64,000 bases of DNA from Catonia carolina (taxonomy: Eukaryota; Arthropoda; Insecta; Hemiptera; Achilidae): assembly GCA_035578175.1 (NCBI GenBank), contig JAQMRL010000001.1, positions 375,477,220 through 375,541,219 of the forward strand, given 5' to 3'. Below are positions 1 to 64,000 of this stretch, piece after piece. The number at the start of each line of letters is the position of its first letter. The first letter of the stretch is position 1. Position numbers and translations under genes: made by a program. Under the pieces are notes generated by a model. The model worked only from the letters and a program-made list of their open reading frames with translations. It made no database searches and had not been told where the DNA came from.

Positions 1-1037
<1,037 letters not shown>

Positions 1038-1132
1038 CTACCGAAACGTATTCGGTGTTCAACCAAAAATTCGAATTTTTAAATTAACTATCAACCCAAA
1101 TAAAAGTTTAAACCCCAATAATTAAAAAAGAT

Positions 1133-1528
1133 CCCCATGACAGACAGGTGGAGTGTCAAATTATTTACACTCAATCAGTTCCTTGCAGGGCTAAAATAAA
1201 TAGTTCGGTTTCTGAATCATTTAGTAAATTTTTGAATCAATAGTAAATGATCGAATCATTTAAGAACAGAAGAGGCAGAGGTACAATAGACACTAATCAG
1301 AGGTGTCTCCTCTGAAAGTAATGAATTTATTATACAGCCAGACCCTGTGATGAATGAAGGTGTCATTTGCAAAGTGGAAAATATGTACTTTTCAGAGGGC
1401 CAGGGAAGCTGATAAGCGTACTTTTCCAATCAGTGAGGAAGGCAATTGTAAACTATCTAACTCCTCGATTTACTTAGTAAAACCTCTACAGGTTCAAACC
1501 AGCCTTTTGACTGATGACCTAAACAACA
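1133..1528 (+). mobile_element. Fam-A SINE copy
   Basis: Near full-length copy of the roughly 395-bp family that starts like TGCCCATAACAGGCAGG and ends GATGACCTAAACAACA. An internal frame stays open from 1354 to beyond the 3' end. About a dozen bases are lost near 1350, compared with other copies that read GTGGTGAATGAAGTGAAGG. Confidence 0.85.
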
Positions 1529-3265
1529 CAATTAAAAAAATTAATTTGACAGAAACATTAAAATCGTTAATGGATAAAAGAAACAAAAAACTTTTTAGAA
1601 GAAAGATTATAAAAACAGCACACGATTCATGGTAAATAAATTATGAAATTACATAAAACAAAAACATTATAAAATATAAATAAATTATGCTAATATGATG
1701 AATGACAAGGTAAGAATATTTAACAATAGCAATTAAATGCAACAAAACGTAGGAAGTACGAACTTCCCACATACATACAACGCTTTATCCTACCCATGCT
1801 TTACCGAAAAACTACATGCTGCGTAAAAAACAACTTTATTTTTACTTACTACTGAGTTATTATGAATAAAACAATGGAAAATTCATGACGGTACAGAGTT
1901 ATTTAAAAATACTAAAACAGATATGTTTTATTAAATATTAAAACAAAAATATAAATACTGAAATAATAAATTATAATCTAATGTACCTGATTTAAGAATA
2001 TCAGTCAATTAAAAGAATCTCTAGTATAATAACGCACAGGTGAAAACAAAAAAAAACAAGCACAACGACCCAAGTCACAATAGAAGACGAATTTAAAAGG
2101 ACTAGGACGCGAAGTGCAACAAGGCGTCACTACAAGGGCATCATGTTTACTTCTAACTCAAAACAAGAAATGGCCGCTCCCCTCCGGACCGTAGTGGTTC
2201 AACCCTCAAATGCCTAACCCTGAACCCAACAACCCACCCCTACAATAACATCTACTATCCATCCTACTGACATCTACTCCCTCATCAATATAATATGTAC
2301 TGATCCTTTCTACTAAAAATACACACTAACACAACTATAATAAACGAACGCATAGTGGAATTCAGATAGAAGAAAAAGTATAAATCAAGACTGTACTTTT
2401 AACACAATATTTTCAACAAAAAAGAAACTACCCTACTCCAAAATCAGACATTCGTGCACATGTTAAAACTCACGTACACATCGCATAACAATCTTAAAGC
2501 AAAATATCACCTTTACCATCCGAACTAACGGAATCCCAGAGCAATTTAATTTCTACCATATTAAATTCATTACAATTTAAATTAATACAGACTACAATAA
2601 ATTAGTAAAATTTGTTTATTAGTTTATTTTGTTTAATTGGTTTGGATCGAAAACTAATCGGAACAATCGATAAAACAAATGCGATCTGATAATATGATTT
2701 AAAAATTTGGATTTTTGGCTAGGATAAAAAATTAATTAGCCTATAATATGAGTCTACAAAATATTAATTCAATAAAAAAATTAGTTCACTATTTTGTTTA
2801 TTATTTATGTTAACATAAATATTATAACATTCAGAACCAATAGTAAATTAAATTACAGTAATTTATAAACACCAAGTGTAAACAAAATAAAATAAAGTTC
2901 GCTACACACCAAATAATGTTTTAAGAGGCAGGTGTATTGAGACAGGTCAGTTCAACATCTACCTACGACACGAACATCTAACGGAACTGAGAAGAAAAAG
3001 CGACGGCAAGGTTTTACATACCTCTCCTGGGTATACTCGTAGCCAGCCGTTCTTTAGGAACCGATTGTGTTAAACGTAAACGGCATCACGCTTGAACGTG
3101 ATTTAAGATTTTTAACAGAAATCAGTAAACCACACGTACGGGCAATAAGTAGGCTACGTATTTTACCGTCTACACAAATCTTAATATTAATAATGTAACT
3201 AACCAGTTAATTTATACTAACAAATTATTATGAAAATAAAGAATATTTTATTTTAAAAAATTTAA
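1529..3265. other. AT-rich intron with two GC-richer islands
   Basis: No coding similarity recognised. The islands are 2080-2260 (ends in C-rich CAACCCACCCC) and 2935-3165. The second contains, on the minus strand, a good splice-donor match GGAGAG followed by GTATGT near 3020, but no frame that I can identify. Confidence 0.4.
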
Positions 3266-3267
3266 CT

Positions 3268-3345
3268 CTGACTACCTGGATAGCTTAGAACGGAGGAAGT
3301 AGTTCAACTTAAATGTCCCGAGTTCAATTTCCCAACTAGGTACTA
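3268..3345 (+). repeat. Degenerate tRNA-like SINE head
   Basis: A TAGCTTAGAACGG segment followed about 40 bp later by CGAGTTCAATTTCCC resembles the A and B boxes of the tRNA-headed SINEs elsewhere in the window. It is weak and no tail is recognisable. Confidence 0.35.
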
Positions 3346-4009
3346 TGAAATACCGTTAGAACCAAAAATACAGCTTTAAACCAATTGGTTAAGTATTAAC
3401 CGTTATGCTGATTAAAACAAATTTAAATTACAAATTATGTATGTGTATCAAAAGATTAGAATAACTTGCATAAAGTTAAAGTAGTTAAAAAAAAGGCTTT
3501 TACAGATCGAATATGTTTGTATGAAATTTTGGTTTTATTAAATACTAATATCGTCCTTTACTATTACTATACTAGAATCGTATTTGAACACCAACATTCA
3601 GAAATAAAAATTCTAGCATCTGGGAATAATTCCAGAAATAATCTGAAACAGTTTCTGTGTAAATGATAAACCAAAACCCTCCATAGAAAAATAATTTATA
3701 ATAAGTATTAGAAATTTAAATTCATTCTTTCATACACTAACAAGAGCTTCGCCTTATCGCAGCAACCATGACTTCTTTTCATGTATACGTACATGTAATT
3801 CAGAGATAGCCTACTTGTATTGAATTTCGTATCCTATTAAAGTTTAGGTTCTACGGCCTTCCATTTTCTTTTCTTTTACCAAGCATCCTCCCAACTGAAA
3901 TCATAATGTCTTATAATATGCCCAATGCATTTGCGTTTACATACCAAAAAAAACATTCTATGGGGAAAATGTACAAAGTATAACCACCACCGGTACGGCC
4001 TGAAAGTAA

Positions 4010-4653
4010 GACAGTTGAATCTCCATAACTCGAACCACGTAGGCAATAGGAAACTAATTCGAGTTAAAGAAAATTCGAAATACAGAACAACAAAACTACA
4101 GAAGAATTTTGATCAATTTTTAAAGATAGGTCTACTGTTAAACAATTAAATAATCTTGTTTTAACGGCGTTAAACAAATCTTATGTAACTTTTGACGGCG
4201 TAACGCTGTAACTTTTGATTAGAAGGAAAATTGATTGCTTGTAATTTTAGCAGCCTTCGTTAAAAACTGAGCCACTTTCATTAAAAATCACCTTTGAAGG
4301 ATTCCATGACAATTAATCAAGTCTTCTACTGCTAGCTTTGAATTTGGTATGACCCTGTTGTTGCATCGCTAATTGATCTGATTTTTCTCGGCGCTTACAC
4401 CTGTGATATGGGGAGTTTTCCCTCTTACTTCTTGCAGCCAATTTAATACACATTCTTCTATTCCATGGTACGAAAACATTTTCGTGTGCCTTTGCATTAA
4501 GAACAAAAAGGAATTCGCATCTTTAAAAAATCTCAAACAAGAAGTTCGAGTTATGGACGCTACTTTTACGTAAATTAACGAGTAAATCCAAGGGAAACTA
4601 AATTTATAATTCGAATTATAAAAAATTCAAGTTATGGAAGTTCAACTGTATTT
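4010..4653 (-). mobile_element. Decayed pogo/Tigger-type DNA transposon
   Basis: The ends form an imperfect inverted repeat: CAGTTGAATCTCCATAACTC at 4012 and the inverse of CAGTTGAACTTCCATAACTT at the right, next to TA. On the minus strand, 4225-4500 reads EECVLNWLQEVRGKTPHITG and then, after stops and a frameshift, KFKASSRRLD and FNESGSV. That order (vL.W....R....itG, then FkAS..rL, then GES/sGSV) is typical of the CENP-B/Tc5 DNA-binding region of pogo-family transposases. The DDE domain is absent, so this is an internally deleted fossil. Confidence 0.6.
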
Positions 4654-4686
4654 TGCCAGTTTACATAAAGGAATATCATAATTTTG

Positions 4687-5078
4687 TTTTTAGATAATCA
4701 GCCGAAAGGCTGGTTTGAACCTCTAAAGGCTTTACTAAGTAAAACGAGGAGTGACGTGGTTTACAATTGCCTTCCTCACTGAGTGAAAAAGTACGTTTAT
4801 CATCTTGTCGAACCCTCCGAAAAGCATCTACTTTCCAGCCTGCAAATGAAACCTTCACTTCATTCACCAAAGGTATAATGAAATTTGTATAATGAAATTC
4901 ATTACTCTCAGAAGAAAAAACTGTGACAAGTGTCTTTTACATCTTTACCTTTTCTGCTCTTAAATGCTTTAGTCATATAATTGGCTGGCCATTTAATAAG
5001 AAACGCAACTATTTTTTGTAGCCCTGGAACGAGCAGATCAAGTGCAAAAATAATTTAACACTCCACCTACATGTTATG
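4687..5078 (-). mobile_element. Fam-A SINE copy
   Basis: Diverged copy beginning TTTAGATAATCAGCCGAAAGG and ending CCACCTACATGTTATG. It has its own changes, such as a short duplication of GTATAATGAAATT near 4870. An internal frame is open on the minus strand. Confidence 0.8.
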
Positions 5079-5680
5079 TACCATACATGTAAGAACTGTA
5101 ATAAGGATTTTACAATTACAGACAGAAAACGTAAATTTTCATCTAAACCATTCATATACGTACTTAATTATTTATTACATAAATTATTTTCATATATTCA
5201 AAAAAAAATTAATAAGCGATTCAACCAACGTATTTGTGAGAAAATAATATATATTATTTAACAATGTTATTTCATTTATTTAGCTGAACCACTTTTGATA
5301 AGCTTGAATCAGAAAATTTATTAATGAAAAATATGCAAAAAAAAAGTTTAATTAATAATGATACAATAATGCTAAATACAATATTGTAATTGAAACAAAA
5401 AATACTCGAACTACTGAGAGCATAAATTAGGATGTAACGTTTGAGATGAGAACAATAGATGAGCGACGTGCAGGTGTACTCTATCGTAATTAGGTCATCA
5501 CCAGGACAACGCCACGGAAACTAGGTTACGAACTGCTAGATAGAACAGTCTACGTAACATGTATGTAGCAGAGATATTTATGTCAAGAGTATACGCTTCT
5601 GTGCTTAAATCTATCTGTAATAAAAAACACTAGAAGAAATAAAATAAACTAAAAATATTGATACATAATACTACTTTTTT
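5079..5680. other. AT-rich intron
   Basis: Low-complexity AT-rich sequence. A slightly GC-richer stretch at 5455-5570 has no recognisable coding or RNA feature. Confidence 0.4.
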
Positions 5681-6585
5681 ACTATCTCTTGCCTATATGA
5701 ATATATAGGAAGGAAAGTATTGTTTTCATGTCGATTTATCGAAATCGAGTTTTCACCGGATCTACACGTTTTCAGACCCCCTGAACTAAAAAAAAAACAT
5801 TTTTTCAGCGATTGGTCTGTAGTGTGTGAACAGAATATCTCAAGACCGAAACAACGTACAAATTTGAAACTTGAATTTTAAGTTAGATACCACTCGACAC
5901 GAACATTTTCATCAAAATCGATCAACCGGAAGTAGTAGTTTATTCGTATAATTTTTTACTTTTTTGCGATTTTCTCAAAAACGGCTTCTACGATTTTTTA
6001 TTTCCTAATGTTTTTATGCTCTACAAGATAGGGTAGGCGCCATGTCTGCTACAATTCTTAGGAAGGTTGTTATCTCGTTAAAAAATTTTTTTTAAGATTG
6101 CGACTTTAATATGCATTTTAACGCAGAAATGTATATAACAAAAGTTGTAGAGAATTTAAAATCCTATAACTTTCAAATATTTTTTTTGTATAACGCTTAG
6201 TTATAAGCGGTAATTAGCGATTTTCTGTTTTTTTTCTCACGAAAACGTGTAAAAATCGATTTTTTTTAAAAGATTTCAGCCTTAGTATGCATTTTACGAC
6301 AAAAGTGTATAAAATCAAATGTAGAAGAAAATAAAAGATCTATAACTTTAATTACAGCATTTGTCTGTACAGAGCCTAGTTTAGCATGAGAGATTTTTCC
6401 GTATTTTTAAGCCAAACTGAGGTAAATTTTCATTTTGCGTCTTTCACTCATGATTAAAATTAAGTTATGTTTATTGAGATTAGTTTTTTGTTTATTTCTG
6501 ATGTTTTATTACTAATTTTAGGTATTATTGTTAATTATTTGCAGTGGCAAGAGAAAGTTGTGCGAGTGTTTCACACCAGATTTTT
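5681..6585 (+). mobile_element. HINE (Helentron-like) copy A
   Basis: Reference-orientation copy of the 0.9-1.0 kb family. It begins ACTATCTCTTGCC after a T run, has a small hairpin CCTATATgaatATATAGG, and ends with the inverse of the 5' end (GGCAAGAGAAAGT), a stem-loop near GTGCGAGTGTTTCACAC and CAGATTTTT. The GT microsatellite position at 5812-5832 is very short here. Confidence 0.75.
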
Positions 6586-7282
6586 TTCATCCAACACCTT
6601 TGATTTAAAACCAAATGAGACTTATTTTCAATAATACGAAAATTGCGTAACACAGAATGTGTAGTTTATTTATAGTGGCACTATCAATAAAATTAAAAAA
6701 TATTTAATGATCATCTTTTTAACAATCTGTACTAAAATGAACGAAGATAAAACGTAAATTAAAAACGATTTATGGATACAATAAAACCGCTAATTTATAA
6801 CTCTACAATAAAAAATGAGAGTGGCTAACGCGACCTTGGTAGTTGATACCAGCGAGCACAATCGAGTCCTCCAAACCGTGAACTTGGAAAGGATTGAAAT
6901 GATCAAAAGCGCACACATACACACACGCATACAATACTATACTAGTCCAAGCTTCTGTCAACGTTCTTACGACACGACACCCACTCCTTGTTACGATATC
7001 TAGGCCTAGTTGATAATGTAGGACATATTTTGTAATGGCTGTCAGCTATTATAATATAATATATCTCCCACCCCATTAAGTACACACCCACATGTGATAA
7101 AACTTAATTTTAGTGCGAAAAGGCTATGATACGAACCAATACCGCCAAACCAGATACTACTGTAACAACAAACACTTAAGCACGCTAACCATAATATAAT
7201 AAAATTTTACTCAAAATTGGCAGCCTCAGAGAGCTGCTTTAAACTGTTTATTTTTTTAGTGATATGCCTAAATACACCATCT
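6586..7282. other. Intron with a short GC-richer open frame
   Basis: A 62-codon plus-strand frame at 6815-7003 is GC-richer than its surroundings, but no family is recognised. No splice signals or homology support it as a gene. Confidence 0.35.
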
Positions 7283-7678
7283 GCCCTTAACAGGCAGGTG
7301 GAGTCATTTGCACTCGATCTGCTAGTTCCAGGGCTACAAAAAAATAGTTCTGTTTCTTATCACGTGGTCAGCCATTTATATGACAGAACTATTTAAGAGC
7401 AGAATAGGTAGAGGTATAAAAGACACTAGTTACACTAGAGTTACTCTGAAAGTAATGAATTTTATTATACAGCCAGCCCTTGTGGTGAATGAAGTGAAGG
7501 TGACGTTTGCAGAGGTGCAAAGTAGATGCTTTTCGGAGGACCTGGCATGCTGATAAGCATAGGCTACTTTTGTACTCAGTAAGGAAGGAAATGGTAAAAA
7601 ACCACATTACTCCTCGTTTTGCTTAGTAAAACCTCTAGAGGTTCAAACCAGCCTTTCGGCTGTTGACCTAAACAACAA
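7283..7678 (+). mobile_element. Fam-A SINE copy
   Basis: Nearly full length, from TGCCCTTAACAGGCAGG to TTGACCTAAACAACAA. The internal frame is broken by small indels near 7505. Confidence 0.85.
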
Positions 7679-7734
7679 TGCCTAATAAAATTTGGCTTGT
7701 GGGGAGGTAGTAACGATATACGATAATACACAGA

Positions 7735-7818
7735 TGAAAAAAACCAGCCTGATCGGGAATCGAACCCGGGATCTCCCCGTTGTAGACTAGCGTGCTACCA
7801 CTACGCTACGCAAGTGGC
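7735..7818 (-). mobile_element. tRNA-headed SINE fragment
   Basis: On the minus strand the head reads GCGTAGCGTAGTGGTAGCAC (A-box-like) and then GGGTTCGATTCCCGAT (B-box). The arms do not make a proper cloverleaf and no CCA-compatible acceptor stem is seen, so it is a SINE head rather than a tRNA gene. Confidence 0.7.
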
Positions 7819-7873
7819 AAAAAAAAAAACAATAATGCCGGTTTTATTTTTTCCCGGTTTTAATATACACTTA

Positions 7874-8195
7874 ACCCACCCGGTTAGTCTAGAAATTAAG
7901 TCGCCACCGCGAGTCAACTGTTAACAGTTAATTTTCACGAACGAAGGTTCCTGTTTGAAATCCTTGTTAAAGTAGTCACTTTTATACAGTATTTTAAAAA
8001 CTAGACAGTGGTTACCGGTGGACTTTGATGGTTTGGATTCAATTAACCAAACTCTCTCAGGAATGATCGGTTTGGGTCAGTACAAGACTACACCTCATTT
8101 ACACACCATACATATCATCCTCATCTCATTGGGTCATGGGGTTGCTTATTGTTCTGAATTGAAAAGATTGCAACGTACACAAAGTAGGGATTAAA
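7874..8195 (+). mobile_element. SINE-C copy (GTTGGTCTAGAGG head)
   Basis: Diverged copy of the family with a tRNA-like head (ACCCACCGGGTTGGTCTAGA in better copies) and a conserved body that includes CTAGACAGTGGTTACCGG and CTCATTGGGTCATGG. It ends at GCAACGTACACAAAGTAGG followed by an A-rich tail. Confidence 0.75.
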
Positions 8196-8390
8196 AAAAT
8201 TAAACTCATTAATTGTATCACTTACAGAACAATGTATATACACCAATGTTAAGAAATGCAGCTCTTTAACAATTTACAGAAGTAATATTATTGTTATAAA
8301 GTAATTACTCTCTTTCTACTGCGTAGGAAAACCAAATGTTCCAAATTCAAATCCATTACGTTTTTGTACACTCGGAGATTATGTGAAATT

Positions 8391-8690
8391 GTCCCCTACT
8401 GAGTGGAAAGGTACGCTTATCACTATGCCAGGCCCTCCGAAAATCACCTACTTTCCACCCTGCAAATGACACCTTTCACTTCATTCACCACAGGGTCTGG
8501 CTGTATAATGAAATTCATTATTCTTAGAGTAGATAACTCTGAATAATGTATTTTAAACCTCTCCTCTTCTGTTCTTAAATGCTTTAGTCATATAATTGGT
8601 TGATCATGTGATAAAAAAAAAATATTTTGTAGCCCTGGAACTAGCAGATCGAGTGCAAATAACTAAAAACTCTGCCTGCCTGTTTCGGGC
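8391..8690 (-). mobile_element. Fam-A SINE copy, 3' truncated
   Basis: Lacks the hairpin end; the recognisable part starts at CTACTGAGTGGAAAGG and ends GCCTGCCTGTTTCGGGC. It directly abuts a LINE fossil at 8691. Confidence 0.8.
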
Positions 8691-8865
8691 TTGTCCTGCT
8701 GATACAATTCTGAATAAATCTTTTCTCTTATAATGTATCCTAACCAACTACTTTTCTTCCGTTGAACGATTGCCACCAAATTTCTCTTTTTCACTCTTCG
8801 CAGTGGCACTCTTGGGTAAAAACTAGGCTTTAAATTCATATCATATCCTATACTCCCTTTGGAAG
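8691..8865 (-). pseudogene. LINE reverse-transcriptase C-terminal fossil
   Basis: A minus-strand frame reads VPLRRVKKRNLVAIVQRKKS followed by SWLGYIIREKIYSELYQQDK. The pattern (RR..K.R.L...I..RK..WlGhiiR) is that of the region after the reverse-transcriptase domain in several insect non-LTR elements, comparable to LINE-B at 23637-23966. It is short and truncated on both sides; the clade is not resolved. Confidence 0.5.
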
Positions 8866-10055
8866 TCTAGTAAATGCAAACCAAAAAAAAAAAAATGTAA
8901 TCTTTACTATGTTGTTTCATTTGGTAATTATTGATATGTAACGTAAAAGTATAATTATAATGCAAAAGGAAAGCATATCACAAATGTCATCATTGAAGCA
9001 CCGATGCTTTGTTTTCAAAGGATGGTTGTTTTCTGGAAAACCAACTAGATAATTTACTAAGTAGGACATTTTTCTAAGTTAGTTCCCTTTGTCAACAGAA
9101 GTATTTAGCGAAATAAATTATTAATTTTTATAATTAAAATTAAACTTAAAACCAAACAAACTAAATATTGTTCAATATCTAGACATAAACGACCGAGATC
9201 TGATCTAATTATCAGTAATGAATATTTATATAGTAATAATACTAACAAGGAAATATCGAACCGATCGTACATACAGCGTCCAATAAAACGCTGGAAAGAT
9301 CTAATTCTGTAGCAATAAAAGAGTGAAACCATAAAATATGAAAAAGCAAAATAATAAAATTTTAATGCAATAGTGCCATAAATAGCAGCACTGTTATTAC
9401 AATTAACAGTACGACGAATGTGCGTTCGTATGAAACCTTTTACACACACGTCAAGCAGTAATACCAACTATCATAGTTATATAAAGACCAATTACTTGAA
9501 ACACTAAATAACAGGTTACATAAAAATGTATTTTATATAATAATCAAGATACGATAACAGTCCAGTAAATAAATAAAAAAAGTAAATAGCATTTTAGTAC
9601 TACTAGCAGTAAAATATATTTGCACATAACCTAATCTGGCATTTTTCCAAGGAGAAATTAAATTTGTTTTGCTGTTGTACAAGTATATTAAAAGGCCAAT
9701 GACATTAACCAAGTTAAATAAAAAAACGAATCCAATGACCACAACGAATTCGCACAGTTTGACTGGAAATGAAATATTGAAGACAATAATGTATGTAATT
9801 AAACGTATTAATTAAAAAATTAAAATTTTGAAATTACAAATCACGAATAAAAAGGCTAATGAACTTTCCTGGAAATAGAATTAGTTATAAACTTAACTGT
9901 TATCAAATTCACGTATCTTTACAGATGAAAATAAAATAGTAAATCCCTACATTCTGAAAAAAAAGTAGTAAAACAGTAAAAGTAGTAAAAACAAAATATG
10001 ATAAATGTTAGTACAAAAGAAACTTGTAACACAACTCACACAATTTAAAATTAGT
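8866..10055. other. AT-rich intron
   Basis: No supported gene. The longest frame (120 codons, minus strand, 9105-9467) is AT-driven and hydrophobic, without family resemblance or splice context. Confidence 0.4.
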
Positions 10056-10216
10056 AGGCCGGGTTGATGTAGTAGTTAGCGTAATTAACATCAATGCCAG
10101 GGGTCCTGGGTTCGATTCGCGGTCATGTTTGTTATGTCATTCTTGTCTGCATTAGCCTATGGGCATGACATTCCGAGGTAAGAAAAACATTTTCATCAGT
10201 AAAGATAGTTTTTTCT
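10056..10216 (+). mobile_element. tRNA-headed SINE, type 2 tail
   Basis: Head GGCCGGGTTGATGTAGTAGT and B-box GGGTTCGATTCGCGG, followed by a tail with GTCTGCATTAGCC, CATGACATTCCGAGG and CATCAGTAAAGATAG. The last part recurs at 10870-10931, on the far side of the adjacent Fam-A copy. Confidence 0.65.
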
Positions 10217-10575
10217 TGTTGATATTTAGGTCATCAGCCGAATTACTGGTTTAAACCTTTAAAGGCTAAATACGTAAAACGAGGGAGTGAGTGAGTTTAC
10301 TTTACCTTCTTCACAGAATGGAAAAGTATGCTTATCAGCATGCCAGGCCATCTGAAAAGCATTTATTTTCCACCCTGCAAATGACACCTTCACTTCATTC
10401 ACCACAGGGTTTGGAGTGTGTAATGAAATTTATTACTTTCAGAGGAGATAACTCTGACCAGTGTCTCCACCTCTACCCCTTCTGATATACCTCTTCTGTT
10501 CTTAAATGCTTCAGTCATGTAATTGGCTGACCATGAGATAAGAAACAAAACTATTTTTTGTAGCTCTGGAACTAG
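10217..10575 (-). mobile_element. Fam-A SINE copy, interrupted
   Basis: Starts TGTTGATATTTAGGTCATC and runs to GTAGCTCTGGAACTAG. There it is interrupted by a Rep-P element; its remaining end is at 10821-10847 (GACTCCACCTGCCTGTTATG). Confidence 0.8.
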
Positions 10576-10818
10576 TGTATTGTGCAGCTAAGCCCAGTCA
10601 GTCAGCTGGTAGAAAGTCGCTATTATTTGTTAAGTAACACCAGTTGGGCAAGCGACTTTGTATGGTGACCAGTTGACAGCCATCCATGAACAAACTCTAC
10701 TGGGAGTCCCTGTTCAAACTCATGTCTAACCTACGTCAAAAAAATACAGCAAAAAGCAGCAATCAAATTGGGTAGTTGTCAACAATGTACAGTTCCCGAT
10801 AATAATTAAAAAAAAAAA
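10576..10818. repeat. Rep-P repeat inserted in Fam-A
   Basis: About 240 bp containing CCCAGTCAGTCAGCTGGTAG, GGGCAAGCGACTTTG and CAGTTCCCGATAA. The same sequence, inverted, is at 23362-23585 and in pieces near 61861-62478. It splits a Fam-A copy, so it arrived later. No terminal inverted repeat is visible. Confidence 0.65.
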
Positions 10819-10820
10819 AT

Positions 10821-10931
10821 TAAGACTCCACCTGCCTGTTATGGGCATCGTCTGCGTTATCCATAATGGACATGACATTCGGACGTAAAAACAAACAAAA
10901 TTTTCATCATCAGTAAAGATAGTTTTTTCTT
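10821..10931. repeat. Fam-A end followed by a second SINE tail
   Basis: 10821-10847 completes the interrupted Fam-A copy. 10855-10931 repeats the tRNA-SINE tail (GACATTCGGACGTAAAA, then CATCAGTAAAGATAG) seen at 10166-10216. Confidence 0.6.
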
Positions 10932-11101
10932 ATCGAATGTTACAAATCTGACAAAACTCTTGACTTCCCACAATAATAAAATAGTTTTTAAACACGGCAG
11001 GTGGTTGTATCACCTTCATATTTACCTCTTTTTGCTGGTTGCTTTGCGCGAAAGTGAAGAGGTGAGTAAACGCAAATAATAGGCTAACAACACTTTCTTG
11101 T

Positions 11102-11466
11102 TATTGTTTAGGTCATCAGCCTAAAGGCTGGTTTGAACCTGTAGAGGTTTTACTAAGCAAATCGAGGCGTGAGGTGGTTTACCATATGCCATACCGTCTG
11201 AAAAGCACTTATTTTCCACTCTGCAAAATGCCACCTTCATTTCATTCACCACAGGGCCTGGCTGTATAATGAAATTCATTACTTTCAGAGGAGATAACTC
11301 TGATTAGTGTCTTTTGCACCTCTGCCTCTTCTATTCAATCTTTTCTGTTACATGATTCAGTCATTTAATCGGTTAACCATGTGATAAGAAACTGAACTAT
11401 TAATTTTAGCCCTGCAACTAACAGATTGAGTAAATAATTTGACACTCCATCTGTCTGTAATGGGCA
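11102..11466 (-). mobile_element. Fam-A SINE copy
   Basis: From TATTGTTTAGGTCATCAGCC to CTGTCTGTAATGGGCA. It has a deletion of about 30 bp around the segment that reads CACTGAGTGGAAAAG in other copies. Confidence 0.85.
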
Positions 11467-11534
11467 GGGCACTTTCTTATGACATTATATTAGGATTTCT
11501 TTCTCTGGGTCGATTCAATACAGTAATACAATAG

Positions 11535-11822
11535 TTTCGGTTCTTAGGGGCGTGGATGAAAAAGAAGTATATGGAAGCATCTTACCAGAAGAAGGGATAC
11601 GCTAGTGTGACATATCTTAAGACATCCAGGTACTGGTCTATCAATAATGGAGGGTAATATAGAGGGAGTGAATTGTACGGAGAGGCAAATTTTATAGTTT
11701 ATAAAGCAAATCACAAATAAGATGTAGGGTGTAACAGGCATGTATATATGAAACGACTTGCGTAAGATAGAACAGCTTGGAGAACTGCATCAAACCAGTC
11801 GAGAGACTGATGACAAAAAAAA
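11535..11822 (+). mobile_element. LINE-A 3' end, 5' truncated
   Basis: Contains the 3' end of a non-LTR retrotransposon, ending GCATCAAACCAGTCGAGAGA then CTGATGAC and poly(A). The last coding portion and 3' UTR match the minus-strand copies at 26046-26694 and 31374-31815. Flanking AATAGTTTC (left) and AATTGTTTC (right) may be a target-site duplication with one mismatch. Confidence 0.75.
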
Positions 11823-12714
11823 AATTGTTTCATACTTTTAAGCAAACGAACGCTCAACTTAAGTACAATTCTGGGTAGTTTTTGGCCAAAAAAGAGATGA
11901 TGAAAGCTACCGCGACGTTTATAAACGCAGTGATCTAAAAGAAAATTCAAAAATATAGATATTTGTACCATCTTTGCTATTGAGCGAGGTTAGCTGATTG
12001 AAAGAAGTTTCTCGTTACAGTATTCATCCATAATAATAACCACTAATCCATTTTTACAAAATAACGAATCGAAACGAAGAAAAAACTTGATCTTTAGAAA
12101 ACTTTTCGTACGCTTTATTTGTTATCCGAGACGGAAACAATCGGTTTTGAAATTTGCAGTAATGTTCCATTCGATAAACATCGTACTTAATTTTATGACT
12201 AAGTATTGTTTTTCAAACTTTACATGTCAATGAAGTCCTTGCAATAATTTCATGCTGTTTCTTTTTTTTAACTGGAACGAATCGTTTGAAAACAATACGA
12301 TTTAAAGTCCTCTATGAGAGAGCTGTGAATTAAATAAATAAGAGCATTTAAAAGAATAACCTACAGAAAAATATCATTTAACTTGAAATCTTATATTTAA
12401 AAAGATTTATATCAAATTTTTCAAACAAGATTCGGTCTACCAGAAAAAACGAAAACCTCGAACAGAAATTTTTAACAGACTCATGGTTTAGGACGGAATT
12501 TGTCCTTCATTAATTACTTCCAATTGATTACATGCGTTCATTGTCATTACATATAAATAATCTTCGGTAACTCGGATACAGTTACATTACAAAGTAAACT
12601 TAATGCCCTAAGTACTTTTAACCAAAGCTTACAACATCAAAACACTTACAAGACAAATAGCTTCTAAAGATTATAATGTTATATAATAATGCATACTTGC
12701 GACTTAATCTTTAT
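11823..12714. other. AT-rich intron
   Basis: Unique-looking AT-rich sequence; nothing supported on either strand. Confidence 0.4.
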
Positions 12715-12790
12715 TTATTTATTTAAGTTCGCATCGACTACAAGGTCATTAGCGACCACGTTACTTATCAATACATGTAGTAACAAAATT
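12715..12790 (-). repeat. tRNA-SINE type 1 tail fragment
   Basis: TTTATTTAAGTTCGCATCGA and GGTCATTAGCGACCACG match the 3' tail of the type 1 tRNA-headed SINEs at 20228, 31061 and 56258. The head is missing. Confidence 0.5.
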
Positions 12791-13014
12791 TTCAAAGAAT
12801 ACACAAAATATTTATAAGACACAAACAAACACAATAAGGTCATCAATAAAAACAGAATGAAAAATTAGTTGGGTTCAATGAAAATTTGGACAACATAAAA
12901 ATTAAAAATAAAATGACACAATGAAAAAGAACATTTATATGATTTTCAATTATATTAAATCTGAAATTTTGTGAAAGTTCAAAAAACATTTTGTGTTTTA
13001 TAACCAAATACATA

Positions 13015-13318
13015 ACCAAAACAAACAACACTGGAACCAAATCTGGTCTCAACATCCCCCAACAAAACTTCGCAACAGCAGAAAACATATTTTTGAAAAC
13101 TTAAAGCCTCACTTGGAACTTCGAAGGCATCAAGTACTACTTACACGATTACGCATTGGACACTCTACACTTACTGAAGAATGATGAAGAACAACGTTGT
13201 ACACATTACAACACGCCACTTTCAATCAAACACATATCACCATAGACTGCCAAACTACACATTCCACACTAACACTATTTAAAATTAACAATATTTTAGC
13301 ACATAATTTGGTAGACAA
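13015..13318 (+). pseudogene. Jockey-type LINE ORF2 C-terminal fossil
   Basis: The frame reads PPTKLRNSRKHIF, then ELRRHQVLLTRLRIGHSTLT, followed by stops. In shifted frames it gives CTHYNTPLSIKHI and LTLFKINNILAHNLVDK. The R.....LTRLRIGHt.LT motif followed by a CxxC...IKHI motif is characteristic of the C-terminal end of Jockey/I-type ORF2 proteins in insects. Two in-frame stops and a frameshift show it is dead. Confidence 0.7.
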
Positions 13319-14442
13319 ATAATCTTTAGTTCAAAATATTAACTTTTGTCTCTAATACATTAGAACGGTGATTCCAAACGCTAGATTCCAAACAAGACAT
13401 ATCTGTATTATGACGGTTTTCACTTAAGTATTCTCTAAAGATTACAGCATTAGTGAAAATGTAGACAAAGTAGCAGTCTGTATAGGTACTGTTTGTAACA
13501 ACCGACAAGTATATTTTACAATTATTATGAAATTACGCAGTTATCGATAATTTTACAAGAAAAAAAAACAACAATGAAAGATAATATAAATGATACAACC
13601 CTACTCATACTTTAAAAATTAAATTAAGTTTAGTTAAAAATAAATAGGTTACAGTAACATAAATAACGTTGAATTATATTTAAAATTTCAAAGGGAAGTA
13701 AAATTAGAACTGGATATTGGAAAACTGGGTTTGTTTATATGTGAGTGTTTAAAGGGGCGCTTCTCTTAGATATAATCAATGCGAAAGAGTTTATACGATA
13801 GTTCCTCTTTAAAGTGATAAGGATGGGGAAGTGGTAGGAAGTATTGATTTGGGAGCGACTTCTGGGGTTGGAGTCGGGAAGTGGAGGAAGCCGAAGAGCA
13901 GCAAGCGGTTTGAGTTCACAGCCAGCCAGCCAAAAAGGTGGGGGGGTTGGGATTACTGTATATATTATACAACGCTGCTGTAACCCCGACACACTACCAC
14001 AAAGACATCGTGTGTTGTGCGCGATGAGCATTTACCAGCAAAACAACGCTCCAACCAAGGCTTATAGGTCGTCGCCACACGTTTACATCAATACTGTTTA
14101 AAATTATTTATACCCACGTATTTTTATTTATAAATACACTTTTTTTATTATAAAAATACATTTGTAAATAAAATACATTTAATTGTATCACTTGAACTTT
14201 AAACAGACCGCCAACACTACTATATTATTTTTCAACAATTCTAGAAATAGAAACAGATTTTTCTTGAAAAGAAATCATTACAGTACCAACATAGCAAATC
14301 AGGCTAAAAAAAAAAATACCACAAACGTACGAATATTTTTATTTAAAAACGCTATATGTAAAAGTTGCCCATAAAAGACTATATGTAGTTGCCTTATATA
14401 GTTGCTTTATATATAAGACTATATGTAAGTTGCCCATAAAAG
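13319..14442. other. Intron with GC-rich island at 13840-14095
   Basis: The island (ending in a G run at 13938-13947) is open in both directions for 85-98 codons, but neither product is recognisable. 14345-14442 holds a short local duplication: CTATATGTAAAAGTTGCCCA and CTATATGTAAGTTGCCCA about 70 bp apart, just before a Fam-A copy. Confidence 0.4.
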
Positions 14443-14835
14443 CTGCCCATAACAGACAGGTGGAGTGTCAAATTATTTACACTCAATCTGTTTGTTGCAG
14501 GGCTAAAATAAATAGTTCTGTTTCTTATCACATGGTCAGCCAATTTAATGACTGAATCATCTAAGAACAGAAGAGGTAGAGGTGTAAAAGACACTAGTCA
14601 GAGTTATCTTCTCTGAAAGTAATGAATTTCACTATACAGCCAGACCCTGTGGTGAATGAAGTGAAGGTGTCATTTGCAGAGTGGAAAATATGTGCTTTTC
14701 AGAGAGCCCGGCATGCTGTTAAGCGTACTTTTCCACTCAGTGAGGAAGGCAATGGTAAACCACCTCACTCCTCGTTTTATTTAGTAAAACCTCTACAGGT
14801 TCAAACCAGCCTTTCGGCTGTTGACCTAAACAACA
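14443..14835 (+). mobile_element. Fam-A SINE copy
   Basis: Full length, TGCCCATAACAGACAGGTGG to GTTGACCTAAACAACA. The internal frame (plus strand, from 14622) is open for 92 codons and contains NEVKVSFAEWKICAFQRAR, shared with at least six other copies. Confidence 0.9.
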
Positions 14836-16004
14836 CATATGTAAAAGATATAAAAGATTTTTTTTTCATAATTGAAAAACTAAATATCACCCGTGAATGA
14901 ATAATGAAAAGTTCTAAATTAAACTTCCAGGAAAATGTAATATTTTTAAGTCCCACTTGGCATTTCTTCGTAATATTTCTAAAAATAACTTCACCCCATT
15001 ACAAAACCTTTATAATGAAATCCTGCGTTTAAGATGCAAGGAAAGAAAGAACAGCAGATACAATGGAGAAACCATATTTGTTCATCAAACTCAAAATAAT
15101 TGAATTACAATTACTAATTAATTTTAAATAATAATAATAATTTTACTAGAAGATGTCGAATTTTTGTTTAATTAGTACATATATTTTCGTATATCATTAT
15201 TTTATATTTAAATATTGTATCTCAAGTCCTTATCCACATTATATTTAAAAACAAGTACTCTTATTTGTTTTTCGTTTATCTATTCAAGGCTAAAATTACA
15301 AGTTAATATTGTTTTTTTTTAGCTTGACTCTAGACTTTTCTTTCTTAGAGCTTGATGGTGCCAACACGATTTTCAATGAGGTTACCTAACCAAATTTTTT
15401 TCCCAGTTAGTGTTATAATAATGTTTGGTTAATTATTGTGTTATAAAATTAGTTTAATTAGAAAATATATTGTGTGTGGATAAGTAATTAAGTTATTTTA
15501 TTGTTTCAAAAACCAAAGTAAAATTTGTAACTTGGAAATTATGTGTGTGAATAAAAATAATTAAAATAATAATTTTAAAATTGTATTTTATTAATAACAA
15601 GTACAGAGAGGCGTATTTACATGTAGGAAACTAATTTCAACGTTACTGTTTTACTGAAAATCAAGTGGCAAAGTAACCAAGAAATATTGTCAGTTCCTAT
15701 TTAACAGATTAATTTTGAACCAAATATTTTTTATTAAAGTACGGTATCATACTTCATTCAATTATGTGCAAAGCACAGATCAATAATAAACATTATCAAT
15801 TTTTAATAAAATTGCTAATTATAATTAAATAGAAAAAAACGCAGCAATTATGCACAATTTTTTCAGCTCGACTAAAGAAAAATTACGTTAAAAGTACGTG
15901 AAACTGACTAAAAACAAAAAAAAAAAAACAAAAAAAAAATGAAATCCAAAAAATCTTATCTCAACAAATACGAAGCAACTCTCAAAGCTCTATTAAATTC
16001 GATA
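14836..16004. other. AT-rich intron
   Basis: No recognisable feature apart from an A-rich run at 15915-15952 and the left target-site copy AAATTCGATA (15995-16004) of the next element. Confidence 0.4.
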
Positions 16005-16398
16005 TGTGTTGTTTAGGTCATCAGCCAAAAGGCTGGTTTGAACCTGTAGAGGTTTTACTAAGTAAATCGAGGAGTGAGGTGGTTTACCATGCCTTCCTCA
16101 CTGAGTGGAAAAGTACATTTATCAGCATGCCGGGCCCTCTGAAAAGCATATATTTTCCACTCTGCAAATGACACTTTCACTTCATTCACCACAGGGTCTG
16201 GCTGTATAATCAAATCCATTACTTTCAGACGAGATAACTCTGATTAGTGTCTTTTACACCTCTACCTCTTTTGCTCTTAAATGATTCAGTCATTTAATTG
16301 GCTGACCATGTGATAAGAAACATAACTATTTATTTTAGCCCTGTAACTAACAGATTGAGTGTAAATAATTTGACAATCCACCTGTCTGTTATGGGTAA
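16005..16398 (-). mobile_element. Fam-A SINE with 10-bp target duplication
   Basis: A 394-bp insertion from TGTGTTGTTTAGGTC to GTTATGGGTAA, flanked by perfect AAATTCGATA copies at 15995-16004 and 16399-16408. It defines the element ends: no terminal inverted repeats and a duplication length typical of LINE-type integration. Confidence 0.92.
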
Positions 16399-16730
16399 AA
16401 ATTCGATAAGTCATCTTATAAAAATATTTAAGCTATCATAGCATTATTCATTTTAATGACATAATACTTTCGTTTCAGCTTAAAAATAAATTGTACAGAA
16501 GTAATAATTGAATGATAGACATGGACTGCGAGTAGTCAAGGTCAACATAATTACATTATTCTTTTACGATTTTTTGCAAAGACGGATGGCTTCCTACCTA
16601 GCAAACGCCCTCTACAGAACTATCACTACAACCTTACTATGTAACAGACAGGTCAACAGAAAACACCTGAAACAAATGACTAATTCGACAGTAGTGTAAT
16701 TACTACTTTCCACTGCAAACGTTATAATCG

Positions 16731-17076
16731 TATTCTGAATTATTCTGTTCGAAATATTTCAAGGAAGCTACATACAAGATTATAATAGTATTCTGAATTA
16801 TTCTGTTTGAAATATTTCAAGGAAGCTACATACAAGATTATAATAGTATTCTGAATTATTCTGTTCGAAATATTTCAAGGAAGCTACATACACGATTATA
16901 ATAGTATTCTGAATTATTCTGTTCGAAATATTTCAAGGAAGCTACATACAAGATTATAATAGTATTCTGAATTATTCTGTTCGAAATATTTCAAGGAAGC
17001 TACATACAAGATTATAATAGTATTCTGAATTATTCTGTTCGAAATATTTCAAGGAAGCTACATACAAGATTATAAA
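16731..17076. repeat. 58-bp tandem repeat, six copies
   Basis: Units begin TATTCTGAATTATTCTGTTC at 16731, 16789, 16847, 16905, 16963 and 17021, with only a few substitutions (TTTG for TTCG in copy 2, CACG for CAAG in copy 3). The last unit runs into a perfect palindrome, ATACAAGAT-TATAA-ATCTTGTAT, around 17062-17084. Confidence 0.95.
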
Positions 17077-17184
17077 TCTTGTATAGTTACTATTCAATTA
17101 AAAAGGGGCGTAGTAATGCATATAGGAAAATGATTTACTGTGACACTTAAAATGTCAGCACTGAATTTTAACATTATTTAAAAA

Positions 17185-17876
17185 TCTGGTGTGAAACACA
17201 CGACTTTCTATTGCCATTACAAATAATGAACAATATAACCTAACATTAGAAATAAACAAAAAAACACAACAATTTTAATCATGAGTGAATGATGTAAAAT
17301 TAAAACCAACCTTAGTTTTGCTTAATAATAGGAAAAGTCACTCTTTTACGCTAAAATAGGCTTAAAATTAGGTTATGGCTTTTTTGAGGTAAGATTTTTT
17401 TGTTTATTTTTAATGTTTTATTACTAATGATAGGTCATATTTTTATGTGTTGTTTAGTCATCAGCCGAAAGGCTGGTTTAAACCTGTAGAGGTTTTACTA
17501 AGTAAAACGAGGAGTGAGATGGTTTACCATTGCCTTCCTCCCTGAGTGGAAAAGTATGCTTATCAGCACGCCGAGCCCTCTGAAAAGCACATATTTTCCA
17601 CTCTGCAAAAGACACCTTCACTTCATTCACCACAGGGTTTGGCTGTAAAATGAAATTCATTACTTTCAGAGGAGATAACTCTGTTCTTAAATGATTCAGT
17701 CATTTAATTGGCTGACCGAGATAAGAAACTGACTATTTTTAGCCCTGCAACGAACAAACTGAGTGTAAGCAATTTTACACTCCACCTTTCTGTTATGGGC
17801 AAATTTCATTCATATTTTTTATTATTTGCATTGGTAAGAGAAAGTCGTAAGAGTTTTTCACACCAGATTTTTCTTT
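17185..17876. mobile_element. Palindromic HINE remnant (copy B) interrupted by Fam-A
   Basis: 17185-17362 is the 3' end of a HINE in minus orientation (TCTGGTGTGAAACAC onward). From about 17364 the same end sequence runs in plus orientation to 17876 (CACCAGATTTTT), giving an inverted pair. The plus arm is split at 17447 by a Fam-A insertion. Confidence 0.75.
17447..17809 (-). mobile_element. Fam-A SINE inside a HINE arm
   Basis: Inserted with the duplication TCATATTTTTAT (17435-17446), against TCATATTTTTTAT on the right (17810-17822, one extra T). The interrupted HINE sequence reads across cleanly when the insertion is removed. It has lost a block near the 5' half (GATTAGTGTC region). Confidence 0.88.
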
Positions 17877-19150
17877 AAATTATACTTTTATTGTAAAAAT
17901 ATGCGAAAAGTGCTACCGTATCAACAATTACAAACTTTACTAAACATAACGCGGTAAACCGCACACTATTATAGTAGCACAAGGTAAAGTATGGAGTAAA
18001 ACCTGGAAAATCAATAAAACAGATTATTTAATACACACCTCTGTGGCTATTCAATAGTTAGTGGGCCTACAAAATAAATAATAAATAACATTTTCCATTT
18101 CTATACCTACGGTAACCTAATAACCCATTTAATATTATCAAAAAAAAACTGAAAATAGAATCACCGATAAAAAAAGTTAAAAGTCATCAAGTAATTTTTT
18201 TAATATTCCTCTAAAAGAAGTACATAGTTCTTTATAAACGGAAATAATCTGAGATAATATCATTAATATCGAATACAAGTAACAAAAAAAAGATAGGTGA
18301 ACAGAAGAAGAAGTACAGGGGGTAAGGTAGGATAAGGGGGACCGCAATAAGATGTGCAACGTTGCCAATTCTCCGACGTCGTCGCCGCGGTGAATGCCCT
18401 CTGTACACAACTACATTAACTAAAAGTTACATCGTGCATCATTCCCTGTCACTCAGTCTCACAATAACCATTTATGTGTACAAATAAACATAGTATACGA
18501 TACACAAATAAAACAAGAATACTATTATAGATCAATGCCTGAAACAACCAATCGGTTAGTAAATGCGTAGAATAACAATGATTATGGTGTTCTTGAATAA
18601 TTTTCAATTAAAAAAATAAACATACAATTAGTATGAAATAATAATAATATATAAAAACCAGTTAATAAGAAAATAGCATAACAGGTGCCAACTACGGTAC
18701 ACCGTCAACAGGTTTACTGAACAGTGATACATTACAGAACAATTAATTCATAAATAAAACTGCTCTTTATTTATCTATGAACACCTTACAGCATAATAAA
18801 TAGAACACTAAAAAGAACACCTGATATTCGAAAGCATCAGAAATTTAAACACTCTTAACAATTAGCTTTGTCAATCAAAAACAATCTCGAATAATTTGTT
18901 CACATAACACTGTTTAATAAAATACGATAATTCAAGGTTTTATTAAAAACTAACAAGACCTAACAACCCTAACCCTCCGTTTCGCATTCATAAATACACT
19001 TTACTTCCACGTACATAACCATCTATTAAAATATTTCTGAGCTTAAATTTTTATTATACTTTACTATAATATAAATTAATTAGCATGCCCCGTCGCGGCT
19101 TCAAACGCGAAACATGTTTTCTTTTTTGTAAATAAGTAACAGAAATTGTG
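17877..19150. other. AT-rich intron with GC-richer patch at 18290-18410
   Basis: The patch (GGGGGTAAGGTAGG and GACGTCGTCGCCGCGG) is not recognised. Nothing else is supported. Confidence 0.4.
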
Positions 19151-19154
19151 TAGC

Positions 19155-19405
19155 TGTTAGATCGACAGCATACTCCAACAGCACGCATACACACACACGA
19201 CAATCTTTTTCATAATTTCCCCTGTGTACGTCTTCAAAATCTTCATTAGGGTGCTTAGGGTTATCATTTTTTGAATATTAAAAAATATTGTTGCTGTGAA
19301 TATAAATATGAATGTGCTGAAAAATTTCATGCAAATCCGTTCAGTAGTTTTGGAAATTAGCCTGCACAAAAAACACGCTTTGTTTTTATAAAATTAGTAT
19401 AGATT
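19155..19405 (+). repeat. Probable 3' end of a dispersed insect repeat
   Basis: Contains TTTCATGCAAATCCGTTCAG TAGTTTTGGA and ends TTATAAAATTAGTATAGATT. This arrangement is common at the termini of dispersed insect elements, but only one copy is in this window, so the family cannot be named. Confidence 0.45.
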
Positions 19406-19661
19406 ACTATGTTCCAGGAGGTAATAAAAACTGTCCCTGCAAACTTCTTGAATACTATGTAACCACCGCAAAATGCAATCGGCCGAATGAATGGAATATT
19501 GGATAAGACACAGAAACAAATTGTAGAATTTCAAATTTCTTTTAATTCTTGATACATGAATTTTTGAGATGTTCATTTACTTTTATTTATTCATAAATAT
19601 TACTCCCTCCCAAAAAGACTTTTAGCACGTGTTTATGTTCAAGAAGGAAGGGACTTTAAAC

Positions 19662-19850
19662 TAGATTTTAAAAAAAACTGATTTTTCCCGTAACCATTAA
19701 AGTATACCTGCAACTGCTGTAATATTGAAATCCGTATAAAAGTAACATATTTACTAGGATCTGAACCACGGAACCTTCGTCTCCGAAAATCAGCAGTTAA
19801 ACAGCTGACTTGCGGCGACGACTTTGCCATTAAGACCAACCCGGTGAGTA
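19662..19850 (-). mobile_element. SINE-C head fragment
   Basis: Minus-strand copy of the SINE-C head (GGTTGGTCTTAATGGCAAAG, GTCGTCGCCG, B-box GGTTCAGATCC). It lies head to head with the plus copy starting at 19880, forming an inverted pair. Confidence 0.7.
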
Positions 19851-19879
19851 CAAAAAAAAAACATAAATCACAATAATTA

Positions 19880-20163
19880 GTCGTCGCCGTGAGTCAGCTG
19901 TTTAACAGGTGATTTTCGGAGACGAAGGTTCCTGGTTCAAATCCAAGTAAATGTAGTTACACGGATTTGAATACTAGACAGTGGTTACCGGTGTACTTTG
20001 ATGGTCGGGGTTTAATTAACCATACGCTCTCAGGAATGGTCGGCCTGGGTCTGTACAAGATTAAACCTCATTTACACACCATATCATCCTCATCTCATTG
20101 GGTCATGGGATTGCTTATTGTTCTAAATTGAACAGATTGCAACGCACACACATTAGCAATTAA
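19880..20163 (+). mobile_element. SINE-C copy
   Basis: Lacks the first about 25 bp of the head. It has GTCAGCTGTTTAACAGGTG, B-box GGTTCAAATCC, CTAGACAGTGGTTACCGG and the 3' end AACAGATTGCAACGCACACA. Confidence 0.8.
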
Positions 20164-20227
20164 AAAAATACAATTGTACGAGTATTTATATTAAAGAAGT
20201 TGACTTAAGACTACAATAATGTTTCTT

Positions 20228-20393
20228 GGCCGCCTCCGTAGCGTAGTGGTTAGCACTTTAGCCTACCACGCGGAGGTTCGATTCCCGGCCAGGGTCTGAA
20301 ATTTTTCAAATCAAATCCCACAGTTACTGTCATAAAATAATCCACCACAGTCGCTAATAACCAAGCAGTTGATGCGACTTTAAACAAATAAAT
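20228..20393 (+). mobile_element. tRNA-headed SINE, type 1 tail
   Basis: Head CCTCCGTAGCGTAGTGGTTA with B-box GAGGTTCGATTCCCGG. The 3' part has a perfect hairpin arm pair AGTCGC ... GCGACT around TAATAACCAAGCAGTTGAT, then an A-rich end. Confidence 0.85.
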
Positions 20394-20464
20394 TTTTTAA
20401 AAATATTTCTTATCAAGAATACACAAAAACTTTGGTGTAAACAACCGGTCAAATTTACACTAAC

Positions 20465-20640
20465 AACCGGGAGTAAAGTACTGTGCAATACGAGCGTTGT
20501 ACGGAACCCGATGTGATTACAATATAATCGCTCGACCCCGTACAGCGCTGTTTCGTTTAGCGACCGATGGCTGCGGAACGCATCTCAAGCGCTAAACGGG
20601 GTACTACTGTACTTGGATAATCGAACACCCAAAAGCCACT
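20465..20640 (-). repeat. GC-richer repeat with pogo-like terminal motif
   Basis: On the minus strand it reads GGTGTTCGATTATCCAAGTA, CAGTAGTACCCCGTTTAGCG, and later CGCTAAACGAAACAGCGCTG. The style resembles ends of pogo/Tigger-like elements, but no second end or protein is seen. Confidence 0.3.
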
Positions 20641-21110
20641 AGTAATTAAAACATTTTTATTAACTTTATTATACTGTAATAACTAATAATATTATTTCTT
20701 ATAAAAAGTCTGACTAAAAAAAGTATTTAAATAAATAAAAAACAAAATTATTAAAAAAATATAAAATCTTCACTGCATATTAAGCCAATAGATAACTTTT
20801 ATCTACATATTAACGAGGGCAATATTCTTTACACATTTTAAAAATATATTTGATAAATAAACTGAAAAAAGATATGAGCATACTGAAATGGTAAATACAT
20901 CAGCAGTCAAAATATTATAGTACAACAGTCACGGTTTTGAGAAAATGTAAGTTAAGATAGCGGTGTTTCCGCTTCTATTATTACCAACATAACAGTAAAT
21001 TATCGGTTAAACGTAATTATTATGTACAGTTGTACAAGTACAATAATGTAATGGCTTTTGTCAGTTACATCAAAAATGTACATAGTGCACACAAATGGAA
21101 TACCTAAAAC
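20641..21110. other. AT-rich intron
   Basis: Nothing supported. Confidence 0.4.
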
Positions 21111-22492
21111 TCTGGTGTGAAACACTCACTCGACTTTCTCCTTCCAATGCAAATAATGACCAATACAACCCAAAATTAGTAATAGAACATTAGAAATAAA
21201 GAAAAACCTAACCTCAAAAAACATAACCTTATTTTAATCATGACTGAATGATGCAAAATGAAAACCAACCTTACTTTGGCTTAATAATTCGGAAAATCAC
21301 TCTTTCGCGCTAAACTAGGCGCTGTAGAGAAAAATGCTTCAAATAAAAGTTACAGTAAAACCTTTTAATTCCCATAAATTTGATTATATACACTTTTGTC
21401 GTAAAATAAATACCTAATAACTAAGGCCGAAATCTTAAAAATCCATTTTTTAAACTTTCATGAAAAAAAAACATAAAATCACTCATTACCGCTAAACTAA
21501 GCGTTATGCAAAGAAATGTTTGAAATAAGTGTAAAAATGTTTGAAAACACTTTTAAATTGTCAACAACTATTAGTATGTACACTTTTACCCTTAAACGCA
21601 TATTAAGGCCGCAATCTTAACAAAACCATTTTTTTCTACGAGACAACAGCCTCCCCAAAGAATTTCAGCAGACATGGCGTCTACCCTATCTCGTAGAGCA
21701 TAAAAAAATTTAGTAAATGAAGCAATAATTATAAAAAAAATCATTGGAACCTTTTTTGAGAAAATCGCAAAAAAGTGAAAAATTACACGAATAAATTACT
21801 AATTCCGGTCGACCGATTTTAATGAAAATTTTCGTGTCGGGTCCTCTAGTAGGTCCTAACGTAAGTTTCAAGTTTCAACTTCGTACGATGTTCCGTTCTC
21901 GAGATATTCTGTTCAAACGCGCGCGCGCACACACACAGAGGGGGACAGAGAGACAATCGCTAAAATAAAGTTTTTTTTGGGGTTCAGGGGGTCTGAAAAC
22001 GTGTAATCCAGTGAAAACTCGATTTCGAAAAATCGACATGAAAACAATACTTTCCTTCCTATATGTTCATATTGTTGTTTAGGTCATCAGCCAAAAGGCT
22101 GGTATGAACCTGTAGAGGTTTTACTAAGTAAAATGAAGAGTGAGGTGGTTTACCATTGCCTTCCTCACTGAATGGAAAAGTAAGCTTATCAGCATGCCGG
22201 GCCCTCTGAAAAGCACATATTTTCCACTCTGCGAATGACACCTTCACTTCATTCACCACAGGGTGTCTGGCTGTATAATGAAATTCATTACTTTCAGAGG
22301 AGATAACTCTGATTAGTGTCTTTTACACCTCTACCTCTTCTGTTCTTAAATGATTCAGTCATTTAATTGGCTGACCATGTAATAAGAAACAGAACTATTT
22401 ATTTTAGCCCTGCAATGAACAGATTGAGTGTAAATAATTTGACACTCCACCTGTCAGTTATGGGCATAATGTTCATATAGGCAAAAGAAAAT
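21111..22492 (-). mobile_element. HINE copy C, split by a Fam-A insertion
   Basis: Runs from TCTGGTGTGAAACACTCACT to TTCCTTCCTATATGTTCATAT, is interrupted at 22073-22468, and resumes as AGGCAAAAGAAAAT. The internal simple repeat is (CG)n/(CA)n at 21919-21940. Both halves of the 175-bp internal duplication are present. Confidence 0.85.
22073..22468 (-). mobile_element. Fam-A SINE inside HINE copy C
   Basis: A 396-bp insertion flanked by ATGTTCATAT at 22063-22072 and 22469-22478. It lies in the terminal hairpin of the HINE, whose uninterrupted form is seen in other copies as CCTATATATTCATATAGG. The internal frame is open on the minus strand. Confidence 0.93.
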
Positions 22493-23361
22493 AACAATAA
22501 AACGAATGGATATATATACATAGTTGCATATAGGTTATAAATTCTCGTCGATGAACTCAATAACTGTGAATGTCAACCGAGTTAGAAATATCGATTTACG
22601 TGTCAATGCCCACTGAAACATACAAAATTATACTTCACCGGTCGTGGTTAGGCCTACTACCAATTTATACCCCATATTCAATAACCATCGATACAATTAC
22701 TTTGTTAAAGGTTAAATAAAACCCATTATTTTAGTACGCGTTTAATATGTTCTGACAACAATTTCACGTTCCGGATTTATGAATTTTGTTTAAAACAAAC
22801 ACGGTTTTTTAGTTTCTTAATAATTGTATACTAACAACTAGCAACCTCCAGCTTGCTGCAGTTCACGGAAAACTAAACTTAAACCGTTTAACTCTTCAAA
22901 CAACTTTACACGTTGAAAGTAAAAATCACGCTGTATAAACAGAATCAATTATTACTGGAAAATTGATTTTTTGACATCAGTATTTATTACCCGAAGAAAG
23001 GAGACAAACAGAACTTAAAATGCATATTTAAGTAAAAGTAGATAATCTTTTTTTTAAATCATTGTAGACCTAAGATCTCTTTGATTTTTTTCAAGGATTA
23101 AATAACATTCCATGCAGAAATTTGATGTGAGATTATTTTTAGGACATCTAATCATCCGTTAAATAATTTTCAAAAATTCCGGATAAAGGAAAGAGAATAG
23201 AATGATGTCATTTTGTAGAGTTATACTAAAACGTACCTGATACCTGACAATATTACACCTGATATTATACCTACATAATACATTGTACAATAGATTGTAC
23301 AATACTGATTGATTAACGAACTAAATTTCTCAAACTATCATGCAGCAACTTTTTTTTAGCT
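22493..23361. other. AT-rich intron
   Basis: Nothing supported on either strand. Confidence 0.4.
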
Positions 23362-23590
23362 TTTATTTGTTAACGGGAACTGTACATTATTGAATACTAC
23401 CCAATTTGATAGCTGTATTTTTGAAGTGAATTAGGTATGAGTTTGAACAGGGACTCCCAGTAGAGTTTGTTCATGGATGGGTGTCAGCTGGTTACCATCA
23501 AAGTCGCTTGCCCAACCGATGTTACTTAACAAATATTAGCGATTTTCTACCAGCTGACTGACTGGGCTGACCTGGAGGCTATTCAGCAAA
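23362..23590. repeat. Rep-P repeat
   Basis: The inverse of the 10576-10818 copy: AACGGGAACTGTACATTATTG, CAGGGACTCCCAGTAGAGTT, CAAAGTCGCTTGCCCAACCG, CAGCTGACTGACTGGGCTG. Confidence 0.7.
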
Positions 23591-23624
23591 TAAATTAAAA
23601 TTAAGACTCCTTAATTTTAATCTT

Positions 23625-23976
23625 AAGGGATTCTCCTTGCTGAGAATCCCTTGGACGGCACATATGACCAATGTTGAGGTGCTGAGAAGGATGAGGAAGG
23701 ATATGGAGGTGATGAATACCATAAAGCGAAGAAAACTCCAATATCTTGGACACATTATGAGGAATGGAGAAAGGTATGAACTTCTGCAATCCATACTGCA
23801 AGGAAAAATATTAGGACAAAGGGGCCCAGGTCGAAGAAGAATATCCTGGTTAAAGAACCTTAGAACCTGGTTCAATAAAACTACTCCGCAACTGTTTAGA
23901 GCTGCAGTTGACAAAGGGAGGATCGCCATGATGGTGTCCAACATTCGAAACGGATTGGCACCTTAAGAAGAAGAAG
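23625..23976 (+). pseudogene. LINE-B reverse-transcriptase C-terminal end
   Basis: The frame 23637-23966 is open to a natural stop and reads MLRIPWTAHMTNVEVLRRM, RRKLQYLGHIMRNGERYELL, GQRGPGRRRISWLKNLRTWF and MMVSNIRNGLAP. This is the segment after the RT domain in insect non-LTR elements often annotated as endonuclease-reverse transcriptase. It ends in (AAG)n and is heavily 5' truncated. The flanks GACTCCTTAATT (23614) and GACTCCTAATT (23977) look like a target duplication with one indel. A short snap-back (AAGGGATTCTC ... GAGAATCCCTT) marks the 5' junction. Confidence 0.85.
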
Positions 23977-24315
23977 ACTCCTAATTCATCAACACTTTTT
24001 TTTTAATTTAAAAACGTCATACCATATTACTCAGGAAGTCCTAAGCTTTCCAACGGTTAAAGTATTTTTAAAATCAGTTAAATAAGTTCTGAGATTACTT
24101 TGCACAAACAAATGTAACTTCTTTACCATATTAGTATAGAAGTAGAGACTGAACGGGATTATTTTTGGTCTCAGAACGGTGCATTAAATATACTTGCACC
24201 TTCCGTTTCACTCCACACTTAACTTTTTCCGATGTATTTTATACAGAATAAAATTCCCTTGAATGAAGAATATTTGCATCCTCAGACATTGAATAAATTG
24301 GTTAATTTATTTTTC

Positions 24316-24653
24316 TGGCCATAACAGGCAGGTGGAATGTTAAATTATTTGCAATCGATCTGCTAGTTACAGGGCTACAAAAAAAAATAGTTGTTTTTTA
24401 TCACATGACCAGCCAATTATATTACTGAAGGATTTAATAAAAGAAGAGGTAGAGGTGTAAAAGACACTAGTCAAGAGTTATCTCCTCTTAGCGTAATGAA
24501 TTTCATCATACAGCCAGATCCTGTGGTGAATGAAGTGAAGGTATCATTTGCAGGATGGAAAGTATAAGCTCTTCAGAGGGCCTGGCATGCTGATAAGCAT
24601 ACTTTTCCACTCAATGAGGAAGACAGGCATTTCGACTGATGCCCTACCAACAA
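24316..24653 (+). mobile_element. Fam-A SINE copy with internal deletion
   Basis: From TGGCCATAACAGGCAGG. About 60 bp is missing before a degenerate end TTCGACTGATGCCCTACCAA, so the hairpin is broken. Confidence 0.82.
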
Positions 24654-24655
24654 CT

Positions 24656-25358
24656 CTCCAAACTTTTCTACGTTACTACATTAAGAACATACTACAGCCG
24701 ATTTTCAGAATTATAGCTCTTTAGGAAGGTACCGAAATAATATTTTTTTAAAGGTAACACCCTTTTTCCCTTAGGAGCAAATGGTCGAAATTATTCTAGA
24801 TTAACTTTGTCGACGTATTTCTAACATAATAAGTACAATAAGTGGTAAAATAATAGTAACCACCCCTTGAAAATGACAAGATACGCAAGTACTTTGCAAA
24901 AAATGTTTGATGATAAACTCATGAACAATTTAATGATAAAATTTATTTTTATGTACTTACAAAATTTTAAACATTAACCAGAAAATAATGCAGGTTATTG
25001 ACGCTGAAATAAATACAATAATTGCAATTATTATCAGCTTAAAAACCGAGATACAAATTAAAGAGTTAAGTTAAACCGACACAAGGAAACTTTGTTTTCC
25101 TTAAAACAAATATTATTATAAGAATTGATAACGTCTACAAACGCTACTATTTTCCTCCAGATAAAATATTTTTACAAAAGCCACGTAAGAAGGGTATTAG
25201 TAATTCTAAGAAAAAGTAGTAAACTAATACAACTAAACTCAAACAATAAGTAAAAATCACTTTCATGAGACGACGCGTCTCACGTCCGGTGGCAATTTTT
25301 AAAAAGGCTTACTTTTGATTTATGGCAAAAACCGTAAGTGATTTCAGTATCTACTTTT
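24656..25358. other. AT-rich intron
   Basis: Nothing supported. A small perfect palindrome, GAGACG-ACG-CGTCTC, lies near 25268. Confidence 0.4.
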
Positions 25359-25930
25359 TTTAAGGGGAGTGTGGATCTCTATCCTAAGCAATGTTAATGT
25401 TTGTACTTTTTTCTCAGCAACCACTACAGCTAGAGCTACAACTTTTGTTTTGTATGAAAGGCCACTCTTTGGTACATAATTGGAATGTGTAGCATTTAAT
25501 TATGGTAAGAAATTTGATTTTCACAATTTTTTTTAAAAACATGCCATTTTTTCATCAAAAACTCACCGTAAAAAGTTTTTCCTACCACAATTTTCAATAT
25601 TTTTAAAAACGGCACATTCAATCAATAGAACTGGACGATTAACATACTCCATAAAAATTTCAGCCTTGTACTTTTTGTGGAAGCTGAGAAAACGGTACAT
25701 AAAGTTCTAAAAATGTCGTTTTGAGATGATATTCGCGTTTAAAGTTTGAGAAACAAAAACACAAGTGTAAACAAAGACAGACCACAAAAAAAAATTAATA
25801 AAGTATTTTCTAGTGGGCATAGCAACATGATTCTAACGCCAATTCAAAGCACACATTTCAAACTATATTTTTAACGATGAAATGAAAAATCGATAATTGT
25901 TTTATTTTTTCATTCCACACTCCCCTTAAA
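25359..25930. mobile_element. MITE with TTAA-flanked inverted repeats
   Basis: About 570 bp bounded by a perfect 17-bp inverted repeat, TTTAAGGGGAGTGTGGA at 25359-25375 and its inverse at 25914-25930. TTAA falls at both junctions, as expected for piggyBac-type targets. No coding remnant is seen, and other superfamilies cannot be excluded. Confidence 0.65.
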
Positions 25931-25966
25931 GAGCAATTGAATGACACTAATTTTGTTTCCAAATTA

Positions 25967-26955
25967 CGACTTTGATTTCTTGACATCCGGTCGAAACCGG
26001 AATTTCAAACCCAATCCAGGCCCACACTAATTTTTCTTGTAGATTTTTTTTGTCATCAGTCTCTCGACTGGTTTGATGCAGTTCTCCAAGTTGTTCTACC
26101 TTGCTTAAGTCGTTTCAAATTTACAAACCTCCAACACTCTACATCTTTTGTAAATTTCCCGTAAATAGAGTAACCTTTGCCTCCCCCAACAATTCACTCC
26201 CTCAATTTTACCCTCCATTTTTGTTAGACCACTACCTGGATGTCTTCACATACGCCCCACTAGCCTATCCCTTCTTCTGGTAAGATGTTTCCATATGCTT
26301 CTTTCATTCACTAGTCTAAGAACTCGAAATTACTTATTTTGTCCACCCACCTATTCTTTAATATTTTTCTATAACGCCACATTTTAAAAGCTTATATCCT
26401 ATTCCTTTCTACATCCCCTATCGACCACGTCTCACCCCTGTATAATGCTACACTCCAAACATAGTGTTTTAAGAAATTTTTCCGAATGTATAAATCAATG
26501 TTTGCAGTCGGTAAGCTGTTTTTCATTTCAAAGGCCCTTCTAGCTTGACCAATCCTACTTTTGATATCATTTGTGTTTCTAGTATCATTTGTTATATGTA
26601 AATTCTGCTATATAAAGCAGAATTCATAAACTTCCTGTACGATTTCGTAGCCTATTTTAAAAATTCCCATCTCTTCAAAACCACTCGTGCATTGTGTAGA
26701 TTACGAATCCGAAAACTGTTAATTTCTATCATCGCTTGTAGTTTCTGACTTTGATTTCTTAACTTCCCGGTTTTGGGACTTTTCCTGTCTAAACCGGAAC
26801 TTCAAACCCAATTTAAGCTCACTATATTTTTGTGTATATTACGAATTCGAAAACAGTTTGTTGTTATCTCTTGTAATTTCTGACATCTGGGTGTGACGGA
26901 CGGACGGACGGACGGAGAAAGGAAAATTACAATTTTAAAAATTACCATCAATAAA
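25967..26955. repeat. Two-unit tandem repeat split by LINE-A
   Basis: Unit 1 (25967-26045 plus 26703-26755) and unit 2 (26750-26890) share CTTTGATTTCTT, AACCGGAA(T/C)TTCAAACCCAA and ATTACGAAT(C/T)CGAAAAC. Unit 2 is uninterrupted and shows the pre-insertion state. The array ends in a (GACG)n microsatellite at 26897-26916. Confidence 0.7.
26046..26694 (-). mobile_element. LINE-A, 5'-truncated insertion with 8-bp duplication
   Basis: Minus-strand 3' end CCAGTCGAGAGACTGATGAC plus poly(A) at 26046. Upstream, decayed coding sequence reads approximately RIGQARRAFEMKNSL, IRKNFLKHYVWSVALY, GETWSIG and AFKMWRYRKILK, the typical post-RT region of an insect LINE. The flanks are TGTAGATT at 26038-26045 and 26695-26702. 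Confidence 0.85.
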
Positions 26956-28203
26956 ACAATGTGATGTTGTAGTTAATTAAAAAATGTATACAATTAGTCC
27001 GTTGTTTGTATTGATTCACAATAATACTCAAGATTAGATTCCCAATGAATATTTACATACACAACACGACGACATAATCAGGCCATGGATGTAAAAATAA
27101 CTGTCAATCAGTATGAGACAACTAAATTAAACAAAATAGTAACGACCCGCTTTTGTTTAACTTATTAATTCATCAATTACCTAAAATAAATTTCACAAAC
27201 AAATTTACAGTATTAGATAATAATCCAATCAAGATAACGAGTGAGCATTGAGATTCATCAACACAAATCCCGTCTGATTAAAATTCGTAAAAGTGACCAC
27301 ACATAGAGAAATATGAGTTTTTCTAATACCAATAGACAGGTGACAACTTCCTGACAAATGAATCTATAAAAGAGAAACTAGCACACGATATTTAATCTGT
27401 GGGAAGTATTTTCATTATACATAAGCACTCCAAAATCACCAATGTACATAATAATTACGAGCCAAACAGGCGCGTCAAGAGTGAAGTTGGCCATAACCTC
27501 TTCGCATATCAAATTTACAAAGACTATAGAGAATTTCTGAACATAATCTTACACTTACATCGGTTCATCTAACCAGCTACAATAGCAAAAACCATGAAAA
27601 TATTAGGAATATTTTCAGGAAACTACTTTTGACTTTTAACCATACTCTATCTTTAGTATGAAATGAGAAAGTATTATGAAAGGGCACAATTTTTGATACA
27701 AGTAATTCAAACTGTACTTCACCAAGTTGCATGATCCCTAAAGCCAAAAATGTTATCTTTAGAAGAATGTTTCTTTCTATGGGATTTAATAGTTCTGAAG
27801 CAGAAACTACAAGACCGATACTGCTGAAATTTTAAAACTAAGTTGTTTTAATGAAAAAAAAAAACAACAGCAGAATGAGTTTTTGAAATTATTGATGCAA
27901 CTCCAAAAATTACATATACTCCGGTTTAACAATAATCTGGAAAAATTCACCGTGAGACTTCAACTCTTTTGGGAATAATGTGTTGTTCAGCCGCTATTTG
28001 TAATTTTATGGGTAAAACTTCATCATAATCGGTTCAAACATTCAGCTAAAAATGAATGATGACAAAAATTCTTAATATCCAATAAAAACAAAAATTAAAT
28101 TAAAGATAATTAAGAATAGTACAAACTTCGTTTGAAATATTTGTCAATGCTTAATTCAGCGGCAAAAGGTATTTTTCCAAAAAGAAACACACCATCAAAA
28201 TGT
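26956..28203. other. AT-rich intron
   Basis: Nothing supported on either strand. Confidence 0.4.
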
Positions 28204-28215
28204 TGGTACCACTTA

Positions 28216-28388
28216 TTTTTATTTTATTTTACGTCTGACTGTTTTGCCATTTCTGCTAAATCCAGACAGTGGAGAATGATGATATATGAAAATGAATGAT
28301 GAAAAAATGCCAGACTTGACCGGCACTCGTACCCGGGACCCCGGCGTAGAAGCCAGTTGCGCTAACCACTACGCAAACGGGCCGGCCT
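28216..28388 (-). mobile_element. tRNA-headed SINE, type 2 tail
   Basis: Flanked by TGGTACCACTTA (28204-28215) and TGGTACCGCTTA (28389-28400), a 12-bp duplication with one mismatch. The minus strand has the head CGTAGTGGTTAGCGCAACTG, B-box GGGTACGAGTGCCGG and a tail ending CAGTCAGACGTAAAATAAAA. Confidence 0.88.
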
Positions 28389-28400
28389 GGTACCGCTTAA

Positions 28401-29341
28401 AGATTAGCAAGAGAATTAGTGAGGTTGAGCGTACATTTATTATCAGTATCATCCAAGCAATACATCAATACGCAACGCCAATAATTGGAAGAACTTCAAT
28501 GTAAATGTATGAATTTGAAGAAACATTTTAGACTAAAACCACTCTCATCTTTTAAAAATTGGAGTAGGTTTGTAGTGTTCTTTTTATCAAATGGAAGACA
28601 AATCAATCATCCACACAACGCGGCAGTATTTAAACTGAACTTAAGTGGCAAAAATAAAAGGGACTAAACTTAATTAAAAATTATTAACAGAACCGAATCA
28701 TCTACAGTAACCATAAATACATATTTCTAACAAACGTCCATAAATAAAAGCTCTTATCACACAGACAATAGATGTTGTATTTACAAAATCAATACAACAA
28801 ATAGGGCACAAACCTACGTAATACCGTATAAATACAGAACAGCATAAAATGTAACCCACGTAGACTGAACTTTCACTATTTATCGTGCCGTACTTATTCC
28901 ACGCCCACATATGAACACGACGCATGCATTTACGAAGCATTTCGCCTGCCCATCATCCATTACTTATCGGACGCACGCATCGTCAACGTTACGAAACCTG
29001 TAATTTATGCCATGAACATCACACGAAATTAACTGATTAAATCCAAACAAACAAGTTAAATATCAAATCAATTTATAAATCACAGAGCCTTTTGTTCAGT
29101 ACACTAGCAAGGTTCACACGCGAAACAGAAAAGTAAACACAGGATGCACTGAAGGACTGTCGCTGGAAATTGTATGGTATAAAAAGTTTCATATTATTGT
29201 ATTCATTTCTTCGAAATTACATAAAAATTTTTGCTCAAAAATCCATAATTTTCGTCGTAAATATAGTTGGATAACTGTAATCATACATCAACCATTCTAA
29301 AACCACTTTATACTATGTATGATGCTAAATAAACAGAAAAA
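28401..29341. other. AT-rich intron
   Basis: Nothing supported. Confidence 0.4.
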
Positions 29342-30074
29342 TCTGGTGTGAAACACTCTCACAACTTTCTCTTGCCAATGCAAATAATTAACAATATACC
29401 TAACATTAGTGACAAATCATTAGAAATAAACAAAAAATTAACCTAATTTTAATCATAAGTGAAAGACACAAAATGAAAATCAACTTCAGTTTGGCTCAGA
29501 AAATCACGGTTTCACGCTAAACTAGGCTCTGTAGAGAAAAATGCTCTAAATAAACGTTGTAGATCTTTTAATTTCCTATACATTTGATAATACACTTTTG
29601 TCGGAAATCAATACTAACGCTGAAATCTTAAAAAAACAATTTTTTACAAGTTTTCGTGAGAGAAAAAACAGATAATAGCTAATTACCGCTAAACCATACG
29701 TTATAAAAAAAAATTTTGAAATAAAAGTTGTAGAATTTTAAATTCTCTATAATTTTAATTGATACATTTTTGCGATACAATGCGTACTAAAGTCACAATC
29801 TTAAAAAACAATTGTTTTACGAGAAGCAGCCTTTCCAAGAATTTTTCAGCAGACATGGCGCCTATCCTATCTTCTAGAGCATAAAAAGTTTAGTAAATGA
29901 GGCGGGCGCGCGCATACACACACGTGCGCGCACACTCTCAGACCAATCGCTAAAAACATGTTTTTCGGGTTCAGGGGTTCTGAAAACGTGTAGATCCGGT
30001 GAAAACTCGATTTTAAAAAATCGACATGAAAACAATACTTTCCTTCCTATATATTCATATAGGCAAGAAAAAGT
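29342..30074 (-). mobile_element. HINE copy D
   Basis: TCTGGTGTGAAACACTCTCA to the hairpin CCTATATATTCATATAGG and CAAGAAAAAGT. It lacks a block between the AAACTTTT and GACCAATCG regions. The simple repeat is mixed (CG)n/(CA)n at 29903-29936. Confidence 0.85.
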
Positions 30075-30600
30075 AAAACTACACATAGCTAAAAATATAA
30101 CCGACAGTCAACTGTAATAGATCCATTACAACGCTAGCAAGTTTCAAATTTCGCGCCAGCTCTAATAAATTTTTCTGGGAACTCCACTCGTCTAAATTTA
30201 CTGTTAAACGTTTGTGTTGATAACCACCATAATAACATACTAATACAAATGCTTGCAATGAGGTTTACGCCTACAAATAAATGCGAAACCTTTACTGACC
30301 CACTGACTCAGTAGTCACTCACACATTAATAATTCTATATCTTCCCGAACATCTAGAAACCTGAAAGTCGGCACATTTGTTCCAACAAAGGTTGGACAAA
30401 AAACTAAAGCATTTTGCGTATCATTCATAGATTCTAAGGGGGCAAAAATGAGAATGACAAACGCAAAACAATACGATTTCTACAGCTTCCCGTCGTTATT
30501 ATAAGTCGTACAAATTATTCGTTTTAAATCATTTACGAATACAAATTATACGTTATTATTAATAACATAAATATAAACATAAGTATTAATAAATAACATA
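30075..30600. other. AT-rich intron
   Basis: Nothing supported. Confidence 0.4.
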
Positions 30601-30605
30601 AACAT

Positions 30606-31052
30606 AAGTCCGAAAACGCTTCGTTAGCGAGTTACAGCTAGCGAAGTATTTCAGTATGATTCCTGGGCAGAGTGAAATAAAGCCATACTGAACTTCTGGA
30701 AAGGTAAATTAAAAGCAAAATTCGTGATTTCTCATGCATTTTGACCTGGTAAAGCTAATAAAATAGGTTTCAGAACTGTATCTTTAGTAGTTTTTGAGGA
30801 ATTTTAAGGTTAAATGCATGAAATTGGGACATGAAACTCAGTTTTTTACGTTTGATGAACAATAACTTTGTTTAATGGGTAATAAACACCTAAAATCTTT
30901 GAACATAATTTTGTAAAGAATTTAATTCTGAAAAAAATGAATTAAAAATTGAACAAAGAATTTAATTTTTTCAGTATAGGTCAATTCCATTACTAACTTT
31001 AAGGAAATAGTTAAAATAAAACAAAAATAAAATGTGTTGTTAAAAAAAAGCT
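30606..31052 (+). repeat. Diverged relative of the fold-back element
   Basis: GTCCGAAAACGCTTCGTTAG CGAGTTACAGCTAGCGAAG is nearly identical to the arm of the 35207-36217 fold-back. The following sequence aligns in order but loosely (GGTAAATTAAAAGCAAAATT, TTTTTGAGGAATTTTAAGG). No inverted second arm is present. Confidence 0.7.
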
Positions 31053-31060
31053 TCCAGACT

Positions 31061-31241
31061 ATTTTTTTAAATGTATTTATTTCAAGTCGCATCAACTGCT
31101 TGGTCATTAGTGACTACGGTGGATTATGTAATATTAACAGTGGGATTTGACAAATGAAAATTTCCAGACCTTGGCCGGAAATCGAACCCGGGACCTCCGC
31201 GTAGCAGGCCAATGCTAACCACTACGCTATGAATGCGGCCA
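31061..31241 (-). mobile_element. tRNA-headed SINE, type 1 tail
   Basis: Flanked by TCCAGACT (31053-31060 and 31242-31249). Head TAGCGTAGTGGTTAGCATTG, B-box GGGTTCGATTTCCGG, tail with AGTCAC ... GCGACT and an A/T-rich end. Confidence 0.9.
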
Positions 31242-31373
31242 TCCAGACTTTTAATAAATCATGAACAACGAGATTGAGATTCAGAACTGGATGCTTATGA
31301 CAACAAAAAAATTAACGCTACCTAAGCTGATGATCAAGATCCATGACACACTATCTGCTTACACTACCTTTTT

Positions 31374-31815
31374 TTGTCATCAGTCCTCGACTGGTTTGAT
31401 GCAGTTCTCCAAGCTGTTCTATCTTGCTTAAGTCGTTTCATATCAACATACCAGTAACACCCTACATATTTTGTAATTTGCTTAAAATATTCTAACCTTT
31501 GCCTCCTCCTGCAATTCATTCCCTCAATGTTACCCTCCATTAATGATAGACCAATAGGCTACCTGGATGTCTTAAGATATGCCCCACTAGCCTATCCCTT
31601 TTTCTGGTAAGATGCTTCTATACACTTCTTTTAACATTCACTCGCCTAAGAAACTCTAAATTACTTATTTTGTCCACCCACATAATCTTTAACATTTTCC
31701 TACAACTACATTTCAAAAGCTTCTATCCTCTTCCTTTCTACAACCTTTATCACCCATGTTTCACTCCCGTATAATGTTATGCTTTAAGAAATTTTTCCTA
31801 ATCTTTAAGTCAAAG
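31374..31815 (-). mobile_element. LINE-A 3' end, 5' truncated
   Basis: Minus-strand end GCATCAAACCAGTCGAGGAC TGATGAC with poly(A). The body (CCTCTATTGCTACCTGG-like 3' UTR and decayed RT tail) is collinear with 26046-26694. The target duplication was not resolved. Confidence 0.78.
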
Positions 31816-32473
31816 TTTGTAACCATATTGTCTATAAAACACAATATTTACTACATACATAAGACAACTAAAACTGAGTTAACTGTAACAAGAAAGATTA
31901 TACTACTTTATAATATAGATTAGGTATATTTTAAAAATTAATATCAAAAAAACAATAACAGTTATTAATCTTTCAACATAAAGCTAACAAAAAACAAACA
32001 TCAATTCGAATCAGATTTACATCAACTGAAGCAACAACGACCTGAATTCCACACGATAAAAAATTACTGTTAAAACTTTGTGCTGACAAACACCACAACA
32101 TAGTATACATTACATACGCCGAAGAAATTTTTTGCACAAACTTTCCACATTTGCTGAATGAAACAAGATACGCACAAGGGAATGCAACAGCGATTCTAAG
32201 AACAGAAAAACAATCTGAAACTTTCGTACAAAATATTACAAATACTTGAGTTACTTACACACTGAAAGAAGAAATAACAGAAAAAGATAAAATACCACGT
32301 GTAAAAGGCTAAAATCTTGTAAATGAATAGTTTCTAGCAATACTACACTAGTAATTTTATCAAAATTCACAATTTTCCAGATTTAACGAAACAAAAGGTT
32401 ACTGAACAAATACTGTATATGATTACAAAACGTTAAATTTTCTCTACAAGTTAATAATTATACTACTTAGTTG
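31816..32473. other. AT-rich intron
   Basis: Nothing supported up to the mariner insertion. Confidence 0.4.
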
Positions 32474-32475
32474 TA

Positions 32476-33823
32476 CGAGGGTAGGCTGATAAGTAATGCA
32501 CACATGCTTGTAGAAGACGAACAAAAAGAAATAGCAAGATGGGGTAAATAACAAATTAAAGTACAAATCTTAACCTACCAAATTATCTATTTATTTTTCA
32601 ATATAGTCACCGTTAAGCATTACACATTTCTCCCAACGTTTAACAAGTTTTTTCATTCCGTCACTGAAAAATTCTTCCGACTTTCCTCGAACCCAGGACG
32701 CAATAGCTGCCTTCACCTCATTGTCCGAGCTGTAATGATTACCCTTAAGGTCTCTCTTCAGTAGAGGAAAAAAATAAAAATCGCAAGGCGCAAGGTCGGG
32801 AGAATACGGAGGGTGTAAAATTGGTTGAAACTTCAGGTTTCTCAGAGCCTCTCCAGTTGCACGCGAAGTGTGTGGACGAGCATTGTCGTGTTGCAAAATT
32901 ATTGGCGCCAGGTTGCCTCTAACACGACAAACTCGACGTCGGAGGTGTTTCAGAGTCTGTATATACTGAGCAGAATTTACCGTTGCCCCTCGTTCCAGAT
33001 AATCAGTCACATAAACTCGGCGAGCATCCCAAAACACAGTCAAAAGAATTTTTTTTGCGGACGGTTGTGTTTTGAACTTTTTCACAACAGGAGAATGTGG
33101 ATGACGATATTCAGCGCTCTGCCTTTTTTCTTCGGGATCGTAATGATGAACCCATGACTCGTCCCCCGTCACAATATTCAAAAGAAAGTCGTCTCCTTCG
33201 TCACGGTAGCGCTTCAAAAGTTGTTCACAGCATTCCAATCGACGCTGTTTATTCTCGTCTGTCAGACGGCGTGGTACCCATCGTGCACAGATTTTACGGT
33301 ATCCCAATTGTTCAATAATGAAGCCAACACGTTCCTTAGATATTCCAATTTGGTTTGCGATACGCTGTTGAGTGATTCGCCGGTCATTTTGAATCAAATC
33401 ATCGATGAGTTTGCGACGATTATCGTCTGAGGCAGTGATTGGTCGTCCACTGCGTGTTTTGTCAACAATTAAGGCTTTTCCAGGTTGGCAATCACGAAAT
33501 TTTATTACCCAACGATTCACAGTAGACCTATCAACAGTATCGTCACAATAAACAGCCTTTAAACGACGATAAATCTCACTAGGATTCACTTTCTCAGCAG
33601 TTAAAAATTCGATAACAGCGCGTTGTTTAATTCTCGTTGACATAGCACCAGAACACGACGCCATACTTCCACTACTCAAAACAAACTGAATGAAAGCAAC
33701 GCCTTCAAACTGCGCAGGCTTGTAGAGGAGAAATAGTACTTCCACATGCCACCAGGCGCGCTACTGAAGTTTATTTAGTTGTCTTCTACAAGCATGTGTG
33801 CATTACTTATCAGCCTACCCTCG
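32476..33823 (-). mobile_element. Complete mariner element
   Basis: 1,348 bp, flanked by TA at 32474-32475 and 33824-33825, the Tc1/mariner target duplication. The 43-bp terminal inverted repeats (32476-32518 and 33781-33823, starting CGAGGGTAGGCTGATAAGTA) are identical by eye. One intact transposase frame fills the interior on the minus strand. It looks recently inserted compared with its neighbours. Confidence 0.97.
32591..33643 (-). CDS. Mariner DD34D transposase, intact
   Basis: Cut-and-paste transposase of the IS630-Tc1-mariner superfamily. The frame is open from 33745 for 384 codons. I place the start at the ATG at 33643 (MSTRIKQRAVIEFL), which gives 350 residues, the usual mariner length; an ATG at 33664 is an alternative. 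Numbering from 33745, an N-terminal helix-turn-helix region precedes a linker with WVPRRL (156-161). The catalytic triad is D195 (TGDESWVHHYD), D287 (HDNARPH) and D322 (YSPDLAPCD); 34 residues separate the last two, which defines DD34D mariners. WVPRRL differs from the more common WVPHEL. No stop or frameshift is present, so it could encode active enzyme. Subfamily not assigned. Confidence 0.95.
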   Translation of the reverse strand: MSTRIKQRAVIEFLTAEKVNPSEIYRRLKAVYCDDTVDRSTVNRWVIKFRDCQPGKALIVDKTRSGRPITASDDNRRKLIDDLIQNDRRITQQRIANQIGISKERVGFIIEQLGYRKICARWVPRRLTDENKQRRLECCEQLLKRYRDEGDDFLLNIVTGDESWVHHYDPEEKRQSAEYRHPHSPVVKKFKTQPSAKKILLTVFWDARRVYVTDYLERGATVNSAQYIQTLKHLRRRVCRVRGNLAPIILQHDNARPHTSRATGEALRNLKFQPILHPPYSPDLAPCDFYFFPLLKRDLKGNHYSSDNEVKAAIASWVRGKSEEFFSDGMKKLVKRWEKCVMLNGDYIEK

Positions 33824-33825
33824 TA

Positions 33826-34272
33826 GATTTGTATGTCATCCATTCCATTAATTACCGTACAATTTTAATATTTTTTATAATCGTTTCCATAAATCGTTCG
33901 TGTTTTAATTCTACAGTTCCTTTCTTAGTGTAACCTGTACAGCAGTCAACAATAATTTATACCTATATTTTATGTTTTATCAATCAATGTTGATATATTT
34001 ACCGGTTAAATATTCTCAACAAATCTAGTCAAGCCAGAAAGAAATTACGAATTTCAAGAAAAACGTCGGTAGAACATGAAAAAGTCAGATAAGTCATGCT
34101 GATATGGTAATACCACCAATGGCTAAAGTTAAGATATTTAAACGGTTTTATTTGTGTTTAGAACCTAAAACCTTAAACAACTACCAAAGAATGTAAAAAA
34201 TACTAAAAAATTTGAACCTTTTCTACAATAATAATCCAGTGGTCGTTTACGGTTGAGGATAAGACATTTTTC
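33826..34272. other. AT-rich intron
   Basis: Nothing supported. Confidence 0.4.
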
Positions 34273-34284
34273 TCATGTTAGTTT

Positions 34285-34986
34285 CTTCTTCTTCTTGTGG
34301 TTCCTATCCGTTCCGGATGTTGGCAACCATTTTGGCTATGATGACTCTGTTGACTGCTGCCCTGAACAATTGAGCTGTATTCACGGAGAACCAAGTCCTC
34401 AGGTTCTGGATCCACGATATTCTCCTTCTTCCAGGACCTCTTCTGCCACATATCTTTCCTTGAATTATGAGCTGCAATATTTTATATCTGTTGTTATTTC
34501 TCATTATGTGTCCCAGGTATTGGAGTTTCCTTACTTTTATGGCATTGAGAATTTCTTTTTCTTTTCCTATTCATCCCAGAATCTCATAATTCGTGATATT
34601 GTCCACCCAAGATACTCTCAAAATTCTTCGATATAGCCACATTTCGAATCCATTTCATCCACTTCCACTTCCACTCGAATCCATTTCCACTTTTCGTTCC
34701 ATTGAAACTGTCAATGTCCATGATTCAGCTCCACACAAAAGAACAGGGAACACATAACATTTGAGAAATCTCATTTTTGATTCCATTGTCAAATCGTGGC
34801 TTTTAAACAAGGAGCTCATTTTGATAAATACAGCTCTAGCCTTTTCTATACGGATCTTAATCTCCTGTGAACAATCACACCGGCTATTCAGAGCAGTACC
34901 AAGGTATGTATACCTATCCACAAGTTCAACATTCTGTCCATTTAACAAAAGATGACATCTGGGGACTTTATTTTTACTTATGACCA
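34285..34986 (-). pseudogene. LINE-B insertion with 12-bp target duplication
   Basis: 5'-truncated non-LTR element flanked by TCATGTTAGTTT at 34273-34284 and 34987-34998. It ends in (AAG)n. The minus-strand frames read VELVDRYTYLGTALNSR, MRFLKCYVFPVLLCGAESWT, then after a short Ser/Gly-coding microduplication and a stop FEMWLYRRILRVSWVDNIT, YLGHIMRNN, GRRGPGRRRISWIQNLRTWF and MVANIRNG. This is the end of the RT palm/thumb region plus the C-terminal tail. A repeat of CATTTCCACTTCCACTCGAA-like units near 34640-34690 disrupts the frame. Confidence 0.9.
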
Positions 34987-35206
34987 TCATGTTAGTTTAT
35001 TTAACTTTATTTACTGACTATTAAATTTTGGATTGTTTTTTTTTTTTTTTGTTAATATGTGCAAGACATGTAATTGGTACTTTTTTCTATAGTTATTTTT
35101 GATTAGTTATCCGCTTCTGCTTTGCGGTCAAAGATTGTCGTAATTTGTATTTATTCTTATTTATCTCTTTTTCTATGTTTATAAATATTTTTGTTAATAC
35201 TATCTA

Positions 35207-36217
35207 CAGGGTGATTCATGAAGTTCTCCCCCCACTTCTACAGCACATTGTACTAGTAAAAATAATGAAAAAATGTTGTATAAACATAGGTCCGAAAACG
35301 CTTCGTTAGCGAGTTACAGCTAGCGAAAGTTTCGCCTGGATTTCAGTTCACCAGGTGAAATGAGGTCTTCCTGGAATTGTGGTAAGGTAGATTAAGGGGC
35401 AAATTCAATCATTTCTTATGGTTTTTGATCTGATAAATTGAATAAAACAGGTCCCAGATCTGTAAGTTAAATAGTTTTTAAGAAAACCAGTGTCAAATGC
35501 AAAAAATGGAGTGAAAAACTTATTTTTTCATCTTTGGGCAAGGATAACTGTGTTATTTCACCAAGAAACAGTTAAAATTTTTCAATAAAACATGTAGAAA
35601 ATTTTATTCTGAACAAACCGGTGTAAATTAAGTACACAGAAAGCGAATAGATGTTTGATTAAATGAGTTTTTATTCATAAGAGTACAAAGTAAAATTAAC
35701 CGGAAAAACTAAAATGAAAAAATGTGTTTTTTTCACTCCATTTTTTTGCATTTGACACTGGTTTTCTCAAAAACTATTCGCTTTCTGTGTACTTTATTTA
35801 CACCGGTTTGTTCAGAATAAAATTTTCTACATTTTTTATTGAAAAATTTTAACTGTTTCTTGGTGAAATAACAAAGTTATTCTTGCCCAAAGATGAAAAA
35901 ATGTGATTTTCACTCCATTTTTTGCATTTGACACTGGTTTTCTCAAAAACTATTTAACTTACAGTTCTGGGACCTGTTTTATTCAATTTATCAGATCAAA
36001 AACCATAAGAAATGATTGAATTCGCCCCTTAATCTACCTTACCACAATTCCAGGAAGACCTCATTTCACCTGGTGAACTGAAATCCAGGCGAAACTTTCG
36101 CTAGCTGTAACTCGCTAACGAAGCGTTTTCGGACCTATGTTTATATAACATTTTTTCATTATTTTTACTAGTACAATGTGCAGTAGAAGTGGGGGGAGAA
36201 CTTCATGAATCACCCTG
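35207..36217. mobile_element. Fold-back element with 444-bp arms
   Basis: 1,011 bp flanked by TA (35205-35206 and 36218-36219). The termini are CAGGGTGATTCATGAAGTTC and its inverse. Arms 35207-35650 and 35774-36217 pair end to end with a few mismatches, around a 123-bp spacer. Part of the spacer (CATTTGACACTGGTTTTCTC) repeats sequence from the right arm. No coding frame is present. The TA duplication suggests a Tc1/mariner-mobilised non-autonomous element. Confidence 0.9.
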
Positions 36218-36219
36218 TA

Positions 36220-36550
36220 TATGTTGGTACATCTTTGATATTGTATTTTCATGGATGGTATCCTCCATCACAGCTTTTGCTACAGGATATACCAGTTCCA
36301 CATTTTATATAAAATTACTATTTTGTTTAATTTAATTTAATTGTTTTTAATTTAAGGTGCATTAGTGTTGTAATTTTATTTAGGTTACATTTTGTTACTG
36401 ATTTGTCTATTTTGCCTTTAAGTTATATTACTATCATTGTTAAGTATAGTGCGACAAGTATAGTGAGACAAGTTAAGTATTGTTAAGTATATTACAAGTA
36501 TAGTGTAAACTGGACAAGTGATTGTTAAGTAAGCAGACTAGATAAAGAAA
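36220..36550. other. AT-rich intron with short GTTAAGTATAGTG reiterations
   Basis: 36440-36535 contains irregular repeats of AAGTATAGTG and GACAAGT; otherwise nothing supported. Confidence 0.45.
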
Positions 36551-36631
36551 CTGGTAGACCTGACCAGGAATCGAACCCAGGGCTCCTAGCGTAGAAGCCA
36601 GTTGCACTGACCACTACATCACGAGACGGCT
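36551..36631 (-). mobile_element. tRNA-headed SINE head
   Basis: Minus strand: TGATGTAGTGGTCAGTGCAA and GGGTTCGATTCCTGGTCAGG. The tail is not recognisable. Confidence 0.65.
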
Positions 36632-37195
36632 ACTAACTTTAAGAACTCCTCCAAGAGCATAAGCACAAAATTTTACAGTAAAAAAAAACATTGAGTATCA
36701 TAAAAAGAATTTATGAAATATTTTAAGTTGTTTAACCTGGACTAAAATAGTCGTAAACTACACAAAATATTACAAAAGTTAAAATAAATACAAAAAAAAT
36801 CATTAAAATAACAATGGAAGCTTTTAATCAATGTTGTAAAAAAAACGTCATAAAAATGGAAACGTAAAATGCTATCGAGACATCAATACTCGAATATTGA
36901 TGAACAGATCAGTTTCTGAACTTGTAACACGAGGCGAGACGGACGCGATGTAGTAAAAAGGTAAACGCCCTCCAACATCCTAAGGGCGCATGACTTGATT
37001 CAGGTGAAACCCCTTGCCCACCTAACCGCCACCCACAGATCACAACTACGACTGATACTACGAACATAATGAATGCTACGTGAACGAAAAACTTAGCTGC
37101 ATGGCGCCTTAACCCACTGCCTTACCGACTGAATGTGCGCAGAACATACTGCATCTAGTTAAATAAAAATTTATACATATCTTTTAAGTAAAATA
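36632..37195. other. Intron with GC-richer patch 36925-37145
   Basis: The patch includes GACGGACGCGATG and a C-rich run CCACCTAACCGCCACCCACA. No frame or RNA is recognised. Confidence 0.4.
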
Positions 37196-37730
37196 TCTGG
37201 TGTAAAACACTCACACGACTTTCTCTTGCCAATGCAAATAATCCTCCAATATAATCTAACATTAGTAATAAACAAAAAAAACTAACCTCATAAAAATAAC
37301 CTTATTTTAATTGTGAGTGAATTATACGAAATTAAAACAAACTTTGTTTGGCTTAATATGGAAAATCACTTTTCAACACTAAAATAGGCTCTGTAGAGAA
37401 AAATGCTTGAAATAAAAGTTGTAAAACTTTTAATTTTCTATAAATTTAATTATATGCATTTTTGTCGTAAAATGGATACTGCGGCCGAAATCTTAACAAA
37501 TCGATTGTATTAGAGATTTTCATGGAAAAAAACAGAAAATCACTAATTACCACTAAATCAACCGTTATACGAAAAATTGTTCGAAATAAAAGTTGTAGAT
37601 TTTTAAACTGTCAACAACTTTGATTATATATATATTTAATTTTGTGCTAAAATATATATTAAGTCTGCAATCTTAAAAAAAACACTTTTTCTACTAAATA
37701 ACAGCCTCCGCGAGAATTTCTTAGAATTTT
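37196..37730 (-). mobile_element. HINE copy E, truncated
   Basis: Begins at TCTGGTGTAAAACACTCACA and stops after CAGCCTCCGCGAGAATTTC. The microsatellite and the hairpin end are missing. Confidence 0.8.
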
Positions 37731-39222
37731 ATAGATATTTCGATCTCAACAAACAAGGAACTAAACCAAAGAAAAATTAGATACTCTATACATATTACAC
37801 TAAACTATTAGATACGTTGTTATAATGATAAACAACGAACATTGATACCATTAAGATAATAATTTTGTAACTTCATAATTACCAACGTAAGGTGCAATCA
37901 AATTTTAGACATTGGGAAAATTTACCCACACCAGCCAGTTAAATATGCACCTGAACAACGGAAAATGTGTGATAAAAATTATTTCAAAATTAATCAGATT
38001 TTGCGTTTAAAGTTTCCTGAACGTTGAAGTTTCAAAATAAATACTAACATAAAAATTTCAAGATCTCTCATCAAAGAAATTTACCGCTTTTGATTTAGTA
38101 GACATTTCATCTCATAAAATAGAGAACTTTACAAATCAGAAATTACGTAAAATATCTTATCTTACTGATTTGTTCAAGACGAACTTTTATAAAGATAAAT
38201 TTATAGTTTTATTAAAGGAACATTTTTTAACTTTAAAAATATCAAATTTTATGTAGCCTACATTAAAACGTTGAGCATTTAGGACATCAGTCTATGTAAG
38301 GCACAGTTATCACAAAACGAAAAATTAATTAAATAGATGAAAAAAATAATTCAAATAAGTGGATAAATTACATGAGAAAACCTTAGCCCACTTTTAACAA
38401 AACTTTTAAGTTTCAGAAGAGGTTCAAAAGAACAAATTTTACGGTACCAGTCCAAAGGAACTTACTTTTTCCGTTAAAAAATACAACAGAAAAAATATAT
38501 TTTAAAATAATATACTATTTCACAATCTTACAGAATAATTTAATAAATTAATTAACAATCCGTACGCACAGGATTTTTATTAATTTATAAAACTTACCAA
38601 GACGCACAAATATTGCGTCAGATTTACAAAATTCCTTCCAACTTTTCCCGTTATTTAATCGATCCAATGTACAACAAAACCGTGTCACAAGACGAAAATA
38701 AATTGAACATGAATATTGAAAGAACAAGTTCATATAAAAATTACATCAGGTAGGGCTGACTATAATATAAATCACTATTAATTCAAGACTGAAGATTTAC
38801 AAGATTTAGCAATCAGAAAAATACGTTACATGTATTATATAAAAAAAAGTGTAGTACTGTACAACGAACCAACATTAAAACCCCGGAAAATTCACTAAAT
38901 AGTACTCTTGCTTCAAGATCATGTATGAAAATTTTATAAGCAGAAAAAATTCATGTGCACCGTAATGTAACTAGCGGTCTCTACCGCTAAGCTAAAGAAG
39001 CTTCAGAACAAAATCCCGGACTTATTTGCCTACTAAATGACATCGTAATACAAATACGTAAAGATTGAACAGCCAAGGGTTAAATCCGATTGTTATTGGC
39101 AGGCCTATTTTACAAAAAATTTACCTTTTTAACCCTGTAATTGTGTCAAATATCTTTTTGCGCTCAGGATTGTTTTCTTTTAACTCATTAGTGATCAATT
39201 TTTTTCTAAGTTAAGTTAAAAA
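37731..39222. other. AT-rich intron
   Basis: Nothing supported. A small hairpin AGCGGTCTCTACCGCT near 38972 is not part of a recognisable tRNA. Confidence 0.4.
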
Positions 39223-40008
39223 TCTGGTGTAAAACACTCACACAACTTTCTCTTGCCAATTCGAATTATGAACAATATAACCTAATATTAGTAATAAAAC
39301 ATTCAAAATAAACAAAAAACTAACCTCATAAAACATAACATAACCTAATTTTAATCATGAGTAAAAGATCCAAATAAAAATCAACCTCAGTTAGGCTTAA
39401 AAATACGGAAAATAACTCTTTCACGCTAAACTAGGCTCTGTAGAGAAAAATGCTGTAAAAAAAGTTGTAGATCTTTTCATTTCCTATAAATTTGATTAAT
39501 ACACTTTTGTCGTATAACTTATGCTAAGGCTAAAAACTTAAAAATACCAATTTTTTACACGTTTTCGTGAGAATGAAACAGAAAATCGCTAATTACCGCT
39601 AAACTAAGTGTTAAACAAATAAACATTTGAACTAAAAGTTGTAGGATTTTAAATTTTCTACAACTTTTATTATATACATTTTGCGCTAAAATGCATATTC
39701 AAGTCGAAATTTAAAAAAAACCATTTTTTTACGAGAAAACAACCTCTCCAAGAATTTTAGCAGACATGGCGCCTACCCTATCTTTTAGAGCATAAAAAAT
39801 TTAGTAAATAAGACGATTTTATAAAAAATCGTAGGAGCCTTTTTTCAGAAAATCGCAAAAAGTGAAAAATTACACGAATAAACTAGTACTACTTCCGGTT
39901 GACCGATTTTGATGAAAATGTTCGTGCGGGTCCTCTAGTGGTATCTAACTAAAGTTTCAAGTTTCAAATTCGTACGATGTTCCGTTCTTGAGATATTCTG
40001 TTTACACA

Positions 40009-40041
<33 letters not shown>

Positions 40042-40176
40042 GCACACAGACCAATCTCTAAAAACATGTTTTTTTGGTTCAGGGGGTCTGAAAGCGTGTA
40101 GATCCGGTGAAAACTGATTCAAAAAATCGACATAAAACAATACTTTCCTTCCTAGTACATATAGGCAAGAGAAAGT
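39223..40176 (-). mobile_element. HINE copy F
   Basis: Complete copy from TCTGGTGTAAAACACTCACA to GGCAAGAGAAAGT. (CA)n followed by (CG)n at 40006-40047. Its terminal hairpin is shortened (CCTAGTACATATAGG). Confidence 0.88.
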
Positions 40177-40745
40177 AAAAAATTAATTTTACGAAAATAT
40201 TTTGATCATTTTAATGTTAATACTAGCCATTATCAAAGAAGAAAATTAAAAAGAATATCAATCCGTAACGTTACGTTACGTTTCAGTTTAAAATGCTCTT
40301 TTTGAAAACCCGAATTCGATAGATTATATACAAAACATACGGGGAAATTATCCCTAGGTATGTTTTTTTAAATCAAACTATTTTATTAATTTAAATTAAT
40401 AAAATAAAATTACAAAGAGTAAATCAAACCGAATTAACAGATACATTTATATTTTGTCATTTAATATTAAGGAAAAAATTTAAATATCCAATAAAAGTTA
40501 TTTTATTTTCAAGGTTAAAAACCAGTGAATATAATATTTTTAATGAAAACACAAAAAAAATTCCAAACGCAATACTATAAAGGTGGAAAAAATATATAAC
40601 CGTTTATTATACTGACATACGGTACGCAAACGAAGAATTCAAGGGTACACTTCAATAAATAATCATAAAAAATATGCAAATGAAGAATAACAGATTTGTT
40701 TTTTGAATGGTAATGATACAAAATAAATGCTAAAAGTTTACTGAC
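40177..40745. other. AT-rich intron flanking the DOT1L exon
   Basis: Nothing besides the donor side of the exon. Confidence 0.4.
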
Positions 40746-40809
40746 CATAGCAACCATGCTGTCAATTGCCCTGTTAAACCGGTCACATAACAATTTCATG
40801 CTTGAATAG
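40746..40809 (-). CDS. DOT1L: DOT1L (grappa) internal exon, CDRFNRAIDS segment
   Basis: A 64-bp exon. The acceptor is TTTTGCTTCCAG and the donor is ATG followed by GTCAGT. It supplies the last base of a split codon and then 21 codons reading YSSMKLLCDRFNRAIDSMVAM. This matches the human DOT1L stretch around residues 68-88 (SMQRLCDKYNRAIDS). The split codon is completed by GA from the upstream exon at 47563-47637 and gives Asp. The exon ends in phase 0, which fits the phase-0 start of 819-959. A GTAAAC four bases past the chosen donor would put the next exon out of frame and into a stop, so GTCAGT is the supported donor. The downstream intron is 39,786 bp. Confidence 0.92.
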
Positions 40810-41150
40810 CTGGAAGCAAAATAAAATACACAAAATTAGTATATTCGATCACTAAAACATCTTAACATAACACATACAATTAGCATAAAAATACATTTTT
40901 ACATAATCGATTCGTTTGAAAGACATTTATCAGTTTCGTAAAATCATCAAAAGTTACCTACAGCATTTTTGATATTTTTTTTTTAAATCGCTCCGAATTT
41001 TAACAGTTAAAAGTCATTAACATAAAAATCAATAATAAATATCATTTTATATTGTCAATAATACACAATACATAGGCCTAATAGCACATAACAAATAAAA
41101 TAACCATTAAACAGGTAAACGTAAAAAAGTGCGTTATACATTCTTGTTTT

Positions 41151-41689
41151 TGTCTGTAACGAGCAGATGGTGTTAAATTGTTTGCACTCGATCTGCTAGT
41201 TCCAGGTCTGTTTATCACATGGTCAGCTAATTATATGTCTGAAGCATTTAAGAACATTTTTTTTTTTTATTAACGTCCGACTCTTCTGCAATTACTGCTA
41301 ATGCAGACGGTAAATGAAATGATTTTCGTAAAGTATGAAAATATGCCGTGCCTGAATGGGGTTCGAACCCAAGATCGCATATTGAGAGGCGAGCACGTTA
41401 CCAACTACGCCAATGCGGCCGGCTTTTAAGAACAGAGGACGTAAAAGTGTAAAAGACTAAGTCAGAGTTATCTCCTCTGAGAATAATGAATTTCATCATT
41501 ATACAAGCCCTGTGGTGAATGAAGTGAAGATGTCATTCACAAGGTGGAAAGAATATAGTTTTTCAGAGGACCTGGTATGCTGATAAGCATACTTTTCCAC
41601 TCAGTGAGGAAGGTATGGTAACCCACCTCACTACTTAGTAAAGCTTCTAAAGGTTCAAACCAGACTTTCTACTGATGACCTAAACAACA
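41151..41689 (+). mobile_element. Fam-A SINE containing a nested SINE
   Basis: TGTCTGTAACGAGCAGATGG to CTGATGACCTAAACAACA, interrupted at 41257-41424. The hairpin loop and stem are partly decayed (CAGACTTTCTACTG). Confidence 0.85.
41257..41424 (-). mobile_element. tRNA-headed SINE, type 2 tail, nested in Fam-A
   Basis: Flanked by TTTAAGAACA at 41247-41256 and 41425-41434. Minus strand: head GGCCGCATTGGCGTAGTTGG, B-box GGGTTCGAACCCCATTC, tail GTCTGCATTAGCAGTAATTG, GTCGGACGTTAATAAAAAAA. Confidence 0.92.
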
Positions 41690-41884
41690 TCAGATTTTAG
41701 TTGTATCAATTCTCGCACAGCATAATCAATATAATCATTAATCTGCAATGAAAATACCTAGGAACCGCAAAAACCAATGGAAATTATATCGGGTACATTC
41801 AGGATGACGCTCCCATTGAATCAGCCTGGAAATTTAACAACCATTACCTAGGGGGTACCTCATTAATCGCATTCTATAGTTTTA

Positions 41885-41965
41885 TTTATTTAATGTCGCA
41901 ACAACAATTAGACCGTATCCGGAAATCGAAACCAAGACTTTCCGTTTCCCAAATCTAAAAAACTA
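41885..41965 (-). repeat. Degenerate tRNA-SINE remnant
   Basis: AAGTCTTGGTTTCGATTTCC (minus) resembles a B-box, followed by a tail-like TTGTTGCGACATTAAATAAA. Weak. Confidence 0.4.
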
Positions 41966-42988
41966 CCACAAACATCAAACAGGCAATATTATTAATAACA
42001 TGAAAAATCTATGGGATCCATAACTTAACCGGAAGTTTAAGTTTTTAGCAAAGTTTTTATAAAAGCTAAACTTTTATTTTTACACTAGTAAATAGCAATT
42101 ATTTGATATAATCTGCTAAAAATATTTAATCAAGCAAAAGGATACATTTTTTCATTGACACTAATTTTTTGGATACTGTAAGTGTACTCTTATTAGATCC
42201 ATAGAAATAACGATGAATAAAAAATTAAAAGATTAGTGATATAGTTAACAGATGGCGCGCACGTTCGTATGCCTATCAAATCGGTGTGTTTTAAATTCTC
42301 ATTAAGTACTCGTGGTTAGGGCGTTCAACTTATTTTTACAAAGGCTAGAAAAATTACTACGATACAAGCTAAAATTTAAATTCAAATATAAATAAAAAAT
42401 AAATATAAATCTTTCATGGGTTAAATTTGAATCTAAATAATAGTTAAAATACATTATTATACTACATTATGAAATTAAAACAAAGTAATTCTTGTCTTGG
42501 ACATCAGAAAATTCTATTGTAACGTGTAAATTTCACAACAGCATGGAGAAATTGTACGATTCTCAAAAGTTTGTTACCTTGAAATACAGACAAACTTCTT
42601 TTAATTGACCACCGACCATTACCCAAAAAACTGGGGTTTTTTAGGGTGGTCTTTAAACAGAGATAAAATCAAGTTGATAATTTTTAAGTAATTCTGACAT
42701 ATTGCAGACTCAAAATTATGTTCGCGGTAGTGGAATGGAAATGCATTTTTCAGTTAGAAAACTTGTCAAACATTATTCTAATTGATAATATTTACTTTAT
42801 TTTTTGAAAACCAAAAGGAAAAAATTGCAGCCTACATACACTGTTGTCTAGTGCATAACTACATAATATCCAGTAATGCAACTATTAAACAATACACTTT
42901 GTAAGAAACCAAACATTTAAAAATAGTCAACGAATTGTAATTTAAGTTTTTTCAAGTACTGTACCCCTACTGTATTTACTTTTATTGT
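41966..42988. other. AT-rich intron
   Basis: Nothing supported. Confidence 0.4.
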
Positions 42989-43384
42989 TGTTGTTTAGGT
43001 CAACAGCCGAAAGGCTGGTTTGAACCTCAAGAGGTTTTACTAAGTAAAAACGAGGAGTAAGGTGGTTTACCATTGCCTTCCTCACCGAGTTGAAAGAGTA
43101 TGCTAATCAGCACGCCAGGCCCTCCGAAAAGCACTCACTTTCCACCCTACAAATGACACCTTCACTTCATTCACCACAGGGTCTGGCTGCATAGTGAAAT
43201 TCATTACTCTCAGAGGAGATAACTCTGACTAGTGTCTTTTACACCTCTACCTCTTCTGTTCTTAAATAGTTCAGTCATATAAGTCGCTGACTATGTGAGA
43301 AGAAACAGAACTATTTTTTTTTTAGCCCTGGACCAAACAGATAGAGTGCAATTAAAATAACACTCCACCTGCCCGTTTTGGGCA
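42989..43384 (-). mobile_element. Fam-A SINE copy
   Basis: Full length, TGTTGTTTAGGTCAACAGCC to CACCTGCCCGTTTTGGGCA. The hairpin CAGCC-GAAA-GGCTG is intact. Confidence 0.9.
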
Positions 43385-43440
43385 GGTGTTGTACTTTTAT
43401 TATTGAAACATAATAAAAATGTTGAATTTTACTAAAAAAA

Positions 43441-44223
43441 TCTGGTGTGAAACACTCACACAACTTTCTCTTGCCAATGCAAATGATTAATAATATACCT
43501 AACATTATTAATAAAATATTAGAAATAAACAAAAACTAACCTCAAAAACATAACCTTATTTTAATCACGAGTGAATGACGCAAAATGACAATCGAACTCA
43601 GTTTGGCTTAAAAATACGGAAAATCACGCTTTCACGCTAAACTAGGCTCTGTAGAGAAAAATGCTCTAAACAAAAGTTGTAGATCTTTTAATTTTCTATA
43701 ACTTTTATTATATACACTTTTGTCGTAAAATGCATACTAAGACCGAAATGTTAAAAAAATCGATTTTTCTCACGTTTTCGTGAGAAAAAAACAGAAAATC
43801 GCAAATTACCGCTAAACTAAGCGTTATACAAAAAAATGTTTGAAACAGAAGTTGTAGGTTTTTAAATTCTCTACAACTTTTATTATATAAGTTTTTGCGC
43901 TGAAATTTATATTAAAGCCGTAATCTTAAAAAAACAACGTTTTTACGTGAAAACAGCCTCACCGAGAATTTCAGCAAACATGGCGCCTACCCTATCTTGT
44001 AGAGAATAAAAAATTGAGTAAAATAGGCGATTTTAAAAAAAATCGTAGGACCAGTTTTTGAGAAAATCGCAAAAAACTGATAAATTATACGAATAAACTA
44101 CTACTTCCGGTTGACCGATTTTGATGAAAATGTTCGTGTCGCGTCCGGTAGTGGTATGTAACTTAAGTTTCAAGTTTCAAGTTCGTACGATGTTCCGTTC
44201 TTGAGATATTCTGTTCACACACA

Positions 44224-44260
<37 letters not shown>

Positions 44261-44423
44261 ACACATACACACACACACACACACACACAGACCAATGGCT
44301 AAAAACATGTTTTTTGGGTTCAGGGGGTCTGAAAACGTATAGATCCGGTGAAAACTCGATTTCGAAAAATCGACATGAAAACAATACTTTCCTTCCTATA
44401 TATTCATATAGGCAAGAGAAAGT
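43441..44423 (-). mobile_element. HINE copy G
   Basis: Complete, with all hallmarks: ends TCTGGTGTGAAACACTCACA and GGCAAGAGAAAGT, hairpin CCTATAT-ATTC-ATATAGG, and the longest microsatellite (CA)n at 44216-44290. The internal modules start at 43636 and 43811 (175-bp offset). Confidence 0.92.
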
Positions 44424-45405
44424 AATAATGACGGTTATAACGGATTATTACTTGGCCGTACCAGTATAATTCAGCGTAATTTAATAATTCACTTTCTATG
44501 AACTATTTAAACAAGACACTGCAATTAGTACTAACATAAGATGTCAATTTTTGCTGAAAATAAAACAATCGGCTTAATTATCTACTACATTTAATTTTGA
44601 TTAAACAAGTAATAAATGTTCTGTATTCAAAATTATGGTCAATTAATAAATTTTAAATATTCCATGGTCGCCAGAGAAACTAAATGTGAACGGAATGGTG
44701 GTTAGTCGGGAAGATGGATGATCGCTGAAAAGGATAAAATATATTATGTGGGTCTATGGTAAAATAAAATAGGTTTTTTTTTAAAATTTGGTCGTAACAG
44801 GAAATGATCCCCAGATAGAAGTGGTCGAAAAAAAAGTTTCGCTATACATAATATAATTTAATTTAAATTTACTTATTAACCGAAAGATATAAGCAAATTA
44901 TCGATTCTACTTCTATATTTTTCTTAATAACAAAGCAAGTAACCAAAGAAATATTTAATATGTAAACTAAACTACAATATGATCTGTACTAATATCAAAT
45001 ATTGTCAGAATCAACGAGTATAATGTTTGTTTGTTAGTAGAAGCAGGTCTTTTAAGAGGCGATATAGAGGTGGAGACAGTAGAAGGACTTGAGAATTGTA
45101 GTAAGGTAGGTCATGGTTGTGAGAGGCTGCCATAGGGTGGTTGCATACCGAATACTCGCTACAAATACAAGCAATCGGAGGTTTTTAAATCTATAACAAA
45201 CGATGCAGTGTTAACCAAAACTAATTTTACAACCAGAATTACACATACAGTTTTCGATGAAAATTCACGAAAATGAAATGTGTATTATACGCGGAAAATA
45301 AATTATCGACAAGTTTAATTTCTTTCTTCAGTTATCGAAAGTTTAATATTTAAATATCAATTCAAATTTTTTGTCCATAATTTTTGAAACATAAAATTGA
45401 AAAAA
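44424..45405. other. Intron with GC-richer patch 45040-45180
   Basis: The patch (GAGGCGATATAGAGGTGGAG) is unrecognised; otherwise AT-rich. Confidence 0.4.
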
Positions 45406-46340
45406 TCTGGTGTGAAACACTCACACAACTTTCTCTTGCCAATATAAATAATTAACAATAAACCTAATATTAGTAATAAAACATTAGAAATAAACAAAAA
45501 AACAAACCTTAATAAACATAACCTAATTTTAATCATGAGTGAAAGACGCAAAATGAAAATCAACCTCAGTTTGGCTTCAAAATACAGAAAATCACTCTTT
45601 CACGCTTAACTAGGCTCTGTAGAGAAAAATGTTTTAAATAAAAGTTGCAGATCTTTTAATTTTCTATAAATTTGATTATATACACTTTTATTATAAAATG
45701 CATACTAAGGCCGAAATGTTAAAAAAATCGATTTTTCTCACGTTTTCGTGAGAAAAAAACAGAAAATTGCTAATTACTGCTAAACTAAGCGTTATACCAA
45801 AAAATGTTTGAAATAAAAGTTGTAGGTTTTTAAATTCTCTACAACTTTTATTATATAAATTTTTTCGCTAAATTGCATATTAAAGCCGTAATCTTAAAAA
45901 AACTTTGTTTTTACGTGAAAACAGCCTCACCCAGAATTTCAGCAAACATGGCGCCTACCCTATCTTGTAGAGAATAAAAGATTGAGTAAATGAGGCGATT
46001 TAAAAAAAAATCGTAGGACCAGTTTTTGAGAAAATCGCAAAAAAGTGAAAAATTGCACGAATAAACTACTACTTCCGGTTGACCGATTTTGATTAAAATG
46101 TTCGTGTCGGGTCCGGTAGTGGTATGTAACTTAAGTTTCAAGTTTCAAGTTCGTACGATGTTCCGTTCTTGAGATATTCTGTTCACACACAGACACACAC
46201 ACAGAGACCAATCGCTAAAAACATGTTTTTTGGGTTCAGGGGGTCTGAAAACGTATAGATCCGGTGAAAACTCGATTTCGAAAAATCGACATGAAAACAA
46301 TACTTTCCGTCCTATATATTCATATAAGGCAAGAGAAAGT
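45406..46340 (-). mobile_element. HINE copy H
   Basis: Complete and very similar to copy G, same orientation and about 1 kb away. Short (CA)n at 46184-46203. Confidence 0.92.
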
Positions 46341-46573
46341 AAAAAATAATACTGAAGTTCTTGATTTCTAGTACAGCACATCGTGGTACAAAATACAATG
46401 GAATAAAACATGATACAAATGGTAAAAGGTACAAAAACTTCACACCATTGCCATTGCTATATTTCGCTCAATAATTTCTTATTATCCCAAGATGACTTGG
46501 GGCGAAAGATAACTTGAAATTTTAATATTTTTTTAATACGTCACTGAACAAAATTCAAATAGTGTGGAAAATG

Positions 46574-47397
46574 TGTTGTTTAGGTCAACAGCCGAAAGGC
46601 TGGTTTGAACCTCTAGACTTAGAGGTTTTATTATGTAAAAACATGGAGTAAGGTGGTTTACCAATTACCTTCCTCACTGAGCATACTCTTAAGCATTTAA
46701 GCATATAATCATTAAGCTATAAAATTAAGCTATAAAATAAATAGTTCTGTTTCTTATCACATGGTCAGCCAATTAAATGACTGGACCATTTAAGAACAGA
46801 AGAGGTAGAGGTGTAAAAGACACTAATCAGAGTTATCTCCTCTGAAAGTAATCAATTTCATTGTACAGCCAGACCCTGTGGTGAATGAAGTGAAGGTGTC
46901 ATTTGCAGAGTGGAAAATATGTGCTTTTCAGAGGGCCCGGCATGCTGATAAGCATACGTTTCCACTCAGTGAGGAAGGCAATTGTAAACCACCTCACTCC
47001 TCGTTTTACTTAGTAAAACCTCTACAGGTTCAAACCAGCTTTTTGGCTGATGACCTAAACAACAACAAGCATTAAGCATAAGATAAGCATAGCCTACTCT
47101 TTCAATATAGAAAGAGTATGCTTATCAACATGCTAGGCCCTCCGCCAAACATCTACTTTCCACCACGTAAATGACACCTTCACTTCATTCACCACAGGGT
47201 CTATCTGTATAGTGAAATTCATTACTCTCAGATGAGATAACTCTGACTAGTGTCTTTTACACCTCTACCTCTTCTATTCTGAAATAGTCAGTAATATAAT
47301 TAGCTGACTATGTGATAAGAAACAGAACTATTTTTTGTAGACCTGGAACCAACAGATCGAGTGCAATAATTTAACACTCAACCTGCTCGTATGGGCA
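46574..47397 (-). mobile_element. Fam-A SINE split by another Fam-A
   Basis: The outer minus copy is in two pieces, 46574-46682 and 47109-47397 (ends CTGCTCGTATGGGCA). The intervening part is a plus-strand Fam-A copy and AAGCATTAA-rich flanks. Confidence 0.8.
46731..47067 (+). mobile_element. Nested Fam-A SINE, 5' truncated
   Basis: Starts inside the family at CTATAAAATAAATAGTTCTG, having lost the first about 70 bp, and ends GCTGATGACCTAAACAACAA. 5' truncation with an intact 3' end is the usual signature of target-primed reverse transcription. Confidence 0.85.
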
Positions 47398-47561
47398 AAG
47401 TGTGTAAAATATAAACCTTAAAATCAAAATTGTTTACAGATTACCTACCAACGCAACAGCACGATGATTCCAGTATAAATTGTCTGATCAGTTTCACTTC
47501 CAATCAAATTTGTATAAACTAATAATAATTATATTTATAAAAAACTGGATAATTTTACTTA

Positions 47562-47672
<111 letters not shown>

Positions 47673-47800
47673 TTACATTAAAAACATACTAATGTTAACA
47701 ACAAATACAAATTTAATAAAATATAAATAAACACAATTATAGTGCAATAGTCAGATCTAATAGTGTATACGGGCAGAAATGTCTCAAAAACAGTACGAAG

Positions 47801-47942
47801 TTTTTTTTTTGTTTTACGTCCGACTGTTTTGTAATTACTGCTAATGCAGACCATGAGAAGGATGATAAAAACATGCCAGACCTAACCGGGAACCGAACCC
47901 GTGACCCCGGTGTAGCCAATTGCGCTAACCACTACGCCAACA
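47801..47942 (-). mobile_element. tRNA-headed SINE, type 2 tail
   Basis: Minus strand: GGCGTAGTGGTTAGCGCAAT, B-box GGGTTCGGTTCCCGG, tail GTCTGCATTAGCAGTAATTA and CAGTCGGACGTAAAACAAAA, then poly(A). Confidence 0.85.
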
Positions 47943-48088
47943 GAAAGACGGAAAAAATGCCGTAGATGGATTTAATACAATATATCGTATGGAAATATAT
48001 TTACCCGTTATCATTATTAAGTACCTAGTAATACTTCTAGCCTCACACAGGTGTATTATTGACTTATTTATTTATTGTCCTTTCTAAC

Positions 48089-48325
48089 CCACCGGGGGGT
48101 TGGTCTAGGGGTAACGTCGTTGCCGCTAGTCAGCTAATTAACAGATGATTTTCGGAGATGAAGGTTCCTGGTTCAAATCCTAGTAAAGGTAGTTACTTTT
48201 ATACGGCTTTGAATACTAGACAGCGGTTACCGAAGTACTTTGATGGTTGGGGTTGAATTAACCACACGTTCTCAGGAATGGTCGACCTGAGTCTGTAAAA
48301 GACTACACCTCATTCCCGACCTACC
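48089..48325 (+). mobile_element. SINE-C copy, 3' truncated
   Basis: Head ACCCACCGGGGGGTTGGTCT with TAGGGGTAACGTCG, B-box GGTTCAAATCC and body CTAGACAGCGGTTACCG. It stops after GACTACACCTCATTCC. Confidence 0.8.
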
Positions 48326-48942
48326 ACAAAAACCTTACAGTTCACTAATGTCAACATACTTTGACCCTAGCAATTGACCAAAACTTTCAGATTTCATTGG
48401 TAGAACATCCACAATGAATGCAGCAACTACAAACCACAATATGAACGAACTGAAATTATGGTATTTTGGACCCAGGTCCATTTTACATATAGTTCAGGAA
48501 ACGACAAGAAGACAAAAAAATGTCCAGAATATATTGAAATTCTTGGTGAATAATCAAAAGCAAGAGAGAATAGATTGAATAAAAAAAAATTATCTAACCA
48601 ACGAGCAAATATTGGTTCCCTAATTGAATTAAGATTTATAAAAATGTTGAACACTTTCAGAAGAATATAAAAGCGGTCATGAACGCAATGAATTTTTCCC
48701 TACGGAAATTTTTGTATACCAATGCATCAGTATCTATTGGCTATTGGACATTGTTGTTATTCCCATGTTCATTTTGTAAATTCGCAACATAAATTAACCT
48801 ACTGAAGGAAATAGGGTTATATTACGTGAATACAAATTATTTATAGTTACGATGAAATCACAGGTCCTAAGATTTCCTTTTGGGTTATAAACTGAAAGTT
48901 TTACTTTTGAGTAAATAAACCTGATCCTAATAAACTAAATAA

Positions 48943-49300
48943 CGAAAAGAAAGTGGTCTGATATAACGAATCAAGCCTTGTTGCCAACTGCGGCAGTTAA
49001 CGCATCAAGTAAGGCAAGACAGCTATATCATCCAGCCGACCAACCGTTTATTCAGCAATACCTGGCCGTATTAGCAGAGGAAGAGAATGCGGCATGTTCC
49101 CACGAAGAAATTCGGCTATGCGGTTGATACAACAAAAAGGCATCAGAGAAGGGGTATCAGTCGACCTTGAAACGAGACGCCTACATTGCTCCAGGTCGTC
49201 GACCGCTTTACGTCATCACGAAGACTTAAAACAGCAGCGGATCAGCGGCAGCACATCGTCCTCGATCTCTGATCTAAGCCCGTATCCATTTCTGTAGAAA
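48943..49300 (+). other. GC-richer protein-like island, unidentified
   Basis: A plus-strand frame up to a stop near 49129 reads TAAVNASSKARQLYHPADQP then FIQQYLAVLAEEENAACSHE. An overlapping +1 frame (49094-49297, 67 codons) continues with ordinary codon use. Composition and amino-acid content look coding, unlike the intron around it. There is no clear acceptor or donor and no family that I recognise. It may be an exon of another gene, a processed fragment or an old element. Confidence 0.35.
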
Positions 49301-51783
49301 TATGCATACATCCATTGACATACCAGTAAACAAAGGATTATACAATCGTACTGGAAATTTAGTATAAAACAAAAGTATCCGCTGAACACTCATCTACATT
49401 TCATATTCATAAACACTCTTCTTTTAAATAGTCGGTCTAACAATGAACATTTTTAATCGATAACAGAAAAATGACGTAACAACTTTCCATAAAATATGTA
49501 GTTAAATGAAATATTTTATTGCCCGTTAAGTATTTCTACTAGTAAACGAAAACAGTAATCCGGTAGTCAAATAAAATTAACACACGATAACAAACCAAAC
49601 TAAGAGCTTTTGGAATGACAAGGAATACACAATGAAGAAACGAATCACAAAGACAAAGCTGAGGAAACTAATGCATTACAACCTCTAAGTGCTAAAACTA
49701 TGTGCAATACCGAATGCACAACACTAAACAAAAAACAAACAAACCCGAAAAACAAAGGAAGAATATACTAGGATCTAGAAACACAGAAGATGGATTAGCA
49801 ACCACGGAAAACTACGAATTTTACAAGAAAGTATCCAAATTTATTATTGTATAATTTATATATAATTTAGAAGAACTTAAAATACTCTATGAGATTGAGT
49901 AAAAGCAGAAGACGAACAAGGAAAATCTTTCATCAAAGTAAAAACTACAACCAAAAGGTTCAAACAGGCTAAAAATAGTCAGAAGAAAAAACAAATTAAA
50001 TCACTGACAGGGATAAACTTCGAAAAAAATTTAAAACACATGAAGGATGCCAGAAGAAAGTAACATATAGAAAGGACACAGCAACAAGGACAGAAGACGA
50101 AAAAGTACTTGAAACAGAAAAAGTGCCATTGTTATACCGCAGAGAACGATGTCATCAAAAACACCAAAGTAGAAATTTTGAAGAAGAAACAGAAAACGTA
50201 AGATAATTTAACTACCAATAAAAATGAGAATGTAAAATTTCTTTTCCCTAAGAAAAATTCAAAGGAGAAATCCTGAGAGAGAAAAATTAAATAGACTTAT
50301 ATAATACAATACACAATTACGTCCTAAATGGTGAAGTTGTGAAATCCAAAATATTGCAACTTAACTATAATGCTGAAATTGTGAACATTATTTTGATAAA
50401 ATGTTAAAATTCAAAACCCAAGGTCATTTCCTAGAAACTGATTAAGATAAAAAAAATGCATTAACCAGATAATCCGTATTTTATAACCCAGAATTCAAAA
50501 ATATTATATCTATTAGTAAATAAAACTAACACTGGAAATCCAATAAAATAAAATACGGATCTAAAGAGAATGTAACCCGTAATCTACAAAGAGTAAAAAT
50601 CCGTAAAATAAATCGGATTTTATGTTACGAGAATTTAAAAATTTAACAAATTACGTATAACGTTTTTAAAATATGGTTTTAAATTTACAAGGTTTTCTTA
50701 CTACAATTACAACAATTACTGAAATTGCTCTCATAAAAATGCTAATGGTGAATGATTTATGACTATAACTTTAAAAAACATCTCCCTGTTCTAAAATTAA
50801 ATTTAAGTTGCACACTTTAGCTTAACAATGATTATAAAAGAATAGAATAGACTAACTTTCAGAAACTTGTCACATGATACAATAGTAATCTTTAAGACGG
50901 TCCTCGATTGGCCGAAACTGTCGATAGATAAACGTCGAAGCCCTCATAATCTGGCTGATTCACTCACTCCATCTCTAATATCCCGAGCTAAAATTTTAAA
51001 GAACTAAAATTTGGTTTATTTTAGGCCTTTGAGATTGGACAATAAAAAAACTAAAGCATTTGCAATTTAACCCTATATAGGTTTTTGGTAAGTACACTAG
51101 CAGTAAGGTCGATTTTATTTAAGAATATGCTATGCAGTTGAACCTTATTGACATTTTATGGTGTTATAGATGTTCTCTGGTAAGTAGGCTATCCATATTC
51201 TTAAATTAGTACGCAGCGACCATTTGCTTCGAGAATTGCACGAATGTGGTAAGGATTCATACCAGTGTACGCTACAGTGTTGTTACTTTTGTACATTGTT
51301 TAGAAAATTCGAGTTTTTTACGGGAAAGCAAGCATTCACGGTAATATAAAGATAAGTTATTCTACACATTTTTTTTGTTATGCAATACTACAAGTTGCTT
51401 TAATAAGCATTTTTACCACTAACATTACGTGATCCCCATTTCAATAAACGTTCCTTGGTAAGTATACTCACCAGCTTAACATCAAAACAAATAAATGTCT
51501 TACTGTTCTGGCACGAGAAATACGTTATTCAAATCCCGGTAAAGCAAAATTTAACATTTTACAACATATATATTTTCCCCCCGTAGTACTGCCCTATAAA
51601 TGGGTAAACCCTTGCGCCTAAAAAACGAAGTGACTACGCTCAAACGATAAACATTAGGCCAATACTTTCCTGAAAATCTACGTACTTTAGTAAACATCGG
51701 CAACAATCTGTAAGTGATGGGCTAGAAAAATAAAAGCATTTCAATTACGGCCAATTGCATTAAAAAGAAATAGAAAGAGGTTA
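49301..51783. other. AT-rich intron with purine-rich stretch 49600-50280
   Basis: The purine-rich stretch reads as Lys/Gln-rich broken frames (for example KRFKQAKNSQKKKQIK) with many stops. I cannot tell a decayed LINE from low complexity. The rest is unremarkable. Confidence 0.4.
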
Positions 51784-52121
51784 CTGTTTAGATTAAAAGC
51801 CGAAAGTAAAACGTACTGAGGTGATTACAATTGCCTTCCTCACTGAGTGGAAAAGTATGTGGGCCCTCTGAAAAGCATCCTACTTTTCACCCTGCAAATG
51901 ACATATTCATTTCATTCACCACAGGGTCCGGGTGTATAATAAAATTCATTACTCTCAGAGAGATAACTCTGACTAGCGTATTTTACAACACTACTTCGGT
52001 TTTTAAATACTTCAGTCATATAATAATTGGCTGATCATGTGATAAGAAACAGAACTATTTTTTGTAACCCTGGAACAAGCAGATCGAGAAATAATTTAAC
52101 ACTCCACCTGCCTGATATGGA
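51784..52121 (-). mobile_element. Fam-A SINE copy, internally deleted
   Basis: TGTTTAGATTAAAAGCCGAA to CCACCTGCCTGATATGG. The hairpin and the following about 40 bp are damaged. Confidence 0.8.
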
Positions 52122-54720
52122 AATGGGAAAGAGGTTAACAACTTTTAAAAAATAAATTACTTCTGCACCTTCCCAAAGAGGAAAGAGCGATTAGTATTCT
52201 TGAAGTTATTCCTAGGATAAGCGGAAAAAGCAACACATCAGTTTCGGTATTTAATGGACCCTCAATGGGTAAGAATAATGCAGCGCGCGTGGTCACAATT
52301 AGAGGTACAATTCATAAAACGCATGTATTACAATATAATGTAAATGTTAAGACACAACATTCAGATCTACAAGATTAAAACAAGTTAACAAAAATTTGAA
52401 TATTTTATCACTGAACAAGGAAAAAAATTGAAGACAAGAACGTGTTAAAAGCAAAAGTGAAACACAAACCAACCCGTTGAAAAACAAGAGCCCTCAGAAT
52501 CCAACGCAAAAAACAATTTACCAGGAAAGCACACTTCAAATTACTAACCTTTATTACATAGTAAGCCGGAATAAATTAATCAGCGGAACTTAAATTAAGT
52601 GGATTGTAATAATCAAGATACTTATTACTAAATATGTTCAAAGAGTACACGAGATAATAAATTAAGATATACCAGAGCTTATTTTATTTTTAACAGGCTT
52701 GAAATTTATGTTCAAGAAGTACATTAATAATGTATTTATATTTAATCTTAAATCGCATTAGAACATGTTAATACTAATTATAACATTTATATTAAAAATA
52801 ACCACGAATATGACTTCGTTCAGCATGGCAGTCGCAAGTCGTTGAAAACTACACAAATTAAAAATATCAGCCTCAAATCTGAAAAAGTACTTTATTTAAA
52901 ATTTAATTTTTAATAATAATAGCTATTAATAGCATAGTAACAGATCTTATGTATGCAAAACATTAAATAGGTAATTCTTGAAAATTTAAAAGTATAATTT
53001 ACAGCGGGCAATAAAAGAATGAAAATGGTCAAAAGCTAATGAAACTTTGGTTTTAATTAAGTCAAGTTTTCACTTCTAAGAAACCTTTCAGTCCATCACA
53101 ATACCATTGTATAATGAAATTTTAAGAGTTTAAAAGAGTGAAACATCGGGTTTTAGCCAATACCTTAAAAACAATATGTTTATTAACTTTATTAGGAAAA
53201 CTCAACAACCGTACACTTAAACAAGGAGTGAATGAGATTATTATAAAATGTGCTTTAAGACTTAAGAGATCACCACTCAATAGTGAGCTACTCCATCGCG
53301 GGCGTAAACGTCTGCGGGAATTTTCGGGAAGGTATGGTAGATTTAGGTAGCGTACAAGTTTGTTGTTATGGTGAGAAATGTTTAATGGAATCTTGTGTAA
53401 ATTTTACGAAATAAGTCGTTTACGGAATTTTGAGGTCATTGGTAACGTAAAAGGGAGCATTTGTAATTTGTATGTAGGCCCAACTGATAAAGTAGCTTGT
53501 ATAATTAATTATAAGCTACAAACAACATAGAATTGTGAAATTTACAGCAGCTATCAGGAATGTTAAAAAGGTGTAAAACATAAGCGCTGTTTCCACCAGT
53601 TGTTAACATATGAAAGTTTATCAATTAGTTAGTTACAACCAGTTGCTAACTGATAAAAGTTTATCAAAGTTCCAATGCTTATTAAAGACAGAAAAAACTT
53701 GACAAAGCAGATGTTCGAACAGATGCACAATGAGCAGGTGATTGTACATTGAAAATTACTAAGTACGGAGAGAAAAGATTGTCTGGAAATTACCCTTCAG
53801 GATTTTTAGTGATATTTATCTCAATCTTATTTATAACCAAACTTTAATTATACAGCATTTCGTCAATGAGAAAGTTAGTACAAAAAATAAGATAAAAACT
53901 ACGTTGTAATAAAAATTAAAAAAAAAGTTCAACAAACTTCTTAACATCACCTACTAAATAAATATTACAAATACATAAATTTTTGGGAAAATGTTTAAGA
54001 AATAAATGGAGTATGAGCGAATTTCACATTCTCGATAATTTTCAAGCACAACTACACTAGTCACTGACCGAATTTGATGGTGTACCACAAATAAACGAAC
54101 CTGAAGTAAAAGAATAATTAACTGTGACAAAAAAGGTTATGTAGTATAATTTAGGTAATTTACAAAAAAAAACTGTTAGGTACCTGGGTTTACACAGTCC
54201 TAATTTATTATTACGAATCCTTGCCATGTTTTATACTCCTGTTGGGAGTCTCCCGGATTTCAATTGCTCAAATAAATTAAATTTAAATAAAAATGCTTTC
54301 CATGACGTAGCTTGTTAGAACATTAATAACTTAGCAGTCAGCAAAATAAATCGAATATTTTTTTAATGTTTCTGATTCACCAATGGAAACTGGTAAAATA
54401 ATTTAATAATTAAAATTTTCAAAAAATTTATTAAATTAGGTAACATTTAAACAATGAACTTTTACTGATTTATTTAATCATAGGTAATGATGTTGCTCCT
54501 CAGATATTATGTGTTCTCTGTTTTTCTGTATATTGTTGAGACTGGACCTTGAACTGGGCGACTGCAAGCCGGCTTGAGGCTTTTGAACTGTGGTTCTATA
54601 GAAAAATAATGTTGAAAATAAATAATGTTTTAACTGTGGTTGTATAGAAAGTCAGCAATGTTGGAAGTTTTGTTGAGAATGAACAAAGGTCTGGAATTGG
54701 TAAAAATTGTTATGTGCAAC
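52122..54720. other. AT-rich intron
   Basis: Nothing supported on either strand. A 70-codon plus frame at 53138-53350 has no recognisable similarity. Confidence 0.4.
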
Positions 54721-54721
54721 T

Positions 54722-54957
54722 CGTGAGCTGCAGTACCTCGGGCATTTTATGAGAAATCAAAAAAAGATATGATCTACTGCCGGGGAAGATAAAAAGAAAG
54801 AGGAATCCTGATAGAAAAATTTCCTGGCTCACCAATTTGAGGACCTGGTTCGATAAGAGCTTCTACGGAATTGTTCCGGATTGCGACTAATAAGATAAAA
54901 ATAGCCTTGATGATCGCCAACATCCGAACCGGAAAGGCAGGACAAGAAGAAGAAGAA
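54722..54957 (+). pseudogene. LINE-B 3' end fossil
   Basis: Frame fragments YLGHFMRNQKK-like, RKISWLTNLRTWFDKS and, after a shift, ELFRIATNKIKIALMIANIR parallel the LINE-B copies at 23637 and 34304. It ends in (AAG)n. Two frameshifts and stops mark it as dead. Confidence 0.82.
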
Positions 54958-56257
54958 TGATATAGCATAATAATAATCATAATATTTTCAACTTAAAACT
55001 AAAGTAACTTATGATTCTAATTCATAAAAGACGACGAAATTTCTTTAAAAATATTTTATGAAAGTTTAAGGAATAGAGTATGAAAAATAATTCGGACACA
55101 AATTTAAAACGGAACTGATTGATATTGATGAATAAAAAATATATTTTATAATAGAATCGAAAATAAATTTTCAATTAATTATTTATAAAAATTTTAAGAA
55201 CCGCTGATAAATACAAGAATGTTTGTTTTAAGAAGAAACAAAAATTTATTCAACAACAGATATAAATACTGTATATACACAAAGAAAAAAACTAAACACA
55301 ACCAAAACTAATATTGACAAATATTTGGCAAGCTACCCAAATAACCGGCCTTGACCATGTGGTATTGACATCACTGAGGGAGAAACTTTCCCAATAAATT
55401 AATCATACTTAATGTATCTTGCCGAAGAATATGATTAAGCCACCGGTACAATTTTATGTTACAAAATAAAATTTTGAACATTTAAAATACATTCAGGGCC
55501 ATTTTAATACGTTCATAAAACGTACAATAAATTATACAAAATTTAAGTACAAAAGTGTTTCTTTCTTTAATTAATTAATTAACACCAGAGTGACAATTAA
55601 AATGATAACCACTTAAAAGTAAGCGATCGATAAAACCTTTCCATTTAAATACACCTTTTACAACACAACTTTGGTACAATAATGTTAAATAGTACTTTTA
55701 ACATTTACAGGAAGTACTTCAGTTACATTTAGGCCACGTAAATTGAGATTAACACAAGCAGACATGCCAAACGACCTTGATTACAATTTCAATTTCTCAT
55801 TCAGGCTTATCAGTATCATTTAAGACAAAACTCACCAAAGATAAATGTTGAAAAATACAATTGATTAGAAAATGAGTGATTGGAAGTTTTTTTTAAAATG
55901 TCCGCAATTTAAACAAATTTATCTACTTGTGTTTTATATACTGTATCTCTCTCTACTTTTGGGAATCTTCTGAATGAACTTCACAAAATTTACATGGCTA
56001 CAAAAATTAAAAAGCTGATTAACCCTTTCAGTGCCGAAACAATATTTAAAAGTGTGATCTTATCCATTTAACTTGAATAAGGGTGTACAAAAAATGCCAG
56101 CCCTTATTTCGAAAAGTTGCAGGCTTAAAAGCCTACCATTGCTAACCAAAATTTAAAAGTAACTGGAAACTAAAATGTCCTGTTAAAAATTAATTATTAT
56201 TGTGTTAATAAAAAAAGAAATAAATCGTTCTAACACTAAAAATATTTAAAATAATAT
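54958..56257. other. AT-rich intron
   Basis: Nothing supported. Confidence 0.4.
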
Positions 56258-56430
56258 TTTTAGTTTATTTAAAGTTGCATCGACAGGTTGGTTATTTCCA
56301 ACAACTGTGAGTTTTTGGTACATTTACGGTGGTTTTAACCTGTTAAAATTTCCAGATTCTAGCCGGGAATCGAACCCGGGATCTATCGCTTTGTAGGCTA
56401 GTGCGCTAGTCACTACACCACGGAGGTGGT
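56258..56430 (-). mobile_element. tRNA-headed SINE, type 1 tail
   Basis: Minus strand: CCTCCGTGGTGTAGTGACTA, B-box GGGTTCGATTCCCGG, and tail arms AGTTG ... CAACT in place of AGTCG ... CGACT, a compensatory pair change relative to 20228-20393. Confidence 0.85.
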
Positions 56431-57747
56431 TTCAAAATACATTATTCCATTAATTTTTGTTTAAAAGTTTATTTGGAAATGTTTGGTTCATCCGGACCAC
56501 GACACTTTATGGATAACTTGCGGTCGGACGTCATCACTACGTAAAATATATCGACGTCCTGTTTTCCGGACGATCGTACTGAAAGGGTTAAGACTTCTAA
56601 TTACCATATTATTACCTATAACTTCTCGGCAAATTTACACTATTCATAACTACTCAATTTGATCGATCCATTTTATGTATTATAGCTTGAAATAAGACGT
56701 GAACCTCTAATGGGGTTTATCTACGTGAAGTTCCAACCGATTTTATTAAACAATTCACAGCAAATTTCTACCGACTAAATCCAAACCTACACTGTATCCG
56801 TCACGGCACGGCCACATCAGTTTTGGAAACAATTATACGAATTTTTTCTATGCTAAACTAAATAATACACAGGAATTTTACAACAAACTCAATAACCACA
56901 GATAAAATACTGGACTACATGTAATTCTGATACTTAAAACATTAACTATGCGGTATCTTATATTTTTAACAGGCTAAAGCAGAATTCTAAGTAAACCTTA
57001 AACATGAGGTTAAAACCTCATCTTAAAATGAGGTTGTAAAACCTCATCCTAACAAAAAACCATCCGCACTGCTTTCACAACATCAATAAAAACCACGATT
57101 CAGGAAACAGCGACTACCCAACGGAAAAACGCATCCTTTCAGCTAAAAAAAACCGATAATTTAAAACCACTTCACATAAACTATTGATATTGTTCCAGCA
57201 TATTAAGTAGCTGTATTAATTAAAGAAATATAAAATAAGAAAAATATAATGTTTTAATTAACCCATCACCCGAATATTCTCTTCTTTCCCGATTACCTGA
57301 AGATCCAAAATTCCCCATATTTGTTTCTTAGGGGTAACAAAAAGTAGTAACTACTAAACAAATATTATTTCCGTACATTTCCGCAGAACTCGAGTTGCAA
57401 AATTGAACATGTACATGATATCTAGAAGGAACAGAAGTCTAAAACTGTTACATTTCGACCATTGCTCCTGAAGTGTCTGACAAGAACGTAACTAAAGCAA
57501 TAAATGATATTTCTTTAACATCCTAAAACGCTGTAACTCTAAAAATCCGCAATAATATTCCAAAAAATGATACATTGAAAACTTGAAATGTAAAATGCAA
57601 CCGGGAAACGTAATAAATTCGTTAATTTAATTTATCTCTCCATATTTAGTAGTTGTTTATGTTCAACACATAATATTCGGGTATATAAAACAGATGTTTT
57701 TAATAAATTTAAGTATTGACTGTATAAATACGTGACAATTCTGTTAT
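56431..57747. other. AT-rich intron
   Basis: Nothing supported. A small direct repeat of AAACCTCATC and ATGAGGTT lies at 57005-57045. Confidence 0.4.
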
Positions 57748-58139
57748 TGTTGTTTAGGTCATCAGCCGAAAGGCTGGTTTGAACCTGTAGAGGTTTTACT
57801 AAGTAAATCGAGGAGTGAGGTGGTTTACCATTGCCTTCCTCACTCAGTGGAAGAGTACACTTATCAGCATGCCAGGCCTTCTGAAAAGCATATATTTTCC
57901 ACTCTGCAAATGACACTTTCACTTCATTCACCACAGGGTCTGGCTGTATAATAAAATCCAATGCTTTCAGATGAGATAACTTTGATTAGTGTCTTTTACA
58001 CCTCTACCTCTTCTGTTCTTAAATGATTCAGTCATTTAATTGGCTGACCATGTGATAAGAAACAGAACTATTTATTTTAGCTCTGCAACTAACAGATTGA
58101 GTGTAAATAATTTGACACTCCGCCTGTCTGTTATGGGCA
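57748..58139 (-). mobile_element. Fam-A SINE copy
   Basis: Full length with an intact CAGCC-GAAA-GGCTG hairpin. The flanks GTGACAATTCT and GTGATAATTTT may be a diverged target duplication. The internal frame is open on the minus strand through and past the element. Confidence 0.9.
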
Positions 58140-58603
58140 AGTGATAATTTTATAGCACTTAATGAAATAAGTGTACAACGGCACGGTGTAATGTATAAGT
58201 TACAGTAGATTCAAAGTTAGAAAAAGCTTAGAGTTGAAGCACAGCAAAAAGGAAGGTATGTACAATATAATGTCGCAACTACGACAGCCAAGGCTGGCCT
58301 GACCTTCACTTCAATACATCCTTGCTCAATAACACAATAATACCAACCAACTATGTAATGTAGTAATGTCTTATGTACTGTATATAGTTTGGCAGGCGAC
58401 TGAAACTACCATGAATAATATTATAAGTAATAGAACAGATAGCCTAGATTAATCACTATAAATAACCATTCAACTTGCAATAACTTGCATAATACACTAT
58501 AAATACTTAAAAGTGAAATAACAATATGAATATATAAGCGAACCTATAAGTTGAAATCACTGCTGAATAACATTTTTTTAAATAAAATTTCAGTAATGAC
58601 TAA
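58140..58603. other. AT-rich intron
   Basis: Nothing supported. Confidence 0.4.
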
Positions 58604-58995
58604 CCCACCGGGTTGGTCTAGAGGTAAAGTCGTCGCCAAAATCAGCTGTTTAACAGCTGATTTTCGGAGATGAAGGTTCCTGGTTCAAATCCTAGTAAAG
58701 GACTTACTTTTAGGTAACTTACTTTAGGTAAAGGGTCTTACTTTTGTAAGAATTTGAATACTAGACAGTGGTTACCGGTGTACTTTGATGGTTGGGGTTT
58801 ATTAACCATACTCTCTCAGGAATGGTCGGCCTGGGTCTGTACACGTCTCATTTACACCTCATTTACTTCGTCTCTACGTCTCATTCGGCCTCATTTACAC
58901 GTCATACACATCATCCTCATCTCATTGGGTCATGGGGTTGCTTTTTGTTCTAAATTGAACAGATTGCAACGTACACAAATTAGGAATAAAAGTAT
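58604..58995 (+). mobile_element. SINE-C copy
   Basis: Best copy of the family: CCACCGGGTTGGTCTAGAGG head (A-box-like), B-box GGTTCAAATCC, 3' end GTACACAAATTAGGAATAAA. ATGACTAAC occurs at the left (58596) and right (58996) and is a likely target duplication. Short internal reiterations of TTACTTTTAGGTAA and CTCATTTACAC are peculiar to this copy. Confidence 0.88.
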
Positions 58996-59104
58996 ATGAC
59001 TAACATTAGTTGAACCACAGTTAAGAATAGATTTATACCATAATTTTCACCCAAACAAGGATAGTCGTAGCATAAACGTAAAATACCAAGATACAAACCC
59101 AAAT

Positions 59105-59482
59105 TGCCCATTACGGGCACGTGGAATGTTAAATTATGTACTCGATCTGTTGGTCCCAGGGCTACAAAAAATAATTATGTTTCTTATCACATAGTCAGCC
59201 AATTATATGACTGACCTATTTAAGAACAGGAGAGGTAGAGGTGTTAAAAGACACTAGTCAAGAATTATCTCCTCTGAGAGTAATGAGTTTCACTATACAG
59301 CCACATCCTGTGGTGAATGAAGTGAACGTGTCATTTGCAGGGTGGAAAGTGGGTGCTTTTCGGAGGGCCTGGCATGCTAATAAGCAAACTCTTTCAACTT
59401 AGTGAGGAAGGCATGGTAAACCACTTCACTCCTCGTTACTTAGTAAAAAAAATTATTTGTTTGGCTGATGACCTAAACAACA
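59105..59482 (+). mobile_element. Fam-A SINE copy
   Basis: TGCCCATTACGGGCACGTGG to GCTGATGACCTAAACAACA. The 5' arm of the hairpin is deleted (AAAAAAATTATTTGTTTGGC). Confidence 0.83.
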
Positions 59483-59634
59483 TCGTCGAATTAACAACGC
59501 AACTTATTTTAGTAGAACAAATTTTGGACAATAACAAAATCTAAAAGCCATTAAAATTTTAATTCTAATACAGAGTGAAATTTCATTATCTGAAATGGGC
59601 GATGAAACAGAATTATATAAAACACGATATTGAT

Positions 59635-60172
59635 GGAAATAATAACTTTCCTGAATTCATTTTCTTGATTGAGTATCAAATCAGGAGGAAGCTTGTTTCC
59701 ATCGGCTGTTATGCATAACATCACTGTTATTCACAGTTTCCCGTACCCAGTAGTTTTCTATTGTGATTCTTTGGCACCTTTCAAATCGATCGTGTAGTTT
59801 CTAGGCATATCGAAATAGACTGGAGTTTCGTTTGTATTAACTATCTGATCAAGAGTTTAGGTATTTTCAGTTTGTTAAGTTAAAACCATGGCGCTGGAAA
59901 TTCACAAGCTGCGTTTCAAAATCAAAAATTGCGTCTGTGTTCGGGTCGCTTCTACGAATTCCGATAATTATATTAAGTTTTATTTTAAAAGATAATTTAT
60001 TTTATCTTATAAACCATAGTAGATGTCTCATACGTAGTTTAGAGTGGTAATATACCGGTTCAAAGATAAGTGAGTGACTGTAACACACCTTCGAAGAATG
60101 TAAGACGCACATAGCTTTTCGAGGTATCAAATTGTGAAAAAGGAGCATCTTAGAATCGAGGAAATACGGTAT
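59635..60172 (-). pseudogene. pogo/Tigger-like transposase fossil (DDE region)
   Basis: The minus strand reads LDQIVNTNETPVYFDMPRNY, then TIDLKGAKESQ, stop, KTTGYGKL, stop, ITVMLCITADGNKLPPDLIL. This is the unmistakable core of a DDE_1 (pogo/Tigger/jerky) transposase: the (D)ETPV.FDMP block, KGA(K) and the TVML..ADG.KLPP block. The usual Asp of DETP is Asn here. At 60145-60172 the minus strand has ACCGTATTTCCTCGATTCTA, similar to known ends of such elements. At least two stops show inactivity. Confidence 0.78.
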
Positions 60173-61391
60173 TTCTTCACTCGTTGAGTAATTATGCTAA
60201 CAATTTGTCAAATGCTGAAAGGAGACACGTTCAGAATTAGAACCAAACCTTTTTCAAAATTTTACTGACCGAGAAGGTGGAGAATAAATATAAACAATCC
60301 AAAACACCAAGGCAAAGTACGATACCAATACATACGTTATGGCATATAACTTGTATTGTATTCACTGAATACAAAGCAAACGGTAAAATCTGCAATACAG
60401 TTGACGAAATAGTGCAAAACTTCTCACAAATACAAGATATTTTCATACTATGTAATTCTTCCACCATAAACTATGATATCGGATATTTAAATTTCCCCGC
60501 CCGGAAACTTATAAACCCTAAACTGTGCCTCGGATAAGCTGGAATACCACAGAGAATACCAAGACGTTTGGTTACCCAATTCGTGTAGCTTTCCTCCGAA
60601 AATAATCATAATTTTTATTTAATAAATTTCTAAACATTTTAGATCTAAAATATTTTTTAAGTACAACTTTAATTTACATTAATTACAAATTTACTTTACT
60701 TTTTTAATTTACAACATTCAGAAATTTAAAAAAATAACAACACCTGTAGTTTTCTTCCTATACAGTGGTGTATAAATCGATTTCATGGATTGCGTTAGTA
60801 GTAATAATTCTGGAGTATTATATCGTAGTCAGAACTTAGTCGAGGGTCGAATAAGGAACTTCAGTTTATCAAAAAGTACTATTATTGAATCCGAACAGAA
60901 AATTAAATTGAACAAACAAAAACAAAACACCAATCCAAAGAGTATGGAGAAAAATACTGCTACTTATTTATACATACAACTACTGTACAATCTATTCCCT
61001 CCCTCCTTTTCCCCTTCCCTAACTAAATATTAAATAACTCGGTCACTAGCATGGGATTAACGAGCGGAAATAGAGAATACGTACTGTAATAAAAAGAACA
61101 CATTTCAGAAGGGGAGAGGTAGTAGTTGATCAAGAATAGTAAGAAAAGTGGCAGCATCTCGCTTGTTTTCGAACATCTGGCAGTTGTCTGTTAAAGACAC
61201 GTGCCAGCTGAGATGCTCCCGCTCTTACAAAAACACAGCTCTCAATGTGCCAGCAAACACAACACATGCGCAAATACGAAACTCATATGAAATCGGAGGA
61301 AAAATTAAAAATAGGTGAACAATCTTGAAGCTATATTTAAAAAAGGTGTCCAAGTAATCCGTTTTTAAAACAACAGTAATATACTTTATAG
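60173..61391. other. Intron with GC-richer patch 61100-61290
   Basis: Frames in both directions at 60237-60537 lack recognisable similarity. The patch at 61100-61290 (GCCAGCTGAGATGCTCCCGC) is unassigned. Confidence 0.4.
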
Positions 61392-61520
61392 TGTTAAAAA
61401 TACTTTAAGATCACATACAAAATATTCACAAAATGTGACAAATTATGCTTGGAGGGGGAATAACAGAAAATTCCGTATTTTTTTGACGCGTTCAGCATAA
61501 ATTTTTGAACAGAATATACG
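61392..61520. repeat. Direct repeat, left unit
   Basis: About 115 bp sharing TACTTTAAGATCACATAC, CAAATTATGCTTGGAGGGGG and GTTCAGCATAAATTTTTGAA with 62229-62345. Confidence 0.88.
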
Positions 61521-61860
61521 TAAATATGCTTTTCGTTCACGAAAACGGAACCTTTAAACAAAATATGATTTTTACAAAAAAAAACCCCTCTTCTAATACT
61601 TACAACAAACTCATGAGTCAAATCGTAAAAATAAAATCGAAAACTTTCATAGAATCCCTTCGATAAATTAACTAACGATAAATACAAATAAGCATGGCTA
61701 TGAATTAATTTTGTTAAGTATCATGAGTTTGGATACAAGAATCACGTGTAACCCGAATCAGACATTCATATTTGTTTACGGTTAGGAGTTTTCTTTAAGT
61801 AACAACTTTCACGATAAAAAATACAATTACAATAATTTTATTAACTTTTACTCGTACTGT

Positions 61861-61960
61861 ATTTGTTACTGGGAACTTTATTTTATAGAAAACTACCCAA
61901 TTTGATCGCTGCTTTTCGCTGTATTTTTGGGATACGTTTTGTGAATATTTCGTATGTAGG
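61861..61960. repeat. Rep-P left part
   Basis: GGGAACTTTATTTTATAGAA, AACTACCCAATTTGATCGCT and CTGTATTTTTGGGATACG match one end of the 23362-23590 copy. The other end resumes at 62346. Confidence 0.6.
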
Positions 61961-62228
61961 TAATCTTACAATATTTAAAGGTAAAAACGTGAAAATATTT
62001 TTTTTTAAATCATACATCAATATTTTTCAATTAAAGGTTAAACTATTTATTGAAAGTTATTAAATTATTTAATAATATTTAATTTATGATCTCATGTACT
62101 CAATGAGTTTATATTTCATTATTACATACAGTAACAATATTGAGAAAAAAAATTTATTAACACTACTATATTTAACCTTAAAGAATATTGGTATAGGAAT
62201 TTTTAAATATTTTTCCCGTTTTTATCGT

Positions 62229-62345
62229 TAAAAGTACTTTAAGATCACATACGAAATATTCAAAAAATATGACAAATTATGCTTGGAGGGGGTAACAGAA
62301 AATTCCGTATTTTTGTGACGTGTTCAGCATAAATTTTTGAACAGA
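62229..62345. repeat. Direct repeat, right unit
   Basis: Same sequence and orientation as 61392-61520, about 90% alike by eye. It abuts the resumed Rep-P sequence. Confidence 0.88.
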
Positions 62346-62478
62346 AACCTCTAATGGAGTTTGTTTAGGAATGGCGTCAGCTGGTCACCATACAAAGTCG
62401 CTTGCCCAGCCAGTGTTGCTTAAAAATTAATAGCGACTTTTACCAGCCAATTGACTGGGCTGGTCTAGTCAGTCCTAT
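62346..62478. repeat. Rep-P right part
   Basis: GGCGTCAGCTGGTCACCATA, CAAAGTCGCTTGCCCAGCCA and CCAATTGACTGGGCTGG match the other end of Rep-P. Confidence 0.65.
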
Positions 62479-64000
62479 TTAAGGCTATTACATTCAATTC
62501 AATTTAAGACCTTTACAAGCTTTAACGCGAAAATATGAATTCTTAAAGAATGGCCAAAAAATAACTTTTAAAATCATACGTATTTCTCTTTAGAAAACAT
62601 TACACGAGGATTGTAAGCATTACATAAAATGTTCTACTTTCATAAATTATGTTACTATTTATAATAATAACAACGATACACGACAGTTTACGAAATGCCT
62701 ACGAAAATTGGTACACGAACCACTGATGTTATCATTCAATCAAAACAGATCACGTCGAAAACCGTTTGAAAGGAGCGCAATATCGTAATTTCAATATTAA
62801 ATGTTCAACACGAATTTCTGAATTAAAATACTGTACACATACCACTCGTGTTATTCGTGCCACTGTAATAAAATGTACATAAACATAATAAATCGATCAA
62901 GCTGAGCTGTAATAAAAGCGGGAAAATTATAGCACTCAAGACAAAAAAAAAACAAACACCTTTCAAGACCGTCACACACTACAGGATAACATTCAAAATT
63001 TTTCAAAAATTTTAACGAACTCCCATATTGATTTTAATTGTCCAAACCAGATCAAACAGGCAATTATGATCTTATAGTTTTTAATTTCTTCTGAATTTTC
63101 TATATCAACAATTTTTTTAAATGTTATTTTTTACGGTAATCTGTTGATCTATAATAAATCGAAAACACGTTTGTATCCTTCCCTTCACAATACAGTAAAA
63201 CACTGGATTCAATACAGTAAAACGGGCAGGAGTCAGATAAACGGGAAATACGGATTAAGCGTAAATGTGCAAAAAACTTGTTAAAATTTCAATTCAAAAA
63301 ACCGATGCAAGTTTAATATTAAATTAGCTTTATTTATAAAGTAATAAACACAGTGATAACTGAAAACGGATGTTAAAATGTGAAAATGAAGCAGTTCCAT
63401 ACAAACAATTTAAATACTTGCAATCTCGACGTACATGCAGGTAAAAAATTAATCTACCCTAAAATACAAATAAAAAACATATTATCGAAAAGAAAATGTA
63501 AATTCTACTGTGTGTTTGAATCAGTCATTTGAGAAAGTTCATAAGTCAAAATTTTACAAGTTTTCTTTACTGCATTTTAAGACTAACTGAATGTAAATAC
63601 ACCTCCCTACAAAAATCACGAGTCTGGCTTTCCTTAAGTAACATATCACTAAGAAAAGGCTTATCCTTGAGTATATAAAGTGTTTCTTCTAATTAAAAAA
63701 TGAAAGTGGATGTTCTTTTGAAGCTTAAGTTCTACTTTCTAGTAGGAGAGGCCATACGAAGATTCGATGCAAAAATCGTTTTAAGAGGATAACTACTTTA
63801 TGACAACGATGAAAAACGTGATTAGCCCTGAAAATTAACATTTTTCTTTCTTAAAATTAAGAATTTCAATTTTTATTATTGCAGAAAGCTATTTTAAGTC
63901 ATAACTTAATGTAAACTACTGAAATAAATGAATATTGTAAAACACAATTTTTTTCTAGTCTAACAACGTATTTTACAGAAAACAATATTATAAGTTAGAA
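62479..64000. other. AT-rich intron to right edge
   Basis: 63195-63260 has CAGTAAAACACTGGATTC and CAGATAAACGGGAAATACGG, in the style of a pogo-like terminus, but only one end is seen. Nothing else is supported. Confidence 0.35.

What the first reader, a model, noticed from the sequence alone, without database searches (positions are those of the whole stretch)
11535..26694. SINE Fam-A and LINE-A share a 3' hairpin with a compensatory change
LINE-A copies end TCAAACCAGTC-GAGA-GACTGATGAC plus poly(A). Fam-A copies end TCAAACCAGCC-TTTC-GGCTGATGAC followed by CTAAACAACA. Flanking bases and both stem positions are the same, the loop is free to vary, and the third stem pair is T-A in the LINE but C-G in the SINE. 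The rest of the two elements is unrelated. Stringent LINEs are known to recognise a 3' stem-loop in their own RNA and in partner SINEs. Fam-A also shows 8-12 bp target duplications and a 5'-truncated copy. Inference: Fam-A is mobilised by LINE-A, and the hairpin is the recognition element.
Basis: partly seen in the sequence, partly recalled or inferred. Interest (0 to 1): 0.78.

Follow-up and report, generated by a model that had tools for sequence, protein, structure and literature searches.

The report
LINE and SINE share stop-codon hairpin
In an insect-like genome a short, probably parasitic repeat ends in the same small RNA hairpin as a gene-bearing jumping element, and in the jumping element that hairpin is made from the last codons of its own gene, so the two are very probably copied by one enzyme.

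Summary
LINE-A and Fam-A share 25 terminal nt; the six differences are the four loop bases and one two-sided pair change, T-A to C-G. LINE-A is a 3,355-bp EN+RT element of RTE type with open 1010-aa frames. New here: its frame ends inside the hairpin (..SNQSRD, TGA), so little but TGAC and poly(A) follows. Of 105 protein relatives 44 keep N[QRKHW][SP] at the C-terminus; the loop residue varies freely, and two sister proteins carry S-to-P with D-to-G, the swap seen in Fam-A. Both elements make mostly 11-bp target duplications starting T|A with T's 9-12 bases upstream, like the published RTE signature. Mobilisation of Fam-A by LINE-A-type machinery is well supported; recognition of the hairpin is inferred. 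The one LINE-SINE pair change alone is weak (P = 0.016, or 0.05 with transition bias). A search for a closer partner LINE did not complete. RTE LINE/SINE pairs and 3' stem-loops are known; a hairpin over the stop codon was not found in my paper searches. Fam-A's head is unidentified, so 'SINE' is provisional.

The parts
11539..11822 (+). LINE-A copy, 5'-truncated (element positions 3081-3355) with poly(A)
   Evidence: 89.5% to a full-length copy
26045..26690 (-). LINE-A copy, 5'-truncated (element positions 2720-3355) with poly(A)
   Evidence: 84.8%
31369..31821 (-). LINE-A copy, 5'-truncated (element positions 2898-3355) with poly(A)
   Evidence: 86.8%; loop one base shorter
11790..11814 (+). 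LINE-A 3' hairpin UCA-AAC-[CAGUC-GAGA-GACUG]-A-UGA-C; codons S-N-Q-S-R-D-stop-stop
26052..26076 (-). LINE-A 3' hairpin
31376..31399 (-). LINE-A 3' hairpin, loop shortened by one base
57737..58140 (-). Fam-A, near full length; hairpin 57758-57782
15995..16399 (-). Fam-A, near full length; hairpin 16017-16041; duplication TATCGAATTT
14446..14840 (+). Fam-A, near full length
22069..22464 (-). Fam-A, near full length; duplication ATATGAACAT (below the score cut)
42985..43400 (-). Fam-A, near full length
1134..1530 (+). Fam-A, near full length; C.A at stem pair 4
17444..17803 (-). Fam-A with an internal gap
7282..7679 (+). Fam-A, near full length
11098..11466 (-). Fam-A next to the first LINE-A copy
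4684..5078 (-). Fam-A, near full length, 3' flank of the hairpin decayed
59104..59482 (+). Fam-A, hairpin 5' arm decayed
10216..10574 (-). Fam-A, stem broken
46733..47068 (+). Fam-A, 5' end lost
41425..41692 (+). Fam-A, 5' part lost, stem broken
46574..46681 (-). Fam-A, 5'-truncated to about 100 bp
24316..24625 (+). Fam-A lacking its 3' end
47112..47398 (-). Fam-A lacking its 3' end
8398..8690 (-). Fam-A lacking its 3' end
51804..52120 (-). Fam-A, decayed 3' end
23571..23985 (+). LINE-B (second RTE-type family) 3' part, end GGCACCTTAAGAAGAAGAAG; comparison element with a different end
34284..34996 (-). LINE-B-like copy, second example

Best explanation
Fam-A is a short non-autonomous retroposon copied by the endonuclease-reverse transcriptase of LINE-A, an RTE-type LINE. 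Shown: they share a 25-nt end that can form the same two-part hairpin, no other similarity was seen, and their target sites have the same signature. Shown: in LINE-A this hairpin is the end of the reading frame, with the 5' arm in codons Q-S, the loop in the Ser wobble base plus a free codon, and the 3' arm in codon D plus the stop. Inferred: the LINE-A protein recognises this hairpin (stem plus AAC/A internal loop, not the loop sequence) on its own RNA and on Fam-A RNA, nicks target DNA at T|A, and primes on the A-rich tail, (A)n for LINE-A and CTAAA(CAA)n for Fam-A. Because the signal overlaps the coding end, selection on RNA pairing shapes the last residues of the protein.
For: Shared end at genome scale: 39,633 exact motifs, 0 for the reversed pattern. 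Hairpin and ORF end ..WRTASNQSRD in 6 of 6 copies fetched at full length, GACTGATGAC in 9 of 10 further long copies. Copies cut to 36 and 79 nt still hold it (L056, L057). Confident target duplications in 23 of 41 LINE-A and 19 of 64 Fam-A copies; 11 bp in 14 and 10 of them. T|A start in 18 of 23 and 16 of 19, null means about 7.7 each; T at -12 to -9 in excess, P 0.0006-0.0008 for LINE-A and 0 of 5,000 trials for Fam-A. This resembles the 'Tn-TA' signature of Bov-B and Sauria SINE (PMC13295347, sections read). Fam-A T.G 1,046 versus C.A 621, binomial P = 1.6e-25 if copies are taken as independent; both changes have the context G[C]C. Relatives: of 31 that read through the loop codon 28 allow all five inner pairs, shuffled mean 24.7, P = 0.0035. 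NQP-x-G in P0058/P0061 and NKS-x-D-L in P0056 fit two-sided changes. Ages overlap: 39 Fam-A copies lie 2.6-18.4% from their majority; 13 LINE-A matches in loci not picked by the protein search lie 0-15% from a young copy.
Against: No binding, transcription or mobilisation data. The LINE-SINE compensatory change is one event; random placement of six changes keeps all pairs with P = 0.016, or 0.05 with transition bias. LINE-A's hairpin folds only slightly better than shuffles, z -1.5. Tails differ: LINE-A (A)n, Fam-A CTAAA(CAA)n; only 89 LINE-context ends have C after CTGANGAC. The two NQP proteins are sisters, so one event; 3 of 31 relatives (H, K with stop, N) cannot form all pairs, and one of 10 long LINE-A copies has a broken pair (L093). 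The T.G excess could partly reflect founder copies. The -12 to -9 band was tested after the table had been seen; T|A is partly ambiguous because the tails end in A (the null allows for that); outside T|A the two T profiles correlate only at 0.26.
Confidence: 0.8

Rival explanations
1. Fam-A is mobilised by another, closely related RTE LINE of this hairpin lineage whose stem is C-G (protein end NQPxG) and whose tail is CTAAA(CAA)n; LINE-A is only a cousin that shares the signal.
For: Fam-A reads SNQPFG-stop in the LINE frame, like the NQPNGC ends of P0058 and P0061. One relative (P0010) reads out of frame as KPVFGLKTTTTT, which fits an ACN-repeat tail as in Fam-A. LINE-A's own tail is poly(A).
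Against: tblastn with ten RTE-type C-termini, P0058 and P0061 among them, found only LINE-A-like and LINE-B-like matches in 264 kb. The 53 hairpin-like rows of L030-L057 (some places fetched twice; 36 distinct sequences) class as 32 Fam-A and 4 LINE-A, 0 other. LINE-A is young and abundant.
Confidence: 0.14
2. The hairpin is coincidental to recognition: the LINE keeps it because the protein C-terminus NQSxD matters, and the SINE merely picked up a LINE end by template switching.
For: In LINE-A the whole hairpin is coding. N-Q-S and D are conserved in most motif-bearing relatives.
Against: 13 of 44 motif-bearing relatives end before D (for those from short contigs a contig end is not excluded, but P0060, P0062, P0065, P0072 and P0074 come from NCBI or UniRef records), so D seems dispensable to the protein, yet D follows in 28 of the 31 that read on. 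Fam-A codes no such protein, keeps the structure, and shows the T.G excess.
Confidence: 0.05

Closest known systems
Bov-B LINE with Sauria SINE / Bov-tA (RTE clade)
   Same: RTE-type EN+RT LINE sharing its 3' end with a SINE; Tn-TA target signature; LINE and SINE of one pair end in different simple repeats (PMC13295347, abstract and sections 11 and 16 read). A ruminant repeat pieced from strings in two papers (PMC4337102, PMC6912451, one passage each) folds into a like two-part hairpin.
   Different: That the ruminant piece is the Bov-B/Bov-tA tail, and that it also overlaps the Bov-B reading frame, is recalled; neither paper's passage names it and it was not tested. In PMC13295347 the terms stem-loop, secondary structure, hairpin and stop codon do not occur.
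HaRTE1.1 LINE with HaSE1/HaSE3 SINEs of Helicoverpa armigera
   Same: Insect RTE LINE and SINEs sharing a 3' tail (PMC3272025, passages seen).
   Different: HaRTE1.1 has a short 3' UTR ending in TGA repeats and HaSE1 a tRNA head; no hairpin over the stop codon is in the passages seen. Fam-A has no recognised head.
ZfL2-1 / ZfL2-2 and UnaL2 (stringent LINEs of fish)
   Same: A 3' stem-loop of the RNA is needed and bound by the LINE protein (PMC4176376, passages seen).
   Different: There the loop is specifically recognised; here LINE and SINE differ at all four loop bases and the loop codon varies among relatives.
Maize/sorghum L1-lineage LINEs with ZmSINE2/3; tobacco TS SINE with an RTE LINE
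   Same: Shared 3' ends of SINE and LINE; the maize and sorghum ends form a hairpin with compensatory changes (PMC3747384, section 16 read, other passages).
   Different: In the maize case loop and 3' flank are conserved and the stem varies; here the loop varies. TS shares about 100 bases. No coding overlap is described in what I saw.

Membership tests
Stringent LINE/SINE pair | Shared 3'-terminal sequence, unrelated elsewhere | tested here: met
   19 of 25 terminal bases identical, no clear similarity elsewhere
Stringent LINE/SINE pair | Conserved 3' stem-loop with covariation | tested here: met
   One two-sided change LINE to SINE; NQP/G and NKS/L changes in relatives, inferred from amino acids; weak per event, stronger together
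Stringent LINE/SINE pair | SINE moves only with the LINE protein and the hairpin | not testable with these tools
   Needs a retrotransposition assay
Stringent LINE/SINE pair | Same insertion signature | tested here: met
   11-bp mode, T|A start, T-rich -12 to -9 in both; 23 of 41 LINE-A and 19 of 64 Fam-A copies gave usable duplications
RTE clade LINE | APE-type endonuclease plus RT in one ORF, no ORF1, about 3.3 kb, very short 3' end | tested here: met
   PF03372 and PF00078 in a 1010-aa frame; 3,355 bp with about 320 bp upstream of it
RTE clade LINE | RT phylogeny with named RTE reference elements | not tested
   No reference set held; some relatives are named Craniofacial development protein 2, which by recall is a Bov-B-derived name
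SINE | Short, target duplications, dispersed, very high copy | tested here: met
   About 390 bp; duplications; tens of thousands of 3' ends
SINE | Pol III head (tRNA, 5S, 7SL) with A and B boxes | tested here: inconclusive
   ARAGORN 0 and Rfam 0 on the window, Rfam 0 on one copy at E up to 1; only a B-box-like GGTTCAAACCA beside the hairpin and A-box matches with two mismatches

The most novel reading that the evidence does not exclude
RTE-type LINEs as a group carry their 3' recognition hairpin inside the last codons of the reading frame (outer helix, A-rich 5' internal loop, 5-bp inner helix, free 3-4 nt loop), and SINEs across animals, from Fam-A here to ruminant Bov-tA, have captured it. 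The protein end would be an RNA signal in disguise, with residues co-varying as base pairs, and recognition would read the internal loop and helices rather than the hairpin loop. LINE-B in this window has a similar end (GCC-AAC-[ATCCG-GAA-CGGAT]-A-GG), with 7 of 8 idealised pairs changed on both sides.
Probability: 0.4. Interest if true: 0.78.

Novelty: new variant of a known kind. Interest (0 to 1): 0.62.

Why it matters
RTE LINEs move between species often (PMC13295347, text seen), and what their 3' ends do is still discussed there. A recognition signal folded from the stop-codon region would explain how an RTE 3' UTR can be almost absent and why a SINE needs to capture only about 25 bases. 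It also predicts which protein C-terminal residues are really RNA constraints. It makes the mechanism directly testable: synonymous and compensatory changes can separate RNA from protein effects.

Tried and rejected
Chance: the looser motif in the prokaryote contig collection gave 29 matches without these elements, and in viral contigs none.

Known RNA heads for Fam-A: none by Rfam or ARAGORN. A Fam-A reading frame as a protein found no relatives.

LINE-B as Fam-A's partner: its 3' end is GGCACCTTAAGAAGAAG or similar, not Fam-A's. LINE-B's similar hairpin is a lead only: none of its 5 sampled ends appears among the strict 8-pair hits, and one (L045) does not fold that way. In that scan of 528,000 positions, 36 of 40 strict hits were sorted as Fam-A/LINE-A by motif and 4 as other, one of which (L049) is a Fam-A variant.

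Rows dropped before the duplication counts: five LINE-A loci (L044, L049, L064, L072, L080: cut or broken matches), two long copies whose fetched ends lacked the expected start or end string (L086/L087, L092/L093), 15 of 80 Fam-A matches without a 3' end and one more without a recognisable end. Then 10 LINE-A and 28 Fam-A copies scored too weakly, 7 and 16 gave nothing, and one of each was low-complexity. A name clash in the script was found on checking; the corrected run gave the same counts.

Printed sequence in papers: two searches with pieces of these ends found 0 papers. Topic searches listed no paper whose title or shown abstract start describes a hairpin over an RTE stop codon; most listed papers were not opened, and the library holds only open-licence papers.

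Not answered: LINE-specific T.G and C.A counts, an NQP-type LINE search, and a LINE-B covariation pattern.
Full report
What is there. The window lies in a 1.47-Gb assembly in 142 contigs. It holds three 5'-truncated LINE-A copies and 19 copies or larger pieces of the roughly 390-bp Fam-A family. They differ at 6 of 25 bases: four in the loop and two forming one pair, T-A in LINE-A and C-G in Fam-A. Outside these 25 bases no similarity stands out. RNA folding shows that the conserved flanks can pair too: UCA with UGA, leaving AAC on the 5' side and A on the 3' side unpaired. Fam-A extends this with AGG/CCU. The folding energy is better than shuffles for Fam-A (z -3.4) and only slightly so for LINE-A (z -1.5).

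How common. The motif occurs 39,633 times in the genome: 6,812 with T-A, 1,419 with T.G, 896 with C.A, and the remaining 30,506 mainly C-G by the listing of the first 100. With Fam-A flanks, T.G stands at 1,046 and C.A at 621 (binomial P = 1.6e-25 if copies are independent). Decay after insertion should give about equal numbers, since the mutated C sits in G[C]C on either strand; the excess of the pairing form points to selection or success before insertion. Founder effects may contribute. T.G is also the natural step between T-A and C-G.

The LINE. A search with the C-terminal peptide scored 150 of 53,658 first-look candidates; a number of them lie in frames of 1010 aa. Six copies fetched at full length are 3,355 bp from GGGCTATAAAGG to GATGAC and 98.8-99.7% identical in pairs, with (A)n tails; four of the six show a duplication of 11 bp or more by script, one only a weak match and one none. 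Of ten further long copies whose ends were fetched, nine have GACTGATGAC and one GACTAATGAC. The frame holds an endonuclease (residues 65-275) and RT (578-828), and the nearest solved structures by sequence are L1 ORF2p. The frame ends ..SNQSRD, then TGA TGA: the hairpin is CAG-TC|G-AGA|GAC-TG(A), so the coding sequence runs through it and ends on its 3' arm. One copy, L056, consists of only 36 nt of LINE-A and still has hairpin and poly(A).

Relatives. Two protein searches gave 105 relatives. Of these 44 carry N[QRKHW][SP] at the C-terminus; the other 61 are fragments, other lineages, or lack it. In a tree of 57 long relatives (drawn with a midpoint root), the rows with the motif fall in one group of 36 rows (support 100/100; 6 of the 36 lack the motif), which includes Diaphorina, Cacopsylla and Macrosiphum. 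Schistocerca P0003 has the motif too but was too short for the tree. Of the 44, 31 read through the loop codon and 13 end at it; contig ends are not excluded for all 13. The loop residue takes 13 different amino acids in 31 rows, while the next residue is D in 28, G in 2 and N in 1. G occurs only with P in place of S, in the sister proteins P0058 and P0061. S to P with D to G is T to C and A to G at the two bases of one stem pair, the same swap as in Fam-A. P0056 has K with L after D, which allows A-T in place of C-G at the outermost inner pair. From amino acids alone 28 of 31 rows allow five pairs against 24.7 in shuffles (P = 0.0035, not corrected for relatedness); rows with H, with K and stop, and with N cannot form one pair.

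Shared insertion machinery. Of 41 LINE-A and 64 Fam-A copies scored, 23 and 19 gave confident duplications (rows dropped beforehand are told under tried and rejected). In both families 11 bp is the mode (14 of 23; 10 of 19). The duplication starts T|A in 18 of 23 and 16 of 19, against about 7.7 expected from a null that lets the A-tail extend the match. T is in excess at -12 to -9 in both, a band tested after seeing the table but close to the published position. Outside the T|A step the two T profiles correlate only weakly (r = 0.26). PMC13295347 (abstract, sections 11 and 16 read) describes this Tn-TA signature for Bov-B and Sauria SINE, and names insects among the groups still to be looked at.

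Mechanism. I take Fam-A to be copied in trans by LINE-A protein, which recognises the two-part hairpin and primes on the tail. Shown: shared hairpin sequence, shared target signature, pairing-biased variants, overlapping ages. Inferred: binding, trans-mobilisation, and that the loop is not read. The different tails, (A)n and CTAAA(CAA)n, do not exclude it: Bov-B and Sauria SINE also differ in their end repeats (PMC13295347). The main open rival is an unsampled sister LINE with a C-G stem; the search for it did not complete.

Placement. RTE LINE/SINE pairs, including an insect one (PMC3272025, passages), and 3' stem-loops of LINE/SINE pairs in several clades, RTE in mammals among them (PMC5135761, passages), are known; compensatory changes are described for a maize and sorghum L1 lineage (PMC3747384, section read). 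What I did not find in the searches made is a recognition hairpin laid over the ORF end and stop codon with residues co-varying as base pairs. A second RTE family in the window (LINE-B) has a similar but not strictly matching end, and a ruminant repeat seen in two papers folds alike; its attribution to Bov-B is recalled. These make a clade-wide signal plausible, not shown.

Noticed in passing
window 23571-23985 (+), 34284-34996 (-), 54504-54957 (+); L038:8435-8960; L045:5543-6060: A second RTE-type family (LINE-B, end ..GLAP-stop in the first copy, tail AAGAAGAAG) whose coding 3' end can fold GCC-AAC-[ATCCG-NNN-CGGAT]-A-GG in the better copies, like LINE-A's layout but in other bases.
   Followed up: partly
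window 32591-33745 (-): A 384-aa open frame of mariner-like transposase (named from recall of the family, no family search run).
   Followed up: no
L031 and L054 around 6970: Head-to-tail Fam-A pairs: a Fam-A 3' tail followed at once by a Fam-A 5' start.
   Followed up: no
window 6571, 17858 (+); 17194, 21120, 29351, 43450, 45415 (-): Another repeat family with ends ..TTTCACACCAGATTTTT or close variants, perhaps a DNA transposon.
   Followed up: no
window 16722-17075: 58-bp tandem repeat, 6.1 copies, 98% alike.
   Followed up: no
P0065, P0072, P0073, P0074, P0060, P0062, P0057, P0054, P0049, P0051, P0044: In many relatives the protein ends at the loop codon itself (NQS or NRS as last residues), scattered over the tree.
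   Followed up: partly
window 7643, 14801 (+); 46608, 43023 (-): A Fam-A subset has T instead of the unpaired A on the 3' side of the internal loop (CTGTTGAC).
   Followed up: no
genome G000:C1:250130014-250130042 (+) and C69:22299631-22299659 (-): Two ends with LINE-like GCA before a Fam-A-type stem, perhaps mutated Fam-A copies or chimeras.
   Followed up: no
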